From assembly GCF_004336745.1 (NCBI RefSeq), contig NZ_SJXD01000011.1, positions 310,001 through 374,000 of the forward strand: a DNA stretch of 64,000 nt, read 5' to 3'. Position numbers and translations under genes: made by a program. Origin of the DNA: Roseococcus sp. SYP-B2431. Lineage in GTDB: Bacteria > Pseudomonadota > Alphaproteobacteria > Acetobacterales > Acetobacteraceae. This document shows, in pieces, positions 1 through 64,000 of this stretch. The notes beneath the pieces are model-generated. The model made no database searches. It worked only from the letters and a program-made list of their open reading frames with translations, and was not told the origin of the DNA. Within the stretch, counting starts at the first letter, position 1. Each line of letters starts with the position of its first letter.

Positions 1-9
1 CTTCATCAT
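1..9 (-). CDS. possible first codons of an off-window gene
   Basis: On the minus strand two consecutive ATG codons followed by AAG lie at the very edge of the window, with GAAGG about six bases upstream. They could begin a leftward gene that lies outside the window, downstream of the gene at 43-696. Only three codons are visible, so nothing can be said about the product. Confidence 0.2.
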
Positions 10-42
10 TCTCGCCTTCGATGAGGAAGGGCCCTGGACCGC

Positions 43-696
43 TCAGGCCGGATTGAAGCCCCTGGCCGCGGGATCGAAGCTCTTCGCCGTTCCAGTATCG
101 AACCAGGCACTCGCATTGGCCATGCCCTTGGCGCGATCGCCGCCGGGCTTGCCCAGGCCGGGCACATAGAGCTGGTCCATGAAGAGGTGAGGGGCCTCGG
201 GCGCGATGATGCGCAGGTCGTCGCCCGCCGCCGCCGTGCGGCCCGGCCCGGCATGGGCCGCGATCACGATGCCGCGCCTGATGTGCACGCTCACGATGAT
301 GTCCGCATCCGTCCAGCCCTCCGCGACCGGCAGGGCGAGCTGCCGCCGTGCCATCTCGCTGAGGCGCACGCCGGCGGTGCGCGCGCGATCGAGCAGGAGG
401 CGCATGCGGTCCTCCTCCATCCACCAGGGCGAGTTCAGCAGGTTCGGCAGGCCGCCCCATTTCAGATCCTTGCTGCTCGCGATGCGGAACATGCGGTTGT
501 CCTCCGCGAGCTCCACCCGCCGCATCGCGACGAGCCCGCCATTGCGATGGAACAGGCCCTTGGGATTGCGCTTCGCCGGGTCGGGATTGGGGTCGGGGAT
601 CATGCCGGGCTTGCCGTCGGGGCCGAGCTGGTAGCCCTCGGCCTCCATCCGCAGCCGGCTGTCGAGGAAATAGGCTTCGTTCACGGCACGGGCCAC
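43..696 (-). CDS. hypothetical protein, 217 aa
   Basis: I do not recognise this family. The frame starts at a GTG (MARAVNEAYF) and is closed by an in-frame stop a few codons upstream, so no longer version exists in this frame. There is no signal peptide or membrane segment. The composition looks like a real soluble protein, with aromatic and acidic patches such as LNSPWWMEEDRMR at about residues 87-99. Codon use matches the neighbours. It lies just beyond a strong terminator, so it needs its own promoter, yet fewer than 50 bases separate the two and no good ribosome binding site is visible. A neighbouring frame directly upstream reads HDIEYFGVTAWPVP before a stop, so the true N-terminus may lie there and the gene may carry a frameshift. 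Confidence 0.5.
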   Translation of the reverse strand: MARAVNEAYFLDSRLRMEAEGYQLGPDGKPGMIPDPNPDPAKRNPKGLFHRNGGLVAMRRVELAEDNRMFRIASSKDLKWGGLPNLLNSPWWMEEDRMRLLLDRARTAGVRLSEMARRQLALPVAEGWTDADIIVSVHIRRGIVIAAHAGPGRTAAAGDDLRIIAPEAPHLFMDQLYVPGLGKPGGDRAKGMANASAWFDTGTAKSFDPAARGFNPA

Positions 697-743
697 GCGG
701 TCACCCCGAAATATTCGATGTCATGCACCCGGATTCCGGGCAC

Positions 744-780
744 AAAAAAACCGGCGGCCGCCCCCCGGAGAGGGCCGCCG
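744..780 (-). terminator. Rho-independent terminator of the thiolase/DUF35 operon
   Basis: A perfect 8-bp stem (CGGCGGCC at 752-759 with GGCCGCCG at 773-780) is followed on the minus strand by seven T residues (744-750). It lies 18 bases past the stop codon of the DUF35 gene, as expected for the end of that operon. Confidence 0.85.
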
Positions 781-797
781 CCGGCGTCACGAAAGCC

Positions 798-1193
798 TCA
801 GGCCAGGACGAACATCGGCACCGGCACGTCGCCGTCGCTGTTCCTGAACTTCAGCTTCACCTTGAGGCCGACCTTCAGCGCATCGAGGTCGCACTCGATG
901 ATGTTGGTCAGCACGGTCGGCCCCTCATCCAGCTTCACATAGGCCACGCAGAAGGGCTCCTTCCCGCGCGCCACGCTGTAGCTGTAGATCTCGCCCGTGC
1001 CCCTGGCCTCGACGAACTCGACGTTGTTCGAGAGGGTGAAGGGCGAGACGTGGCGCGGATAGTGGAAGAGCTTGCCCGTGTCCTTGCACTTGCCGAGCAG
1101 GAACTTCCCGGCCTTGTACCCTTCGAGCACGACCTTGTTGTCGGGCGTCTCGCCGGGGCACTGGGGGGTACGGTCGAAGGCTTGCGTCGCCAT
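798..1193 (-). CDS. DUF35 OB-fold protein, partner of the thiolase-like protein
   Basis: A 131-residue protein of the Zn-ribbon/OB-fold (DUF35) acyl-CoA-associated family. These proteins bind thiolase-like partners and help hold the acyl-CoA substrate. The N-terminal part (LLGKCKDTGKLFHYPR at about 32-47) sits where the rubredoxin-like zinc ribbon normally is, but the usual paired CxxC motifs are missing, so zinc binding is doubtful. The C-terminal half (VARGKEPFCVAYVKLDEGP, then IIECD) is typical of the OB-fold. The start is fixed by GAGGGAG eight bases before the ATG. It lies 5 bp downstream of the thiolase-like gene and is followed by a terminator, so the two form a short operon and probably one enzyme complex. 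Confidence 0.85.
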   Translation of the reverse strand: MATQAFDRTPQCPGETPDNKVVLEGYKAGKFLLGKCKDTGKLFHYPRHVSPFTLSNNVEFVEARGTGEIYSYSVARGKEPFCVAYVKLDEGPTVLTNIIECDLDALKVGLKVKLKFRNSDGDVPVPMFVLA

Positions 1194-1198
1194 GGTGT

Positions 1199-2365
1199 TC
1201 ACTCCCTCTCCAGGATGACGGTGCCGCAGCCATGCCGCGTCCCGAGGCTGCCGCCCTTGCCGTTGGCCAGAACGAGGTCGGGGTTGGGCACCTGCACCTT
1301 GGGATGCGCCTCGCCGCGCGACTGGCGCACCGCCTCGATGACCTTGGTCATGCCGCCGCGGTTGGACGGGTGGTTGTTGCAGAGCCCGCCGCCATCGGTG
1401 TTGAAGGGCAGCTTGCCGACGCCGGAGATGAGCCCGCCATCCTGCACGAAGGCGCCCGCCTTGCCCTTCTCGCAGAAGCCGAGATCCTCGAGCTGCAGGA
1501 TCACCGAGATGGTGAAGCTGTCGTAGATCGAGGCGTACTTGATGTCGGCCGGCTTCACGCCCGCCTTGCCGAAGGCCATCGGGCCCGAGAAGGCCGCGGC
1601 CGAATAGGTGAGGTCGATGCCGCCGGCATTCTGGTGCTTGTAGGCCTCGCCCCAGCCCTTCACGCCGACCTTCGGGCGCTTCAGCGTGGCGGCGATCTCC
1701 GGACGCGCAACGATCAGCGCGCCGCCGCCGTCGGAGATGACGCAGCAGTCGAGCCGGTGCAGCGGATCGGCCACCATCGGCGAGTTCACCACGTCCTCGA
1801 CGGTGACGACCTTGGGCAGCATCGCATGGGGGTTGTACTGCGCATGCGTGGAGGCCGCGACCTTCACCCAGGCGAGCTGCTCGGAGGTGGTGCCGAACTC
1901 GTACATGTGCCGCGAGGCGACGTTGGCGTGCATCGTCGCGATGGTGCGCGCATAGGGAAGCTCGAAGGGCTCGTCGGGCACGCCCACGCCGGTGGAGCGC
2001 ACGGCCGTGCCGGTCTGCATGCCCTCGGCGCGCGGACGGCCGGCGAGCGTGATCAGCGCGACGTTGCACTTGCCCGCGATGATGGCCTCGACCGCATGGC
2101 CGACATGGATGACGTAGGAGGAGCCGCCGCTCTCCGTCGTGTCGTAGTGGCGGATCTTGGTCAGCCCCATGTAGTCGAGCATGGAGAGGCCGCCCATGCC
2201 CGGCGCATCGCCGGCGCAGAAGTAGCCGTCGATGTCGGAGGCGGTCAGGCCCGCATCCTGCAGCGCGCCGTAGGCGACCTCCGCATGGAGCTGCGCGGTG
2301 GACTTGTCCTCGGCCTTGCGCGTCGGGTGCTCGAAAGCACCCACGATATAGGCGGGGTTCTTCAT
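1199..2365 (-). CDS. thiolase-superfamily protein (SCP-x/Ltp2-like)
   Basis: 388 residues of the thiolase-like lipid-transfer (SCP-x) family, acting on acyl-CoA thioesters in the cytoplasm. ATG at 2365 was chosen over the upstream in-frame start because AGGAAAGG sits 11 bases before it and the protein then begins with the family-typical KNPAYIVGAFEHP. The region that carries the nucleophilic cysteine in true thiolases reads TESGGSSYV (about 77-85) with no Cys, while the C-terminal HPSNRGG and HGCGTVI motifs are present. Loss of the nucleophile together with a DUF35 partner is the pattern of Ltp2-type retro-aldolases rather than condensing thiolases. That function is inferred. The substrate is unknown, and an inactive acyl-CoA-binding role is possible. 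Confidence 0.85.
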   Translation of the reverse strand: MKNPAYIVGAFEHPTRKAEDKSTAQLHAEVAYGALQDAGLTASDIDGYFCAGDAPGMGGLSMLDYMGLTKIRHYDTTESGGSSYVIHVGHAVEAIIAGKCNVALITLAGRPRAEGMQTGTAVRSTGVGVPDEPFELPYARTIATMHANVASRHMYEFGTTSEQLAWVKVAASTHAQYNPHAMLPKVVTVEDVVNSPMVADPLHRLDCCVISDGGGALIVARPEIAATLKRPKVGVKGWGEAYKHQNAGGIDLTYSAAAFSGPMAFGKAGVKPADIKYASIYDSFTISVILQLEDLGFCEKGKAGAFVQDGGLISGVGKLPFNTDGGGLCNNHPSNRGGMTKVIEAVRQSRGEAHPKVQVPNPDLVLANGKGGSLGTRHGCGTVILERE

Positions 2366-2518
2366 GGGCGGCACAGCCCTTTCCTGGCGATCATCGCATC
2401 CTCCCGGATGAGTGGGCCGCCATCTCATGAGGCGGCGGGAGGCAGCCTCGCCGCGCTGGGCGCAACAGTCAACCGCTCGGTCGGTCGGTCACGTCATGCA
2501 TCTGGAAAGGCTTGCGAA

Positions 2519-3493
2519 TCAACCGAGGTTCAGCTGCCGGGCCAGCCCGCGGTAGAGCTCGATCTGCGCCGCGACATGCGCGCGCGCGGCCGCGCCATCC
2601 GTCACCTGCGGCACGCTGCCGATGCGCCGCGTCGCCTCGATCCACTCGGGATCCCGGCCCGTCGTGGCGACCACGCGCGCCCAGAATTCCACCGTCTCCG
2701 CCGCCATGCCCGCGGGGCCGGCGAGCGCGTTCCATCCTGCGATCTGCGACAGCGCGGCCACGCCGGCCTCGGCCGCCGTCGGCACGTCCCGCAGCCCGGG
2801 CAGGCGCGCATGGCCCGTCACCACCAGCGCGCGCACCTGCCCGTTGCGGATGGCCCCCATCATGTCGCCGAGGTTGTTGCCGCCGAACTGCGCCTGCCCG
2901 CCGAGCAGGGAGGCCAGCGCCTCGCCGCCGCCGCGATAGGGGATGGCCTGCGCCGCGTCGATCGGCAGGTTGGCGGTCGCGAGCAGGTGACGGATGCCGA
3001 GGTCGAGGATCGTCGCGGGTCCGCTGGTCGCGAAGTTGAGCGTGCCCGGCGCGGCGCGGATCGCGTCCAGCAGCGCCGCCAGGTCCCGGTAGGGCGCGTC
3101 CTCGCGCACGCAGACCACATAGGGGTTGAGGTCGAGCAGCCCGAGCCAGGTGAAGTCGTCGATGCGGTAGGGCGTGCGCGGATCGATCGCGGGCAGGATG
3201 GCCGAGGCCGCGACGCGCGCGAGCAGCAGCGTCTGCCCGTCCGGGCGGGCACGGGCGACGTATTGCGTGCCGATCGCGCCCGAGGCGCCGGCGCGGTTCT
3301 CGACCATCATGGCCTGCGGGTCCGGGCCCATATGCTTCACCGCATGCGCGGCGAAGGTGCGCGCGGCAATGTCGGCCGCGCCGCCGGGCGTGAAGGGCGC
3401 CACCAGCGTCACCGCGCGCGCCGGCCCTTGGGACCGCGCGGCGCACGGCCACATTCCCGCCGCAACCATGCGCATGCTTCGCCGCGTGAACAT
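2519..3493 (-). CDS. Bug/TctC-family periplasmic solute receptor
   Basis: A 324-residue tripartite-tricarboxylate-transporter receptor (Bug family), which binds small carboxylates in the periplasm. Family hallmarks are the first strand VTLVAPFTPGGAADIAAR, the segment ENRAGASGAIGTQYVA near residue 70, and the central SGPATILDLG and IPYRGGGEAL motifs. The ATG at 3493 follows a G-rich Shine-Dalgarno-like stretch and gives a basic N-terminus (FTRRSMR) with a short, rather poor signal sequence ending at ARA. No TctA/TctB membrane genes are nearby. Such orphan receptors are common in Acetobacteraceae and Burkholderiales and may act in sensing or share a distant transporter. The ligand cannot be told. 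Confidence 0.88.
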   Translation of the reverse strand: MFTRRSMRMVAAGMWPCAARSQGPARAVTLVAPFTPGGAADIAARTFAAHAVKHMGPDPQAMMVENRAGASGAIGTQYVARARPDGQTLLLARVAASAILPAIDPRTPYRIDDFTWLGLLDLNPYVVCVREDAPYRDLAALLDAIRAAPGTLNFATSGPATILDLGIRHLLATANLPIDAAQAIPYRGGGEALASLLGGQAQFGGNNLGDMMGAIRNGQVRALVVTGHARLPGLRDVPTAAEAGVAALSQIAGWNALAGPAGMAAETVEFWARVVATTGRDPEWIEATRRIGSVPQVTDGAAARAHVAAQIELYRGLARQLNLG

Positions 3494-3592
3494 CACCCAC
3501 CCCCTGCCGGCCGCTGAACCTACCCCCAGACTAGAACCCTGCGGGGCGGGCGGGGTTGCCCTCCGCATTCACGGCATGCTACCGCGTGTTGC

Positions 3593-4564
3593 ATGTTGAC
3601 CGAGATTGGCCCGCACGGTGGGGGAAACCCCCTCCCGACGCCCCGGCACACGCCCCGCGCACCGAGACCGCTCGGCCCGCGCGGGCCCTCCAGACGGAGG
3701 AGCTTTCGTCGTCTCCTCGCGCTGGGTGCCTTGGCAGCCTGCCTGATGGGCGCGATGGGCTTCGCCATGCCGGGCGCCATGGCTGCCGAGCGCGTTTCCA
3801 CATCGCGTGGCGTCCAGGCTCCGCGCCATCCGGCCCAGGCTGCACCCCGCGCCCCGCAGGCCCGTCGCGCCGAGGCGAGGCGTCCCTCCCGCAACGCTTC
3901 CGCCCGGACCAGGGTCGCAAGCCGGACCCATGTGCGCACCTCCATGTCGGACATGCAGGCGCGGCCCCGCATGCGGGACATGCCGCAGGAGCTGATCCCG
4001 GTGATCGGCCCGGACATGCGCGCCGGCATCCCCACCGACCCTCGTGGCGCCTGCCTGGCGGCGACGCGCCGCGCCGAGGCCGTCCACGGCGTGCCGCGGG
4101 GGCTTCTCACCGCCATCGCGCTGGCCGAGAGCGGGCTGCACGCCTATGCGCTCTCGATCGGCGGCCGCGCGCATTTCCCGCAGACCGAGGAGCAGGCGCG
4201 CGCCCTCTATGCCAGCGTGCCGCCGCAGCGGAGCATCATGGCCGGCTGCGTGCAGGTGAACGCCCGCGTGCATGCGCGCAACTCCGCCTGGCCGCTCGAT
4301 CCCATGCGCTCGGCGGACTGGGCGGGCGGGATCATGGCCCGCTGGGCCGCCGAGACCGGCAGCTGGTCGGAGGCGCTGCGGCGCTGGCATGGCGGCAGTC
4401 CGTCCTCCACCCAGCGCCTGGTGTGCCGCGTTCGCGCCAAGATGGAAGTCACCAATCCGGACAGCACGCTGTTCGACAGCTACAGCTGCAACGGCGCGCT
4501 CGCCGAGCGCACGCGCCGCAACGGCGCCGCGCATCTTGCGACCGCCCAGCGCCTCTCGAACTGA
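3593..4564 (+). CDS. secreted lytic transglycosylase, SLT domain
   Basis: A 323-residue protein with a C-terminal goose-lysozyme-like SLT domain that cleaves peptidoglycan. The N-terminus has a basic stretch (RRRSFRR, 34-40) and a hydrophobic core (41-63) ending in AMAA, consistent with Sec export. Residues 65-140 are a low-complexity Arg/Ala-rich linker. The catalytic glutamate is E179 in AIALAESGLH, followed by the usual CVQVNARVH and SADWAGGIMARW motifs. The C-terminal CRVRAKM and SCNGAL contain cysteines that could form a disulfide. The ATG used gives a long N-terminus without a clear ribosome binding site, so the start is uncertain. It stands alone, so a general cell-wall remodelling role is more likely than a secretion-system role. 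Confidence 0.85.
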   Translation: MLTEIGPHGGGNPLPTPRHTPRAPRPLGPRGPSRRRSFRRLLALGALAACLMGAMGFAMPGAMAAERVSTSRGVQAPRHPAQAAPRAPQARRAEARRPSRNASARTRVASRTHVRTSMSDMQARPRMRDMPQELIPVIGPDMRAGIPTDPRGACLAATRRAEAVHGVPRGLLTAIALAESGLHAYALSIGGRAHFPQTEEQARALYASVPPQRSIMAGCVQVNARVHARNSAWPLDPMRSADWAGGIMARWAAETGSWSEALRRWHGGSPSSTQRLVCRVRAKMEVTNPDSTLFDSYSCNGALAERTRRNGAAHLATAQRLSN

Positions 4565-4574
4565 GGCAAGCTGA

Positions 4575-4937
4575 TCAGCCGCGCTCGGTTCCCATGCCGA
4601 AGGTGAGCTGGTTGCCGTCGGGATCGATGACGTTGAAGTCGCGCATCCCGTAGGGATGGTCCTGCGGCGGCTTCGGTGCCCGCGCCCCGCGGGCCTTCAC
4701 CTCGGCATAGAGCGCGTCCACATCCTGCACGAAGATCGCGATGGCACCTTGTCCGGCCGGGCGCTTCGTCCGCCTCGCGGCGATGAGGTGCAGCTCCACG
4801 TCGTCGCGGCACAGCCCCGCGCAGAAGACCGGCTTGCCGTATTCGAAGGTGACGTCGAAGCCGAGCGCGTAGCGGTAGTGATGGACGCTGGCGGCGATGT
4901 CCTGGACCACGAACACCGTCGCCGCACCCGTGAGCAT
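4575..4937 (-). CDS. VOC-family (glyoxalase/bleomycin-resistance-like) protein
   Basis: A 120-residue single vicinal-oxygen-chelate domain. The N-terminal half has the typical VVQDIAASVHHYRYALGF and the C-terminal half ends in FNVIDPDGNQLTFG, the standard VOC closing motif. Such proteins dimerise to form metal sites used by glyoxalases, dioxygenases and antibiotic-binding proteins. The exact reaction cannot be read from sequence. Its ATG overlaps the permease stop codon by one base (TGATG), so it is translationally coupled to the ABC transport operon and is its last gene. This suggests it acts on the imported compound or its breakdown product. The stop is 10 bp from the convergent transglycosylase gene. 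Confidence 0.85.
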   Translation of the reverse strand: MLTGAATVFVVQDIAASVHHYRYALGFDVTFEYGKPVFCAGLCRDDVELHLIAARRTKRPAGQGAIAIFVQDVDALYAEVKARGARAPKPPQDHPYGMRDFNVIDPDGNQLTFGMGTERG

Positions 4938-5812
4938 CACTCCTTCACCGCGCCCGTGAGGCTGCTCACATAGTAGTCCACGAAGAAGGAGTAGAAGATC
5001 GCGACCGGCAGCGAGCCCATGAGCGAGCCGGCCATCAGCGCGCCCCACTGATACACGTCGCCGGTCACCAGCTCGGTCAGGATCGCGACGGGGACGGTCT
5101 TGTTCTCGCTGCTCTGGATGAAGGCCAGCGCGTAGATGAACTCGTTCCAGCTCAGCGTGAAGGAGAAGATGCCCGCGCTGATCAGCCCCGGCACCGCGAG
5201 CGGCAGGGTGATCCGGCGCAGGATCTGCAGCCGCGTGGCGCCGTCGATCAGCGCGCATTCCTCGAGCTCGTAGGGGATCGACTTGAAGTAGCCGATCAGG
5301 AGCCAGGTGCAGAAGGGCACGAGGAAGGTCGGATAGACCAGCACCAGGGCGAAGGGGCTGTCGAACAGCCCGAGCTGCACCACCATGGTCGCCAGCGGGA
5401 TGAATAGGATCGAGGGCGGAACCAGATAGGCCAGGTAGATCGCGAGGCCGACATACTGGCTGCCGCGGAACCTCAGCCGCTGGATGGCATAGGCCGCCAG
5501 CGTGCTGGAAAAGAGCGACAGCGTCGTCGCGCCGATCGAGACCAGCATCGTGGTCAGCAGCCAGTTCGGATAGGCCGTCTCGAAGAGCAGCTTGCGAATG
5601 TGCTGCAGGGTCGGCGACGTGATCCAGAACGGGTTGTGGGAGCCGAAGTCATAGAGCTCCGCATCCGGTTTGAAGGCCGTCACCGTCATCCAGTAGAAGG
5701 GAAAGAGCAGGATCAGCACGAAGCAGGCGAGCGGCAGCCAGAGCACCACCATGCGCCGCGCCCGGCTGTCCCAATGCATCGTCTCGGGGGCAGCCGTGGA
5801 AGCATTGCTCAT
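4937..5812 (-). CDS. ABC transporter permease, MalG type
   Basis: A 291-residue inner-membrane permease of the CUT1 (carbohydrate) family with six predicted membrane segments. The first is at about 24-43 (LWLPLACFVLILLFPFYW). The EAA loop that docks to the ATPase reads EECALIDGATRLQILRRI around residue 190-207, followed by LPLAVPGL, exactly the MalG pattern. It pairs with the MalF-type permease encoded upstream at 6035-6991. An unusually long 222-bp gap holding a structured element separates the two genes. The stop overlaps the start of the VOC gene. Confidence 0.92.
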   Translation of the reverse strand: MSNASTAAPETMHWDSRARRMVVLWLPLACFVLILLFPFYWMTVTAFKPDAELYDFGSHNPFWITSPTLQHIRKLLFETAYPNWLLTTMLVSIGATTLSLFSSTLAAYAIQRLRFRGSQYVGLAIYLAYLVPPSILFIPLATMVVQLGLFDSPFALVLVYPTFLVPFCTWLLIGYFKSIPYELEECALIDGATRLQILRRITLPLAVPGLISAGIFSFTLSWNEFIYALAFIQSSENKTVPVAILTELVTGDVYQWGALMAGSLMGSLPVAIFYSFFVDYYVSSLTGAVKE

Positions 5813-5840
5813 GGCGTGGTCCTCGCGAATGGGTGGGTTG

Positions 5841-5917
5841 CGCGGGTTGGGAACGGATGCGAGGGGCTCTGCCCCTCGCGCTCCCCGCCAAGGGCCATCG
5901 AGCCCTTGGAACCCGCG
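5841..5917. repeat. three-stem structured element between permease genes
   Basis: Two perfect hairpins sit inside a closing stem. Hairpin 1 is GCGAGGGGC/GCCCCTCGC (5859-5867 with 5871-5879, loop TCT). Hairpin 2 is CCAAGGGC/GCCCTTGG (5888-5895 with 5902-5909). An 8-bp outer helix CGCGGGTT (5841-5848) pairs with AACCCGCG (5910-5917). The result is a three-way junction in the gap between two co-transcribed permease genes. It looks like a REP/MITE-type interspersed repeat. Attenuation or differential mRNA stability within the operon is possible but unproven. No second copy was noticed in this window. Confidence 0.6.
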
Positions 5918-6034
5918 AGTTTATGGGGATTGGGGAGAGGAGCACGAAGCGAGCGATGAACCGGCGGTCCCGCCATGCCCCTCTCCCGGCGTCCTTTCCA
6001 ATTTGCGCAACCGGCCCGTGCGAGGCCCAGGCCA

Positions 6035-6991
6035 TCAGTCATTGCCTTCTCCCTGCTGCCACTTGCGGCGGGCGAGGGCGAAGTAGCTGAACAGCGTCGC
6101 GAAGATCAGGAAGGGGATCATCGAGACGGCGATGGCCGCGCCCTCGCCCAGCTGTCCGCCCGGGATGCCGCGCTGGAAGGCGAGGGTGGCGAGCAGATGG
6201 GTGGAGTTGACCGGCCCGCCGCGGGTGATGGCGTAGACGAGCTGGAAGTCGGTGAAGGTGAAGATGATCGAGAAGGTCATCACGATGGCGAGGATGGGCA
6301 GCAGCATCGGGAAGGTGATGAAGCGGAAGCGCTGCCAGGAGGAAGCGCCGTCCAGCAGCGCGGCCTCGTAGAGCGAGGGCGAGATGGTCTGCAGCCCGGC
6401 GAGCAGCGAGATGGCGACGAAGGGGATGCCGCGCCAGATATTGGCCGCGATGAGCGAGAAGCGTGCCGGCCATTCGCTGCCGAGGAAGTTGATGTTGGTC
6501 TCGCGCCAGCCCAGCACGTCCACGAAGATGTAGCTGATGATCGAGAATTGCGGGTCGTAGATCCACCAGAAGGCGATGGCGGAGAGGACCGTCGGCACGA
6601 TCCAGGGCAGCAGGATGATGGCGCGCAGGAACGACTTGAAGGGCATGTGCTGGTTGAGCAGCAGCGCGAGCCAAAGCCCCAGGCCGAACTTACCGATCGT
6701 CGCGAGCGTGGTGTAGAAGACGCTGAAGAAGACGGCGTTCCAGAAGATCGGATCCGTGAAGAGGAATTCGAAATTCTCGAGGCCCACGTAGTAGCCGCTG
6801 CGGCCGATCGTCGTGTCCGTGAAGGCGAGATAGATGCCGAGCCCGAGCGGATAGGTCAGGAAGACCGTGAGCAGCCCGACGGCCGGCAGCAGGCAGGCCA
6901 CGATGAGCACCGCCTTGTTGTCCAGGACGCGCACGAGCCAGCCGGGCTCCTGGCGCATCTTGGACCAATGCAGTTGGGTGGTGGCGTCCAT
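6035..6991 (-). CDS. ABC transporter permease, MalF type
   Basis: A 318-residue CUT1-family permease. The ATG at 6991 (MDATTQLHW) is preferred to one ten codons upstream because GGAG lies about ten bases before it. The first membrane segment is near residues 25-45 (AVLIVACLLPAVGLLTVF), followed by a periplasmic loop with the family-typical GLENFEFLFTDPIFWNA. The EAA loop reads YEAALLDGASSWQRFRFITF near residue 225. It forms the membrane channel with the MalG-type partner and is energised by the ATPase at 8459-9508. It lies 101 bp downstream of the solute-binding protein gene in the same operon. Confidence 0.92.
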   Translation of the reverse strand: MDATTQLHWSKMRQEPGWLVRVLDNKAVLIVACLLPAVGLLTVFLTYPLGLGIYLAFTDTTIGRSGYYVGLENFEFLFTDPIFWNAVFFSVFYTTLATIGKFGLGLWLALLLNQHMPFKSFLRAIILLPWIVPTVLSAIAFWWIYDPQFSIISYIFVDVLGWRETNINFLGSEWPARFSLIAANIWRGIPFVAISLLAGLQTISPSLYEAALLDGASSWQRFRFITFPMLLPILAIVMTFSIIFTFTDFQLVYAITRGGPVNSTHLLATLAFQRGIPGGQLGEGAAIAVSMIPFLIFATLFSYFALARRKWQQGEGND

Positions 6992-7092
6992 GACGGGTGC
7001 TCCGGTTCCCGCGCGGCGCATCGCCGCGCGGGGGGATAGAGGATCGGGGCTGATCGCCGCGATCTGCGGCCTGGATCAGCCTGTCGGCGATT

Positions 7093-8421
7093 TCAGCGCC
7101 GGCGGAAGAAGCGCGCCGCGCGGCGCTCGGCCTCGCGCGCCGCGGCTTCCGGCGTGGCCTGGCCGGAGGCGACGGAGGCGCACATCTGCACCATGACGTA
7201 GTCCGCATTCGCGGCCGCCGTCCCCTCGGTGATCGGGCCGCGGTAGCCGTTCCAGAAGCCGGTATCCATCGTGTCGCGGAAGATCGAGACCTTCGGATCG
7301 CTGCTCCAGACGGCGCTCTGGCCATAGGCGTTGAGCGGCTGCGCCCAGTAGCCGAGGTTGGCCTGCAGCCAGGGATCGTACTGCTCCGTCTCCAGCAGGA
7401 ACTGCAGCAGCGCCTTGGCGGCGTTGGGGTAGCGGCTGTGCTTGAACACCATGGCGTTGAGCGTCAGCCCCGCCATGGGCGAGGTGCTGGCGAGGCCCTT
7501 GGGCAGCAGCGTGTGCTCGGTGTCGGCCGCGATCGGCGCCGTGGCCGGGTCGTTCTTCAACGAGAAGTAGAGCGACACGCCATTGGCCGTCAGGAACAGC
7601 TCGTTCGAGGAATAGGCGCGGTTGTTGCTGATGTCGTTCCAGGCGATCGTGCCGGGAATGAAGGTCGCGTAGAGCTCCTTCAGGTAGTTCAGCGCGGCGA
7701 TGGTCTCGCGGCTGTTGATGCCCGGCGTCCCGTCCTCGTTCACGAGATGGCCGCCGAAGGACCAGATGAGCCAGTTGGCGAAGCCGTTGCCGTCGCCCAC
7801 GGCATTGCCGAGCGCGAAGCCGGCCGGCTTGTTGGCGCGCTTCAGCGCCTGGCAGAGGCGCAGGTAGTTGGCATGGTCCTCGGGCGGCTTCTCGAAGCCC
7901 ACCTCCGTGAGGGCGGATTTCCGCCAGACGAGCGGGCCGCCCGAGGCGCCGAAGGGCAGGCCGATCCAGTTGTTGGTGCCGTGCCGCTTGCCGTAGCGCT
8001 GGGCCAGCGTCTTCCAGCCGCCGTATTTCGTGCCGATGTATTCGGCGACGTCGGTCAGTTCGACCAGCTTGTCGGCATAGACATGCGGAGCGTCGCCGAA
8101 GCCGATGATGAGGTCGGGGCCCGCGCCGGTGTTGCCGGTGACGGCGGTCTGCTGGTTGATGTCCTCCCAGCCCACGAAATCCACGCGCACCTGCACGCCG
8201 GTCTGCTGCGTGAAGCGCGCGCAATTGGCGCGGAACACCTCCTCGTCGGGCTGCACGAAGCGCACGGGGCGCAGCATGCGCAGCGTGGCGCCGTTCTCGA
8301 TCGGCAGCCGCGGCGCCGTGGCCGGCTGGGTGGGGATGTTGCTCTGGGCGGCGGCGGTGCCGGCGAGCATCGTCGCAGCGCCGATCCCGGCGATGTCGCG
8401 GCGCTTGATGAGGTATGCCAT
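7093..8421 (-). CDS. ABC transporter extracellular solute-binding protein, family 1
   Basis: A 442-residue periplasmic binding protein of the sugar/glycerol-phosphate cluster. A strong GGGAGGA lies nine bases before the ATG. The N-terminus (KRRDIAGIGAATMLAGTAAAQ) carries a twin-arginine followed by a hydrophobic core, so export by the Tat route is likely, with cleavage after the AAA near residue 25. Family traits include GADLIIGFGDAPH-like text (about 93-105), WRKSALTEVGFEKPP (about 167-181) and YFSLKNDPA in the second lobe. It precedes two permease genes and follows the ATPase gene by 37 bp, so the complete importer is present. The ligand is probably a sugar, polyol or related compound, but it is not determined. 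Confidence 0.9.
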   Translation of the reverse strand: MAYLIKRRDIAGIGAATMLAGTAAAQSNIPTQPATAPRLPIENGATLRMLRPVRFVQPDEEVFRANCARFTQQTGVQVRVDFVGWEDINQQTAVTGNTGAGPDLIIGFGDAPHVYADKLVELTDVAEYIGTKYGGWKTLAQRYGKRHGTNNWIGLPFGASGGPLVWRKSALTEVGFEKPPEDHANYLRLCQALKRANKPAGFALGNAVGDGNGFANWLIWSFGGHLVNEDGTPGINSRETIAALNYLKELYATFIPGTIAWNDISNNRAYSSNELFLTANGVSLYFSLKNDPATAPIAADTEHTLLPKGLASTSPMAGLTLNAMVFKHSRYPNAAKALLQFLLETEQYDPWLQANLGYWAQPLNAYGQSAVWSSDPKVSIFRDTMDTGFWNGYRGPITEGTAAANADYVMVQMCASVASGQATPEAAAREAERRAARFFRRR

Positions 8422-8458
8422 TTTCTTGTTGTCCTCCCTGTGTGAAACCTTGGGCCGG

Positions 8459-9507
<1,049 letters not shown>

Positions 9508-9508
<1 letters not shown>

Positions 9509-11136
9509 CAGAGCCTCGACACCTGCGTCTCCTTGGAGGTGATGAACTCCAGGAGAACGGGGATGCCTTCCTTGGTCTTGGCGATGCCGCGCTGGATGGC
9601 GGGGATGATGTCCTCCACCTTCTCCACGCGCTCGCCATAGCCGCCAAAGGCACGGGCCATGGCGGCATAGTCGCCGCTGATGTCGGTGCTTCGGAACTTC
9701 TCCGTGCTGATCGGCATGACCTTCAGCTCGATCGCCATGGAGAAGTTGTTCAGCAGGATGGACATGATGGGGATGCGCTCGCGCACCGCCGTCTCGAAGT
9801 CCATGCCGGTGAAGCCGATGGCCGCATCGCCCCAGACATTGATGCAGAGCTTGTCCGGCGCGGCGAGCTTCGCGCCCATCGCGAGGCCGAGCCCGTAGCC
9901 GAGCTGCGTCGTCTTGCCCCAGCCGAGATAGGAGAGCGGCGTGCGCGACACCCAGAAGGGCGAGAGCTGGTCGCGCGGCGAGCCGGCGTCATGCGTGATG
10001 ATCGTGTTGTCCACGTCCACCGTGCGCCACAGGTCGCGCAGCACGCGATAGGGGTTGAGGGGCGAGGCGTCGCTGTCGCGCTTGGGCGCCCATTCGGCGA
10101 GCCAGGGAGCGCGGATCGCCTCGATCTCGTCCTGCACGGGCTTGTGCGGACGTGCCTCCTTGATCATGCCCTTCAGCTCGGCGAGCAGCGCGTCCAGCAC
10201 CAGCGCGGCATCGCCGACGAGGCCGATATCGCAATGCTGGTCCTTCTCCAGATGATCCGGATCCAGCGTGGCGTGGATGATCTTCGGGCCTTTCGGCATC
10301 TTCACGCCGAAATTCGTCTCGGTGAAGGAGCAGCCGATGCCGAAGATCACGTCCGCATTGTCGAGGAAGTGCCGCACCGGCTTCGGAATGGCGAGGCCGC
10401 CCGAACCCAGCGCCAGCGGATGGTCCTCGGGGAAGGAGGACTTGCCGCCGAGGCTCGACGTCACCGCCGCGGCCAGCAGTTCGGCGAGTTCCTTCAGCTG
10501 CGGCCAGGCCTTGGCCCAATGCACGCCTGTGCCGGCATAGATCACGGGGCGCCGCGCCTTGGCGAGCATCTCGGCCGCGCGCTTCACGTCGATCGGGTCG
10601 GGGCCGGAGCGCGTGACGACGACGGGCGTGTAGCTCCAGTCGGCCGGCATCTCCTCGTTGAACATGTCCGTCGGGATCTCGACGACCACCGGGCCGCCGC
10701 GCCCGTTGCGCAGCCGCGCGAAGGCGCGGCGCATGATGTTCGGCACCTCCGCCGCGCTCATGATCGGCTCGGCGGATTTCGTGATGCCGCGCATCTGGAC
10801 CGAGCTGTTGTAGTTCGGCGGCACATGCGCGATGCGGCGTGGATAGCCCATCGGCAGCACCAGCACCGGGATGCTCTCGCCGAAGCACTGCGCGACGCCG
10901 CCATAGGCGTTCTCGGCGCCCGGGCCATGCTGCATGCAGAAGGCGCCAAGCTGCCTGGCGGAGGTCACGCGGCTGATGGCGTCCGCCATGTGCAGGCCGA
11001 TGCGCTCCTGCCGCACCATCACGGGGCGGATGTCGATGGCCGCGCAATTCTCGATGAGGTGGTTCACCGGATAGCCGGTGAGGACCTCGATCCCCTCCCG
11101 CTTCATGATCTCCGCGATGGCGTCGCCAACTTTCAT
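9508..11136 (-). CDS. thiamine-diphosphate enzyme, acetolactate-synthase-like
   Basis: A 542-residue ThDP-dependent enzyme with the three-domain plan of acetolactate synthase, oxalyl-CoA decarboxylase and sulfoacetaldehyde acetyltransferase. The cofactor-activating glutamate is E44 (VRQERIGLHMADA). The PYR domain has the typical MQHGPGAENAYGG. The central domain carries PVIYAGTGVHWAKA. The PP domain has the ThDP motif beginning WGDAAIGFTGMDFE and ending in NN about 30 residues later. It is the first gene of the transport operon and overlaps the ATPase gene by one base. Coupling to a sugar-type importer suggests it processes the imported compound. The substrate is not evident, and a true biosynthetic acetolactate synthase is unlikely because no regulatory subunit is present. 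Confidence 0.87.
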
Positions 11137-11244
11137 GGCCGCTTTCTACTCCCGAGTGAAATTTTCTTGCCTGGAAGCTAGCCTCCGCTTCGCATGGGCT
11201 GCAAGCATGGCAAACTATTTTTCCCGAACAGCTTAGGACGTTCC

Positions 11245-11439
11245 ATGGCCGAACCACTTTCCCCCGGAAGTTTCGCCACGCTTCTCGCGCAGGCCGGCAT
11301 CGCGCTGCCGCCCGCCGAGGCGGAGGACCTGCGCCACGCGCACGCCAAGCTCATGACGATGCTCGCGATCCTGCGCGACCCGCCGGTGCCGCTCGCGGCG
11401 GAGCCGGCCTTCACCTTCGCCCCGGGCGGCGACGCATGA
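11245..11439 (+). CDS. AtzG-like small subunit (DUF4089 type)
   Basis: A 64-residue acidic helical protein (FATLLAQAGIALPPAEAEDL) of the kind that precedes AtzE-type amidases. It is structurally akin to GatC and wraps around the amidase as its non-catalytic partner. ATG at 11245 was chosen because residues upstream of it look non-coding. Its stop overlaps the amidase start in an ATGA, so the two are translationally coupled. It is divergent from the ThDP-enzyme operon, with 108 bp between the starts that must hold promoters for both directions. The family call rests on size, composition and position. Confidence 0.75.
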   Translation: MAEPLSPGSFATLLAQAGIALPPAEAEDLRHAHAKLMTMLAILRDPPVPLAAEPAFTFAPGGDA

Positions 11440-12812
11440 TCCCGACCATTGCGGAGGCCGCATCCCTTATCGCGGCTAAGAAGGTCTCCCCGGTCGAGCT
11501 CACGCGCGACTGCCTCGCCCGAATCGCGGCCCGCAACGGCGAGCTGAACGCCTTCATCCTCGTCACCGAGGAGCGCGCGCTGGCCGATGCCAGGGCCGCG
11601 GAGGCGCGGCAGATGGCGGGCGCGCTGAAGGGGAGGCTCGACGGCATCCCGATCGGCCACAAGGACATCTACACGACGGCCGGCATCGCCACGACGGGGC
11701 ATTCCGCGCAGATGCAGGGCCATGTGCCGGAGACCGACGCCGTCACCGTGGCGAAGTGGCGCGAGGCGGGCGTGGTCCTGCTCGGCAAGCTGGCGACGCA
11801 TGAATTCGCCTTCGGCGGCCCGAGCTTCGACCTGCCCTGGCCGCCGGCGCGCAACCCCTGGGACACGGAGCGCTTCACCGCCGGCTCCTCCTCCGGCACG
11901 GGCGCGGCCGTCGCGGCGGGCCTCGTGCTGGGCGGCACGGGCTCGGACACGGGCGGCTCCATCCGCGGGCCGGCGGCGCTCTGCGGCGTCGCCGGCATCA
12001 AGCCGACCTACGGGCTCTGCTCGCGCACCGGCATCCTGCCGCTCGCGCAGACGCTCGACCATGCGGGCCCGCTCGCCTGGACCAGCGAGGATTGCGCCAT
12101 CCTGCTGGAGGCCATGGCCGGCCACGACCCGGCCGACCCGGGCAGCGCCGACCGCCCCGCGCTGGGCTTCGACCTCGCGCCGGACATGCGCGGCCGCCGC
12201 ATCGGCGTGATCCGCCATTTCCACGAGACGGACCACCGCGTCTCCGATGCCACGCTCCGGGGCATCGAGGAGAGCTGCGCCATCTTCCGCAAGCTCGGCG
12301 CCGAGGTCGCGGAGGTGACGCTGCCGAGCCTGCAGGAGTTCAACGCGGCCGGCTGGGTGACGCTCTCCGCCGAGGCCTGGGCGATCCATGAGACGTGGAT
12401 GCGCGAGCGGCCCTTGCAATACGGCGAGTTCCTGCGCGGCCGCCTCGCGCTGGGCGGGCTGCTCTCGGCCGGCGACTATATCCAGGCGCAGCGCAGGCGC
12501 CGCTCGCTCATCGAGCGCAGCTTCGCCGCCAGCGCGGGCTTCGATCTCCTCGTCACCGCGGCGCAGCCCGGCGAGGCGGCGAAGATCCGCGAGGTGACGA
12601 AATGGGCGAGCCTGGAGAAGCCCAACTTCACCATCCCCTTCAACCTCACCGGCTGGCCCGCGCTCACGGTCTGCACGGGCTTCGGCGAGGGCGGCCTGCC
12701 GGTGGCGGCGCAGCTCGTCGGCCATCCCTGGACGGACGGCTTCGTGCTCGCCGCCGGCCATGCGCTGGAGCGCGAGAACGGCACGCGCGGCAAGCGCCCG
12801 CCGGGTGCCTGA
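11436..12812 (+). CDS. amidase, AtzE-like (amidase signature family)
   Basis: A 458-residue amidase-signature enzyme. The Ser-cisSer-Lys triad is complete: K76 in IGHKDI, S151 in AGSSSG and nucleophile S175 in DTGGSIRGPA, with the canonical 24-residue spacing between the two serines. A small AtzG-like subunit is encoded immediately upstream with a four-base overlap. That arrangement is known for AtzE (1-carboxybiuret hydrolase, cyanuric acid breakdown) and its relatives, so hydrolysis of a small ureide or amide is the likely role. No other cyanurate genes (AtzD, AtzH, AtzF) are in the window, so the actual substrate may differ. Confidence 0.88.
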   Translation: MIPTIAEAASLIAAKKVSPVELTRDCLARIAARNGELNAFILVTEERALADARAAEARQMAGALKGRLDGIPIGHKDIYTTAGIATTGHSAQMQGHVPETDAVTVAKWREAGVVLLGKLATHEFAFGGPSFDLPWPPARNPWDTERFTAGSSSGTGAAVAAGLVLGGTGSDTGGSIRGPAALCGVAGIKPTYGLCSRTGILPLAQTLDHAGPLAWTSEDCAILLEAMAGHDPADPGSADRPALGFDLAPDMRGRRIGVIRHFHETDHRVSDATLRGIEESCAIFRKLGAEVAEVTLPSLQEFNAAGWVTLSAEAWAIHETWMRERPLQYGEFLRGRLALGGLLSAGDYIQAQRRRRSLIERSFAASAGFDLLVTAAQPGEAAKIREVTKWASLEKPNFTIPFNLTGWPALTVCTGFGEGGLPVAAQLVGHPWTDGFVLAAGHALERENGTRGKRPPGA

Positions 12813-12825
12813 AGCGGGAGCGGGT

Positions 12826-12849
12826 GCGGCGGCCGGACCCGGCCGCCGC
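12826..12849. terminator. GC-rich hairpin between convergent genes
   Basis: An 11-bp inverted repeat (GCGGCGGCCGG with CCGGCCGCCGC, two-base centre) lies between the ends of the amidase gene and rmlD. It has no T-tract on either side. Its position between two converging genes suggests a bidirectional transcription end or an mRNA 3' end stabiliser. Confidence 0.5.
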
Positions 12850-12887
12850 CGCTCACCCCTGGGCCCGAGCCGAGCGCGACGGCGGCC

Positions 12888-13772
12888 TCACGCGTGGAGC
12901 GCTTGCATCACGCGCTCGAGCCCGCGCTGCCATGTCGGCAGGGCGACGCCGAAGGTGTCGCGGAGCCTAGCCCCGTCGGTTCGCCCATCGGCCGGCCGGA
13001 CGGCCTTCACGGGGTATTCGTGGGTGGCGATCGGGTGGACCTTGGGCATGGGCCCGCCATAGGGCTGGGCCGCGGCGAAGATGGCTTCGGCAAAGCCGTG
13101 CCAGCTGGTCGAGCCGTCGGCCATGGCGTGGAAGACGCCGCGATAGCGGTCCTGCCAGCCCGTGTCGCGGACACAGCCCAGCACGCCGGCGATGGCGTCG
13201 GCGAGATCCGGCGCGGCGGTCGGATGCCCGAACTGGTCGGCCACCACGCGCAGCTCCGGCCGCGTCGCGCCCACGGTCAGCATGGTCCTGACGAAGTTCT
13301 TCCCGACCGGCGAGAACACCCAGGCGGTGCGCAGCACCGTGGTCCGCGGGTTGCCGGCCAGCGCCGCCCATTCGCCCGCGAGCTTGGTGCGCCCATAGGC
13401 GCTGAGCGGGTTGGGCGCATCCGTCTCGACATAGGGCGCGCCCTTCAGCCCGTCATAGACATAGTCGGTGCTGATCTGGAGGAGCGGGATGGCGGCCGCG
13501 GCGCACAGCCTCGCCAGCAGGGCAGGGCCCAGCGCATTGGCGCGAAAGGCGCCGGCCTCGTCCTCCTCGGCGGCGTCCACCGCCGTCCAGGCCGCGCAGT
13601 TCACCACGGCGTCGGGCTGCAAGGCCTCGAAATGCGCGACGACGGTCTCCGGCCGGTCGAATTCGAACTCCGGCTGGCCCACGAGCAGCGCGTCGAAGCC
13701 CTGCGCGAGCAGGGCCTCCTCCAGGCCGGTGGCGAGCTGGCCGCCCTTGCCGGTGACCAGGATGCGGCGCAT
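12888..13772 (-). CDS. rmlD: dTDP-4-dehydrorhamnose reductase
   Basis: A 294-residue short-chain dehydrogenase/reductase that performs the last step of dTDP-L-rhamnose synthesis, reducing the 4-keto group with NAD(P)H. It has the N-terminal Rossmann motif VTGKGGQLATGL (6-17), the segment QISTDYVYDG (about 104-113) and the YxxxK catalytic pair in YGRTKLAGE (about 129-137). It is the last gene of rmlBACD, 22 bp after rmlC. A GC-rich hairpin follows it. Confidence 0.95.
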   Translation of the reverse strand: MRRILVTGKGGQLATGLEEALLAQGFDALLVGQPEFEFDRPETVVAHFEALQPDAVVNCAAWTAVDAAEEDEAGAFRANALGPALLARLCAAAAIPLLQISTDYVYDGLKGAPYVETDAPNPLSAYGRTKLAGEWAALAGNPRTTVLRTAWVFSPVGKNFVRTMLTVGATRPELRVVADQFGHPTAAPDLADAIAGVLGCVRDTGWQDRYRGVFHAMADGSTSWHGFAEAIFAAAQPYGGPMPKVHPIATHEYPVKAVRPADGRTDGARLRDTFGVALPTWQRGLERVMQALHA

Positions 13773-13794
13773 CAGGCCGCTCCGCGGCGGGGCA

Positions 13795-14361
13795 TCAGAC
13801 CGATCCCGCGGGGAAGGGCGGCGCTATGCCGGCCAGCCGCGGGGCCGCGCGGTCCTTGTCCGAGAGGACGAGGCCGCCGGCCGGCACCGGCCAGGCGATG
13901 CCGAGCGCCGGGTCGTCCCAGGCGATGCCGCCATCGGCCTCGGCGTCGTATTCAGCGTCCACCTTGTAGAGCACCTCGGTGTCGGGCTCGAGCGTCAGGA
14001 AGCCATGCGCGAAGCCGCGCGGCACCCAGAGCTGCTGCCAGTTCTCGGCCGAGAGCTCGCAGGCGACATGCTGCCCGTAGCTCGGGCTGCCGACGCGGAT
14101 GTCCACGGCCACGTCGAGGATGCGCCCGCGCACGACGCGCACCAGCTTGCCCTGCGCCGAGGGCGGCCGCTGGAAGTGGAGCCCGCGCAGCACGCCGGCC
14201 TCGCGCGAGAGGCTGTGGTTGTCCTGCACGAAGTCCACGTCGAAGCCCTGGGCCCGCAGCGCGCTGCGCTTCCACACCTCGCTGAAGAAGCCGCGCGCGT
14301 CGCCGAAGCGCTTCGGCTCGATGAGCAGGACCTCGGGAATGGCTTGCGGCGTGACCTTCAC
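13795..14361 (-). CDS. rmlC: dTDP-4-dehydrorhamnose 3,5-epimerase
   Basis: A 188-residue cupin enzyme that epimerises C3 and C5 of the 4-keto-6-deoxy-glucose intermediate. Catalytic residues are in place: H62 in LRGLHFQ and Y132 in [11 protein letters not shown]. Family motifs GFFSEVW (24-30), VQDNHSLS (45-52) and [13 protein letters not shown] (112-124) are intact. The start is GTG at 14361, overlapping the rmlA stop in a GTGA, which gives the expected [19 protein letters not shown]-terminus. It is the third gene of rmlBACD. Confidence 0.95.
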
Positions 14362-15239
14362 CCGTGCTCTCCGTCGGCGATCTCGATGAGGTATCGGCCA
14401 TAGGCGGTCTTGCCGAGGGCCTTGCCGCGTGCCCGCAATTCGTCGGCGGTGAGGAAGCCGCGGCGGAAGGCGATCTCCTCGGGGCAGCCGACCTGGAGGC
14501 CCTGCCGCTCCTGCACCGTCTGCACGAAGGTCGCGGCCTGCAGCAGGCTCGCGGGCGTGCCGGCGTCGAGCCAGGCGCAGCCCCGGCCGAGCTGCTCGGC
14601 GCGCAGCGTGCCGTCCTTCATGTAGATCGCGTTGAGGTCGGTGATCTCCAGCTCGCCGCGGGCGGAGGGCACCACCTGGCGCGCGAGCTCGGTGACGCGG
14701 CTGTCGTAGAAATAGACGCCGATCACCGCCCAGTCGGACTTGGGGACGAGCGGCTTCTCCTCCAGCGAGATCACGCGGCCGCTGCCGTCGAACTCGGCCA
14801 CGCCGTAGCGCTCCGGATCGGCGACGCGGTAGCCGAAGACCGTGGCCTCGCCCTTCCGGGCCCATTCGGCCGCGCTGAGCAGCCGGTCCGAGAGGCCCTC
14901 GCCGTAGATGATGTTGTCGCCGAGCGCGAGCGCGCAGGCCTCGCCGCCGATCCAGTCCGCGCCGATCAGGAAGGCCTGGGCGAGGCCGTCGGGCGAGGGC
15001 TGCTCGGCATAGGTGAGCGTCACGCCGAAGGCGCTGCCGTCGCCCAGCAGCCGCTGGAAGGAGGGCAGGTCGGCGGGGGTGGAGATCAGCAGGATGTCGC
15101 GGATGCCCGCCAGCATGAGCGTGCCCAGCGGGTAATAGACCATCGGCTTGTCGTAGACCGGCAGGAGCTGCTTGCTCGCCGCCAGCGTCATCGGGTGCAG
15201 CCGCGTGCCGGAGCCGCCGGCGAGGATGATGCCCTTCAT
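14358..15239 (-). CDS. rmlA: glucose-1-phosphate thymidylyltransferase
   Basis: A 293-residue nucleotidyltransferase that makes dTDP-glucose from glucose-1-phosphate and dTTP, the first step of rhamnose synthesis. The N-terminal signature [13 protein letters not shown] (6-18) and [16 protein letters not shown] (23-38) are standard for RmlA, as are GDNIIYG and YFYDSRV. ATG at 15239 was used because the preceding in-frame codons belong to the 3' end of rmlB. Start and rmlB stop overlap as ATGA. Confidence 0.95.
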
Positions 15240-16291
15240 TTGCTCGTCCCCAGCCGCTGGCCCGCATAGGCCTTCTCGCGGATCGGCCGCCACCAGGCCT
15301 CGTTGTCCAGATACCAGCGGATGGTGTGCTCCAGCCCGTCCTCGAACCCGTGGCGCGGCTTCCAGCCCAGCGCGGTCTCGGCGCCCGAGGGATCCATGGC
15401 GTAGCGGAAGTCATGGCCCGGCCGGTCGCGCACGAAGGTGATGAGGCGCTCGCGCGGGCCGGCGGGATCGGGGCGCAGCCGGTCGAGCGTGGCGCAGATG
15501 GCCTTCACCACCTCGAGATTCGTGCGCTCCTGCCGCGGGCCGATGCAATAGGTCTCGCCGGGCCTGCCGTTGAGCAGCGCCAGCACGAGCGCCTCGGCAT
15601 GGTCCTCGACATGCAGCCAGTCGCGGATATTGGTGCCCTCGCCGTAGACGGGGAGCGGCCTGCCCTCCAGCGCATTCAGCGTGACGAGCGGGATCAGCTT
15701 CTCGGGGAACTGCCACGGCCCGTAGTTGTTCGTCGTGTTGGAGACGAAGGACGGGAAGCCGTAGGTGTGGTTCCAGGCGCGCACGAGATGGTCCGACGCC
15801 GCCTTGCTCGCGGAATAGGGGCTGCGCGGGTCGTAGGGCGTCTCGGGCGTGAAGGGCGCATCGCCGGGATAGAGCGAGCCGAAGACCTCGTCCGTCGAGA
15901 CGTGATGGAAGCGGAAGGCGGCCTTGGCGCCGGCCTCGAGCGTGTTCCAGTACTCGCGCGCGGCCTCGAGCAGCACCTGCGTGCCGACGACATTGGTGCG
16001 GATGAACTCCGCCGGGCCGTCGATCGAGCGGTCGACATGGCTCTCGGCGGCGAGGTGCATCACCGCGGTCGGCCGATGCGCCGCAAAGGCGGCGCGCATC
16101 GCCTCGGGATCGCAGATGTCGGCCTTGATATGAATGTGGCGCGGGTCGGACGCATGCATGCCCAGCGAGGCCGGCGTCGCCGCGTAGGTCATCTTGTCGA
16201 CGTTGACGACCGCATGATCCGTCGCCGTCAGGAGGCGGCGCACCACGGCGGATCCTATGAAGCCAAACCCGCCCGTGATCAGTAGCGTCAA
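15236..16291 (-). CDS. rmlB: dTDP-glucose 4,6-dehydratase
   Basis: A 351-residue extended SDR that converts dTDP-glucose to the 4-keto-6-deoxy sugar. It has the NAD motif GGFGFIG (7-13), catalytic T133-D134-E135 in HVSTDEVFG and Y159/K163 in YSASK. The first codon is TTG, with GGGGG six bases upstream. No better ATG exists before the Rossmann strand. It is the promoter-proximal gene of rmlBACD and is divergent from kdsA across a 261-bp region that holds a 13-bp tandem repeat. dTDP-rhamnose from this operon would feed the glycosyltransferases at 53-64 kb. Confidence 0.95.
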
Positions 16292-16433
16292 GGTGCCCCC
16301 AATAGCCCAGCCTGCGAGGGCCCGCGGTTAGCGGCCTTTACCTGGGCGGTCAAGAAACAGCTGCCCGCCCGGACCGTGGCCAGGCCGGAGGACTGGCTTT
16401 CCGCGTCCCTCCCATGCGGGCGGACGGCCCCGA

Positions 16434-16484
16434 GGATTGGCCCCAAGGACTGGCCCCAAGGACTGGCCCCAGGACTGGCCCTGG
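16434..16484. repeat. four 13-bp direct repeats upstream of kdsA
   Basis: Units of the form GGACTGGCCCCAA start at 16434, 16447, 16460 and 16472. The first has T for C at position 5, the third is one base short and the last ends in TGG. A further GGACTGG occurs at 16389-16395. They lie in the non-coding region between the divergent rmlB and kdsA genes, so they could be binding sites or simply slippage products. Confidence 0.8.
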
Positions 16485-16552
16485 TGGCCGCCCTGGGATA
16501 GGTCATACCGGCGGCCCACCGAGACCCGCCCACAACAATTGGAGCCCCTTGC

Positions 16553-17386
16553 ATGCAAGACGCGGAAGTCGCGATCGGCCCGGTCACCCTTGGCAACCGC
16601 CGTCCCCTCGCGCTCATAGCCGGTCCCTGCCAGATGGAAAGCCGGGCCCATGCGCTGGAGACGGCGACGGCCCTGAAGGAGATCGCCGGCCGCCTGGGCC
16701 TCGGGCTGATCTACAAGACCTCCTACGACAAGGCCAACCGCACCTCGGCGAAGGCGGCGCGCGGCGTCGGCATGGCGAAGGCGCTGGAAGTCTTCGCCGA
16801 GATCCGCGACAGCCTGGGCCTGCCCACCCTGACGGACGTGCACGAGGTCACGCATTGCGCGCCGGTCGCGGAGGCGGTGGACGTGCTGCAGATCCCGGCC
16901 TTCCTCTGCCGCCAGACCGACCTGCTGCTCGCCGCCGCCGCGACCGGCCGCGCCGTGAACATCAAGAAGGGCCAGTTCCTCGCCCCCTGGGACATGAAGA
17001 ACGCCGCGGCCAAGGTCACCGGCGCCGGCAATCCGCGGGTCCTGCTGACGGAGCGCGGCGCGTCCTTCGGCTACAACACCCTGGTCAGCGACATGCGCGC
17101 GCTGCCGATCATGGCGCGCGACACCGGGCTTCCCGTCGTGTTCGACGCCACGCATTCGGTGCAGCAGCCGGGCGGGCAGGGGACCTCCTCCGGCGGCCAG
17201 CGCGAATTCGTGGAGACGCTGGCGCGCGCGGCCGTGGCCGTGGGCGTGGCGGCCGTCTTCATCGAGACGCACGAGGATCCGGACAACGCGCCCTCCGACG
17301 GGCCGAACATGGTGCCCCTGAAGGATTTCGAGGCGCTGATGACACGGCTGCAGGCCATCGACTCGCTGGCCAAGAGCTGGATGTGA
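16553..17386 (+). CDS. kdsA: 3-deoxy-8-phosphooctulonate (KDO8P) synthase
   Basis: A 277-residue TIM-barrel enzyme that condenses phosphoenolpyruvate with arabinose-5-phosphate to give KDO-8-phosphate for the LPS inner core. Signature segments are [10 protein letters not shown] (21-30), [16 protein letters not shown] and [12 protein letters not shown] near residue 208. Cys26 in the AGPC motif marks the metal-dependent class; E. coli KdsA has Asn there and needs no metal. It is divergent from rmlBACD and followed after 149 bp by a sugar cytidylyltransferase-RraA fusion, so it may belong to a dedicated surface-sugar locus rather than to the usual pyrG-kdsA-eno group. Confidence 0.95.
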
Positions 17387-17535
17387 GGCCAGCCGGGCCG
17401 TCCGCCTCCGCGCCGGGGCTGCTCGGCGCGGCCGCTCCTGCGCCGGCCCGGACGGGGCGCTGCGCGGCGTCCCGCCCGGTCTGGATATTCTCCGGCAGGT
17501 CGTTCAGATAGTTTCGAGGACAGGGGGCGGGAGTC

Positions 17536-18849
17536 ATGCGGGTCATCGGCTTTGTTCCCGTCAAAGGATCCAGCGAGCGGATCATATCGAAGAACATGCA
17601 GATCCTGGACGGCGAGTATCTCTTCCGCCGGAAGCTGCGCCAGCTGCTGGAGAGCGGTGCCTTCGACGAGGTGTGGCTCGACACGGAATCCGAGGAGATC
17701 GCCAAGCTGGCGAGCGACATGCCCGTCCGTCTCCTGCGCCGCGACGCCGCCCTGGCCAGCAACGCGACCGACGGCCACGAGCTCTTCGCCAATGAATGCC
17801 GCTCGGCGCCTGGGGGCGACATCTATGTGCAGGCGCTGTGCACGGCCCCCTTCGTGGACGCGAACACGCTGCGCCGTGCCGTCGCGGCCCTGAAGGGCGC
17901 CCCGGACGCCGACAGCCTCGTCGCGGTGACGAGCGAGAAGCATTACGAATGGGTGGAGGGCGAGCCGCATTACGGGCGGGGGCGCATCCCCAACAGCGTG
18001 GATCTGCCCTTCCGAACGATCGAGGCGATGAGCCTCTACATGATGCGCTCGACCGCGCGCGACTTCCCGAACAGGCGCTTCGGCGAGAAGCCCGTCTTCT
18101 TCGAGCTGACGACCGAGGAGCGGCTCGACATCAACTACCAGGCGGATCTCGACCTCGCCGAGGCCATCTGCGGCGGCGGGCGGCAGCGCGAGACGATGCT
18201 CTTCCGCGCCCTGCGCCCGCACCTGAGCGCCTGCGTCTTCTCGGACCTCACCAAGGAGCTCGGGCTGAGCTGCACGCTGCCGGCCGAGCTGAAGCCCGTC
18301 GCCGGGCGGCGGATCCTGGGACGCGCCAAGACGCTGAAGCTCGGCGCGCTGCCGGCGAATGCGACGCGCGAGAGCGGCGAGTGGAAGGGAATCTACGAGG
18401 CGCTGAAATCCTACGCCTTCATCCGCTCCGGCGACGTCATCGTCGTTTCGACCGAGGTGAAGGACCGCGCCTATTTCGGCGAGCTGAACGCGCATCTCGC
18501 CCTGCGGGCGGGCGCCGTCGGCGTCGTGGTGGACGGCTTCACGCGCGACGTGGAGGCGGTGCAGCCGCTGGACCTCACGGTCTTCGCCCGCGGCGTCTGG
18601 GCGAAGGACATCAAATACGAGGGCACGACCTCGGCGATGAACACGGCCGTCGAGATCGGCGGCGTCCCGGTGCGGAACAACGACATCGTCTATGGCGATG
18701 CCGACGGCGTGGTGGTGATCCCGCATGAGCGGTGGGACGAAGTGCTTCGCCTGAGCCTGGAGGCCATCGTGAACGAGTCCCAGGTCCGGCTGAACGCGGC
18801 GCTGGGCCGCCCGGTGGGCGAGCTGCTGGACAGGTTCGGATATTTCTGA
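17536..18849 (+). CDS. cytidylyltransferase-RraA-like aldolase fusion protein
   Basis: 437 residues with two parts. Residues 1-225 resemble the CMP-sugar (NeuA/KdsB-type) cytidylyltransferases: FVPVKGSSERIISKN (6-20) replaces the classical nucleotide loop, and LCTAPFVDANTL (101-112) and ERLDINYQADLDLAE follow. Residues 258-437 are an RraA/4-hydroxy-4-methyl-2-oxoglutarate aldolase-like domain with GAVGVVVDGFTRDVEAV, R337-D338 being the metal/substrate pair, and VYGDADGVVVIP (386-397). Members of the second family do retro-aldol cleavage releasing pyruvate, or bind RNase E. The fusion and the KdsA neighbour suggest activation and turnover, or formation, of an ulosonic-type acid. That is inference. 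No other fused example is known to me with certainty. Confidence 0.82.
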   Translation: MRVIGFVPVKGSSERIISKNMQILDGEYLFRRKLRQLLESGAFDEVWLDTESEEIAKLASDMPVRLLRRDAALASNATDGHELFANECRSAPGGDIYVQALCTAPFVDANTLRRAVAALKGAPDADSLVAVTSEKHYEWVEGEPHYGRGRIPNSVDLPFRTIEAMSLYMMRSTARDFPNRRFGEKPVFFELTTEERLDINYQADLDLAEAICGGGRQRETMLFRALRPHLSACVFSDLTKELGLSCTLPAELKPVAGRRILGRAKTLKLGALPANATRESGEWKGIYEALKSYAFIRSGDVIVVSTEVKDRAYFGELNAHLALRAGAVGVVVDGFTRDVEAVQPLDLTVFARGVWAKDIKYEGTTSAMNTAVEIGGVPVRNNDIVYGDADGVVVIPHERWDEVLRLSLEAIVNESQVRLNAALGRPVGELLDRFGYF

Positions 18850-18924
18850 CGCGCCGGCCTCTGCCGCCGCGATCGGCCGCCGGCCAGGCCCCGTCGCCGC
18901 ATGCCGGCCGAGCCGGCCCCTCGG

Positions 18925-19629
18925 TCAACCTGGCAAGGTTCCGTTCAGGAAGATGTCCACGGCCCTGGCCACGCGGGCCGAGATCTCCTCCGGGCCTGGA
19001 GCATGGCGCTGCGCCAGGATCATCCGCATATGCGGTTCTCCGATGGCCAGGCCGAACAGCATGCCCGCGGCCTCCTCCGGATCCTCCAGGCGAAGGTTCC
19101 CGCGTGCCGCCTGGGCGGCGAGATAGCGCTCCAGCGCGCCCTTGCCGCGCGCGGGTCCGGCACGGTGGAAGGCTTCCGCGAGTTCCGGCGTGCGCTTCAC
19201 CTCGGCGGAGATGAGCCGGAAGAAGCCGGCATGCCGCTCGTCCAGAAGGTGGGTCGCGGCCCGATCCAGCAAGGCGATCAGGCCCTTCCGCAGGTCGTCC
19301 TCGGCCTCCTCCGGCGTGGCGACCAGCAAGGGCGCGAGATGCTCCGTCATGACCGCCTCGAACAGCGCCTCCTTGGAGGAGAAGAGCTGGTAGAGGGTCT
19401 TCTTCGACATCCGCGCGCCGCGCGCCACGTCGTCCATATTGGTCGCGGCATAGCCCTGGGCGAGGAAGACGCTCTCGGCCACGCGGAGGATCGCCTGGCG
19501 GCGTTCCGCCTCGGGCAGGCGAGGCCGGGGGCCAGCCGCCGGGACGCCTGCCGCCGGGATCCCTGCCGCCGGGGCGCCTGAGGGCGGCAGCCCGGCCAGG
19601 CCGGCTTTCATAGGCACGGTTTCCGTCAT
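18925..19629 (-). CDS. TetR/AcrR-family transcriptional regulator
   Basis: A 234-residue regulator. The DNA-binding helix-turn-helix lies at about 45-90 (RQAILRVAESVFLAQGYAAT, then VARGARMSKKTLYQLFSSKE). The rest is the ligand-binding helical domain. GGAGGGCTGGGA precedes the ATG. The 35-residue N-terminal extension is Pro/Ala/Gly-rich and contains a three-fold repeated 15-bp DNA unit. It is the last gene of the RND efflux operon, 56 bp after the outer-membrane component. By analogy with AcrR it likely represses that operon, through the dyad sites ahead of the adaptor gene, and releases on binding an effluxed compound. Confidence 0.88.
   Translation of the reverse strand: MTETVPMKAGLAGLPPSGAPAAGIPAAGVPAAGPRPRLPEAERRQAILRVAESVFLAQGYAATNMDDVARGARMSKKTLYQLFSSKEALFEAVMTEHLAPLLVATPEEAEDDLRKGLIALLDRAATHLLDERHAGFFRLISAEVKRTPELAEAFHRAGPARGKGALERYLAAQAARGNLRLEDPEEAAGMLFGLAIGEPHMRMILAQRHAPGPEEISARVARAVDIFLNGTLPG
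19535..19579 (-). repeat. three 15-bp tandem repeats in the regulator's N-terminus
   Basis: Three consecutive 15-bp units close to GCCGCCGGGACGCCT (+ strand, starting at 19535, 19550 and 19565). They encode the reiterated Ala-Gly-[Ile/Val]-Pro-Ala stretch ahead of the DNA-binding domain. The unit length is a multiple of three, so copy-number change keeps the frame. Confidence 0.8.
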
Positions 19630-19685
19630 TCCCAGCCCTCCACGCGAGGCAGGCTTCAAGTCTACGCGATGGCCGGCGCCGCGCA

Positions 19686-21140
19686 TCAGGGATGAGCGCC
19701 GCGCGGCCGGCTCGTGTCGGACCACCCGCCGCCCAAGGCCTTGTAGAGCGTGACCAGCGTCTGCAGCCGCTGGACCCGCAGCGAGATCAGCTCCTGCTGC
19801 GCGGCGAAGAGCTGGCGCTGCGAGTCGAGCGGCGCCTGATAGGTGTCGAGCCCGCTGCGGAAGCGCAGCAGGGAGAGCCGATAGGCGTCGGCATAGGCAT
19901 TGGCCAGCGCCGTCTGGGCCGCGATCTGCGTGTCGTAGGTGCCCCGGGCCGCCAGCACGTCCGCCACCTCCCGGAAGGCGGTCTGGATGGTGCGCTCGTA
20001 TTCCGCGACCTGAAGCTGGGTCTGCACCTTGGCCAGGTCCAGGCTGCCCCGCAGGATGCCGGCCGAGAAGATCGGCACGTTGATCTGCGGCGCGAAGCTC
20101 CAGCTCGCCGTGCCGGGCGCAAAGAGGCGGCTGAAGCTGGTGCTCGCGGTGCCGGCGCTGCCGGTCAGGGTGATCGAGGGGAAGAAGGCGGCCCGCGCGG
20201 CGCCGACATTGGCATTGGCGGCGAGCAGGTTGTGCTCGGCCGCCAGCACGTCGGGGCGGCGGAGCAGGATGGCGGAATCCACCCCCGCCGGCACCTCGGC
20301 CACCACGGGGCCGTCGAGGGGCGCGGATGGCAGCAGATCCGGTGTCACGGTGGTTCCGGCCAGCAGGTTCAGCGCATTGATGTCCTGCGCCTGCTGCCGC
20401 GTGTACTGCGCGAGGCTCGCCCGCGCCGTCTCCACGGCGGTCTGGGCCTGGCGCAGGGCCAGGGCGGTGGCGTTGCCGCCGTCGAAGCCGGCCTGGGTGA
20501 GCCGCAGCGCCTCCTGCTGGTTCGCCAGCGTCCGCTCGGTCAGGGCCAGCAGCTCGCGGTCGCCCAGCAAGGCCAGCCAGGCATTGGCCACCTGGGCGAC
20601 GAGGCTGATCTGCGAGGCGCGGCGCGTTTCCCCGTAGCCGAGATACTGCTGGAAGGCCTGCTGGCTCAGGCTCCGCACCCGGCCGAACAGGTCGATCTCG
20701 TAGGAGGTGAAGCCGATGCCGCCGGACCAGACGCGACTCGTGATCGCCCCGCCGCCGGGGGCGAAGCTGGAGGGGATGCGCTGGGCCGTGAGGGAGCCCG
20801 AGGCGCCGAGCTGCGGCAGGAGCTCGCCGCGCTGGATGCGGTACTGCGCCTCGGCCTGCGCCACGTTCAGCGCCGCGGCGCGCAGGTCGCGGTTGTTGGC
20901 GAGCGCCAGCTCCACCACGCGCTGGAGCTGCGGGTCGCGCAGCACCTCGCGCCAGCCGATCGCATCCGCCGCGATGGCGGGATCGGTGTTCGCCGGCATG
21001 GCCGTGGGCGGTCGGCGATAGGCCGGCCCCTCGGGCCATGCGGCCGGGACGGGCGGGGCCGGCCGCGCGATCTCGGGGATGAGGCTGCAGCCGGAGAGCA
21101 GCGCTGCCGCCAGCGGCAGCGCGAGAACGGAACGGCGCAT
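19686..21140 (-). CDS. outer-membrane efflux lipoprotein, OprM/NodT family
   Basis: A 484-residue outer-membrane factor, the exit duct of the RND pump. It starts with a lipoprotein signal whose lipobox is LLSGC (Cys18). Two homologous outer-membrane-efflux repeats follow, about 70-265 and 275-465, with motifs [11 protein letters not shown] in the first and [22 protein letters not shown] in the second, as in the NodT subgroup. The ATG lies two bases after the pump gene stop. It acts with the adaptor and pump encoded upstream. Confidence 0.93.
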
Positions 21141-21142
21141 GG

Positions 21143-24100
21143 TCACTCTCCCGGCGCGGGATGCGGTTGGGCGGCAGAGCCCGGCCCGGGCTCGCCATGG
21201 AGCTTCGGCTTCACCCGGAACAGGCGCAGCACCACCAGGAAGAAGACCGGCACGAAGAGCAGCGCGAGAATCGTGCCGGACAGCACGCCGCCCACCACGC
21301 CGATGCCGATGGCGTTGCGCCCGCCGGCGCCCGCGCCGGTGGAGAGGGCCAGCGGCAGCACGCCGAGCCCGAAGGCGAGCGAGGTCATCAGGATGGGCCG
21401 CAGCCTCTGCCGGGCGGCGAAGAGGGCGGAATCGAGGAGATTGCTCCCGCGCTCGAACTCCTCCTTCGCGAATTCCACGATGAGGATGGCGTTCTTGGCG
21501 GTCAGGCCCACGGTGGTGAGCAGGCCCACCTGGAAATACACGTCGTTCGCCATGCCGAAGCCCCAGGTGGCGGCGACCGCGCCGAGCACGCCGAGCGGCA
21601 CCGCCATCATCACCGCGGCGGGGATGGCCCAGCTCTCGTAGAGCGCCGCCAGGCAGAGGAAGACCACCAGCAGCGACAGCCCGTAGAGCGGCAGCGCCTG
21701 CGAGCCCGACTGGCGCTCCTCGTAGGAGAGGCCGCTCCAGTCGGAGCCGATGCCGGCGGGCAGCTGTGCCGCGAGGCGCTCCATCTCCGCCATGGCCGCG
21801 CCCGTGCTGGAGCCCGGCGCCGCGGCGCCCTGGATCTCGAAGGAGGCGACGCCGCTGAAGCGCTCCAGCTTCGGCGCGCCGAAGGTCCATTCCGCCGTCG
21901 CGAAGGCGGAGAACGGCACCATCTGCCCGCCCGCGTTCCGCACGAACCAGCTTTCCAGGTCGCTCGGCAGCATGCGCGAGGAGGGCGCGCCCTGGATGAA
22001 GACGCGCTTCACGCGACCGCGATCGATGAAGTCGCTGACGTAGCTGGAGCCCCAGGCGGAGGCGACGGTGCTGTTGATGCTCTCGATGGAGAGGCTGAGC
22101 GCGCTCGCCCGCTCCCAGTCGATGACGAGGCGGTATTGCGGCTCGTCGTCCAGGCCGTTGGGCCGCACGCCGACGAGGATGGGGCTCTGCGCCGCGAGGC
22201 CCAGAAGCTGGTTGCGCGCCGCCAGGAATTGCGCGTGGTCGAGGCCGCCGCGGTTGAGCAGCTGGAACTCGAAGCCCGCCGCATTGCCGAGCTCGGAGAT
22301 GGCGGGCGGCGCGAAGGCGAAGATCATTGCATCCTGGTAGCCGCCGAAGCGCCGCATCACGCGGCCGGCCAGCGCCTGCACGCTGCCCTGTGCGCCGGGG
22401 CGATCGTCCCAGGGCTTCATGCTGACGAAGGCCATGCCGGAATTCTGGCCGCGGCCGCCGAAGCTGAAGCCGGTGATGCCGAAGACCGAGGCGACCACGT
22501 CCTTTTCCTCCTCCAGGAGATAGCGCGTGACCTCGTCCACGGCGCGCTGGGTGCGTTCCACCGTGGCGCCCGGCGGGGCCGAGACCTGGATGAAGAGCGT
22601 GCCCTGGTCCTCGTCCGGGACGAAGGAGGTGGGCAGCCGAAGGAAGATGAAGGCCATCCCCGCGACGATCAGCGCGTAGATCAGCAGGACCCGCTTCGGC
22701 CGCTTCAGCGCATGGCCCACGCCGCGCTGATAGCCGTGCGCGCCGCGGTCGAAATTGCGGTTGAACCAGCCGAAGAAGCCGCGCTTCTCATGGCTCGCCT
22801 TGGTGGGCTTCTTCAGGATCGTGGCGCAGAGCGCGGGCGTGAAGATGATCGCCGTCAGCACCGACAGGGCCATGGCCGTGGCGATGGTGATGGAGAACTG
22901 CCGGTAGATCACGCCCGTCGAGCCGCCGAAGAAGGCCATCGGCAGGAAGACCGCGGAGAGCACCAGCCCGATGCCCACCAGCGCGCCGGTGATCTGCGTC
23001 ATCGACTTGCGCGTGGCTTCGAGCGGGGAGAGATCCTCCTCCTCCATCAGGCGCTCGACGTTCTCGACCACCACGATGGCGTCGTCCACGAGCAGGCCGA
23101 TGGCCAGCACCATGCCGAAGAGCGTCAGCGTGTTGATGCTGTAGCCCAGCGCCAGGAGCACGGCGAAGGTGCCCAGCAGCACGACCGGCACCGCGATGGT
23201 CGGGATCAGCGTCGCACGGAAGTTCTGCAGAAAGAGGAACATCACCAGGAAGACGAGGACGATGGCCTCGATCAGCGTCTTCACCACCTCCTCGATGGAG
23301 AGGCGGACGAAGGGCGTGGTGTCGTAGGGATAGACCACGTCCACGCCGGCCGGGAAGCTCGGGCGCAGCCGCTCGATGGTGGCGCGCACGGCCTGCTCGG
23401 TGTCGAGCGCATTGGCGCCGCTGGCGAGCTTGATGGCGATGCCGGCGGCGGGATTGCCGTTGAACTGCGAGGAGATGGCGTAGTTCTCGCCGCCCAGCTC
23501 GACGCGGGCGACGTCGCGCAGCAGCACGCGCGAGCCGTCCGGCTGGACCTTCAGCAGGATCCCCCCGAACTGCTCGGGCGTCTGCAGATAGGTCGGGCCG
23601 ATGATGGTGGCGTTGAGCTGCTGCCCCGGCACGGAGGGCAGGGCGCCGAGCTCGCCCGAGGCGATCTGCACGTTCTGCGCCCGGATGGCGGCCGTGACGT
23701 CGGAGGGCGTCAGGTTGAAGTTCACCAGCTTCGCGGGATCGATCCAGACGCGCATGGCGTATTGCGCGCCGAAGAGCTGGTAGTCGCCCACGCCGGGCGT
23801 GCGGCTCAGCGGGTCCTGGACATTGGAGGCGATGAAGTCGCCGATGTCGATATTGGTGAGGCGCCCATCCGTGGAGACGAAGCCGACCACCAGCAGGAAG
23901 TTGCGCGTCGCCTTGGCGATGCGCAGGCCCTGCTGCTGCACCGCCTGCGGCAGGCGGGGCGTGGCCAGCGCCACCTTGTTCTGCACCTGCACCTGGGCGG
24001 TGTCCGGATCGGTGCCCTGGGCGAAGCTCAGCGTGATGGCGGCGCTGCCGTCCTTGCCGGTCTCGGAGGTGAAGTAGAGCAGGTTGTCGATGCCGCTGAG

Positions 24101-24304
24101 CTGCTGCTCGATGACCTGCACGACCGTGCTCTGCACCGTCTCGGCCGAGGCGCCGGGATAGACGACGGAGATGGAGATGGAGGGCGGTGCGATGCTCGGA
24201 TACTGCGCGATGGGCAGCGAGCGGATCGCCAGCACGCCCGTGAGCATGGTCGCGATGGCGAGCACCCAGGCGAAGATCGGGCGGTCGATGAAGAAACGGG
24301 CCAT
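21143..24304 (-). CDS. RND multidrug efflux pump, AcrB/HAE1 family
   Basis: A 1053-residue inner-membrane proton antiporter of the usual length. It begins [17 protein letters not shown], the family-typical first membrane helix. The proton-relay aspartates lie side by side in [14 protein letters not shown] at about residue 405, and the large periplasmic pore and docking domains follow each half. The C-terminal half has [16 protein letters not shown], also canonical. With the adaptor (24314-25555) and outer-membrane channel (19686-21140) it forms a complete drug or solvent efflux system. The range of substrates cannot be predicted. Confidence 0.95.
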
Positions 24305-24313
24305 GATGCGGGC

Positions 24314-25555
24314 CTAACGACCTGCCGCGGGAGCGGCGTTAGCGGAGGCGGAGGCGGAGGCGGCGGCCGCGCCACGCTCGTTCAGCGCCTGCTGCGTGGT
24401 CTCGGTGGCGTTCACCTTGCCGCCGGGCCGCGCGCGCTGGATCCCCTCGACGATCACGCGGTCGCCCTCGCTCAGCCCCTCGGTGACGAGCCAGGCCGTG
24501 CCGATGGCGCGCTCGGCCTTGATGATGCGCGCCGCCACCGTGCCCTCGGCGTCGACGACCATGGCCGTGGCCTCGCCGCGCGGGGTGCGGGTCACCGCCT
24601 GCTGCGGGACCATGAGCGCGCGGTCGGTCACGCCCTCCTCGATGCGGGCCCGCACGAAGAGGCCGGGCATCAGCTGGCCGTTCGGATTGGGGAAGACGGC
24701 GCGCAGGGTGATGGAGCCGGTTCCTGGATCGACGATGACCTCGGAGAATTGCAGCCGGCCCGCCTCGGGGTATTCGGTGCCGTCCTCCAGCGTCAGATGG
24801 ACCACCGCCTGGCCCTCGCCGTCCTGGCGCAGCGTGCCCTCGGCGAGGTCGCGGCGCAGCCGCATCACGCGCGCGGCGGACTGGGTCACGTCCACATAGA
24901 TCGGATCGAGCTGGGTGATGGTGACGAGCGAGGCGGTCTGCTGCGAGGTCACCAGCGCGCCGGCCGTCACGGCCGAGCGGCCGGTGCGCCCGGCGATCGG
25001 CGAGGTCACCCTCGTGTAGTCGAGGTTGATGCGGGCGGTCTCGACGGCGGCGCGGCCGGAGGCGACATCGGCCTGGGCCTGGCGCAGCGCGGCCTCGGCG
25101 AGGTCGAGATCCTGCTGGCTCACGGCCCGGGCGCGGACCAGCGGGCGGTAGCGGTTCACCGTCACCGCCGCCGAGGCCGCCGCCGCCTCGTTGCGCCGCA
25201 GCGCCGCCTCGGCGCTGTCCAGCTGGGCCTGATAGGGGGCCGGGTCGATCTGATAGAGCGGTTGGCCGGCCTGGACCTCGGCCCCCTCGGTGAAGAGGCG
25301 CTCGCGGATCACGCCGCCGACCTGCGGTCGGACCTCGGCGGTCTGGAAGGCCGAGGTGCGGCCGGGCAGCTCGGTCGTGATGGTGACGGGCTGCTGGCGG
25401 AGGCTGACGACCGTCACGGCGGGCGGCGGCGGCGCTTCGGGCGCCGCGGCCTGCTTTTCCTCGCAGCCGACGATCGCCACGGTTGCCCCGAACATGGCGA
25501 CCAGTCCGGCGACACGTGAAGGAGAAAAGGGCGGGCGCGGCCGGGATAGGGGCAT
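24314..25555 (-). CDS. RND efflux periplasmic adaptor (membrane fusion protein), AcrA-like
   Basis: A 413-residue lipoprotein adaptor. ATG at 25555 (MPLSRPRPPF) gives a proper signal with lipobox-like AIVGC near residue 31. Upstream in-frame starts would run through the proposed operators. Domain order is lipoyl/beta-barrel with FQTAEVRPQVGGVIRERLF, the coiled-coil hairpin around EAALRRNEAAAASAAVTVN and DLDLAEAALRQAQADV, then IAGRTGRSAVTAGALV and a C-terminal membrane-proximal domain. The tail is Ala/Ser-rich, from a GAGGCG-type hexamer repeat in the DNA. First gene of the pump operon. Confidence 0.93.
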   Translation of the reverse strand: MPLSRPRPPFSPSRVAGLVAMFGATVAIVGCEEKQAAAPEAPPPPAVTVVSLRQQPVTITTELPGRTSAFQTAEVRPQVGGVIRERLFTEGAEVQAGQPLYQIDPAPYQAQLDSAEAALRRNEAAAASAAVTVNRYRPLVRARAVSQQDLDLAEAALRQAQADVASGRAAVETARINLDYTRVTSPIAGRTGRSAVTAGALVTSQQTASLVTITQLDPIYVDVTQSAARVMRLRRDLAEGTLRQDGEGQAVVHLTLEDGTEYPEAGRLQFSEVIVDPGTGSITLRAVFPNPNGQLMPGLFVRARIEEGVTDRALMVPQQAVTRTPRGEATAMVVDAEGTVAARIIKAERAIGTAWLVTEGLSEGDRVIVEGIQRARPGGKVNATETTQQALNERGAAAASASASANAAPAAGR

Positions 25556-25572
25556 GCGAGACTTCCGAGATG

Positions 25573-25610
25573 GAAACTGACGAGTTTCGATATGGGTACT
25601 CGCGAGTTTC
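25573..25610 (-). promoter_or_regulatory. candidate double operator upstream of the efflux operon
   Basis: Read on the minus strand, two 16-bp dyads lie 22 bp apart: GAAACTCGCGAGTACC (25610-25595) and GAAACTCGTCAGTTTC (25588-25573). They share the half-site GAAACTCG. Parts also form the perfect palindrome ACTCGCGAGT (25598-25607). They are 18-55 bases ahead of the adaptor start, where a promoter should be, so they are good candidates for binding by the TetR-type regulator encoded at the end of the operon. Confidence 0.65.
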
Positions 25611-25678
25611 CATGCCGTCAAGCTATGCTGCGGCGCAGCAGGCGGTGGACTGCCCGGCTGGTTCTCCGCCCGCCGTCG

Positions 25679-25969
25679 CTACCGCACGGGCACCGAAGCG
25701 CCGGGAATGACCTCTCCCACAGGCCGGCCCGTCTTCGCGTCGAGGAAGACGATCCGGTCGCCGTCCGGTCGCTGCACGAGCACGGCGAAGCGCCCCTCGG
25801 CCGCCGCGATCCCCAGGATCCGGCTGCCGGCCGGCAGGTCGAGGCTCATCGGCGGCAGGGGCGCGCCACCCCCGCGTCCGGCGCGCTGGACGAGGACCAC
25901 GACGAGGGCCACCGTGCCGGCGACGATCATCACCCCCATCGCCACAACCAGGATTTTGAGTGCCCGCAT
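25679..25969 (-). CDS. small single-span membrane protein, DUF6476 type
   Basis: A 96-residue protein with one strong membrane helix (ALKILVVAMGVMIVAGTVAL, about 3-22), an Arg/Gly-rich stop-transfer segment, then a periplasmic beta-rich tail (SRILGIAAAEGRFAVLV, then DRIVFLDAKTGRPVGEV). Small proteins of this kind next to rluD are common in alphaproteobacteria. Function is unknown. Its ATG abuts the proposed TTG start of rluD with no gap. An ATG five codons upstream is possible. It precedes the efflux operon on the same strand by 123 bp, but the operators in between argue for separate control. Confidence 0.75.
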   Translation of the reverse strand: MRALKILVVAMGVMIVAGTVALVVVLVQRAGRGGGAPLPPMSLDLPAGSRILGIAAAEGRFAVLVQRPDGDRIVFLDAKTGRPVGEVIPGASVPVR

Positions 25970-26971
25970 TTGTCCAAGACCCATGAAATCGCAGCGACCG
26001 AAGCCGACCAGGGCACGCGCCTGGACCGCTTCCTCGCGGAGCGGATAGGCGGCCTCTCGCGCTCCCGCGTCAAGGCGCTCATCGAGCAGGGCCACGCGAC
26101 CCGCGACGGCGAGGCGGTGACCGAGCCCGCCCATGCCGTCCGCGCCGGCGCCACCTACGCCCTCTCGCCGCCCTCGCCGGTGCCGGCCCGGCCCGAGGCG
26201 CAGGCCATGGCGCTGAACATCCTCCACGAGGACCGCGACCTGATCGTGCTGGACAAGCCGGCCGGCCTCGTCGTCCACCCCGCGCCGGGCAATGCGGACG
26301 GCACGCTGGTCAACGGCCTGCTGGCCCATGCGGGCGAGGAGCTGGAGGGAATCGGCGGGGAGAAGCGGCCGGGCATCGTCCACCGGCTGGACAAGGACAC
26401 CTCCGGCATCATGGTCGTGGCCAAGACGCAGGCCGCGCACCAGGCCCTCTCCGAGGCCTTCGCCGCCCGCGACCTGGACCGCGAGTACCTGGCCCTGGTC
26501 TGGGGCGTGCCGAACCCGTCCCAGGGGGAGATCGAGGCCGCCATCGGCCGCCACGCCACCGACCGCAAGCGCATGGCGGTGGTCGAGCCGCGCTCGAGGG
26601 GAGGGGCGGCGGGCGCCACCTCCGGCAAGCACGCCGTGACCCGGTACCGGACGGAAGCCTCGTGGTTCGGCGCCGCCTCGCTGCTGCGCTGCAAGCTGAT
26701 GACGGGACGGACCCATCAGATCCGCGTGCACCTGGCCCATCGCAGCCATCCGCTGGTGGGGGACCCGGTCTATCTCCGCCGCATCCCGGCGGCGAGCCGG
26801 CTGCTGCCCGAGGAGCTGCGCGAATCCCTGCTGGCCTTCCCCCGCCAGGCCCTGCACGCGACGACGCTCGGCTTCAAGCACCCGGTCACGGGAGCGATGC
26901 TAACCTTTCGGTCGGACCCACCGAAGGACATGGAGAACCTGCTGGCCCAGCTCGGCGCCATGCCCCGGTAA
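25970..26971 (+). CDS. rluD: 23S rRNA pseudouridine synthase, RluD family
   Basis: A 333-residue enzyme that isomerises uridines in helix 69 of 23S rRNA. An N-terminal S4 RNA-binding domain (LDRFLAERIGGLSRSRVKAL, about 18-37) precedes the catalytic domain with D141 in GIVHRLDKDTSG. GRTHQIRVHLAH and the C-terminal FKHPVTG are also typical. No in-frame ATG precedes the S4 domain. TTG at 25970 gives the expected N-terminus, although its Shine-Dalgarno (AGGA, 17 bases away) is poor. The ATG 12 bases further on is in another frame. It lies upstream of rpoH on the same strand. Confidence 0.9.
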   Translation: MSKTHEIAATEADQGTRLDRFLAERIGGLSRSRVKALIEQGHATRDGEAVTEPAHAVRAGATYALSPPSPVPARPEAQAMALNILHEDRDLIVLDKPAGLVVHPAPGNADGTLVNGLLAHAGEELEGIGGEKRPGIVHRLDKDTSGIMVVAKTQAAHQALSEAFAARDLDREYLALVWGVPNPSQGEIEAAIGRHATDRKRMAVVEPRSRGGAAGATSGKHAVTRYRTEASWFGAASLLRCKLMTGRTHQIRVHLAHRSHPLVGDPVYLRRIPAASRLLPEELRESLLAFPRQALHATTLGFKHPVTGAMLTFRSDPPKDMENLLAQLGAMPR

Positions 26972-27223
26972 ACCTTGTCCGCCCGGCGGAATGTCCTATC
27001 CGGACCAATATGGTCGGTTTTACTGGACATGGCGCTACAACCCGTCTAGGGTTGCGACATTGGCAACGACCCCGGGGTGCCGCTCCTAGATCCTGGCTGC
27101 TGAAACCGCCCCTTCCGTGACCGGGGCGGATGCAGCCCGGAGGGCCCCGGTCGCGTTATGCCGCAAAGGTCGCGCACCTGCCGCCGTCACGGGGTGGGGC
27201 GCGTCGCAGATGGAAGGCTCACT

Positions 27224-28105
27224 ATGGCGTCCCTCAGCATACCCATGGCCCCCGAAGGCAACCTGTCCCGCTACCTGCAGGACATCCGCAAGTTCCCGAT
27301 GCTCGCCCCTGAGGAGGAGCTGAGCCTCGCGAAGCGCTGGCGCGACTCCGCCGATGAAGGCGCCGCGCACAAGCTCGTGACCTCGCACCTGCGTCTCGTC
27401 GCCAAGATCGCCATGGGCTATCGCGGCTACGGCCTGCCCGTCGGCGAGCTGATCAGCGAAGGCAACGTCGGCATGATGCAGGCGGTGAAGCGGTTCGACC
27501 CGGAACGCGGCTTCCGCCTCGCCACCTATGCGATGTGGTGGATCCGTGCCGCGATTCAAGAATACATCCTGCACAGCTGGTCGCTCGTGAAGATGGGCAC
27601 CACCGCGGCGCAGAAGAAGCTTTTCTTCAACCTCCGCCGGCTCAAGGGCCAGATCGGGGCGCTGGAGGATGGCGACCTGCAGCCCGAGGTCGTCACCAAG
27701 ATCGCGACGACGCTGGCCGTGCCCGAGCAGGATGTGGTGAGCATGAACCGCCGGCTGGCCTCGCCGGACAACAGCCTGAACGCCCCCGTCCGCGCCGATA
27801 GCGAGGGCGAGTGGCAGGACTGGCTGGTGGACGAGTCCGAGAGCCAGGAGGAGGAGCTCGCCGAGCGGCAGGACATGTCCAACCGCAAGGACATGCTGAA
27901 CGGCGCGCTGCGCACGCTGAACGAGCGCGAGCGCCATATCCTGATCGAGCGGCGCCTGAAGGATGAGCCGACCACGCTCGAGGAGCTGAGCCAGCAGTAC
28001 AATATCAGCCGCGAGCGCGTCCGGCAGATCGAGGTCCGCGCCTTCGAGAAGCTGCAGAAGAGCATGAAGCAGCAGATCGTCGAGCGGCGGCTCGCGGTTG
28101 GATAG
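27224..28105 (+). CDS. rpoH: heat-shock sigma factor sigma-32
   Basis: A 293-residue sigma-70-family factor directing heat-shock and stress transcription. Region 2 is well kept (LISEGNVGMMQAVKRFDP; YAMWWIRAAIQEYIL at about 102-116). The RpoH box QKKLFFNLR (130-138), diagnostic for this subgroup, is intact. Region 4 ends in the helix-turn-helix LEELSQQYNISRERVRQIE. ATG at 27224 follows GGAAGG and gives the standard N-terminus. The 252-bp region before it must hold its promoter, but I see no convincing sigma-32 type sequence. The 3' end overlaps a 25-bp tandem repeat and is followed by a strong terminator. Confidence 0.97.
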   Translation: MASLSIPMAPEGNLSRYLQDIRKFPMLAPEEELSLAKRWRDSADEGAAHKLVTSHLRLVAKIAMGYRGYGLPVGELISEGNVGMMQAVKRFDPERGFRLATYAMWWIRAAIQEYILHSWSLVKMGTTAAQKKLFFNLRRLKGQIGALEDGDLQPEVVTKIATTLAVPEQDVVSMNRRLASPDNSLNAPVRADSEGEWQDWLVDESESQEEELAERQDMSNRKDMLNGALRTLNERERHILIERRLKDEPTTLEELSQQYNISRERVRQIEVRAFEKLQKSMKQQIVERRLAVG

Positions 28106-28156
28106 CCAGCGAAGGCTCGCGGTCGGATAGCCAGCGAAGGCTCGCGTCGGATAAGC
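28089..28156 (+). repeat. 25-bp tandem repeat spanning the rpoH stop codon
   Basis: Units of GGCTCGCGGTTGGATAGCCA plus GCGAA start at 28089, 28114 and 28139. The second has C for T at one position. The third is cut after GGATAAGC. The first contains the last codons and TAG of rpoH, so the repeat looks like duplication of the gene's extreme 3' end, extending the untranslated leader to the terminator. Confidence 0.85.
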
Positions 28157-28174
28157 AAGTATGAGCGTAAATGG

Positions 28175-28205
28175 GGCGGCGCCGGGCAACCGGCGCCGCC
28201 TTTTT
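28175..28205 (+). terminator. Rho-independent terminator of rpoH
   Basis: A perfect 11-bp stem, GGCGGCGCCGG (28175-28185) with CCGGCGCCGCC (28190-28200), capped by the stable GCAA tetraloop and followed by five T residues. It lies 70 bases after the rpoH stop and ahead of a convergent gene. Confidence 0.93.
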
Positions 28206-28214
28206 CACGCCGCT

Positions 28215-28535
28215 TCAGTGATGGGCATGCGCCGCCGCGTTGCGCCTGCGGGTGGCGGCCGCCTTCTTCGCCGAGGCCGAGCGCTCCGCGGCCGTTCGGG
28301 AGGCGGCGGCCTTGCCGCCCGCCTTCCCACCCTCATGCGCGGCCGGATGGCCCGTCTCCTTCCCCCGTCCTGAGCCGCCGGGCTTCTTGCCGCCGCCGTC
28401 GTCCTTGTTGACGGTCGCCCAGGCGCGCCGCTCGGCCTCCTTTTCCGGCACCCCGCGCTTCTCGTAGCCCTCGGCGATGTGGTCGGCCTTGCGCTCCTGC
28501 TTGCCGGTGTATTTGGACTTGTCTCCGCGGGGCAT
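28215..28535 (-). CDS. small basic protein, often named plasmid stabilisation protein
   Basis: A 106-residue, strongly charged protein beginning MPRGDKSKYTGKQERKADHI and with EKEAERRAWATVNKDDGG near residues 32-49. The second half is a Lys/Gly/Ala-rich, histone-H1-like tail ending AAAHAHH. Homologues are usually annotated as plasmid stabilisation protein, without good functional proof. The tail suggests nucleic-acid binding. GAGGAGG lies close before the ATG at 28535, which settles the start. It is convergent with rpoH. Confidence 0.8.
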   Translation of the reverse strand: MPRGDKSKYTGKQERKADHIAEGYEKRGVPEKEAERRAWATVNKDDGGGKKPGGSGRGKETGHPAAHEGGKAGGKAAASRTAAERSASAKKAAATRRRNAAAHAHH

Positions 28536-28723
28536 GCTGTCCTCCTCGAGAGCGGTTCTTCCTCTGGAAAACGAGGGACATGCCCGGAGAGTTGCCGCAT
28601 CCCGCCTTCCGGGGCGGCGAAGCCCATGTCCCGGCATTTGACCGCGCCCCCGCCAACGGGGCAGGAGCCGCTACGTTGCTGGTCTGGCCAAACGGGCCAC
28701 CGCACACGCGAGTGAAAGTGCTT

Positions 28724-28738
28724 GTTTACAACTTAAAC
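28724..28738 (+). promoter_or_regulatory. AT-rich dyad upstream of rpfF-like gene
   Basis: GTTTACAACTTAAAC is an inverted repeat (GTTTA/TAAAC, five-base centre) in the only AT-rich patch of the 281-bp region before the DSF synthase gene, about 80 bases from its start. It could be an operator or part of the promoter. No matching -35/-10 pair is clear. Confidence 0.35.
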
Positions 28739-28816
28739 GCGATGCGTTCGCGGCTAACATGCGCCTACGGCCGACTTCGAGTCCTCATGGCCGATCCACC
28801 CAAAACGGAGCCTGCG

Positions 28817-29767
28817 ATGACCTTCCTCTCCCTCCCGGAAACCCAATCCGTCCCCAGCTCCTCCTTCGGCGATCCCGCCGCGGTGCTGGCCGCGGCGCGC
28901 TTTGCCACGCTGGAGACCCGGCTCGAGCCGGACACCGCGAGCTTCTGGGCGCATATGCGCCCCGGCCCGAAGCCCTGCTTCACGCTGGACCTGCTGCAGG
29001 ACATCCTGGCCCAGCAGGCCCTTCTGCGCGACGCGCTCTCGCCCGCCCGCCGCGCCGAGTTCGGCCCGACCCTGCGCTACTACGTGATGGGCAGCCGGCT
29101 GCCCGGCATCTTCAACCTGGGCGGCGATCTCTCCCTTTTCGCCGAGAAGATCCGCAGCCGCGACCTGCCCGCGCTGCGCCGCTACGGCCATCTCTGCGTC
29201 GAGGCGATCCACGGCAATGCCGAGGCCTTCCAGGCACCGGTCGTCACCATCGCGCTGGTCCAGGGCGACGCGCTGGGCGGCGGCTTCGAATGCGCGCTCG
29301 CCTTCGACGTCATCGTGGCCGAGCGGCAGGCGAAGTTCGGCCTGCCCGAGATTCTCTTCAACCTCTTCCCCGGCATGGGCGCCTACAGCTTCCTCTCCCG
29401 CCGGATCGGCCAGGTGGAGGCGGAAAAAATGATCATGTCCGGCCGCCTCTACTCGGCCGAGGAGCTGCACGCCATGGGCATCGTGACCGTGCTGGCCGAG
29501 CCGGGGCAGGGCGAGGCGGCGGTGCGCGACTACATCGACAACGCGACGCGCAAGCACAATGCCCAGCAGGCGCTGCTGCGCGTGCGCCGGCGCGTCGACC
29601 CGGTGACCCTGCCCGAGCTGAAGGATGTGGTGGACATCTGGGCCGAGACGGCGCTGGGCATTTCGGAGATGGACCTGCGCAAGATGCTGCGCCTCACCCA
29701 GGCGCAGGAGAAGCGCCTGGCCGCGGAGCTGGGAGCCCGGGAGCCGATGGTCCTGGCGGCGGAGTGA
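28817..29767 (+). CDS. rpfF: DSF synthase, RpfF-type crotonase
   Basis: 316 residues of the crotonase fold, closely matching RpfF. This enzyme makes diffusible signal factor (cis-2-unsaturated fatty acid) from acyl-ACP by dehydration and thioester cleavage. The two catalytic glutamates are present 20 residues apart, as in RpfF: E158 in GDALGGGFECAL and E178 in FGLPEILFNLFPGMG. YYVMGSRLPGIFNLGGDL (88-105) and MSGRLYSAEELHAMGIV are also characteristic and differ from fatty-acid-oxidation hydratases. ATG at 28817 follows CGGAG by six bases; one ten codons upstream is possible. It converges on an rpfC-like gene with 43 bp between, the same arrangement as in Xanthomonas. Confidence 0.9.
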   Translation: MTFLSLPETQSVPSSSFGDPAAVLAAARFATLETRLEPDTASFWAHMRPGPKPCFTLDLLQDILAQQALLRDALSPARRAEFGPTLRYYVMGSRLPGIFNLGGDLSLFAEKIRSRDLPALRRYGHLCVEAIHGNAEAFQAPVVTIALVQGDALGGGFECALAFDVIVAERQAKFGLPEILFNLFPGMGAYSFLSRRIGQVEAEKMIMSGRLYSAEELHAMGIVTVLAEPGQGEAAVRDYIDNATRKHNAQQALLRVRRRVDPVTLPELKDVVDIWAETALGISEMDLRKMLRLTQAQEKRLAAELGAREPMVLAAE

Positions 29768-29810
29768 GGCCCGCCACGACCCGCCGGGGGGCCGAGGGCG
29801 CGCAGGCCAT

Positions 29811-32306
29811 TCAGCTCCGCAACTGCCCGGTCCCACCCTCCGGGCCCTCGCGCAGCAGCAGCGGCCGTGCCCGCTCGAGCTCGGCCGCCAGCCGCTCCAC
29901 GATGGACCGGCCCTGCTCGCGCAGCACGTCGGGCCCGACGTTCCGGCAGAGCTGGCACAGCTCGCACAGCGCGCGGGCGCCCACATGGGATGCCGCGCTG
30001 TGGAGCGCATGCGCCTTGGCGCGGAAGGCGCCGGAATCGCCCGCCGCCACGGCGCGCGACAGCTCGCCGAGTGTGAGTTCGGCATCCTCCAGGAACTCGG
30101 TCACCACCTCGCGCGCGAATTCGGCGCCGCCCAGCAGGTCCAGATCGTCCAGCGCGCGCCGGTCCACCAGCACCGGCCCGGTGGGGCGGAAGCGCGGATG
30201 GCTGGCGATGGCGGCGATGGCCGGCGGGTGTTCCGGGCCCTCCTGCTCGGGCCAGGGCAGCGCGTCGATGGCGGCGAGCAGCGCGGCCGGCGTCAGGGGC
30301 TTCACCAGGCAGGCGGCGAAGCCCGCCTCCTCGCAGCGCCGGCGCGCCTCGTCAGTGGCATCGGCGGTGACGGCGAGCCAGGGCACGCGGCGGCGGCCCA
30401 GCGCCTGCATCGCATAGAGCTTCGCGGCCTCGATGCCGTCCAGCCGCGGCATGTTGAGGTCCATCAGCACGAGGTCGAAGTCGCGGGCCTCCAGCGCGTC
30501 CAGCGCCTCCTCGCCGTCCGAGACGAGGGTCGACTCGTGGCCGACGCTCTCCAGGATGCGCGCGACCACCCGCAGGTTGACCCGGTTGTCGTCCGCGACC
30601 AGCACGGAGAGCCGGCGCCGGGGCGCGGGCTGCGGCAGCCGCGCCGGCTCCCGACGCGCCGTCCCGCCGGCCAGGAGCAGCGCCGCCGAAAGCTGGTCCG
30701 GCGCCGGGGCGGGGGGCAGCAGCGTGACGAAGGCGCGGCGCAGCGGCAAAGGCGGGAGCTCCTCCGGCGGCTCGGGCGCCAGCAGGATGGTGCGCCAGGC
30801 CCCCATGGGGTCGAGCGCCTCCAGCGTCTGGGCGAGGATGGCGGGCGTCATGTCGCCCCCCTGGCGCAGCGCCTCAACATCGACCACCAGGAGGCGCGGG
30901 GCGGCGGCCGGCAGGCCCTCCAGCGCGCCGACGGCCTCGGCCAGCGTGGCCGCGGGGCGCAGCTGCAGGCCGGCCGCGGCCCAGTCCCTGGCGCGGGCGG
31001 CGGCGTCGGGGACGAGCAGGACCGCCTCGGGCGCGGCCGCCTCTTCCAGCGGGGCCGCGAGGCCCATCGGCAGCACGCACCAGAAGGTGCTGCCCACGCC
31101 TTCCAGGCTTTCGACCCCGATCCTGCCGCCGAGCAGCTCGGCCGTCCGCCTGCTGATCGCGAGCCCCAGTCCGGTGCCGCCGAAGCGGTTGATGATGCTG
31201 GCATCCGCCTGGGAGAAGGCCTCGAAGATGCGCGCCTGGGCCTCGGGCGCGATGCCGATGCCGGTGTCCGTCACCTCGAAGCGCAGCAGCACGCCCTCCT
31301 CCGAGGGCACCGCGTCGGCGGCGACCACGACGCCGCCCGAGGCGGTGAACTTCAGCGCGTTGCCGACCAGGTTCAGCAGCACCTCGCGGGTGAGCGAGGG
31401 ATCGCCCAGGAGCCGCCGCGGCGTGCGGCGCGTGGCGTGGAAGGTGAAGCGCAGCCCCTTCTCCCGCGCGGTGCCGGCGAGCATGCGGCGGACCTCGTCC
31501 AGCAGCGCGGGGAGCTCGAACTCCTCCCGCTGGACGGGCATCTGCCCGGCCTCGATGCGCGAGAAGTCCAGGATGCTCTCGATCAGCCGCAGCAGGTTGC
31601 GCCCGGCATCGGTGACGGTGCCGGCCATCTCGCGCTGTTCGGCGTCGAGCTCGGACTGCTGCAGCAGCCCGCCCATGCCGATGATGGCGTTGAGCGGCGT
31701 CCGCAGCTCGTGGCTGACGCTGGCCAGGAACATGCTCTTGGCCTGGTTGGCGGCCTCGGCCTGGGCCTTGGCCGCCGAGAGCTTGCGGACCAGTGTCGCC
31801 GCATAGGCCGGGATGGCGATGAGCCCGAGCAGGAAGCCGGCCGAGAGATGCGGCTGGTCGTGCCAGAAGGGTGTGAAGATCACGACCCCGGCGAAGCCCA
31901 GGATGCCCAGCGCCTGCCCGATGTAGAGCCAGGTCACGCCGAAGCGGAAGCCGTTGCCCAGGATGGCCCAGAGGTAGAGCGCCGCCAGCACCGAGGTCTT
32001 CTCGCCGCCGACATGCATCTCGTAGGAGAGCAGGGCCATGTCGAGCGCCAGCGTGACGACGCGCCGGAGGTTGTTGACCGCGGGGAAGGCCAGGATGTGC
32101 GCGAAGACGGCGATCGCGAAGACCCAATAGGCCGCCACCACCTCCAGCGCGTGCCAGGGCGCGTCCTCCAGCAGGAGGAAGACCGTGATGAGGAGCGCGA
32201 AGGCGAGCCGGTTGAAGCTCATCTCGTGCTCGGTGTCCGGCCGTCCGCGCAGCGCCCGGAAGCTGAGGAGGCGGGCGCGCCGCTGCTCCGGGGGCTGCGG
32301 GCTCAC
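29811..32306 (-). CDS. rpfC: RpfC-like hybrid sensor histidine kinase (DSF receptor)
   Basis: 831 residues. The N-terminus has the charged segment [13 protein letters not shown] (22-34), like the DSF-sensing region of Xanthomonas RpfC, then about five membrane segments (35-173) with [11 protein letters not shown] (113-123). HisKA has H199 in [11 protein letters not shown], almost the same position as the RpfC phospho-histidine. HATPase spans about 300-415, with NALKF, DTGIG and [11 protein letters not shown] degenerate receiver-like stretch covers 425-530. A true receiver has D616 in [11 protein letters not shown]-terminal HPt domain has H766 in KAHALHSAA. In Xcc, RpfC also restrains RpfF by direct binding. 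Four bases separate it from the upstream GGDEF-EAL gene. Confidence 0.88.
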
Positions 32307-32310
32307 GGCG

Positions 32311-34494
32311 TCACGTGCCGGGCACCGGGGCCTCGGCCCCGGCCAGCCGGCGCTCCAGCGCCGCGGCCGTGATCGGGTGACTCACGAAGAAGCCCTGGAT
32401 CTCGTCGCAGCCGAGCCTGCGCACGGCCTCCAGCTGCGCTTCCGTCTCGATGCCCTCGGCCACCACCCGCATCCCGAGGTTGCGGCCCAGCGAGACCACG
32501 CCCGCGACGATCGCGGCATCCACGGCGTTGCCCGGCAGCTCCGCGACGAAGGAGCGGTCGATCTTGAGCCGCTGGACCGGGAAGCTCTTCACGTAGAGGA
32601 GCGAGGAATAGCCGACCCCGAAATCGTCAATGGAGAGGCAGACGCCCAGCTCGCGCAGCTCCCGCAGCGTCGCCGCGACCTTCTCCAGGTCGTCCATGGG
32701 CACGCGCTCGGTGAGCTCCAGGTCCAAGGTCGCCGGCGCGAGCCCGGCCTCTTCCAGGGCGGCCGCGACCATGCCGCGCACATCCGCCTGGCGGAAGAGC
32801 GAGGGCGAGATATTGGCCGAGACGCGGACGCCGCCGCCGGGCCGCCGGGCCCAGGCCGCGCCCTGGCGGCAGGCGGCGCGCAGCACCCAGGCGGTGATGG
32901 GCGTCATGAGCCCGGTCTCCTCGGCGGCGCCCAGGAAGGCGCCGGGGGCGAGCAGGCCGCGCTCGGGATGGTTCCAGCGCAGCAGGGCCTCGGCGCCGAC
33001 GATGCGGCCGGTGGAGAGGCACACCTGCGGCTGCCATCGCAACTCGAACTCGCCCCTGGCCAGCGCGCCGCGCAGGTCGGCTTCGAGCTGCATCGCCTCG
33101 CGGGCGGCGTGGTCCATGGCGGGGTCGAAGAAGCAGTAGCCCTTTCCGCCCTCGGATTTCGCCCGCGACATGGCGAGGTCGGCGTGGCGCAGCAGCTCCT
33201 CGGCCGAGGTGGCGTCGCCGGGGAAGAGGGCGACGCCGATGCTGACGGCGACCTGGACGCTGCGGCCCAGCACGGTGAAGGGCCGCTCCAGCGCCTCCTG
33301 GACGCGCAGGGCCAGCTGCGCGGCCTCCTGGGCGGCCCCGATCTCGGCCTGGAGGATGGCGAACTCGTCGCCGCCGAGCCGCGCGACGAGGTGGTCGGGG
33401 CCGACCGCCTCGGTGAGGCGGGCCGCCACGTCGCGCAGCATCCGGTCGCCCGCCTCGTGGCCCAGGGCATCGTTCACCGCCTTGAAGCGGTCGAGATCGA
33501 GGATATGGAGCGCGAAGGCCGCCTCGCCGCGTCGGCCGCCGGGGCGTGGCGGCTGCCGCCCGTCCTGGCGGCCTTGCGCGCAGCGGTCGCGCAGCCGCTC
33601 GCCCAGCATGGAGCGGTTGGGCAGGCCGGTCAGCGCATCGTGGCGGGCGAGGTAGAGGAGCTGCTCCTCGGCCCGCTTGCGGTCGGTGATGTCGATCGAG
33701 GTGGTGACGACGGCGGTGACCCGGCCTTCGCCGTCGCGCAGCGGCGCCTTGGTGGTGAGCAGCGTGCGCGAGCCGCCCTGGCCGTCCGAAAGCTCCTCCT
33801 CGAAGCCGGCCATGGGCAGGCCGGAGGCGAAGACCTCGGCATCGGCCGCAAGGCCCCGCTCCAGCCGCGCCTGGCCGAGGATGCGCAGCGCGCCGTGGCC
33901 CACCAGCTCGGCCGGGGTGGAGCCCGCGATGGTGGCCTGCCGGGCGTTCACGAAGATGAGCTTTCCCGCGCGGTCGGTCGCGCTGATCATGGCGGGCACG
34001 GTGTCGATGAGCTGGGCCAGGGATTCGCGGCTCTCGCGCAGCAGCGCGTGGCGCGAGCGCTCCGAGGCCTCGAGATCGCGCGCCAGCGCCTGCACCTGCC
34101 GGCGGGCCTGGAGCTGGTGCCGGCGCAGCGCCAGCAGGTTCCGCACGCGGGTGCGGAACTCGGCATGGTCCACCGGGGAGACCAGGAAGTCCGTGGCGCC
34201 GGCCTCGAGCGCGCGCAGCCGGAAGACGGGATCGTTGTAGGCGGTCACGACGATGATGGGCACGTCGGCGCCGGTCGCCTTGGCGCGGATGCGGCCCGCG
34301 ACCTCGGCGCCGTCGAGATGCGGCATGCGGTAGTCGCTGATGACGAGGTCCGGCTGATGCCCGTCCATCCAGGCCAGCGCGAGCAGCGGATTGCCGAAGG
34401 TGACGACCTCGGCCGAGGGTTCCACCGACACCGCGAGCTGGGCGAGGATCTTCCGGTTGGTGCCGCGGTCGTCGAGGATCAGGATCAGGGACAT
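32311..34494 (-). CDS. response regulator with PAS, GGDEF and EAL domains (cyclic-di-GMP turnover)
   Basis: 727 residues: a receiver domain with phospho-acceptor D54 ([12 protein letters not shown]), a PAS domain (about 155-272), GGDEF (about 285-445) and EAL (about 465-715). RLGGDEF (372-378) is intact, so diguanylate cyclase activity is possible. The inhibitory RxxD site is absent. The EAL domain keeps E502-A-L, N561, E593, D623-D624, K644, E680 and Q700, so phosphodiesterase activity is likely. It is four bases upstream of the rpfC-like gene, so the HPt of that kinase probably phosphorylates D54. It occupies the place of RpfG (REC-HD-GYP) and combines features of RpfR (PAS-GGDEF-EAL). Net output direction is unknown. 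Confidence 0.9.
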
Positions 34495-34818
34495 GGGGGC
34501 GCCGGCCGTGGTTTTGCATCCGGCGGTTGCCCGGCCGAAGGATGCTGATGCACCTTTCCGGGTGCCATGGCCATGGCTATCGCGGCGTGACGCCCGCCGC
34601 GCCGCGCGAGCTCAAGGCGAAGCTGCTGAAATGCCAGAGGATTCACGGACTGCTCCCTCCTGCGCCTGGCGTGCGGCTTAGGCCCCGCATGCTGCCCAGT
34701 TCTTTGCCCGGCTTGCAAAGCAAATAGGGCGCGGCGTAGCGCCGGCCGACAGGGCGACCGCGGCGCATCGACGCCGCGTCAGGGGTCAGAAGATCCGCCC
34801 GCATCGGCGGCCGCACCG
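34495..34818. other. non-coding gap between two signalling genes
   Basis: 324 bases between the GGDEF-EAL gene and the next hybrid kinase gene, both leftward. No convincing gene is present on either strand. A small dyad TTGCAAAGCAA near 34705-34715 lies in an otherwise GC-rich stretch and may mark the promoter region of the GGDEF-EAL/rpfC operon. No terminator with a T-tract was found. Confidence 0.6.
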
Positions 34819-37404
34819 CTACGGCAAGGGCGCCAAAGCCTCCCGCCCCCGCGCCGTGCTCAGCGACCGGGCCGCGGCGATGGCCGGGCGAAGCGCCTCC
34901 TCCAACCGCCGCAGCCGCGGTTCCGGATCGGCCTGTTCCCGCCCGGTGAGGGCATCCTCCAGGCGCAGGGCCGCCTCGGCCACGCCGCCGGCCTCCAGGG
35001 AGGCCGCGGTGCCCCGGAGCGCGTGGGTGAGCTGCGCGGCCTCGTCCAGGCGGCCCTCCGCGATCTGCCGGGCGAGCGTGGCGGCGGTGTCGCCGAAGCT
35101 TTCGCCGAAGTCGACGATGAGCTTGCGCAGGAGCTTCCGCTTCCCGTTCACGCGGACGAGCGCGGCCTCCAGATCATAGGGCGGCAGCGCGGGGGGAAGG
35201 CCGTCGGCATCGGGCGCCGCCGGTGCGGGCGGAGGCGCGGCGGGGCCGGCCGCGAGCCAGCGATCGAGCGTCGCGATCAGCGCCGCCGGATCGACCGGCT
35301 TGGCGACATGGTCGTTCATGCCGGCCCGCAGGCAGCGCTCCCGCTCCTGCTCATAGGCATGCGCGGTCATGGCGATGATCGGCAGGTCCTGCGCGGGAAT
35401 GCGCTGGCGGATCCGGATCGTGGCCTCGATCCCGTCCATCTCCGGCATCTGCACGTCCATCAGCACGGCGGCGAAGCCCAGCGGCTCGGCCAGGGCCTTG
35501 TCGCAGGCGACGCGGCCGTTCTCCGCGATCTCGACGACGAGGCCGGCATCGGTGAGGAGCTCGACCGCGAGCTGGCGGTTGATCTCGTTGTCCTCCGCCA
35601 GCAGGACTCGCGCCCCGTGGAACTCGGGCGCGACACGCGGGATCGGGGCCGGGCCGGGCGGCGTGGGGACGGCCTCGGGGCCGGCGCCGAGGAGGGTTGT
35701 CAGCGTGTCCAGCAGCAGCCCGGGATCCACCGGCTTCACGAGCACCGCCGAGATGCCGTTCGCCTCGGCCTTCTCGGCGATCTCCTCGCGGCCATAGGCG
35801 CTCACCATCACGACGAGCGGCGTCCTGACCCCGGGCGCCTTGCCCTGGATTCGCCTGGCCGCCTCCATCCCGTCCATGCCCGGCATCTTCCAGTCCATGA
35901 GGACGAGGTCGAAGGGCGCGCCGCTCGCCTCGGCGTCGTCCAGCGCGCTGAGCGCCTCGGCGGCGGAGGCGAAGAGCTCCACCCCGACGGACCAGGCCGC
36001 GAACATCTCCTGCAGGATCGCCCGCGAGGCGGCGTTGTCGTCCACGACCATGATGCGCAGGCGCGAGAGGGCTTCCACCGCCGGCCGCTGCGCGATGGTC
36101 GCCGCATCGGCGACGCCCAGCCGGAGGATGAAGCGGAAGCAGCTTCCCTCGCCGGGCGTGCTGTCCACGAAGATCGTGCCGCCCATCAGCTCCACCAGCT
36201 GCTTGCTGATGGCCAGCCCCAGGCCCGTCCCGCCGAAGCGGCGCGTGGTGGAGCTGTCGGCCTGGGTGAAGGAGCGGAACAGGCGGGCCTGCTGGTCCGG
36301 CGTCATGCCGATTCCCGTGTCGCGGACGGCGATCTCGAGCGCGATGTCCTCGCCCGGCGGGGACATCGGCCGGACGGTGACCGTCACCTCGCCGCGTTCC
36401 GTGAACTTCACCGCATTGGAGACCAGGTTGAGCACCACCTGGTTGAGCCGCAGGGAATCCCCCACCAGCGCCGCCGGCACCCCGGCATCGACCACGAAGC
36501 GCAGGCCCACGCCCTTCTCCTGGGCCCGCACGCCGGCGATGGAGGCGACGCCGTCGAGCGTGGCCCGCAGGTCGAAGGGCGCCCGCTCGAGGGTGAGCTT
36601 GCCGGCCTCGATCTTCGAGAAGTCCAGGATGTCGTTCACCAGCCCCAGCAGGGCGCCGCTCGCCGAGCGGATCTTGACGAGGTAGTCGCGCTGCTTGGGC
36701 GTCATCTCGGTGCGCAGGGCGAGATGGCTGAAGCCGAGGATCGCGTTCATCGGCGTGCGTATCTCGTGGCTCATATTGGCCAGGAAGATGCTCTTCGCCG
36801 CATTCGCCGCCTGGGCCTCCCGCGTCCGCTGCCCGACGCGCAGCTCCAGCGTCTCGTTCTGGTGCCGGATCTCCGCGCTCATCGACGCGATCCGGCGGAA
36901 GGTCCGGACCAGGGTGACGCAGAGCGCGACGAGCACGGCGCTCTGGAACAGGACGATCGCGACATGGAGATAGACCCGCGCGAGATCCGCCCCGCCGAGG
37001 AAGATCGCCGCCGGCAGCAGGAAGTTCAGCAGGAGGTGATGCAGGAGGACGGTCCCCGCGCCGACCACGATCACGCGCCAGTCGCACCATCCGATCAGCA
37101 GGGCGAGGCCGGCGAAGAAGTACATGTGCATGTCCATCTGCCAGCCGTGCCCGGCCAGCAGGTAGAGCATCAGGGCCGGCTGCCCCATCAGCGCGATCGC
37201 CGAGACGTAGCGCGACACGGGCGCGGGGCCCCGGAGCCACCAGCAGAGGTGGTAGGCGGCCACCAGGGCGGCGGAGAAGGCGGCCGGCGCGGCCGGCGCG
37301 CGGCCCAGCAGGACCGCGCTCAGCGCGACCGCAGGGACATGCAGCCAGAGCAGCCCGACGAAGGCGCGGCCGAAGCGTCGCCGGAGGCCGTCGAGCTCGG
37401 ACAT
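34819..37404 (-). CDS. hybrid sensor histidine kinase with two receivers and HPt
   Basis: 861 residues. About six membrane segments (13-168) contain an unusual [11 protein letters not shown] stretch (90-100) with two histidines near the membrane face, which might bind metal or haem. Next come HisKA with H213 ([11 protein letters not shown]), HATPase (about 318-430; [20 protein letters not shown]), receiver 1 with D504 ([11 protein letters not shown]), receiver 2 with D650 ([11 protein letters not shown]) and an HPt with H794 (LTHALRGTA). The order is that of BarA/EvgS-like phosphorelay kinases. No separate response regulator is encoded beside it, but the receiver of the GGDEF-EAL protein 324 bp downstream is a candidate target. 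Its ATG overlaps the stop of the small gene upstream (TGATG). Confidence 0.92.
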
Positions 37405-37805
37405 CAGCCGGCCCCTCCGCCGGAGCCGAGGCAGCCGCGCAGCAGCACGGGATCGAGCACGAGCCAGGCGCCCGCGCGATAGGCGGCGGCGGCGAAGCCG
37501 GGGCTGTCGGAATGGGCGAAGATCACGTTGGGCAGGCCGCCGGCATCGACGATCGTGCCGTCGGCCGCGGCCACGAGGGCCACCATCGCATCGGATCCCT
37601 TCCAGGGCGCGGCGATGATGGCGAACTGCGTCTGCCCGTCCTGCGGCATCAGCCCGACCGCAACAGGGGCCAGGAGGCTGAAGAGCAGAAGGGCAAGGAC
37701 GGGAACCGCCGCGGCCCCGTCCTGGCGGCGGCCGTCACGCGGGCCGGGCGCCGTCGGGTGCTTCCTGCCGGAGGCAGCGAGGGAGACGAACATCGATAAG
37801 CTCAC
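37404..37805 (-). CDS. small membrane-anchored protein of unknown function
   Basis: 133 residues from a GTG, or 129 from an internal ATG at 37793. A basic N-terminal region precedes one membrane helix ([20 protein letters not shown], about 34-53), followed by an extracytoplasmic domain ([20 protein letters not shown], then [20 protein letters not shown]). I do not recognise the family. Its stop shares a base with the start of the hybrid kinase, so the two are translationally coupled and it may be a periplasmic input or accessory protein for that kinase. A TATAAT-like element lies just upstream. Confidence 0.65.
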
Positions 37806-37810
37806 ATAGT

Positions 37811-37816
37811 ATTATA
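37811..37816 (-). promoter_or_regulatory. candidate -10 element
   Basis: On the minus strand TATAAT lies in a rare AT-rich patch (37801-37826) a few bases ahead of the proposed start of the small membrane protein gene. No TTGACA-like -35 is visible at the right distance, so it may be an extended or activator-dependent promoter. Confidence 0.4.
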
Positions 37817-37923
37817 AGGAATATAGCACGTCGCCCGGCGCCGAGCTGCAACATTCCGTCGCGGCCGGCGCTTGCCCTGGGCTCCCGGCCGCGAAGGCGC
37901 GGGGACGGCCCCCGCGCGGAAGG

Positions 37924-39120
37924 TCAGAGCCCCGCGCTCTCCAGCCGCAGCACGGATCGCGCGAGCGCCTGCGCCCGCGGCACGAAGCTCGCGACCTCCA
38001 GATACTCCTCGGGACTATGCGCGAGCCCGCCCACCGGACCGACGGAGCACAGGGTCGGCGCGCCCTGGGCGGCGGTGAAGCCGCTATCCGCGCAACCGCC
38101 GGAGAACTCGCCCTTCACCTCGAGGCCGGCGTCCTTGGCGGCGCCCTGATACATGGTGAAGAGCCGCGCGGCGGCCTCGTCCTGGGTCAGCGGCAGGAAC
38201 TCGCCCTTGATGGTCAGCTTCGCCTTCGTGCCGGGCACGTAGCTCTTCGCGACGATCTCGTGGATCCTGCCCATGATCTCGTCGCGATCGGCCGGATTCA
38301 CGTAGCGCAGGTCGATCTGGCCGGCGGCGGAGGGCGCCACCGTGTTCACGCTCTGCCCGCCCGAGACGAGGCCGACATTGAGCGTGATGCCGCGCTTGAG
38401 GTCGGTCAGCGCGTGGATCGCGACGATCTTGTGCGCCAGCTCGCCGATGGCGGAGATGCCGGCCTCGAAATTCCCGCCGGAATGGGCAGCCTTGCCCTCG
38501 ATCTCGAAGATGCTGAAGACGCCGCCCTTGCGGCCGGTGACCACGTTGCCGGTGAGCCGGCCCGGCTCGGAATTGAAGACGACGCGGGCGCCGCGCGCCT
38601 CCTCCTCGATCACGGCGCGGCCCTCGGGGGAGCCGATCTCCTCGTCGCCGGTGAAGAGGCCGACCATGGGGCCCGGCGCGCCGCCGAACTTCTTGAAGGC
38701 GGCGAGGACGAACATGTTCATCACGAGGCCGGCCTTCATGTCGGCGACCCCGGGGCCATAGGCGCGGCCGTCGCGGATGGTGAAGGGACGGCGGGTCGGC
38801 TCGCCCTTCGGGAAGACGGTGTCGCGATGGCCCATCAGCACGATGTTGGCGGCCTGGTTGCCGCGCGTGCGGATGGCGCCCGCCCCCTCATGCGGCAGCA
38901 CGGCGCGGAGGCAGTCGCCATGCTTCTCGCCCTTCACGGTCTCGACCGCGATGCCGTGGGACTCGCAGAAATCCCTGACGATCCGGCCGACCGCATCGAC
39001 GCCGGCCTTGTCGTAGCTGCCGCCGTCGGTGTTCACCATGGCCTCCAGGGCGTCGAGCATCGCCTGCTGCTGGGTGGCGAGCCAGGCGGTGATCTTGCCT
39101 TCGGTGGTTTCGGTGTTCAT
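37924..39120 (-). CDS. M20-family metallopeptidase (glutamate carboxypeptidase-like)
   Basis: A 398-residue di-zinc peptidase. Metal ligands and catalytic residues are visible: H98 and D100 in MGHRDTVFPKG, D127 in GVADMKAG, and E160-E161 in GDEEIGS. The HRDTVFP text and overall length match the carboxypeptidase G2 group, which removes C-terminal glutamate or cleaves similar amides. GGAGG lies five bases before the ATG at 39120. No signal peptide is evident, so it is probably cytoplasmic. It is the last gene of the amidase-FAH-receptor group and follows the Bug receptor by 27 bp, suggesting that it processes the compound that receptor recognises. Confidence 0.9.
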   Translation of the reverse strand: MNTETTEGKITAWLATQQQAMLDALEAMVNTDGGSYDKAGVDAVGRIVRDFCESHGIAVETVKGEKHGDCLRAVLPHEGAGAIRTRGNQAANIVLMGHRDTVFPKGEPTRRPFTIRDGRAYGPGVADMKAGLVMNMFVLAAFKKFGGAPGPMVGLFTGDEEIGSPEGRAVIEEEARGARVVFNSEPGRLTGNVVTGRKGGVFSIFEIEGKAAHSGGNFEAGISAIGELAHKIVAIHALTDLKRGITLNVGLVSGGQSVNTVAPSAAGQIDLRYVNPADRDEIMGRIHEIVAKSYVPGTKAKLTIKGEFLPLTQDEAAARLFTMYQGAAKDAGLEVKGEFSGGCADSGFTAAQGAPTLCSVGPVGGLAHSPEEYLEVASFVPRAQALARSVLRLESAGL

Positions 39121-39147
39121 GCGGGCCTCCATGGAATGGGAGACAGG

Positions 39148-40122
39148 CTACTCCACCCGGCCGATCCGTTGAACCGCCCTGACGAGACGCGCGCTGTCCT
39201 CGGCGAGGAATCGGGCGAAATCCGGCGCGTCCATGTAGCGCGGGGGCGAGCCGGCGGCCTCGAAGGCGCGCAGCAGGTCCGCGTCCTGCATGGCGGCGCG
39301 CATCGCCTGGCGCAGGCGGGTCACGACGGGCGCCGGCGTCGCCGCGGGGGCGAAGAGCCCGGCCCAGATGTAGAACTCCACCTCCGGGAAGCCGGATTCC
39401 ATGAAGGTCGGCACCTCCGGGAAGGCCGGCGCGCGCTCGCGGCCCCAGCAGCCCAGCACGCGCAGCCGCCCGGACTGGACGTGCTGGGTCAGCGTGCCGG
39501 GCGCCGAGGCCAGGGCCTTGATGTCGCCCGAGAGCAGGGCGGTGATGGCCGGCCCCGCGCCCTGGAAGGGCACGTGCAGCAGGCGGAGGCCGGCCGAGCT
39601 CGCGAACATCTCCATGGCCACATGCAGCGTGCCGTAGGCGCCCGAGGAGCCGTAGGGGATGTCGCCCGGCCGCGCCTTCGCATCGGCCACGAAATCGGCG
39701 ATGGAGCGCCAGGGCGCATTGGCCGGGACCGCCAGCATGGTCGGGTCGGCATTGACCAGCGCGATGGGCGCGAACTGGTCGACGGCATAGGGCGGGGGCC
39801 GGCCGAAGAGCTTCTCGGCCTCGGGGATCACCGCCAGCGAGGAGAGCGCCATCAGCAGCGTGTGGCCGTCGGCCGGGGCGCGCGCGACGAAGCCCGACCC
39901 GATCGCTCCGGCGCCGCCCGGCCGGTTCTGCACCACCACCGGCTGGCGCAGGAGGCGCTCCAGCGCCCCGGCGACGGGCCGGGCCGCGAGATCGGCCTGG
40001 CCGCCCGGCGGAAAGCCCACGACGACGGTGACGGCCCGGCTCGGGAAGTCCTGCGCCCGGGCGGGCAGGGCGGCGAAGGGCGCCGCCAGGACGAGGCGCC
40101 GCGGCAGCGACGCCCGGCTCAT
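39148..40122 (-). CDS. Bug/TctC-family periplasmic solute receptor
   Basis: 324 residues. ATG at 40122 gives a signal sequence with SLPRRLVLAAPFAALPARA (4-22), possibly Tat-type. Family motifs VVVGFPPGGQADLAAR, VQNRPGGAGAIGSGFVA and LHVPFQGAGPAITALLSG are intact. The start overlaps the stop of a 62-codon gene (ATGA). The operon also contains an amidase, an FAH-family hydrolase and an M20 peptidase, so the ligand is probably a carboxylate or amide degraded by these enzymes. No TctA/B partner is present. Confidence 0.9.
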   Translation of the reverse strand: MSRASLPRRLVLAAPFAALPARAQDFPSRAVTVVVGFPPGGQADLAARPVAGALERLLRQPVVVQNRPGGAGAIGSGFVARAPADGHTLLMALSSLAVIPEAEKLFGRPPPYAVDQFAPIALVNADPTMLAVPANAPWRSIADFVADAKARPGDIPYGSSGAYGTLHVAMEMFASSAGLRLLHVPFQGAGPAITALLSGDIKALASAPGTLTQHVQSGRLRVLGCWGRERAPAFPEVPTFMESGFPEVEFYIWAGLFAPAATPAPVVTRLRQAMRAAMQDADLLRAFEAAGSPPRYMDAPDFARFLAEDSARLVRAVQRIGRVE

Positions 40123-40307
40123 TCCTTGGGGCCGATCCGCGTCACGGTCTCGCTCTGCCAAGGGCGGCCCTCGGCCATCTCCGCCTCCGCGCCGCCGCGC
40201 GGCGGCTCATAGAAGGAGGCCGCGTCCGGCAGGCGCTCGGGCGGGGTTGCCGGCGCCGCCATCAGGCAGCGGCGGCGCGCCAAAGGAAGAAGCTTCAGAG
40301 CACGCAT
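40119..40307 (-). CDS. small protein of unknown function, 62 aa
   Basis: A short frame with a good ribosome binding site (GGGAGGA seven bases before the ATG) and a four-base overlap with the following receptor gene. Residues 1-20 are basic/hydrophobic (ALKLLPLARRRCL) and could be a weak membrane anchor. The rest is polar with conserved-looking PPRGGAEAEMAEG and SETVTRIGPKE. I do not recognise it. The ribosome binding site and coupling favour a real gene, possibly a leader that couples translation of the receptor. Confidence 0.5.
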   Translation of the reverse strand: MRALKLLPLARRRCLMAAPATPPERLPDAASFYEPPRGGAEAEMAEGRPWQSETVTRIGPKE

Positions 40308-40343
40308 TCGTCATCCTCCCGTCACGGGACTGCCTTATGGCCC

Positions 40344-41228
40344 TCAGGCCACCCGATTCTCCAGGGTCCCGATGCCGGGCACCTCGATCCGCACGACGTC
40401 GCCCGTCTTCAGGAAGACCGGCGGGTTGAACCCGATGCCCACCCCGGCCGGCGTGCCGGTGGCGATGAGGTCGCCCGGCTCCAGCGTGATGGCCACGCTG
40501 ATCGCCTCGATCAGGGTCGGGATGTCGAAGATCAGGTCGGAGACGGGCGCGTGCTGCCGCTTCTCGCCGTTCACCCAGGTGGTCAGGGTGAGGCGGGTCG
40601 GGTCGGGCACTTCGTCGGCGGTGAGGATGGCGGGGCCCATCGGGCAGAAGCTGTCGAGCCCCTTGCCCAGGACCCACTGGCTGTGGCGCTTCTGCAGGTG
40701 GCGCGCCGTGACGTCGTTGACGATGGTGTAGCCGAAGACGTGGCTGAGCGCGTCGGCCTTGGAAATCCCGCGGCCGCCCTTGCCGATGACGACGCCGAGC
40801 TCGCCCTCGTAGTCGAGCCCGCCGGTCGGATCGAGATGGCCCAGGATCGGCTCGCCATGGGCGATGATGGCGGTGTGCGGCTTGCTGAAGACCACGGGAT
40901 AGGGCGGCACCACGTCCTTGGCGCCGCCGTCGAAGCCCGAGCCCGCGAATTCCTTGGCGTGCTCATGGTAGTTCTTGCCGACGCAGAAGACGTTCTTCGG
41001 CGTGCGGGGGATGGGAGCGCAGAGCGTGGCCTCGGCCAGGACCGGAGCCTTGGCCGCCGCCTCGCGGAGCTTGCCGAGCAAGGCGGGCTCGCCGGCGGCG
41101 ACGTCGATCATGGTCTGGCCGCGCAGCAGCGGCTCGACGGCGCCCAGGTCGAGGATGGCGCCGCTCGCGTCGAGCGCGCCGACTTCCTGCCGCACCTGCC
41201 CGGTGCGGGTGAAGGTCACCAACCGCAT
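40344..41228 (-). CDS. fumarylacetoacetate hydrolase-family protein
   Basis: A 294-residue enzyme of the FAH superfamily, which cleaves or hydrates beta-diketo acids or decarboxylates oxo-acids in catabolic pathways. Metal ligands are E141 and E143 in LDYEGELGVVIG and D172 in TIVNDVTAR. KNYHEHAKE (85-93) and the C-terminal LIATGTPAGVG are standard. The length fits the FAHD1/HpcE type. It lies between the amidase (54 bp upstream) and the small ORF, as a catabolic member of the operon. The exact substrate is open. Confidence 0.92.
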   Translation of the reverse strand: MRLVTFTRTGQVRQEVGALDASGAILDLGAVEPLLRGQTMIDVAAGEPALLGKLREAAAKAPVLAEATLCAPIPRTPKNVFCVGKNYHEHAKEFAGSGFDGGAKDVVPPYPVVFSKPHTAIIAHGEPILGHLDPTGGLDYEGELGVVIGKGGRGISKADALSHVFGYTIVNDVTARHLQKRHSQWVLGKGLDSFCPMGPAILTADEVPDPTRLTLTTWVNGEKRQHAPVSDLIFDIPTLIEAISVAITLEPGDLIATGTPAGVGIGFNPPVFLKTGDVVRIEVPGIGTLENRVA

Positions 41229-41282
41229 GCTGCCATTCCGCCCAAATTCCGTGAGGGGGGAGAAAGCAGTTTTACGTCTGCG

Positions 41283-42689
41283 TTACAAGATCGGGGCGGT
41301 GGGGATCTGCCTCGCGATTTCCAGGGCCCGCGCCGCGCGGAAGCAGAGGTCGTCGCGATAGAGCGCGGCCGCCACCTGCACCGCGCGCGGCATGCCCTCG
41401 GAATCCAGGCCCACGGGCACGGAGATCGCCGGCTGGCGCGTGAGGTTGTGGGTGAAGGTCCAGGGCGCCCAGTCGCGCCAGAGCGCCATCTGCGGATGCA
41501 GGGTCGGCTGGTCGGCGGCGAAGGCGGCGGTGGGCGTGCAGGGGGTGAGCATCAGGTCGTAGACCTGGTGGAAGCGGGCCATGGCATGGGCGGCCTCGAT
41601 GCGCAGCGCGTCGGCGCCCAGGAAGTCCACGGCGCTCATGGCCGTCTCGGCCTGAGCGACCTCCAGGATGCCGTCGTCCAGCATCTCGCGCCGTTCCGCC
41701 GGCACCGTCGCGACCAGCCGGGCCAGCGCCACGCCCCAGACGCGGCCGAAGATGGCGCGGGTGTCGGGCAGCCGCGGATCGGCCTCCTCGACGATGGCGC
41801 CCGCCGCCTCCAGTGCCTTCGCGGCCTCGTCCAGCGCCGCCTCGCCCTCGGCATCCAGCGGGGCGTCGAAGCCGAGGCGCCGGACGACGGCCACGCGCAG
41901 CCCCGTCACGCCCTCCTCGATGCCGTCCCGCCATTCGCGCTTCTCGTCGGGGAGGCAGAAGGGGTCGCGCAGGTCGTGCCGCGCGAGGGCGTTGAACATG
42001 AGCGCCGCGTCGCGCACCGAGCGGGTCATCGGCCCGGCCACCGCGACATTGGCGAAGGCGCCCAGCGGCCATTGCGGGATGCGGCCGAAGCTCGGCTTCA
42101 CGCCCACCAGCCCGCAGAAGGCGGCGGGGATGCGGATGGAGCCGCCGGCATCCGTGCCAATATGCAGCGGCCCGAACCCGGCCGCGCCCGCCGCGCCGGC
42201 GCCGCTCGAAGAGCCGCCCGGCGTCCGCTCCCGGTTCCAGGGGTTGCGCGTGATGCCGTGCAGCGGGCAGTCGCCCGGCGACTTCCAGCCAAACTCGGTG
42301 GTGGTGGTCTTGCCGACGATCACGGCGCCGGCCTGCTTCAGCCCCATCACCGAGGGGGCGTCCTCGGCTGCGGGCGTGTTGTCGGTCGTGCGGCTGCCGC
42401 GCCGGGTGGGGAAGCCGGCCAGGTTCAGCAGGTCCTTCACGGTGGCGGGCACGCCGTCGAGCTGGCCCATGGGGCGCCCGGCCATCCAGCGCGCCTCGCT
42501 CTCGCCGGCCTGCTGGACGGCGCGCGGGTTCAGCGCGGCGAAGGCGTTCACCCAGGGATTGTACCGCGCGATGCGCTCGGAGACGGCCTTCAGCGCCTCG
42601 ACCGGCGAGAGCGCCCGGCGGGCATAGAGGGACAGCAGCTCCTCCGCCGCCATGAGCGCAGGGTCGGTCTTGGTCGTGATGTCGTGCAT
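41283..42689 (-). CDS. amidase, amidase-signature family
   Basis: 468 residues. The catalytic triad is complete: K85 in ATVKDLLN, S160 in PGGSSSG and S184 in TDAGGSIRIPAA, with 24 residues between the serines. ATG at 42689 was chosen because the sequence before it lacks protein-like character, although no Shine-Dalgarno is visible. Unlike the amidase at 11436 it has no small partner gene. It is the first gene of a leftward catabolic group with FAH-family, Bug receptor and M20 peptidase genes. The group would take up an amide, hydrolyse it and break down the acid. Confidence 0.92.
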   Translation of the reverse strand: MHDITTKTDPALMAAEELLSLYARRALSPVEALKAVSERIARYNPWVNAFAALNPRAVQQAGESEARWMAGRPMGQLDGVPATVKDLLNLAGFPTRRGSRTTDNTPAAEDAPSVMGLKQAGAVIVGKTTTTEFGWKSPGDCPLHGITRNPWNRERTPGGSSSGAGAAGAAGFGPLHIGTDAGGSIRIPAAFCGLVGVKPSFGRIPQWPLGAFANVAVAGPMTRSVRDAALMFNALARHDLRDPFCLPDEKREWRDGIEEGVTGLRVAVVRRLGFDAPLDAEGEAALDEAAKALEAAGAIVEEADPRLPDTRAIFGRVWGVALARLVATVPAERREMLDDGILEVAQAETAMSAVDFLGADALRIEAAHAMARFHQVYDLMLTPCTPTAAFAADQPTLHPQMALWRDWAPWTFTHNLTRQPAISVPVGLDSEGMPRAVQVAAALYRDDLCFRAARALEIARQIPTAPIL

Positions 42690-42801
42690 GGGGGAAGCAT
42701 GCGCCGAACCGGCCTGGCCGTCACGCCCGCGCTCCGGCAGGGTCGATTGTGGCGGGGGGGCGCCTTTGCTAATCCGGAGCCCATTGCGAGCTGGAAGCAC
42801 C

Positions 42802-43563
42802 ATGACTGCCACAGAACTGTCCGCCGTCGACGAGGCGATCCGCGATTGCGCCGCCCTCTACGGCGTCTCGCCGGCGATCCATCCGGAAGACCATATCTAC
42901 AACTTCGTCATCCAGCATCCCTCCTTCACCACCGACGCCGCCCGCGTGAAGTACTACTTCCGCGACGGCGCCCATTCCGCCCGGACCCTGTGCCACATCG
43001 TGGGCCAGCACCTGCCGGGCCGCGCCAGGATGGATCTCCTGGAATTCGCCTGCGGCTATGGCTGCGTCTCGCGCCATCTCGTGAAGATGGACCGCTTCGA
43101 CATGGATTGCTGCGACATCCACGAGCAGGCGATGGACTTCCTGCGCGACCGGATCGGCGCCAGGCCCGTGCTCTCCTCCCCGGCGCCCGAGGCGCTGGAG
43201 CTGCCGCGGAGCTACGACGTGGCCTTCGCGCTCTCCTTCTTCTCCCACATGCCGCGGCAGAGCTGGGGGCGGTGGCTGGCCCGGCTCTCACGGGCGGTGC
43301 GGCCGGGCGGCATCCTGATCTTCACCACCCAGGGCATGCCGAGCCGCATGCACTTCGGCTATCCGGACATTCCGGAATCCGGCTTCTGGTTCCAGCCGAC
43401 CAGCGAGCAGATCGACCTCTCCACGGCGGAATACGGCCAGACCATCGTGATGCCGTCCTTCGTGAAGGCCGAGATCGCGGCCATTCCCGGCCTGGAGCTC
43501 CTCGACCTGGACGAGGGATACTGGTGGGGGCACCAGGATCTCTACGTGGTCCGGCGGCTGTAG
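42802..43563 (+). CDS. class I SAM-dependent methyltransferase
   Basis: A 253-residue methyltransferase. The SAM-binding glycine loop reads LLEFACGYGCVSRHL (about 76-90), with an acidic motif-II residue in DMDCCDIHEQAMDF and a post-core helix around FALSFFSHMPRQSWG. The C-terminal region (GFWFQPTSEQIDL; GYWWGHQDLYVV) is aromatic-rich. GGAAG precedes the ATG. It stands alone between a divergent amidase and a convergent transporter gene only 9 bp away. The acceptor is unknown. Confidence 0.85.
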   Translation: MTATELSAVDEAIRDCAALYGVSPAIHPEDHIYNFVIQHPSFTTDAARVKYYFRDGAHSARTLCHIVGQHLPGRARMDLLEFACGYGCVSRHLVKMDRFDMDCCDIHEQAMDFLRDRIGARPVLSSPAPEALELPRSYDVAFALSFFSHMPRQSWGRWLARLSRAVRPGGILIFTTQGMPSRMHFGYPDIPESGFWFQPTSEQIDLSTAEYGQTIVMPSFVKAEIAAIPGLELLDLDEGYWWGHQDLYVVRRL

Positions 43564-43572
43564 CGGGCGCCG

Positions 43573-44619
43573 TCAGACGCCCTCGGCCGTGACCTGTCCG
43601 GCGGAGGGTTCGGCCGGCGCCTCCACCCAACCCTCCACATAGCCCACCTTCACGGCCACCATGACGACCGCCGCGAGCGGCGCCGCCAGCACCACCCCGA
43701 TCAGCCCGAAGCCCGAGCCCATCAGCGCCTGGGCGCCGAGCAGATAGGCGGGCGGCATGTCCGCGGTGCGGCTTTGCACCATGGGCGTCAGCAGGTTGCC
43801 CTCCACGTTCTGCGACAGCACGAAGAGCCCGATGACCCAGGGGATCAGCGACGGATCCTCGCCCAGGGCCACCAGCAGCGCCGGCACCACCGAGATCACC
43901 GGCCCGATATAGGGGATGAAGCCGAAGATCGCGGCGATCAGGGCCAGCAGGCCGGCCAGCGGCACGCCGAGCGCCCAGAGCCCCAGGCCGGTGATGAGGC
44001 CCGTGACGGCCATGGCGAAGAGCTGCCCCAGCAGCCAGCCCCGCAGCGTCTCCCCGGCCTCGTCGAGCAGCGCTCGGAAGCGCGGCCGGGCCGGCGGGGC
44101 CACCAGGCACAGCGCGGCCTTCCGGTAGGTCGCCGGGTCGCTCGCCAGATAGAGGCCGAGCAGCAGGATCAGCACGGCGTCGCCGAGCCCTCCGAGCAAT
44201 CCGCCGAGGCTGGTGACGGCATAATTGGCCACCTGGCCCGCCGTCTCGCCCGAGGGCATGAGGCGGCGGGGATCGACCTGCTCGATGATCCAGCGGCCCC
44301 AGCCATAGCGCGACAGCCGCTCCTGCACGCCCTGCACGAGGCCCGGCAGCTCCTGCCGGAAGCTGTCGGCCTGGGCGGAGAGCGCGTCGGCGGCGAACCA
44401 GAAGGCCAGGCCGGCCAGCACGAGCGCGAGCAGCGCCACCGCCGCCACGCCCCAGCCTTCCCCGACCCCCAGGCGTGCCGCGATCGGGACCGCCAGCGCG
44501 CGCAGGGCCACGGCCAGCAACGCGCCGGCGAAGAGCACCAGCAGCACGCCCGGCGTCAGGATGAAGAGCACCAGCAGCGTGGCGAGAAGGATGAGCGCGG
44601 AGAGGAGCGTGCGGGACAT
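43573..44619 (-). CDS. AI-2E family transporter (PerM/TqsA-like)
   Basis: A 348-residue polytopic membrane protein with about eight predicted segments. The first two form a long hydrophobic stretch (7-34). The central helical region GLVQGVQERLSRYGWG, then the typical GLLGGLGDAVLILLLGLYLASDP (about 145-167) and IFGFIPYIGPVISVVPALLVAL (about 230-251), identify the family. Members export autoinducer-2 or act as ion antiporters. The role here cannot be told. Single-gene unit, ending 9 bp from the convergent methyltransferase. Confidence 0.9.
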   Translation of the reverse strand: MSRTLLSALILLATLLVLFILTPGVLLVLFAGALLAVALRALAVPIAARLGVGEGWGVAAVALLALVLAGLAFWFAADALSAQADSFRQELPGLVQGVQERLSRYGWGRWIIEQVDPRRLMPSGETAGQVANYAVTSLGGLLGGLGDAVLILLLGLYLASDPATYRKAALCLVAPPARPRFRALLDEAGETLRGWLLGQLFAMAVTGLITGLGLWALGVPLAGLLALIAAIFGFIPYIGPVISVVPALLVALGEDPSLIPWVIGLFVLSQNVEGNLLTPMVQSRTADMPPAYLLGAQALMGSGFGLIGVVLAAPLAAVVMVAVKVGYVEGWVEAPAEPSAGQVTAEGV

Positions 44620-44682
44620 GGGCGCTGAATGACGGCGGATGCCGCGCGGTTGCCGCGGCTTCCGAAAAAGGGAAGGCGGCGC

Positions 44683-45636
44683 TCAGTCCAGCCGGATATT
44701 CGCCGCCTGCGCCACCTCGCGGAAGCGCGCGATGTCCTGCCGGAGCACCTCCGCATAGTGCTGCGGCGTCGAGCCGCCGGGCGTCGCACCCTCGGCCTCG
44801 TAGACCCGCGCCACCTCCGGCTCGGCGAGCGCGGCGGCGACGGCCGCGCTGAGGAGGCGCAGGGGCTCGGCCGGGATGCCGCGCGGGCCCAGCAGCCCCC
44901 ACCAGATCGAGGATTCGTAGTCGATGCCCGTCGCCTCCCTCACCAGGGGCGCCGGCGGGCTGCCCGGGGGCGCGCCGGGGGCGCAATAGGCCAGCAGGCG
45001 CACGCGGTTCTCGCGGATGGCGGCCGACGCGCTGGCCATCGTCGTGATCAGCATCGGCACGTGGCCGGCGATGAGGTCGGTCACGGCGGGCGGCATGCCG
45101 CGATAGGGCACGTGGTTCAGCCGCAGCCCCGCGCGGAGCGCGAAGAGTTCGGTGACGAAGTGGTTGATGCCGCCGGGGCCTGAGCTCGCGAAATCCACCT
45201 CGCCCGGACGGGCGCGGCAATAGGCGACGAGCTCCTGGATGCTGCGCGGCGGGAAGTTCCTGTTCGTCAGCACGAGGAAGGGCGCGCGGGCCAGCAGCGA
45301 GACGGTGTCGAAGCTGCCGATGGCGTCGTAGGACGTGCGCTGGATGGCGGCCGAGGCGGCGAAGCTGCTGCTGGAGACCATCAGCGTGTAGCCGTCGGGC
45401 GCCGATTGCGCGACCTGCCCGGCGCCGATCGATCCGCCGGCGCCGGGCCGGTTCTCGATGACCACGGGCTGGCCGAGCCGCTGCTGCATCTTCTCGGCCA
45501 GCGGGCGCGCGACCACGTCGTTCGAGCCGCCGGGCGGGAAGGGCACGACGATGCGGATCGGGCGCTGGGGCCAGGCGGGCTGCGCATGCGCGAGGGCAGG
45601 GGTGGCGAGCAGCGCGAGGGCGGTACGACGCTTCAT
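44683..45636 (-). CDS. Bug/TctC-family periplasmic solute receptor
   Basis: A 317-residue receptor with a clear signal (MKRRTALALLATPALAHA, cleavage after AHA at 18). The mature start QPAWPQRPIRIVVPFPPGGS is the classic Bug opening. Other motifs are ENRPGAGGSIGAGQVAQ, FASSGPGGINHFV and LNHVPYRGMPPAVTDLI. GGAGGAA precedes the ATG. It is the third such receptor in the window, is alone and is divergent from dinB. No ligand can be assigned. Confidence 0.92.
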   Translation of the reverse strand: MKRRTALALLATPALAHAQPAWPQRPIRIVVPFPPGGSNDVVARPLAEKMQQRLGQPVVIENRPGAGGSIGAGQVAQSAPDGYTLMVSSSSFAASAAIQRTSYDAIGSFDTVSLLARAPFLVLTNRNFPPRSIQELVAYCRARPGEVDFASSGPGGINHFVTELFALRAGLRLNHVPYRGMPPAVTDLIAGHVPMLITTMASASAAIRENRVRLLAYCAPGAPPGSPPAPLVREATGIDYESSIWWGLLGPRGIPAEPLRLLSAAVAAALAEPEVARVYEAEGATPGGSTPQHYAEVLRQDIARFREVAQAANIRLD

Positions 45637-45725
45637 GGAAATTCCTCCGCGCGCAGTCTGGACCAGCCCGCGGCGGAGGTCACCGGGGGCTTTCGCGAGG
45701 CGCGCCCGGGGTTCATGCTCGCGCC

Positions 45726-46991
45726 ATGGACGCGCTCTGCCGCGACTGCTTCCAGGATCCGGGCCCCGACGCCGCCTGCCGCCATTGCGGCGGCCGCCGG
45801 CTGCTGCGCCATGCCGAGCTGCTTTCGCTGACCATCGCCCATGTGGATTGCGATGCCTTCTATGCGAGCGTCGAGAAGCGCGACCGTCCCGAGCTGGCGA
45901 GCCGGCCCGTGCTGGTCGGCGGCTCGAGGCGCGGCGTGGTGGCGGCCTGCTGCTACATCGCGCGCGGCTACGGCATCCACAGCGCCATGCCCATGTTCAA
46001 GGCGCTGGCGGCCTGCCCGGACGCGGTGGTGATCAGGCCGGACATCGCGAAATACGTGGCCGAGGGCCGCCGCATCCGGGCGATGATGGAGGCGCTCACG
46101 CCCCTGGTCGCGCCTTTGTCCATCGACGAGGCCGTGCTGGACCTCGCCGGCACCGAGCGCCTGCACCACGCGCCGCCGGCCGCGGTGCTGGCGCGATTCG
46201 CCCGGCGCGTGGAGCGGGAGGTGGGCGTGACCGTCTCGGTCGGGCTCGCGGGCAACCGGCTGATGGCCAAGCTCGCCGCGGGGCGGGACAAGCCGCGCGG
46301 CTTCGCGGTGATCGGCCGGAGCGAGGCGGCCGGCTGGCTGGCGCCGCAGCGGGTGGGCGTGCTGCCGGGCATCGGCCCGGCGGCGGCGCGGCGGCTGGAG
46401 GCGGCGGGGATCACGCGGCTCGGCCAGCTCGCGGCGCTCGACGACCGGGCGGCGGTGGCGCGGCTGGGCGCGGAGGGGCCGTCGCTGGCCGCGCGCGCCC
46501 GCGGCGAGGACGGCCGGCCGGTGGTTCCCGACCGCGAGACGAAGAGCGTCAGCGCCGAGACCACCTTCGACGAGGACCTCGCCGGCCTCGCCGAGCTGGA
46601 AGCCGTGCTCTGGCGGATCTGCGAGAAGCTGGCGAAGCGCCTGGCGGCGAAGGGTCTCGCGGCGGGCGGCGTGGTGCTGAAGCTGAAGACCTCCGGCTTC
46701 GAGACGATCACCCGCAGCGCCCGGATGGCCGCGCCGACCCTGCTGCCCGAGACGCTCTTCGCGGCGGCCCGGCCGCTGCTCGCGCGCGCGGCGGACGGCA
46801 CGCGGTTCCGCCTGCTGGGCGTCGGCGCCGCCCCCCTGGCCGGGGCGGCCGACGCCGATCACGGCGACCTCGCCGATCCCGACGCCCCGCGGCGGGCGGC
46901 GAAGTGGCGCGCGATCGAGGCGCTGCGCGAGAAGTTCGGGGCCGGGAGCGTGGTGGCGGGCCGCGCCCTGGGCGGCCGGCGCGGGGGCTGA
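45726..46991 (+). CDS. dinB: DNA polymerase IV (Y family) with N-terminal zinc-finger-like extension
   Basis: A 421-residue translesion polymerase. The palm catalytic acids are D41/D43 in HVDCDAFYASVEKRD and D134-E135 in LSIDEAVLDLAG. The fingers, the thumb (GVLPGIGPAAARRLEAAGI) and the little finger follow. Residues 5-21 form a CRDC...CRHC pair that could bind zinc, an extension seen in alphaproteobacterial DinB paralogues. The usual SIDEAF has Val for Phe. No LexA-box of the GTTC-N7-GTTC type was found in the 89 bp before it, so SOS control is not evident. Divergent from the Bug receptor. Confidence 0.93.
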   Translation: MDALCRDCFQDPGPDAACRHCGGRRLLRHAELLSLTIAHVDCDAFYASVEKRDRPELASRPVLVGGSRRGVVAACCYIARGYGIHSAMPMFKALAACPDAVVIRPDIAKYVAEGRRIRAMMEALTPLVAPLSIDEAVLDLAGTERLHHAPPAAVLARFARRVEREVGVTVSVGLAGNRLMAKLAAGRDKPRGFAVIGRSEAAGWLAPQRVGVLPGIGPAAARRLEAAGITRLGQLAALDDRAAVARLGAEGPSLAARARGEDGRPVVPDRETKSVSAETTFDEDLAGLAELEAVLWRICEKLAKRLAAKGLAAGGVVLKLKTSGFETITRSARMAAPTLLPETLFAAARPLLARAADGTRFRLLGVGAAPLAGAADADHGDLADPDAPRRAAKWRAIEALREKFGAGSVVAGRALGGRRGG

Positions 46992-47122
46992 GCCGGGCCG
47001 CCATGGGCCGCCATCCGCGCCTTGCGCCTCCGGGCCTTTCTGGTTAGGCAGGCCCGCGAGGCTCCTCGCCGCCCGGCCCGAAACGCGCCGAGGGCCGCGC
47101 CGCGGGAACCGGTCAGAGAGGC

Positions 47123-48586
47123 ATGGTGGACCACCCATCTCCCGCCGCGCCGGGCGCGCGGCTCCCACCCATCGCGGTCGACCTGGACGGGTCGCTCCTC
47201 CGCATCGACACGCTGCACGAATCGCTCTGCTCCTTCGCCAAAAGCGACCCGGCGGGCATGGCCGGCGCGCTGCTGCGCATCCGCGAGGGAAAGGCCGCCT
47301 TCAAGCGGTCCGTCGCCGAGGCCGCCGAGCTCGACGTCGAGACGCTGCCGTTTGACGAAGAATTGCTCGCCTGGCTGCGGGCCGAGCAGGCCGGCGGCCG
47401 GCGCCTCGGCCTCTTCACCGCGGCGGACCAGTCGGTCGCCGATGCGGTGGCCGCCCGGCTGCCGGGCCTCTTCGAGGTCGTCCGCGGCTCGGACGGGCAC
47501 CTCAACCTGTCCGGCGCGCGCAAGGCCGACGCCATCGCCGCCGAGTTTCCCGAGGGCTTCTGCTACGTCGGCAATGCGGCGGTGGACGTGCCGATCTTCG
47601 CCCGCGCCGAGGCCGCCATCCTGGTGGGGGACGTGGCGCGGCTGCGCGGCATGCTGCCGCCCGGCAGCCGCGTCGAGGCCGAGTTCCCGGCGCCCGCCGC
47701 CGGCTGGGCCGTCTGGCGCAAGGCGCTGCGGCTCTCGCACTGGTCGAAGAACCTGCTCGTCTTCGTGGCGCCGCTGCTGGGCTTCCCGGTGGACCGCGCG
47801 CCGGCCACCCTCCTCGAGGCCGTGCTGCTCTTCGTGCTGATGGGCATGGTGGCCTCGGCGAGCTACCTGGCCAACGACCTCTTCGACCTCTCAGCCGACC
47901 GCCGGCACCCGGTGAAGCGCTACCGGCCGCTGGCCGCGGGGCTGATCACGGCGCAGCAGGGGGCCCTCGTCTCGGCCGGCATGCTGGCGGCGGCCTTCCT
48001 GCTCTCGCTGGTGCTGCTGCCCTATCTCGCGACGCTGGTGCTGGGCGTCTATCTCGTCACCACGACCTGCTACAGCTTCGCGCTGAAGCGCATGCCGATC
48101 GTGGACGTGATCACGCTGGCCGGCCTCTTCACCGTGCGCATCCTGGCGGGCTCGGCCCTGCTGGAGGAGCGCGTCTCGCTCTGGCTGCTGACCTTCTCGA
48201 TGCTGTTCTTCGTCGGCCTCGCCATGGTGAAGCGCTACGCGGAGCTCGACCGGGTGGTGGCGGCGGGCGGCGCCGGCATCGATTCGCGCGGCTACACCGC
48301 CAAGGACCTGGCGCTGCTGCTGGGCGCCGGCCTCGCCTCCGGCTTCAGCGCCATCGTGATCTTCACCATCTACCTGATCCAGGAGCAGTATCCGCGCGAG
48401 ATCTACGGCACGCCCGGGCTGCTCTGGATGATGGTGCCGATCATCATGGTCTGGCTGCTGCGGGTCTGGCACCTCACGCTGCACGGCAGGATGAACGAGG
48501 ATCCCGTGGCCTTCGCCCTGACGGACCGCTTCTCGCTCGGGCTGGGCGTCGTCTCCGCGATCGTGCTGGTCGCCGCATGGGGGTGA
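47123..48586 (+). CDS. HAD phosphatase-UbiA prenyltransferase fusion (polyprenyl-phosphate phosphoribosyltransferase-like)
   Basis: 487 residues. Residues 15-175 form a HAD phosphatase domain (D20 and D22 in VDLDGSLLR; CYVGNAAVDVPIFA). Residues 195-487 form a UbiA domain with about eight membrane segments and the Mg-binding motif NDLFDLSADRRHPVKRYRP (251-269). The UbiA part is of the decaprenyl-phosphate 5-phosphoribosyltransferase type (Rv3806c, NoeC), which moves phosphoribose from PRPP to a polyprenyl phosphate. The HAD part would remove the 5-phosphate, the job of a separate phosphatase in mycobacteria and, by proposal, of NoeH in Azorhizobium. The next two genes are DprE1- and DprE2-like, which supports this pathway. 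It overlaps the DprE1-like gene by 10 bases. Confidence 0.87.
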   Translation: MVDHPSPAAPGARLPPIAVDLDGSLLRIDTLHESLCSFAKSDPAGMAGALLRIREGKAAFKRSVAEAAELDVETLPFDEELLAWLRAEQAGGRRLGLFTAADQSVADAVAARLPGLFEVVRGSDGHLNLSGARKADAIAAEFPEGFCYVGNAAVDVPIFARAEAAILVGDVARLRGMLPPGSRVEAEFPAPAAGWAVWRKALRLSHWSKNLLVFVAPLLGFPVDRAPATLLEAVLLFVLMGMVASASYLANDLFDLSADRRHPVKRYRPLAAGLITAQQGALVSAGMLAAAFLLSLVLLPYLATLVLGVYLVTTTCYSFALKRMPIVDVITLAGLFTVRILAGSALLEERVSLWLLTFSMLFFVGLAMVKRYAELDRVVAAGGAGIDSRGYTAKDLALLLGAGLASGFSAIVIFTIYLIQEQYPREIYGTPGLLWMMVPIIMVWLLRVWHLTLHGRMNEDPVAFALTDRFSLGLGVVSAIVLVAAWG

Positions 48587-49929
48587 GCGCGGTCCCCTCG
48601 CGGGACCATCTCGGCTGGGGCCGCAACCTGCGCGCCGAGCACCGGGTGAGCCGGCCGGCCACGCCGCAGGCCGCCGCGGCCTGCGCCGCCGCGCCCGGCG
48701 GGACGCGGCTCGCCCATGGCCTCGGGCGCTCCTATGGCGACGTGGCGTTGAACCCGGACGGCGCACTGATCGAGACGCGCGGGCTCGACCGCTTCCTCCG
48801 CTTCGATCCCGCGACGGGCATTCTCGACGCCGAGGCCGGCGTCGCCCTGGCCGAGGTCCTGGCCGTGCTGGCGCGGCCCGAGGCGGGCGGCGGCGGCTGG
48901 TTCCTCCCCGTGACGCCCGGCACGCGCTTCGTGACGCTGGGCGGCGCCGTCGCCAACGACGTGCACGGCAAGAACCACCACCGCACGGGCAGCTTCGGGC
49001 GGCATGTGCTCTCCCTCGATCTGGCGCGCTCGGACGGCCGCGTCATGACCTGCTCGCCCCAGGAGAATGCCGGCCTCTTCGCCGCCACGATCGGCGGGCT
49101 CGGGCTGACCGGGCTGATCCTGCGCCTGCGGCTGGCGATGATGCGGGTGGAGGGGCTGGCCATGGAGGCCGAGGACATCGCTTTCGGCTCGCTCGCCGGC
49201 TATTTCGCTCTGGCCGCCGAATCCGAGCAGTCCTGGGACTACACGGCGGCCTGGGTGGATTGCCTGGCCACCGGCGAGGCGCTCGGCCGCGGCATCTTCT
49301 CCCGCGCGCGGCACGCGGCCGGGCAGGGGGCCGCGCCGCCGCCCACCGCGCCGCGCCGCCGCCTGCCGGCGACGCCGCCCCTGTCGATGGTGAACGGGCT
49401 CTCGCTGCGCGCCTTCAACGCGGCCTACCGGCGGCGGCTGGGCAGCTCCGGCCGGTCGCATGCGGTGGGCGGCTACGAGAAGGTGCTTTATCCGCTGGAC
49501 GCGATCGGCGGCTGGAACCGGCTCTACGGCCCGCGCGGCTTCCACCAGTTCCAGGGCGTCGTGCCGCCGGCCGACGCGCCGGCCGTGGTGGCGGAGCTGC
49601 TGCGCGAGATCGCGCGCAGCGGGCAGGGCTCGCCGCTGGTGGTGCTGAAGGGCTTCGGCGACCTTCCCTCACCGGGAATGCTCTCCTTTCCGAGGGAGGG
49701 CACGACCCTGGCCCTTGATTTTCCCGCCAGGGGCCCCGACACGCTGCGGCTCCTCGCCCGCCTGGAGGCGATCACCGTGGAGGCGCGCGGGCGCCTCTAC
49801 CCGGCCAAGGACAGCGTCATGACCGCCGAGACCTTTCGGAGTGGCTACCCGGCCGCCGGCGCCTTTGCCGAGTGGATCGACCCCGCCTTTTCCTCCGGCT
49901 TCGCCCGGCGCGTGGGGCTGCGGCCTTGA
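48577..49929 (+). CDS. DprE1-like FAD-dependent oxidase (decaprenylphosphoryl-ribose 2-epimerase subunit)
   Basis: 450 residues of the vanillyl-alcohol-oxidase flavoprotein family. The FAD-binding part includes GLGRSYGDVALN (48-59) and the diagnostic AVANDVHGKNHHRTGSFG (124-141), equivalent to the DIHGKNHH of mycobacterial DprE1. DprE1 oxidises C2 of polyprenyl-phospho-ribose to the keto form. The C-terminal substrate domain ends GRLYPAKDSVMT and TFRSGYPA, also as in DprE1. ATG at 48577 overlaps the previous gene; GTG at 48583 is an alternative. Its stop overlaps the DprE2-like start (TTGA). Confidence 0.87.
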   Translation: MGVSAVPSRDHLGWGRNLRAEHRVSRPATPQAAAACAAAPGGTRLAHGLGRSYGDVALNPDGALIETRGLDRFLRFDPATGILDAEAGVALAEVLAVLARPEAGGGGWFLPVTPGTRFVTLGGAVANDVHGKNHHRTGSFGRHVLSLDLARSDGRVMTCSPQENAGLFAATIGGLGLTGLILRLRLAMMRVEGLAMEAEDIAFGSLAGYFALAAESEQSWDYTAAWVDCLATGEALGRGIFSRARHAAGQGAAPPPTAPRRRLPATPPLSMVNGLSLRAFNAAYRRRLGSSGRSHAVGGYEKVLYPLDAIGGWNRLYGPRGFHQFQGVVPPADAPAVVAELLREIARSGQGSPLVVLKGFGDLPSPGMLSFPREGTTLALDFPARGPDTLRLLARLEAITVEARGRLYPAKDSVMTAETFRSGYPAAGAFAEWIDPAFSSGFARRVGLRP

Positions 49930-50669
49930 GCCCCCGCGTCGCGATCCTGGGCGGAACCTCCGCCATCGCCGTGGCCGTCGCGCGGCGCTACGCCGATCGC
50001 AAGGCGCGCCTCGTGCTGGTCGGCCGCGACCTGGCGGCGCTGGAGCGCGAGCAGGCGGACCTGCTGGTCCGTGGCGCGGAGCAGGTGGTGCTGCAACAGG
50101 CCGACTTCGCGGATCTGGCCGCGCTGCCCGAGGCCGCGCAGGCGGCCTGGACGGCCTTCGGCGGGCTCGACCTCACGCTGGTCGCCTATGGCTCGCTGCC
50201 CGAGCAGGCGGAATGCGCCGCCTCGGCCGAGGCCGCCGCCGCCGCGCTGGCGCTGAACTTCAACAGCCCGGCCCTGCTTCTGGGCGAGCTCGCGAACCGG
50301 TTCGAGGCGCAGCGCGCCGGCGTGATCGCCGCCATCTCCTCCGTCGCCGGCGATCGCGGGCGGCAGAGCAACTATGTCTACGGCGCCGCTAAGGGCGGGC
50401 TGCAGCGCTTCCTGGAGGGGCTGCGGCACCGGCTGCACCCGGCCGGAGTCGCGGTGCTGGACATCCGCCCGGGCTTCGTCTCCACGCCCATGACGGCGCA
50501 CCTCCCGCAGGGCGGCCCGCTCTGGGCGACGCCGGAGAAGGTGGCGGGCGACATCCTCGCCGCCATCGATCGCCGCAAGGCGGTGCTCTACACGCCCTGG
50601 TTCTGGCGGTTCATCCTCCTCATCGTGAGGTCGCTGCCGCGGCCGATCTTCCACAGGTCGAAGCTCTGA
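49926..50669 (+). CDS. DprE2-like short-chain dehydrogenase
   Basis: A 247-residue SDR. It starts at TTG (49926), overlapping the DprE1-like stop by four bases and giving SPRVAILGGTSAIAVAVARRYA, a proper Rossmann start. The catalytic region reads SSVAGDRGRQSNYVYGAAKGG, with Tyr and Lys in YGAAK. A hydrophobic C-terminal segment (FWRFILLIVRSLP) suggests membrane association, as in DprE2. With DprE1 it would reduce the 2-keto intermediate to polyprenyl-phospho-arabinose. Two bases separate it from the next gene. Confidence 0.85.
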   Translation: MSPRVAILGGTSAIAVAVARRYADRKARLVLVGRDLAALEREQADLLVRGAEQVVLQQADFADLAALPEAAQAAWTAFGGLDLTLVAYGSLPEQAECAASAEAAAAALALNFNSPALLLGELANRFEAQRAGVIAAISSVAGDRGRQSNYVYGAAKGGLQRFLEGLRHRLHPAGVAVLDIRPGFVSTPMTAHLPQGGPLWATPEKVAGDILAAIDRRKAVLYTPWFWRFILLIVRSLPRPIFHRSKL

Positions 50670-50671
50670 CC

Positions 50672-51601
50672 ATGCGCGGAATCCTCGTCACCGGCGCGGC
50701 CGGGCTCGTCGGCCAGAACCTGATCGCGCGGCTGAAGGCGGACCCTTCGCTGCGGCTCCTCGCCATCGACAAGCATCCGGCGAACACCGCCACGCTGCGG
50801 CGGCTGCACCCCGAGGTCCAGGTGATCCAGGCCGATCTCGCCGAGGCGGGCGACTGGGCGGAGGCGTTCGCCGGCATCGACACGGTCGTGATCAACCAGG
50901 CGCAGATCGGCGGCCTGGACGCGGCCGAGTTCGAGCGCAACAACGTCGCCGCCACCGCCCGCATCGTGGAGGCCGCGCGCGCCCATGGCGTGGGCTACCT
51001 CGTGCAGATCTCCTCCTCCGTGGTGCGCAGCCAGGCCTCGGATTTCTACGTGGACACCAAGCGGCGGCAGGAAGCCTATATGGACGGGGTCGAGATCCCG
51101 CATGCCTCGCTGCGGCCCACGCTCATGTTCGGCTGGTTCGACCGCAAGCATCTCGGCTGGCTGCGCCGCTTCATGGACCGCGCGCCGGTGTTCCCCATCC
51201 CCGGCGACGGGAAGTTCCTGCGCCAGCCGCTCTATGTGGGCAACTTCGCGGCCATCATCGCGAGCTGCATCGCGAATCGCACCACCGGCACACACGACAT
51301 CTCCGGCCGCAGCGTGGTGGAATACGGCGAGCTGATCCGCATGATCCACCGCATCGTGAAACCGCGCGCCCGGATCGTGCACATCCCCTACCATCTCTTC
51401 TGGGCGCTGCTCTGGCTCTATGCGCGCCTCGACCGCAACCCGCCCTTCACCACCGCGCAGCTCGAGGCGCTGGTGATCCCGGAGACCTTCCCGATCACCG
51501 ACTGGCCCGCCCGGTTCGGCGTCACGGAGACCCCGCTGGAGACGGCACTGCGCGAGACCTTCACCCACCCGGTCTATTCCGGCACCGTCCTGGAGTTCTG
51601 A
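50672..51601 (+). CDS. NAD-dependent epimerase/dehydratase (extended SDR)
   Basis: 309 residues. The Rossmann motif is VTGAAGLVGQNLI (6-18). Residues around 113-134 (QISSSVVRSQASDFYVDTKRR) hold the Ser and Tyr-x-x-x-Lys (YVDTK) catalytic set. The C-terminal half has IPYHLFWALLWLYARLD, a possible membrane-associated helix. It likely modifies a nucleotide- or lipid-linked sugar. The exact reaction is not clear. It sits inside the tightly spaced run 47.1-54.2 kb, two bases after the DprE2-like gene and one base before the FAD gene. Confidence 0.83.
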   Translation: MRGILVTGAAGLVGQNLIARLKADPSLRLLAIDKHPANTATLRRLHPEVQVIQADLAEAGDWAEAFAGIDTVVINQAQIGGLDAAEFERNNVAATARIVEAARAHGVGYLVQISSSVVRSQASDFYVDTKRRQEAYMDGVEIPHASLRPTLMFGWFDRKHLGWLRRFMDRAPVFPIPGDGKFLRQPLYVGNFAAIIASCIANRTTGTHDISGRSVVEYGELIRMIHRIVKPRARIVHIPYHLFWALLWLYARLDRNPPFTTAQLEALVIPETFPITDWPARFGVTETPLETALRETFTHPVYSGTVLEF

Positions 51602-51602
51602 C

Positions 51603-52886
51603 GTGACACGTGTCCTCGTCCTCGGCGCCGGGCCCATGGGCCTGGCCGCCGCCCATCGCGCACTGGCTCTCGGCCATGAGGTGGACCTGGTCGAGGCGGA
51701 TTCCGTGCTCGGCGGCATGGCCGCGCATTTCGACTTCGGGGGGCTCTCGATCGAGCGCTTCTACCACTTCTGCTGCCTCTCCGATCACCCGACCTTCGAG
51801 CTGATGCAGGAGCTGGGGCTCGGCGATTCGATGCGCTGGGTGCACACGCGCATGGCCTATTTCATGGGCGGCAAGGTGCATCCCTGGGGCGATCCCGTCG
51901 CGCTGCTGCGCTTCCCGCATCTGAGCTGGATCGCGAAGTTCCGCACGGGCCTGCAGATGTTCCTCACCACGCGGGCGAAAAGCTTCGAGCGCATCGAGGG
52001 CCTCACCACGCGGCAATGGATCGAGGGCGGCTCGGGCCGCGAGGTCTATGCGAAGCTCTGGTCGCGGCTGATGCAGCTCAAGTTCCATGAGATGGCGGAC
52101 GAGGTCTCGGCCTCCTGGATCGCCACGCGGGTGAAGCGCATCGGCCGCTCGCGCAAGTCGATCTTCGAGGAGCGGCTGGGCTATATCGAGGGCGGCTCGC
52201 AGACGCTGGTGGACGCGCTGGAGCGCGACATCCGCGCGCGCGGTGGCCGCATCCACACCGGCACGCCCGGCGAGCGCGTGACCGTGGAGAGCGGCCGCGT
52301 CACCGGCCTGGTCGCCGGCGGGCGGGAGTTCCGCGCCGATGCGGTGATCTCCACCATCCCCCTGCCGCTGGTGCCGGGCCTGGTGCCCGACCTGCCGGAG
52401 GCGACGCGCGCGGCCTATGCGCGGCTGCGCAACATCGGCGTGGTCTGCGTGATCCTGAAGCTGAAGCGGCCGGTCACGCGGAACTTCTGGGTGAACATCG
52501 TGGACCCGGCCATCGAGGTGCCGGGGATCATCGAGTTCTCCAACCTGCGCCCGACCGGGGACACCATCGTCTATGTCCCCTACTACATGCCGGTGACCCA
52601 TCCGAAATGGGCCTGGACGGACGACCGGCTCATCGCCGAGGCCTTCGCCGCCGTGCGCAGCGTGAACCCCTCCATCACCGAGGCGGACCTGATCGATTCC
52701 CGGGCGGGCCGCCTGCGCCACGCCCAGCCGGTCTGCGAGCCGAACTTCCTCGACGGCCTGCCGCCCTTCCGCTCGCCCATCGAGGGGCTCTTCATCGCCG
52801 ACACCTCGCACTACTACCCCGAGGATCGCGGCGTCGCCGAGAGCATCCGCTTCGGCCGGATGATGGCGGAGGCCGTCCCGCGGTGA
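51603..52886 (+). CDS. FAD/NAD(P)-dependent oxidoreductase (amine-oxidase/UGM-like)
   Basis: 427 residues beginning with the dinucleotide motif VLVLGAGPMGLAAAHRAL (4-21), followed by VEADSVLGGMAAHFDFGG. The C-terminal FAD motif is GLFIADTSHYYPEDRGVAESI. Such proteins of the protoporphyrinogen-oxidase/UDP-galactopyranose-mutase group often occur in surface-polysaccharide loci next to GtrA and GT2 genes. The start is GTG at 51603 with GGAG upstream. Its stop overlaps the GtrA start (GTGA). The reaction is not known; an oxidation or ring-form change of a lipid-linked sugar is a guess. Confidence 0.8.
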   Translation: MTRVLVLGAGPMGLAAAHRALALGHEVDLVEADSVLGGMAAHFDFGGLSIERFYHFCCLSDHPTFELMQELGLGDSMRWVHTRMAYFMGGKVHPWGDPVALLRFPHLSWIAKFRTGLQMFLTTRAKSFERIEGLTTRQWIEGGSGREVYAKLWSRLMQLKFHEMADEVSASWIATRVKRIGRSRKSIFEERLGYIEGGSQTLVDALERDIRARGGRIHTGTPGERVTVESGRVTGLVAGGREFRADAVISTIPLPLVPGLVPDLPEATRAAYARLRNIGVVCVILKLKRPVTRNFWVNIVDPAIEVPGIIEFSNLRPTGDTIVYVPYYMPVTHPKWAWTDDRLIAEAFAAVRSVNPSITEADLIDSRAGRLRHAQPVCEPNFLDGLPPFRSPIEGLFIADTSHYYPEDRGVAESIRFGRMMAEAVPR

Positions 52887-53293
52887 GGGCGCTGCTGGGC
52901 CACGAGTTCGTCCGCTTCGTGCTGACCGGCGGCACGGCCGCGGCCGTGAACATCGGCGCGCGGATGCTGCTCTCGCTGGCCATGCCCTACGAGGCGGCGG
53001 TGGCAGTGGCCTATCTCATCGGCATGGCGACGGCCTATCTCCTCGCCCGGCGCTTCGTCTTCGCCGCCAGCGGCGGCAGCATGGCCGGCGAATTCTGGCG
53101 CTTCGCCCTGGTGAACCTGATCGCCCTCGCGCAGGTCTGGCTGGTGAGCGTGGGGCTGGCGCGGCTGGTCTTCCCCGCCATCGGCTTCACCTTCCACGCC
53201 GAGACCGTGGCCCATGTCATCGGCGTGCTGAGCCCCATCGGCACCAGCTACATCGGCCACCGCCGCTTCAGCTTTGCCCGCCGCGGGGCATGA
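52883..53293 (+). CDS. GtrA-family membrane protein (lipid-linked sugar flippase-like)
   Basis: 136 residues with four predicted membrane helices, starting at GTG in a GTGA overlap with the previous gene. FVRFVLTGGTAAAVNIGARML (9-29) is the GtrA opening and SYIGHRRFSFARRGA the typical basic end. GtrA proteins are thought to flip polyprenyl-phosphate-linked sugars across the inner membrane. Mycobacterial Rv3789, a GtrA protein, belongs to the arabinan locus with DprE1/E2, which fits the neighbours here. Confidence 0.88.
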   Translation: MRALLGHEFVRFVLTGGTAAAVNIGARMLLSLAMPYEAAVAVAYLIGMATAYLLARRFVFAASGGSMAGEFWRFALVNLIALAQVWLVSVGLARLVFPAIGFTFHAETVAHVIGVLSPIGTSYIGHRRFSFARRGA

Positions 53294-53303
53294 CGGCGGG
53301 CCC

Positions 53304-54215
53304 ATGACGTCCGTCCACGTCCTGCTGGCCACCTGGAACGGCGCCGCGCATCTGGGCGAGCAGCTCGCGAGCCTCGCCGCGCAGGAGGGGGTGGAGTGGT
53401 CGCTGCTCTGGCGCGACGACGGCTCCACGGACGCGACCGTCGCGATCCTGGAGCGGTTCGCGGAGGCCCATCCCGGCCGGGTCGCGCGGCTCGCCCGGCC
53501 GGAGGGGCGCCTCGGCGCCGGCGCCTCCTTCCTGGCGCTGCTGGCGGCGGCGCCGGAGGGCGGGCTCTACGCCTTCATGGACCAGGACGATGTCTGGCTG
53601 CCGGGCAAGCTGGCGCGGGCGGCCGCGCAGCTCGGCGAGGAGCCCATGGCGGTCTGCACGCGGCTCCGGCTGGCGTCATCCGCCCTCGCGCCGCTCGGGC
53701 TCTCGCCGCTGCCGTCGCGCCCCCCCGTCTTCGCGACCCTGCTGGCGCACAACGTCGCCGCCGGCTGCACCCTGGTGTTGAACGGGGCCGCGCGCCGGCT
53801 GGCGCTGTCCGCGCCGCTGCCCGAGGGCGGCCACCACGACTGGTGGTGCGCGCTGCTGGTGACGGGCTGCGGCGGGCGGCTGGTCTTCGATCCCGAGCCG
53901 AGCCTGCTCTACCGCCAGCACGGGGGGAACCTCGTGGGCGGCGCCTCGGGGCTGCGCCAGCGCGCCGGCCGTGCGCTCGGCCGGGGGGCGGCGGGCTTCC
54001 TCGCCCCGCTGTCGCAACACCTGGAGGCGCTGCGTGCCGCGCCGCTGACGGATCCGGCCCGCCAGGTCCTGGCGGCGCTGGAGGGGTTGCGGGCCGCCTC
54101 GCCGTTCCGGCGCCTCGCGGCCCTGCGGCGTGCCGGCCTCGCGCATCATGCGCGGGGCGCGAACTGGCTTCTTCGGCTCTGGGTGGCGCTGCATCCGCTG
54201 CCCGGGCGGAAATAG
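53304..54215 (+). CDS. glycosyltransferase family 2
   Basis: 303 residues with a GT-A fold: VHVLLATWNGAAHLGEQLASL (4-24), WRDDGSTDATV (about 38-48) and the DxD-like metal motif AFMDQDDVWLPGKL (about 89-102), close to rhamnosyl/galactosyl transferases that build O-antigens. A later segment has HDWWCALL and LLYRQHGGN, the usual acceptor-side motif. No membrane helix, so it is cytoplasmic or peripheral. It ends the compact gene run that starts with the HAD-UbiA gene. Confidence 0.9.
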   Translation: MTSVHVLLATWNGAAHLGEQLASLAAQEGVEWSLLWRDDGSTDATVAILERFAEAHPGRVARLARPEGRLGAGASFLALLAAAPEGGLYAFMDQDDVWLPGKLARAAAQLGEEPMAVCTRLRLASSALAPLGLSPLPSRPPVFATLLAHNVAAGCTLVLNGAARRLALSAPLPEGGHHDWWCALLVTGCGGRLVFDPEPSLLYRQHGGNLVGGASGLRQRAGRALGRGAAGFLAPLSQHLEALRAAPLTDPARQVLAALEGLRAASPFRRLAALRRAGLAHHARGANWLLRLWVALHPLPGRK

Positions 54216-54319
54216 TCGGCCGGCGGAATTGGGCGGGCGGCATCTCCGCGCTATAGAGAATCGCGAGCGAACCGCCTCATGCGAGGACCGTCTCGCGACG
54301 GCGCCATAGGGGCATCTGG

Positions 54320-57169
54320 ATGGGTTCGAAGGCTTCCGGCGAAGGGATGGTCGGACTGGCCCCGCGCTACTTTTTCGCCAGCGGTTTCGTGGCCGGCCGC
54401 CGCGTGCTGGACCTGGACTGCGGCGACGGCGCCGGTGCCGCGATGCTGGCGGCCGGGGCGGCGCAGGTCACGGCGATCGCGCCTTCCGCCGAGGCCGCGG
54501 GCGCGGCGGCGGGCCGGCACCGGCTTCCCAATCTGGAATTCCTGCCGCCCGGCGCCGAGCTGCCCGAGGGCGCCGATGTGGTTCTCGCGCTGTCCGGCCG
54601 CCTCGCGGAGATTCCAGGCATCCGGCGCCTCCTGCGGCCGGGCGGGCTGCTCATCGCCGCCGGCGATCCGGCCGGCGGCGTGGAGGAGCTGCTGCGCGCG
54701 CATTTCGCCGAGGTCGCGGTGCTGGGCGAGGGGGGGCTTCCAGCGGCGGGGCAGGAGGGGGAACGCTTCTTCGGCGCCCCCATGCCGGAAGGCGTCGCCT
54801 GGACCCGCGAAGGCCCGGTCCGCCGGCCGGAGACCGGCCCGCTGCTGCTCGCCTCCGACGCCCCGCTGCCGCCCGAACCGGGCGCCGGCGGCGCCGCGCC
54901 CCGGATCGCGGCGCTGCTGGCCGAGCTCGACCGGCTGCGCGACGAGCTGGCGGATTGCGAGGCCCGCGCCCGCGCCACCGGTGACCGGCTGGAGATCGAG
55001 CGCCAGCGCGCCAATGCCATCGAGACCAGCACCATCTGGCGCGCGAGCGGGCCGCTGCGCCGGATCCTCTCCAAGTTTCCCGGGCTGCGGCGGGCGCTGC
55101 GCGAGGGGCTGCGCCGGATCTACCGCTCGCGCCACACGCTGCGCCACCGGCGGGTGCGCCGGCGCCGCCAGTCGGAATTCGCCCCGCTGGTCAGCGCCAT
55201 CGTGCCCAACTTCAACCATGCGCGGTTCCTGCCGCAGCGGCTCGACAGCATCCTCGGCCAGGCCTACCCGAATCTCGAGGTGATCGTGCTGGACGACGCC
55301 TCCACGGATGACAGCCTCGCCGTGATCGAGCGCTATCGCGCGGCCCATCCGGAGCGCATCCGCGTGATCGCGAACGCGGAGAATTCCGGCAACGTCTTCC
55401 GCCAGTGGCGCCGCGGCGTGGAGGAGGCGCGGGGCGACCTGCTCTGGATCTGCGAGAGCGACGACTTCGCCGAGGCCGACTTCCTGCAAGCGCTGGTGCC
55501 CGCCTTCCTCGACGAGAGCGTGATGATAGGCTTCGGCCGCATCCAGTTCGCCGATGCCGCGGGCAAGCCCTATGCCGGCCTGGACGCCTATCGCGAGCGC
55601 TCGCAGCCCGGCATCTGGAAGGGCCGCAACCTGCGCCCGGCCAAGGCCTGGTTCGACACCGCCTTCGGCGTGCACAACGTCATCGCCAATGTCGGCGGCT
55701 GCCTGCTGCGCGCCCAGCCGGTCGAGGAGGCCGTGTGGCGGGAGGCGGCGACCTATGGGATCCTCGGCGACTGGTATCTCTACGCGAGCCTCGCCCGCGG
55801 CGGGCGCATCGCCTACGAGCCGCAGGCCGTCAGCTACTTCCGCCAGCACGGCGGCAACACCTCGGCCTCCGCCTTCGGCACGGCGGCCTACTACGCCGAG
55901 CACGAGCGGCTGATCCGCCTGCTGCGCGCGCGCTGGGGCGTGCCGGAGGCCACGGTGCACCGCTTCGCCGAAGAGCTCCGCGCGCAGTTCGACCGCTCGG
56001 CCGCGGCGCTCGGCCCGCTGGAGACGGTCTTCGACGAGGCGAAGGTCCTCGCCACCCCGCGCGAGGGCCGGCACGTGCTGATGGTCCTCCTGGGCTTCTA
56101 CCTGGGCGGGGGCGAAATCTTCCCGATCCACCTGGCCAACGAGCTGGTGCGGCGGGGCGTCACCGTCTCGGTGCTCGCGCTGCAGCCGGAGGACTGGAAT
56201 CCGGGCATCCGCGCCCGGCTGGACCGGCGCATCCCGGTCTACGGCGCGGCGGCGGTGCGGGCACGCGGCCCGGCCGCCTTCCTGGCCGAGGCCGGCGTGG
56301 ACGTGGTGCATTCGCATTTCGTCGGCGCCGAGCACCTCTTCCTCACCGGGCGCGAGGTGCCGGCGGTGCCCTATGTGGCCTCCATGCACGGCTCCTACGA
56401 GGTCACGGCGGTCGATCCCGACTTCACGCGCAAGGTGGCGCGGCATGTGGACCTCTGGGTCTATCTGACGGAGAAGAACCTCGACCATCTGCGGGTGCTC
56501 TCCGAGGCGGAGCGGGCCGCAATCGCGACGCGGCAGATCCCCAACGGCATGCCGCCCGACCCGCGCCCCTTCGGGCGGAGCCGGGCGGAGCTCGGCATCG
56601 GCGAGGACGACCTCGTCTTCGCCCTGGCCTCCCGCGCCATTCCGGAGAAGGGCTGGGCGGCGGCGATCGAGGCCCTGGCCCTGGCCCAGTCCCGGACGGG
56701 GCGGCGGCTGCACCTGCTGCTCTGCGGCGACGGGCCCGAGGCGGACCGGCTCGGGCGGCCGGGCGGGGGGGCGCCGGGGGTGATCTTCCTCGGCTTCCAG
56801 GAGCGGGTGCAGGGCGTGTACCGCCTCGCCGACGTCGTCCTCCTGCCGACCCGCTTCGCGGGCGAGTCCTTTCCGCTGGCGCTCGTCCAGGCGATGCAGG
56901 AGGGGCGGCCGGCCATCTCGACCGACCTCGGCGAGATCGCCCGGATGCTGCTGCGCGACGGGCGGCGGGCGGGCATCGTCCTCGCGCCGGACCCCGATGA
57001 CGCGCGCTTCGTGGCGGCGCTGGCCGGGGCCATGCTGGCGATGACGGACGACACCGATCGCGCGGCCTTCGCCCGCGACGCCGCGGCGCTCGGCGCCGCC
57101 TATGGCATGGAGACGGTCGCGGCCGCCTATCTCGAGGCCTACGAGGCGGCGGCCGCGCGGCGGGCCTGA
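54320..57169 (+). CDS. multidomain protein: methyltransferase-like, GT2 and GT4 glycosyltransferases
   Basis: 949 residues. Residues 1-180 resemble a SAM methyltransferase (VLDLDCGDGAGAAML, 29-43), but later motifs are degenerate. Residues 190-265 form a charged coiled-coil/linker ending STIWRASGPLRRI, a motif common at the junctions of large O-polysaccharide transferases. A GT2 domain follows at about 287-420 (SAIVPNFNHARFLPQRLDSI; VLDDASTDDS; WICESDDFAEADF). A GT4 domain is at about 590-940 (LGFYLGGGEIFPIHLANEL; PNGMPPDPRPFG; ADVVLLPTRFAGESFPLALVQAM). It can probably add two sugars in turn. The last 31 bases overlap the convergent acyltransferase gene. Confidence 0.9.
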   Translation: MGSKASGEGMVGLAPRYFFASGFVAGRRVLDLDCGDGAGAAMLAAGAAQVTAIAPSAEAAGAAAGRHRLPNLEFLPPGAELPEGADVVLALSGRLAEIPGIRRLLRPGGLLIAAGDPAGGVEELLRAHFAEVAVLGEGGLPAAGQEGERFFGAPMPEGVAWTREGPVRRPETGPLLLASDAPLPPEPGAGGAAPRIAALLAELDRLRDELADCEARARATGDRLEIERQRANAIETSTIWRASGPLRRILSKFPGLRRALREGLRRIYRSRHTLRHRRVRRRRQSEFAPLVSAIVPNFNHARFLPQRLDSILGQAYPNLEVIVLDDASTDDSLAVIERYRAAHPERIRVIANAENSGNVFRQWRRGVEEARGDLLWICESDDFAEADFLQALVPAFLDESVMIGFGRIQFADAAGKPYAGLDAYRERSQPGIWKGRNLRPAKAWFDTAFGVHNVIANVGGCLLRAQPVEEAVWREAATYGILGDWYLYASLARGGRIAYEPQAVSYFRQHGGNTSASAFGTAAYYAEHERLIRLLRARWGVPEATVHRFAEELRAQFDRSAAALGPLETVFDEAKVLATPREGRHVLMVLLGFYLGGGEIFPIHLANELVRRGVTVSVLALQPEDWNPGIRARLDRRIPVYGAAAVRARGPAAFLAEAGVDVVHSHFVGAEHLFLTGREVPAVPYVASMHGSYEVTAVDPDFTRKVARHVDLWVYLTEKNLDHLRVLSEAERAAIATRQIPNGMPPDPRPFGRSRAELGIGEDDLVFALASRAIPEKGWAAAIEALALAQSRTGRRLHLLLCGDGPEADRLGRPGGGAPGVIFLGFQERVQGVYRLADVVLLPTRFAGESFPLALVQAMQEGRPAISTDLGEIARMLLRDGRRAGIVLAPDPDDARFVAALAGAMLAMTDDTDRAAFARDAAALGAAYGMETVAAAYLEAYEAAAARRA

Positions 57170-58269
57170 CCCGCGCCGCGGTCGATCGCCTGGCCGAGCG
57201 GCGCGAAGCGCCGGAAGACGCGCCTGCCCCATGCGATCCCCGGCAGCTCGACGAGGCGATAGCTGGCCCAGGCCAGCGGCAGCACGGCGCCGAGCGTCGC
57301 CGCCAGGCAGAGGGCGAAGCGCAGGGAGGAGGGCAGCGGCAGGGCCGTGAACCAGGCGTAGACGGGCGACATGAACCACACGACCGGCGCGTGCCAGAGA
57401 TAGATGGAATAGCTGATCTGGCCCATGAAGCGCGTGACGCGGTTGTCGAGCGGCCGGAACTCCACGGCGGAGACGCCCAGCAGGACCAGGGCATAGCCAG
57501 CCGCGATGAGGTGGGTGGTGTCCACCAGCCCGCCGGTCAGCCGCCCGGAGGCGATGCCGACCAGCACGAGCAGGCCGAGCGCGATCAGCGCGCCGGCATA
57601 GTCCCGCCGCGGCCCGGCCAGGAGCGGGCTCGCATAGGCGCTGTAGGCCAGCATGCCGATCACGAAGCTCGGCAGGTGGCGGAAGATGCTGAAGGTCTCG
57701 AAGGAGGTGCGCGGCGGCTCGGGCACGAAGCCCGCCGTTACGCCCTTGAACAGGATGCTGGCCGCCAGCGCGACGCAAAGCGTCGCGACCTGCCGGGCCG
57801 GCGTTCCCTGGCGGAAGTAGAGATAGGGGAAGACGAGGTAGAACAGCATCTCCACGCCGATCGTCCAGCTCGCCCAGACATAGCCCTGCTCCTGGCCGGG
57901 GATGAGGTTGAAGACGAAGGTGAGGCTGGTCAGCACCGCCGCCGGCCCGTGCCAGACGCCGAAGGCGAGGACGTGGATCACATAGGTCGCCGCCATGAGG
58001 AACCAGAAGAGCGGCGCGATGCGGAAGAAGCGGCTGATCCCGTAGCTCAGATAGGTCGAGCCCGTGCCGACATGCCGGCCCATGGTCAGGCAGAGCGAGA
58101 AGGCGCTGACCACGAAGAACAGCGTCACGCCCGAGCCGCCGAACATGACCACGCCCTGCCACCAGTCCGAGAGGGGCGGCTTCGAGACCGGCAGGAGGGC
58201 CATGTGGAAGAGAAGGACGTAGAAGGCGGCGAAGCCGCGCAGCCCATCCAGGAAACCCAGTCTCTGCAC
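57139..58269 (-). CDS. membrane acyltransferase, acyltransferase-3 (OafA-like) family
   Basis: 376 residues with about ten membrane segments. The opening FLDGLRGFAAFYVLLFHM (6-23) holds the conserved R-G/H pattern of the family. VTLFFVVSAFSLCLT and WASWTIGVEMLFYLVFPYLYF are also typical, as is SYSIYLWHAPVVW near the C-terminus. These proteins transfer acetyl or other acyl groups to surface sugars. Its location among glycosyltransferase genes suggests O-antigen or exopolysaccharide acetylation. It is the only leftward gene between 45.7 and 64 kb. Its 3' end overlaps the GT gene by 31 bases. Confidence 0.9.
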   Translation of the reverse strand: MQRLGFLDGLRGFAAFYVLLFHMALLPVSKPPLSDWWQGVVMFGGSGVTLFFVVSAFSLCLTMGRHVGTGSTYLSYGISRFFRIAPLFWFLMAATYVIHVLAFGVWHGPAAVLTSLTFVFNLIPGQEQGYVWASWTIGVEMLFYLVFPYLYFRQGTPARQVATLCVALAASILFKGVTAGFVPEPPRTSFETFSIFRHLPSFVIGMLAYSAYASPLLAGPRRDYAGALIALGLLVLVGIASGRLTGGLVDTTHLIAAGYALVLLGVSAVEFRPLDNRVTRFMGQISYSIYLWHAPVVWFMSPVYAWFTALPLPSSLRFALCLAATLGAVLPLAWASYRLVELPGIAWGRRVFRRFAPLGQAIDRGAGQARRAAAAS

Positions 58270-58345
58270 GAATAGCGATCCTCAGGCGGGAAGACCTCTT
58301 ATCGGAGGGCGGTCCCGCGCCGTAAAGCGGGCAGCCGCGCCGTCC

Positions 58346-58374
58346 TTGACATTGCGGGTCCGGCGTCCGAATGG
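58346..58374 (+). promoter_or_regulatory. weak candidate promoter upstream of the export ATPase
   Basis: A perfect -35 TTGACA (58346-58351) is followed after 17 bases by GAATGG, a poor -10. A 10-bp direct repeat CCATAGGCTC (58401-58410 and 58460-58469) and an imperfect dyad around 58439-58457 lie between it and the Wzt start at 58490. Confidence 0.3.
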
Positions 58375-58489
58375 GGGCGGCCCCACGGGTGCCCCTCCGT
58401 CCATAGGCTCAGATGACCGGCTCTTCGCGCAGAATTCAGGGAATCCCCGGGGGTTTCCGCCATAGGCTCCGGGGCACCAGCGCCGGCTG

Positions 58490-59860
58490 ATGTCCACCGA
58501 GGTCTCGATCCGCGCGGAAGGGCTGTTCAAGGCGTACCGTGTCTATGCGGACCCGAAGGACCGGCTGCGCCAGGCCGTGTTCCCGCGGCTGGGCTGGCTG
58601 CTTTCGCGCCTGGCGCCGCCGCTCGCGCGCCGGCTGCGGGACCGGTCCTACTTCACCGAGTTCTGGGCCCTGCGCGATCTCTCCTTCGAGGCGGTGATCG
58701 GCGAGTCCATCGGCATCGTCGGCCGGAACGGCTCGGGCAAGTCCACGCTGCTGCAGATCGTCTGCGGCACCCTCACGCCGAGCCTCGGCAGCGTGACGGT
58801 GCGGGGGCGGATCGCCGCCCTGCTGGAGCTCGGCTCGGGCTTCAACCCGGAATACACCGGCCGGGAGAACATCTTCCTCAATGCCAGCGTGCTCGGGCTG
58901 GCCCGCGAGGAGATCGAGGCCCGGCTCGACGACATCATCGCCTTCGCCGAGATCGGCGCCTTCATCGACCAGCCGATCAAGACCTATTCCTCCGGCATGG
59001 CCATGCGGCTGGCCTTCGCCGTCGTCGCCCATGTCGATGCGGACGTGCTGGTCATCGACGAGGCGCTGGCGGTGGGCGACGCCATCTTCCAGCAGAAGTG
59101 CTTCCGCTGGCTGCGCGGCTTCCAGGAGCGCGGCATCCTGCTCTATTGCGGGCACGACACGGGCGCGATCCTCGGCCTCTGCCAGAAGGCCATCTGGATC
59201 GACCGCGGCGACGTGCGGATGGCGGGCCCGGCGCGCGACGTGATGGAGGCCTACAACATCTTCGTCCATTCGGGGCAGCTGCCGCCGGAGGCGCCGGTCG
59301 CGGCCCGGGCGCCCGGCCCCGTCGCGGACCCCGCGCCAGGGCCGGCGATGGCCCTCGCGGACCCGTCGCGGGGCCTGCGGATGGAGGGCGAGCGGACGAG
59401 CTACGGCTCCGGCCAGGCCGAGATCGCCGAGGTCACCCTGGCGCGGGTCGACGGCCAGCCGCTGGCCTGGATCGTGGGCGGGGAGGAGGTCGAGCTCGCC
59501 TTCCGGATCGAGGCGCGCTCGGCGATCCTCGGCGGCATCGCCGGCATCGTCGTGAAGGACCGGCTGGGCCAGCCCATCCTGGGCGAGAACACGGCCGACC
59601 TCTACGCGGATGCCCCGATCGACCTGCCCGCGGGCGGCACGGCGCAGGCCGTCTTCCGCTTCCGCATGCCGGCCCTGCGCCGCGGCTCCTATTCCATCAG
59701 CCCGGCCTTCGCCTCCGGCACCCTGGCCAACCACGTCCAGCACCACTGGATCCACGACGCCATCGTCTTCGAGGTCCACCCGACCCGCGACGTGGGCGCG
59801 GTGATGCTGCTGGAGGTGAGCCATCGCGGCATCGAGCGGCTGCCGGAGCGGGCAGGGTGA
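58490..59860 (+). CDS. ABC polysaccharide export ATPase, Wzt type with C-terminal sugar-binding domain
   Basis: 456 residues. The N-terminal ATPase has Walker A GRNGSGKST (78-86), signature KTYSSGMAMRLAFA (about 163-176) and Walker B VLVIDEAL. The switch histidine is in YCGHDTGA. After a Pro/Ala-rich linker (about 263-290) the C-terminal domain (about 295-440) is a beta-sandwich Wzt_C type (VELAFRIEARSAILGGIAGIV; AVFRFRMPALRRGSYSISPAF) that reads the capped end of the O-polysaccharide before export. No Wzm permease gene is in the window; it may lie beyond 64 kb or elsewhere. Divergent from the acyltransferase across 220 bp. Confidence 0.92.
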   Translation: MSTEVSIRAEGLFKAYRVYADPKDRLRQAVFPRLGWLLSRLAPPLARRLRDRSYFTEFWALRDLSFEAVIGESIGIVGRNGSGKSTLLQIVCGTLTPSLGSVTVRGRIAALLELGSGFNPEYTGRENIFLNASVLGLAREEIEARLDDIIAFAEIGAFIDQPIKTYSSGMAMRLAFAVVAHVDADVLVIDEALAVGDAIFQQKCFRWLRGFQERGILLYCGHDTGAILGLCQKAIWIDRGDVRMAGPARDVMEAYNIFVHSGQLPPEAPVAARAPGPVADPAPGPAMALADPSRGLRMEGERTSYGSGQAEIAEVTLARVDGQPLAWIVGGEEVELAFRIEARSAILGGIAGIVVKDRLGQPILGENTADLYADAPIDLPAGGTAQAVFRFRMPALRRGSYSISPAFASGTLANHVQHHWIHDAIVFEVHPTRDVGAVMLLEVSHRGIERLPERAG

Positions 59861-60030
59861 CCCGAACCGCCCCGGCCCCGCCGCCGCTCGCGCCCCCATC
59901 CGCGCCCCCGTCCGCACCCCTGGCGCTGGAGCGATTTGCCGCCGCGTGCGATCACGCAGGCCGCTCGACTCCCCCCTGTCCCGCCCGCCTCGATTCGCCG
60001 GGCCGTCCCGCCCGCGAAGGTGTCCCAGAG

Positions 60031-61134
60031 ATGACGATCATGCCCCAAGCCGAAACCGGCACGTCGGTGCCCCGGGTCTTCGCATTGCCGAAGCCGGCCG
60101 AGAGCCTGGAATTCACCGGCGAGCGCTATGTGAGCGGCCTCGTGGGCGAGATCCAGAACGAGCACTATCACCGCTACTTCTTCGCGCTCGGCCTCTGCGA
60201 GGGGCTGGACGTGCTGGATGTGGCCAGCGGCGAGGGCTACGGCTCGGCGCTGCTGGGCAAGGTCGCGCGCAGCGTCGTCGGCGTCGATATCGACAAGGAA
60301 TCGGTGGACTTCGCCAACCGGAACTACCTCTCGAAGGGCGTGTCCTTCCAGCTCGGCGACGCGACGTCGCTGCCCGTCGCCAGCCAGTCCGTGGACGTGG
60401 TGGTCTCCTTCGAGACCATCGAGCACGTCGCCGACCAGGACGCCTTCCTGCGCGAGATCAAGCGGGTGCTGCGGCCCGATGGCATCCTCGTCATGTCCTC
60501 GCCCAACAAGGACCTGTACCTGAAGGACGCCGAGGAGAATCCCTACCACCTCAAGGAGCTCGACAAGCAGGAGTTCCTGGACGTCGTCTCGCGGCACTTC
60601 GCGCATGTGACGCCGCTCGAGCAGCGGGCCTTCGTCGGCTCGGTCATCGTCCGGGAGGGGGGGCGTCCGCGGGCCTCGGCCGTCGAGGGCTTCGGGACCA
60701 CCGATTGCGAGAACTTCACGCGGGTCGGCGGCGTTCCCGATGCGCCCTATGTGCTGGCCGTCGCCTCCGACCGGCCCGGGCTGAGCGTGCCGGACAGCCT
60801 CTTCTACAATCCGCGCTGGATCTGGCGGCTGGAGGAGCTGCGGCTGCTGGCCGAATCCAAGGCGAGCGAGCCGCTCACGGCCGAGAACGACGCCCTCCGG
60901 CGCGAGATAGCCGCCCTCCGGGGCGAGACAGCCGCCCTTCGGCGCGAGATTTCCGCTCTCGAGGTCTCCTGCGAAAAGGCCGAGCTCGCGGCGCAGATCG
61001 CGACCCAGGCCATCGCGGCCCGGCTCGAGGCGAGCCGCGACGAGGCGGCGGCCCTACGCAATTCCACCTCCTGGCGAATCACGGCCCCGCTCCGTAAGGC
61101 GGTCGGCATCATAAAACGCCTGTCGAGGCACTAA
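60031..61134 (+). CDS. SAM-dependent methyltransferase with C-terminal coiled coil
   Basis: 367 residues. The methyltransferase domain (about 25-225) has LEFTGERYVSG (27-37), the SAM loop VLDVASGEGYGSALL (66-80), the acidic VVGVDIDKESV and FETIEHVADQDAFL, followed by VLRPDGILVMSSPN. Residues 285-340 form a coiled coil with three near-identical heptads (ALRREIA type). The end NSTSWRITAPLRKAVG is a motif recurrent in O-polysaccharide proteins. Members near Wzt/Wzm often cap or modify the glycan end, which sets chain length. ATG at 60031 was chosen because the sequence before it is Pro/Ala-rich and non-conserved; MTIM offers a second ATG three codons on. Confidence 0.87.
   Translation: MTIMPQAETGTSVPRVFALPKPAESLEFTGERYVSGLVGEIQNEHYHRYFFALGLCEGLDVLDVASGEGYGSALLGKVARSVVGVDIDKESVDFANRNYLSKGVSFQLGDATSLPVASQSVDVVVSFETIEHVADQDAFLREIKRVLRPDGILVMSSPNKDLYLKDAEENPYHLKELDKQEFLDVVSRHFAHVTPLEQRAFVGSVIVREGGRPRASAVEGFGTTDCENFTRVGGVPDAPYVLAVASDRPGLSVPDSLFYNPRWIWRLEELRLLAESKASEPLTAENDALRREIAALRGETAALRREISALEVSCEKAELAAQIATQAIAARLEASRDEAAALRNSTSWRITAPLRKAVGIIKRLSRH
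60892..60954 (+). repeat. three 21-bp repeats encoding coiled-coil heptads
   Basis: Three in-frame 21-bp units (GCCCTCCGGCGCGAGATAGC type) at 60892, 60913 and 60934 encode consecutive heptads ALRREIA, ALRGETA and ALRREIS. The near identity at DNA level points to recent duplication within the coiled coil of the methyltransferase. Confidence 0.8.
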
Positions 61135-61179
61135 CTTCCATATCATTGGCTGGTGGGCCGCCCAGCTGGAGGATTGCTG

Positions 61180-64000
61180 TTGAGTTCGTCGTTCTTCGAG
61201 GACCTCCGGAAGGCCCATGCGCCGGGCGAGGACCACCTCGGCGCGGAGGAGGCGGTGCGGCCGCCGGACAGCCTGCCGGTCCGCATGCTCGCCTTCTACC
61301 TCCCGCAATTCCATGCGATCCCCGAGAACGACGCCTGGTGGGGCACGGGCTTCACCGAATGGACCAATGTGACCCGCGGCCTGCCGCGCTTCCCAGGCCA
61401 CCACCAGCCGATCCTGCCGGCGGATCTCGGCTTCTACGACCTGCGGCTGCCCGGCATCCTCGCCCGCCAGGCCGAGCTGGCCCATCGCTACGGCATCGAG
61501 GGCTTCTGCTTCCATCACTACTGGTTCGCCGGGAAGCAGCTCCTGCAGCGGCCGCTGGAAATCCTGCTCGAGAACCCCTCCATCGACCTGCCCTTCTGCC
61601 TCTGCTGGGCCAATGAGAGCTGGACGCGGCGCTGGGACGGCCTCGACAGCGAGGTCCTGATGGGCCAGCAGCACAGCCCGGAGGACGACGTCGCCTTCAT
61701 CCGCTCGCTCTTCCCGGCCTTCCGCGACCCCCGCTACATCCGCGTGGACGGCCGCCCGCTGCTGGTGATGTACCGGCCGCAGCTGCTGCCCAACCCCGTC
61801 GCGACCGCGCGCCGCTGGCGGGTGGAGATGGCCCGCGCCGGCCTCGGCGAGCCGCTTCTGGTCATGGCGCGCAGCTTCCGCCAGGAGGATCCGCGCCTCG
61901 TGGGCTTCGACGCCGCCGTGGAGTTCCCGCCGCACAATGTGGGCTTCGGCGTCAGCCGGGAAATCCCCGTCGCGCCCCACCAGCCCGGCTACGAAGGCAC
62001 CGTCCTCGACTACGACGACATGGTGGAGCGCTCGCTCGCGCAGGCGACGCCCCCCTACCTGCTCTTCCGCGGCGTCTGCCCGCGCTGGGACAACGAGGCG
62101 CGCAAGCCGGGCCGCGGCACGGCCTATAGCGGCGCCACGCCCGCGCGCTACCAGGAATGGCTGACGCAGGCCTGCGTGAAGACGATCCGCGAACGGCCGC
62201 CGGAGCACCGGCTGGTCTTCGTCAATGCCTGGAACGAATGGGCCGAGGGCGCGAATCTCGAGCCCGACCGGCGTTACGGCCACGCCTATCTCTCGGCCAC
62301 CGCCGCCGCGCTGGCCGAGGCCGCCGCCGCCACCGGCAAGCCCGTCCGGACCCCGCGCCCCTTCGCCGCGCGCGAGGAGAAGGGCACGCCCCGGCTCGGC
62401 CTCGTGGTGCATGACGCGCATTTCCACGGCGCGCAGATGCTGGCGCTCAACCTCGCGCGCCACTACGCCCGCGGCCGCGCGCAGCTCCGCATCGCCCTCG
62501 GCCTGGGCGGCGAGCTGGAGGAGGCGATGCGCCAGGCGGCGCCGGTCCGCCGCATCGGCCAGGGCTTCGGCGACGCGGAGGCCTGGCGCGAGGAGGCGTC
62601 CCGGCTGGCCGCCGAGGGCGTGCGCAGCGTCCTCGTCAACACGGTCGTGTCCGCGCAGGCGCTGCCCGCGTTGCAGGCGGAGGGGCTGGCCACCGTCTGC
62701 CTCGTGCACGAACTGCCCCGGATCATCGAGGAATACGGCCTGGCCGGCGCGGCGCGCGACCTCGCGCAGGGCGCGGATGTGGTCGTCTTCCCGAATGCGG
62801 CCGTGCAGGAGAGCTTCGAGGCCGCCTTCGGCGCCGTCGCGGGCCGCGCGGTCGTGATGCCGCAGGGCCTCTACCAGCCGGTGCTCGCGCGGGAGAAGCG
62901 GGCCGCCGCGCGGGCCGCGCTGCGCGCGAGGCTCGGGATCGGCGGCGACGAGTTCGTCGTGCTCGGCCTGGGCTATGGCGACCGGCGCAAGGGCCTCGAC
63001 CTCTGGCCCTCGATCCTCGCGGAGCTTCAGGCGCTCGGCCGCAAGGCGCGGCTCGTCTGGGTGGGCGCGCTGGAGCCCTCCGTCGCGGCGGAGCTTCGCG
63101 CCGCCATCGACGCGCAGGGCCTGGGATCGTCGCTCCTGCTGCCCGGCCGGACCGATGCGCCGCAGGAGTTCCTCGCGGCCGCGGACGCCTTTCTGCTCTC
63201 CTCGCGCGAGGATCCCTTCCCGAGCTCCGCGCTGGAGGCCGCGGCCCACGGCGTGCCGGTGCTCTGCTTCGCCGGGAGCGGCGGCTTCCCCGCCTTCGTC
63301 GAGGAGACCGGCCTCGCCCCCGTTCCGATGGCCGACAGCCGCGCCATGGCTGGCGCCGTCGCGGCGCTGATCGACGACACGGCCCTGTGCCGGCGGGCGG
63401 GCGAGGCGGCCGAGGCGCTGGTCGCGCGCCGGCATGATTTCGGCCGCTACGCGGACCGGCTGGCCGAGCTGGCCCTTCGCGCGGCCTCGCCGGTCACGGC
63501 CGTCGTGCCGAACTACAATTACGCCCGCTACCTGGAGGAGCGGATCCGCTCCATCGCGGCGCAGACCCGCAAGGTCGCCGAGATCATCGTGCTGGACGAT
63601 GGCTCCACCGACGAGAGCTGGGAGGTCATCGGCCGGCTGGCCGAGGAGCTGGACCTGCCCATCCGCCTGCATCGCAATGCGGAGAATTCCGGCTCCGTCT
63701 CGCGGCAATGGGCGCGGGGGGTGGAGATGGCCCGCACGCCGCTGGTCTGGATCGCCGAGGCCGACGACCTTGCCGAGCCGGCCTTCCTGGAGCGGCTGCT
63801 GCCCGCGCTGGACGAGCCGGGCGTCGTGCTGGCCTATGCCCAGTCCAAGCAGATCGACGCCGAGGGTCGGGTCACCGCCCCGGACTACCTGGACTACGTG
63901 GCCGATCTCGGCGCCGCGGCCTGGAAGGCCGACTACGTGCGGGACGGGACGGAGGAGATCTCCCGCGCGCTCGCGGTGAAGAACACCATCCCCAATGTCA
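61180..64000 (+). CDS. WbsX-like glycan-modifying domain fused to GT4 and GT2 (partial, runs off the window)
   Basis: 940 codons are in the window with no stop, so the 3' end is missing. The start is TTG at 61180, six bases after GGAGGA. Residues about 28-375 form a WbsX/GH99-like domain (MLAFYLPQFHAIPENDAWWG; GFTEWTNV; YGIEGFCFHHYWFAGK; FVNAWNEWAEGANLEPD). Residues about 405-760 form a GT4 glycosyltransferase (FPSSALEAAAHGVPVLCF near 680). From about 769 a GT2 domain starts (TAVVPNYNYARYLEERIRSI; VLDDGSTDESW; WIAEADDLAEPAF). The GT2 part is very like that in the 54320-57169 protein. It is probably an O-polysaccharide assembly enzyme exported-chain partner of the Wzt system. Confidence 0.9.
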   Translation, partial: MSSSFFEDLRKAHAPGEDHLGAEEAVRPPDSLPVRMLAFYLPQFHAIPENDAWWGTGFTEWTNVTRGLPRFPGHHQPILPADLGFYDLRLPGILARQAELAHRYGIEGFCFHHYWFAGKQLLQRPLEILLENPSIDLPFCLCWANESWTRRWDGLDSEVLMGQQHSPEDDVAFIRSLFPAFRDPRYIRVDGRPLLVMYRPQLLPNPVATARRWRVEMARAGLGEPLLVMARSFRQEDPRLVGFDAAVEFPPHNVGFGVSREIPVAPHQPGYEGTVLDYDDMVERSLAQATPPYLLFRGVCPRWDNEARKPGRGTAYSGATPARYQEWLTQACVKTIRERPPEHRLVFVNAWNEWAEGANLEPDRRYGHAYLSATAAALAEAAAATGKPVRTPRPFAAREEKGTPRLGLVVHDAHFHGAQMLALNLARHYARGRAQLRIALGLGGELEEAMRQAAPVRRIGQGFGDAEAWREEASRLAAEGVRSVLVNTVVSAQALPALQAEGLATVCLVHELPRIIEEYGLAGAARDLAQGADVVVFPNAAVQESFEAAFGAVAGRAVVMPQGLYQPVLAREKRAAARAALRARLGIGGDEFVVLGLGYGDRRKGLDLWPSILAELQALGRKARLVWVGALEPSVAAELRAAIDAQGLGSSLLLPGRTDAPQEFLAAADAFLLSSREDPFPSSALEAAAHGVPVLCFAGSGGFPAFVEETGLAPVPMADSRAMAGAVAALIDDTALCRRAGEAAEALVARRHDFGRYADRLAELALRAASPVTAVVPNYNYARYLEERIRSIAAQTRKVAEIIVLDDGSTDESWEVIGRLAEELDLPIRLHRNAENSGSVSRQWARGVEMARTPLVWIAEADDLAEPAFLERLLPALDEPGVVLAYAQSKQIDAEGRVTAPDYLDYVADLGAAAWKADYVRDGTEEISRALAVKNTIPNV

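Follow-up and report, generated by a model that had tools for sequence, protein, structure and literature searches.

A predicted lipid-linked pentofuranose donor operon with two additional oxidoreductases beside surface-polysaccharide genes in Roseococcus sp. SYP-B2431

Described pentofuranose donor pathways and the Roseococcus locus

The mycobacterial DPA pathway includes Rv3806c, Rv3790, Rv3791 and Rv3789, the last of which we take to be of the GtrA type. The locus analysed here shares homologues of the three enzymes and a small membrane exporter with this pathway, but has a fused HAD phosphatase instead of Rv3807c and carries additional SDR and FAD enzymes. Kelly et al. (2024, PMC11127046) term Rv3789 an SMR-family protein, report the proven HAD-UbiA reaction of ORF15 of Citrobacter and describe candidate Araf-glycan systems that contain DprE1/E2 homologues. 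The three-component pentofuranose system of Citrobacter youngae O1/O2 (ORF12-ORF15) has the same N-to-C order of HAD and UbiA as our locus and, likewise, an adjacent Wzt/Wzm O-polysaccharide cluster with multi-module glycosyltransferases. However, Ribf or Xylf is made in Citrobacter and DprE1/E2 are not named in the passages on that system, whereas our locus carries DprE1/E2 homologues and an SDR-FAD pair. Citrobacter also has a predicted MATE flippase and a proven GT136, in contrast to GtrA and no recognised GT136 among the proteins examined here (PMC11127046). The pilin arabinosylation genes PSPA7_6245-6251 of Pseudomonas paraeruginosa PA7/Pa5196 represent, as here, a D-Araf donor pathway in a Gram-negative bacterium. 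There the acceptor is the pilin, which bears D-Araf (PMC12369383), and the synthase is described as non-fused with a separate phosphatase (PMC11127046), unlike the HAD-UbiA fusion. A polysaccharide of Devosia submarina is reported to consist entirely of D-Araf (PMC8707391), and noeC, noeH and noeO of Azorhizobium caulinodans have been described as similar to mycobacterial genes for the arabinose precursor (PMC2443382). By its published description, noeCHOP sits in a Nod-factor operon, unlike the genes studied here. An initial annotation of this DNA had regarded noeCHOP as the main occurrence of the pathway outside actinobacteria. This rarity is contradicted by the Citrobacter, Pseudomonas and Devosia cases and by a DprE1 homologue (E <= 1e-30) in 51 of 385 alphaproteobacterial genomes, 44 of them with E <= 6e-67.

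The window is the whole stretch of 64,000 nt from Roseococcus sp. SYP-B2431 (GCF_004336745.1, NZ_SJXD01000011.1, positions 310,001-374,000, forward strand), and positions are relative to it. It contains the following genes.

47123..48586, plus strand: HAD-UbiA fusion, 487 aa, HAD about 1-190 and UbiA fold about 200-487 (PRK08238, 8j8j, catalytic residues)
48577..49929, plus strand: DprE1-like FAD oxidase of polyprenyl-phospho-ribose (PDB DprE1, VHGKNHH, YPAKD)
49926..50669, plus strand: DprE2-like SDR reductase, TTG start (PDB DprE2, Y-x-x-x-K, SDR serine)
50672..51601, plus strand: extended SDR, NAD-type (PF01370, invariant residues)
51603..52886, plus strand: FAD oxidoreductase, phytoene-desaturase/protoporphyrinogen-oxidase type (PRK07233)
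52883..53293, plus strand: GtrA-family small membrane protein, probable flippase of lipid-linked sugar (PF04138, 1.7e-15)
53274..54215, plus strand: family-2 glycosyltransferase (PF00535)
54320..57169, plus strand: multi-module glycosyltransferase, GT2 and GT4 modules (Pfam)
57139..58269, minus strand: membrane acyltransferase (Acyl_transf_3; PF01757)
58490..59860, plus strand: Wzt, polysaccharide ABC exporter ATPase with C-terminal carbohydrate-binding domain (PF14524, 1.5e-31; PF00005)
60031..61134, plus strand: methyltransferase, possible chain terminator (PF08241)
61174..64000, continuing to about 65214, plus strand: large multi-module glycosyltransferase (WbsX, GT4, GT2; PF14307, 6.5e-132)

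The end of the last gene comes from a gene call on the window joined to the downstream stretch L089. The three core ORFs, described initially as overlapping, are all present at the positions named and overlap by 10 bases (HAD-UbiA/DprE1-like) and 4 bases (DprE1-like/DprE2-like). For the DprE2-like gene, the TTG at 49926 was picked as the start; a longer GTG frame from 49872 is in the ORF list. The initial extent holds for these core ORFs, but its end at 50669 omits the SDR, FAD oxidoreductase and GtrA genes (50672-53293) of the same conserved module. It seems likely that the products of the six genes at 47123-53293 build a pentofuranose linked to polyprenyl phosphate and export it for use in a surface polysaccharide.

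Homology and catalytic residues of the core enzymes

Over its whole length, HAD-UbiA scored 533.8 bits against the NCBIfam fusion model PRK08238 (cut-off 351), and PF01040 covers residues 229-464 in the Pfam scan. The top PDB match was the mycobacterial decaprenyl-phosphate phosphoribosyltransferase 8j8j (1.6e-24); the next kinds were digeranylgeranylglyceryl phosphate synthase (0.00075) and 4-hydroxybenzoate octaprenyltransferase (0.01). The NCBIfam phosphoribosyltransferase models gave 111-129 bits for the UbiA domain, below the equivalog cut-offs of 207-474 of the decaprenyl-phosphate phosphoribosyltransferase models. The UbiA catalytic residues N251-D252-x-x-D255-x-x-x-D259 and K370-R371-x-x-E374 are present in the window protein. 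Among aligned rows with letters, the N and the three D are kept in 78 of 78, the R in 81 of 81 and the E in 79 of 81. The N-terminus carries the HAD residues D20-x-D22 (the nucleophile Asp motif), T99, K134 and D155. Pfam HAD (PF12710) matched 11 of 12 aligned HAD-UbiA N-termini, the one exception at 0.01 being that of the window itself, and a profile of the 12 gave no PDB match at 0.01. The proposed phosphoribosyl-polyprenyl synthase with a fused phosphatase is thus backed by homology and catalytic residues. Alignment of the UbiA domain with ubiquinone or haem enzymes had been named as an outcome that would speak against this assignment. The alignment goes to the phosphoribosyltransferase instead, and a ubiquinone or haem enzyme is disfavoured by the low scores of ubiA_proteo (26.5 bits) and haem O synthase (cyoE_ctaB, 30 bits) and by the PDB matches given above.

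For the second enzyme, DprE1 was both the top NCBIfam model (341 bits) and the solved-structure match (PDB DprE1, 7.6e-68), and VHGKNHH was found at 129-135, consistent with the oxidase originally proposed. YPAKD lies at 408-412, and its lysine (K418 in mycobacterial numbering) is present in 49 of 49 DprE1 rows with letters. Because the score stays under the NF053785 equivalog cut-off of 500, we call the protein DprE1-like. Alignment with solved DprE1 places Ala379 at the position of mycobacterial C387, a further difference from the DPA pathway. This cysteine, the benzothiazinone target, is missing in 49 of 49 aligned DprE1 homologues, 48 of which carry alanine. C387 is described as essential for covalent inhibitors (PMC6153800). 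The benzothiazinone test suggested earlier is therefore unsuitable and would probably fail. In practical terms, the DprE1 homologues examined lack the cysteine attacked by covalent tuberculosis drugs.

The third enzyme matched PRK07102 above its cut-off and the DprE2 model with 183.5 bits. As this is under the NF053786 equivalog cut-off of 250, it is labelled DprE2-like, though the top PDB match is DprE2 (5.8e-35). The cofactor motif GGTSAIA and ISSVAGDRGRQSNYVYGAAK are found in the window protein, as are the SDR serine and Y-x-x-x-K, and the catalytic Tyr (of YGAAK) and Lys are kept in 48 of 48 aligned sequences. The assignment as a DprE2-like reductase agrees with these results.

Proposed pathway

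On the basis of homology and residues, the UbiA domain would move ribose-5-phosphate from PRPP onto a polyprenyl phosphate, presumably undecaprenyl phosphate, and the fused HAD domain would strip the 5-phosphate from it. HAD-UbiA is thus predicted to synthesise, and then dephosphorylate, polyprenyl-phosphoribose. The DprE1-like oxidase and DprE2-like reductase would probably invert C2 to give polyprenyl-phospho-D-arabinofuranose. Judged by the linkage of their genes, the SDR and FAD enzymes may form a second redox pair that acts on this product or its lipid. GtrA, judged by its family, would flip the donor, and a candidate GT-C enzyme might attach the sugar, on the periplasmic side, to a glycan that Wzt/Wzm export; gene order points to this polysaccharide as the acceptor. 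The mycobacterial arabinan-donor biochemistry first proposed is probably right, and a polysaccharide cluster with Wzt/Wzm follows. The donor probably resembles that of the tuberculosis cell wall, here in a Gram-negative bacterium and beside surface-polysaccharide genes. With two more oxidoreductases linked to this pathway, the final sugar may be plain D-arabinose or a modified form.

Conservation of the extended module

Among 91 loci picked by homology, UbiA, DprE1 and DprE2 occur together in 54, so that the arrangement is not due to chance. Nineteen of these also hold the SDR, the FAD oxidoreductase and GtrA (the latter in 19 of 19, as the group is defined by holding all six genes), 35 hold the core alone and none of the 91 has the core with a partial trio. 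A conserved extended variant therefore exists. The SDR-FAD pair is missing from 35 of the 54 core loci and is therefore dispensable for D-Araf itself. Every one of the 20 loci with a match of >=40% identity to the SDR or the FAD oxidoreductase carried both; in one of the 91 loci, which ends at a contig edge, the pair stands without core genes.

In the 385 alphaproteobacterial genomes, the SDR (E <= 1e-25) and the FAD enzyme (>=48% identity) were each found in five. These are the same five genomes, including the window's own, all within the 51 DprE1-positive ones and all with the two genes adjacent. A phylum sample of 398 gave seven non-own FAD-enzyme matches (47-51% identity), six of which share a locus with UbiA, DprE1, DprE2, SDR and GtrA; the seventh lies at a contig edge. 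Members of the extended module stem from Alpha- and Gammaproteobacteria. In the genomes sampled, the two oxidoreductases were found only alongside arabinose-donor genes, bar one contig-edge locus. The core half and the trio half of the window operon have different relatives, and two histories are combined in this mosaic operon. The core pathway is already known, so its mere presence is unsurprising.

Possible roles of the SDR and FAD oxidoreductase

Residues G8, G11, G14, D33, S114-S116, Y126 and K130 of the SDR are invariant in seven sequences, and D33 suggests an NAD-type enzyme. Its fold matches are the complex I 39-kDa subunit and GalE-type epimerases. The FAD oxidoreductase scored 500 bits against PRK07233 (cut-off 252). 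The reading we favour, tentatively, is that the pair acts on the sugar by a second, two-step epimerisation or other change, and that D-lyxofuranose or an oxidised or deoxy pentofuranose, for instance, is transferred in place of D-arabinose. A flavoprotein with an SDR parallels the logic of DprE1 and DprE2, the pair is linked to the core genes, and the SDR keeps its catalytic residues beside its GalE-type matches. In Citrobacter, a GalE-like SDR beside HAD-UbiA is described as turning Ribf into Xylf (PMC11127046). On the other hand, the fold of the FAD enzyme, modelled from just six sequences (pLDDT 78.8), is of the desaturase/amine-oxidase type: phytoene desaturase 5mog was best by Z (31.0), yet UDP-galactopyranose mutase reached 26.8. 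That the pair works after DprE1/E2 to give an undescribed lipid-linked pentofuranose, such as D-lyxofuranose or an oxidised or deoxy form, is a more doubtful proposal. According to Kelly et al. (2024, PMC11127046), none of the carbohydrate structures solved so far contains D-lyxofuranose.

It is rather unlikely that the pair acts on the polyprenyl part, for instance by saturating or desaturating isoprene units for recognition by an exporter or transferase. Phytoene desaturase, which acts on polyisoprenoids, is best by Z and second in Foldseek, behind an uncharacterised oxidoreductase. However, fold likeness does not show the substrate, protoporphyrinogen oxidases and amine oxidases have nearly equal Z, and the SDR would be left without a role. 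We give a similarly low probability to the pair supplying the same glycan with some other sugar or a side group and being merely co-inherited with the arabinose genes. The 35 loci with the core alone and the different relatives of the two halves show that core and trio are separable, but the exact co-occurrence in the class sample, the single contig-edge exception and the spread over two classes argue against it. Least probable is a product that ends at polyprenyl-phospho-ribofuranose or serves a pilin or other protein: D-Araf on the P. paraeruginosa pilin (PMC12369383) and a GT-C that is an unassigned candidate would fit, yet the window DprE1 and DprE2 keep every catalytic residue checked and the operon leads into a Wzt/Wzm cluster.

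The extended module, found in at least two Gram-negative classes, marks a clearly delimited gap that experiments can address. Working out the SDR-FAD step would bring to light a sugar new to bacterial surface glycans or else a new way of modifying a lipid-linked donor.

Polysaccharide cluster and candidate glycosyltransferases

An ABC-transporter-dependent polysaccharide cluster adjoins the operon: the window encodes Wzt with its C-terminal domain (PF14524 and PF00005), and a permease of the Wzm type follows downstream (L089:5342-6109; PF01061), for which the top-scoring NCBIfam Wzm model gave 38 bits, under its cut-off. The Pfam scan found no MATE-family flippase among the nine proteins at 47123-58269; GtrA is there instead. 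The glycosyltransferase at 53274-54215 reaches a highest 19-residue hydropathy of 1.59 (threshold 1.6); with no membrane segment at this threshold, it was rejected as a GtrB-type partner of GtrA.

No GT-C adjoins GtrA within the window, and the GT-C candidate of a genus relative has no match in the Roseococcus genome at 0.01. The sole local candidate lies beyond the window (L089:1312-5208, 1298 aa, 22 hydrophobic segments); it matched neither Pfam nor NCBIfam families and nothing meaningful in the PDB. In 15 of the 19 six-gene loci, the sequence retrieved around the genes encodes a membrane protein of roughly 500-800 aa that has 7-10 hydrophobic segments, and nine of 11 such proteins aligned have an acidic first-loop motif and N-E-H. 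Separately, the methyltransferase at 60031-61134 shows a weak PF05557 match at 276-324 (E 0.009), and this C-terminal coiled-coil is a weak hint of a chain terminator.

Gene content and catalytic residues of the operon

The initial annotation described a lipid-linked arabinose pathway of three overlapping genes at 47123-50669, encoding a HAD-UbiA fusion, a DprE1-like and a DprE2-like protein. These genes (the core) were found as described. However, the operon does not end there, but continues with genes for an SDR, an FAD oxidoreductase and a GtrA-family protein (the trio).

Genes of the six-gene operon in the window
47123-48586, +, HAD-UbiA fusion; 533.8 bits with PRK08238, the NCBIfam model of the fusion (cut-off 351)
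48577-49929, +, DprE1-like flavoprotein; best solved-structure match DprE1 (7.6e-68)
49926-50669, +, DprE2-like SDR; best solved-structure match DprE2 (5.8e-35)
50672-51601, +, extended SDR; 2-base gap to the DprE2-like gene
51603-52886, +, FAD oxidoreductase; 1-base gap to the SDR gene
52883-53293, +, GtrA-family protein; overlaps the FAD oxidoreductase gene by 4 bases

Among solved structures, the UbiA part matched decaprenyl-phosphate phosphoribosyltransferase of mycobacteria (1.6e-24), in agreement with the identity proposed for it. A ubiquinone or haem enzyme was ruled out, as 4-hydroxybenzoate octaprenyltransferase was matched at only 0.01. Because the DprE1 and DprE2 homologues score below the NCBI equivalog cut-offs (341 of 500 bits and 183.5 of 250, respectively), we refer to them as DprE1-like and DprE2-like. 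The DprE1-like protein carries the VHGKNHH motif noted earlier, and YPAKD as well. In an alignment of 81 HAD-UbiA or UbiA homologues, N-D-x-x-D-x-x-x-D is intact in all 78 rows with letters, and the K, R and E of K-R-x-x-E are present in 80, 81 and 79 of the 81 sequences, respectively.

The HAD domain of the window's fusion protein carries D20-x-D22, T99, K134 and D155. Asn151 in motif IV does not mark this domain as degenerate, since Asn is the commoner letter there among relatives (46 N, 20 D). A Pfam HAD match was obtained for 11 of 12 aligned N-termini. The window's own N-terminus gave no Pfam HAD match at 0.01, nor did a profile of the 12 N-termini match any solved structure at 0.01. In two loci from one family of genomes (L115:9345-10775 and L116:9262-10674), the customary D-x-D is missing from motif I of the HAD part, although UbiA, DprE1 and DprE2 are all present. 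The sequences suggest that these genomes use a phosphatase other than the fused HAD.

A benzothiazinone effect had been proposed as a check of the pathway. Covalent inhibitors need C387 of DprE1, according to an excerpt of PMC6153800. Of the 49 DprE1 homologues with a letter at this position, 48 have Ala and the remaining one has Ser; Cys does not occur. This test is therefore a poor one, because the targeted cysteine is missing from these proteins.

Co-occurrence of the SDR and the FAD oxidoreductase with the core

Among 385 alphaproteobacterial genomes, 28 passed the PRK08238 cut-off; in two of these (G361, G086) the passing piece matches the UbiA part only. A DprE1 homologue (E <= 1e-30) was present in 51 genomes, in 44 of them at E <= 6e-67. 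The SDR (E <= 1e-25) and the FAD enzyme (>= 48% identity) were each found in five genomes. These are the identical five, and every one is DprE1-positive. If genome kinship is ignored, the chance that five randomly drawn genomes are all DprE1-positive is 3.4e-5; that of two random five-genome sets coinciding is 1.5e-11, likewise ignoring kinship, with two of the five sharing one genus. The pathway genes adjoin one another in all five, the window's genome included. In one of the five, G358, the six-gene form has a UbiA synthase without HAD (L130:9819-10658), encoded on the strand opposite to its partner genes. Six genomes with distant FAD-enzyme matches (29-33% identity) were excluded as members. 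The stretches fetched for three of them (L132, L133 and L137, the match in L137 lying near a contig end) contained no HAD-UbiA/DprE core. In a sample of 398 genomes across the phylum, the FAD enzyme was found at 47-51% identity in seven genomes besides the window's. The fetched stretch holds all six genes in six of these; in the seventh, whose locus abuts a contig edge, just the SDR, the FAD enzyme and GtrA can be seen.

Gene content of 91 loci
All six genes: 19
Core without trio: 35
Core with incomplete trio: 0
UbiA or HAD-UbiA on its own: 28
HAD-UbiA and GtrA: 3
UbiA and DprE1 only: 2 (L009, cut by its contig end; L138)
SDR-FAD pair at a contig edge: 1
No passing core or pair match: 3

The short loci from the searches (L050-L088) do not enter this survey, and neither does L090, which is identical to L009. 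Since L133 and L137 have no passing match, the underlying table holds 89 of the 91 loci. The counts include the near-identical or overlapping pairs L005/L006, L013/L034 and L029/L103, which have 200-base stretches in common. Seven of the 19 six-gene loci (L130, L147-L152) were selected via their FAD-enzyme match; among the 47 core loci selected independently of this enzyme, the window counted, the trio is present in 12. In all of these counts, a trio past the end of the fetched stretch or contig would escape notice. The GtrA threshold was 1e-15, and core-only loci may carry weaker GtrA-like proteins. In three loci from Verrucomicrobia or Pontiellaceae (L012, L040, L049), HAD-UbiA is present with no DprE1 or DprE2 match in the stretch. 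The gene after it presumably begins like a nucleotidyltransferase, and the HAD-UbiA of these loci may serve a ribose glycan.

Proposed pathway and role of the SDR-FAD pair

The sequences show which genes make up the set, that they are conserved and which catalytic residues their products carry. In the pathway that we propose, phosphoribosyl would be transferred to undecaprenyl phosphate and then dephosphorylated, and epimerisation at C2 would yield polyprenyl-phospho-D-arabinofuranose. GtrA would flip this donor, and in the periplasm the sugar would be moved to the polysaccharide of the downstream gene cluster.

The model of the SDR (pLDDT 79.3, seven sequences) matches the 39-kDa subunit of complex I and GalE-type epimerases. 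The model of the FAD enzyme, built from six sequences (pLDDT 78.8), is matched by phytoene desaturase with Z 31.0 and an rmsd of 3.0 over 413 aligned positions; protoporphyrinogen oxidases reach Z about 28.6, and UDP-galactopyranose mutase scores Z 26.8. The fold searches pinpointed no substrate for either enzyme, as entire superfamilies score similarly. We tentatively favour the reading that the two enzymes alter the lipid-linked sugar. That they act on the lipid instead seems unlikely, and it is equally doubtful that the pair, found in the same five genomes and next to the core, has a separate function that is merely co-inherited. With respect to the sugar, the O-polysaccharide of Coxiella reportedly contains branched L-lyxofuranose, so the statement that no lyxofuranose is known is true at most for plain D-Lyxf.

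The occurrence of D-Araf in Gram-negatives is established. Excerpts of the respective papers describe D-Araf on the pilin of P. paraeruginosa (PMC12369383), a polysaccharide consisting entirely of D-Araf in Devosia submarina (PMC8707391), by taxonomy an alphaproteobacterium, and an arabinosylated Nod factor in Azorhizobium, whose genes were likened to the mycobacterial ones (PMC2443382). DprE1/E2 homologues are also carried by candidate Araf-glycan systems, according to an excerpt of Kelly et al. (PMC11127046). Among titles and abstract openings found in searches of the open-licence literature, we recognised no report of an SDR-FAD pair that adjoins UbiA and GtrA. Thus, the core pathway was already known, and the six-gene form extends it in a way that appears to be new.

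Mosaic history of the operon

PRK08238 is passed in four of 21 genomes of the window's genus, including the window's own. Trees built from 19 loci place UbiA, DprE1 and DprE2 of the window beside those of Microvirga, Aquabacter and a genome of the Hyphomicrobiales (support 100/99, 100/100 and 100/99, respectively), whereas the window's SDR and FAD enzyme cluster with proteins from two congeneric genomes (100/99 and 100/100). For UbiA, DprE1 and DprE2, identity to Microvirga is 57, 62 and 67%, whereas that to L091, from a relative in the window's genus, is 43, 56 and 44%. For the SDR and the FAD enzyme, the values are 55 and 58% for Microvirga versus 69 and 67% for L091. These differences in grouping and identity between the two parts point to a probable exchange of half the operon that preserved the gene order; the junction would lie near 50670 (50669-50672).

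Downstream cluster and candidate transferases

GtrA is followed by glycosyltransferase genes and then by Wzt, a methyltransferase and a multi-module protein; a Wzm-type permease gene of the same cluster lies past the window end. Judged by their predicted products, these genes are an ABC-transporter polysaccharide cluster.

Features of the downstream cluster
57139-58269, -, acyltransferase gene within the cluster
58490-59860, +, Wzt with carbohydrate-binding domain
from 61174, +, multi-module WbsX/GT4/GT2 protein
L089:1312-5208 (same contig, past the window end), 1298-aa membrane protein with 22 hydrophobic segments, between Wzt and Wzm

According to an excerpt of Kelly et al. (PMC11127046), the HAD-UbiA reaction is proven in Citrobacter, where this gene also lies in an ABC-transporter polysaccharide cluster, as in the window.

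The fetched stretches of 15 of the 19 six-gene loci encode a membrane protein that is ~500-800 aa long and has 7-10 hydrophobic segments. Nine of 11 aligned proteins have N-E-H and, within the first loop, P-x-x-D in common, with P50, D53, N72, E73, H74 and R345 invariant among the nine. The alignment of the other two (L148, L151) is poor, and alignment A5 does not include them; L149 and L152 stand outside the alignment. Seven of these proteins were compared with Pfam: six had no match at 0.01, and the one from L031 matched PMT below the cut-off. NCBIfam gave no match for the four compared with it. Topology and motif point to putative GT-C transferases. The copy of a genus relative found no match at 0.01 in the window's genome, an empty answer that proves little. 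The 1298-aa protein has no family match; it resembles two GT-C halves in tandem. Upstream of the operon, we take the products of 39148-40161 and 44683-45636 to resemble tripartite tricarboxylate (Bug-type) binding proteins.
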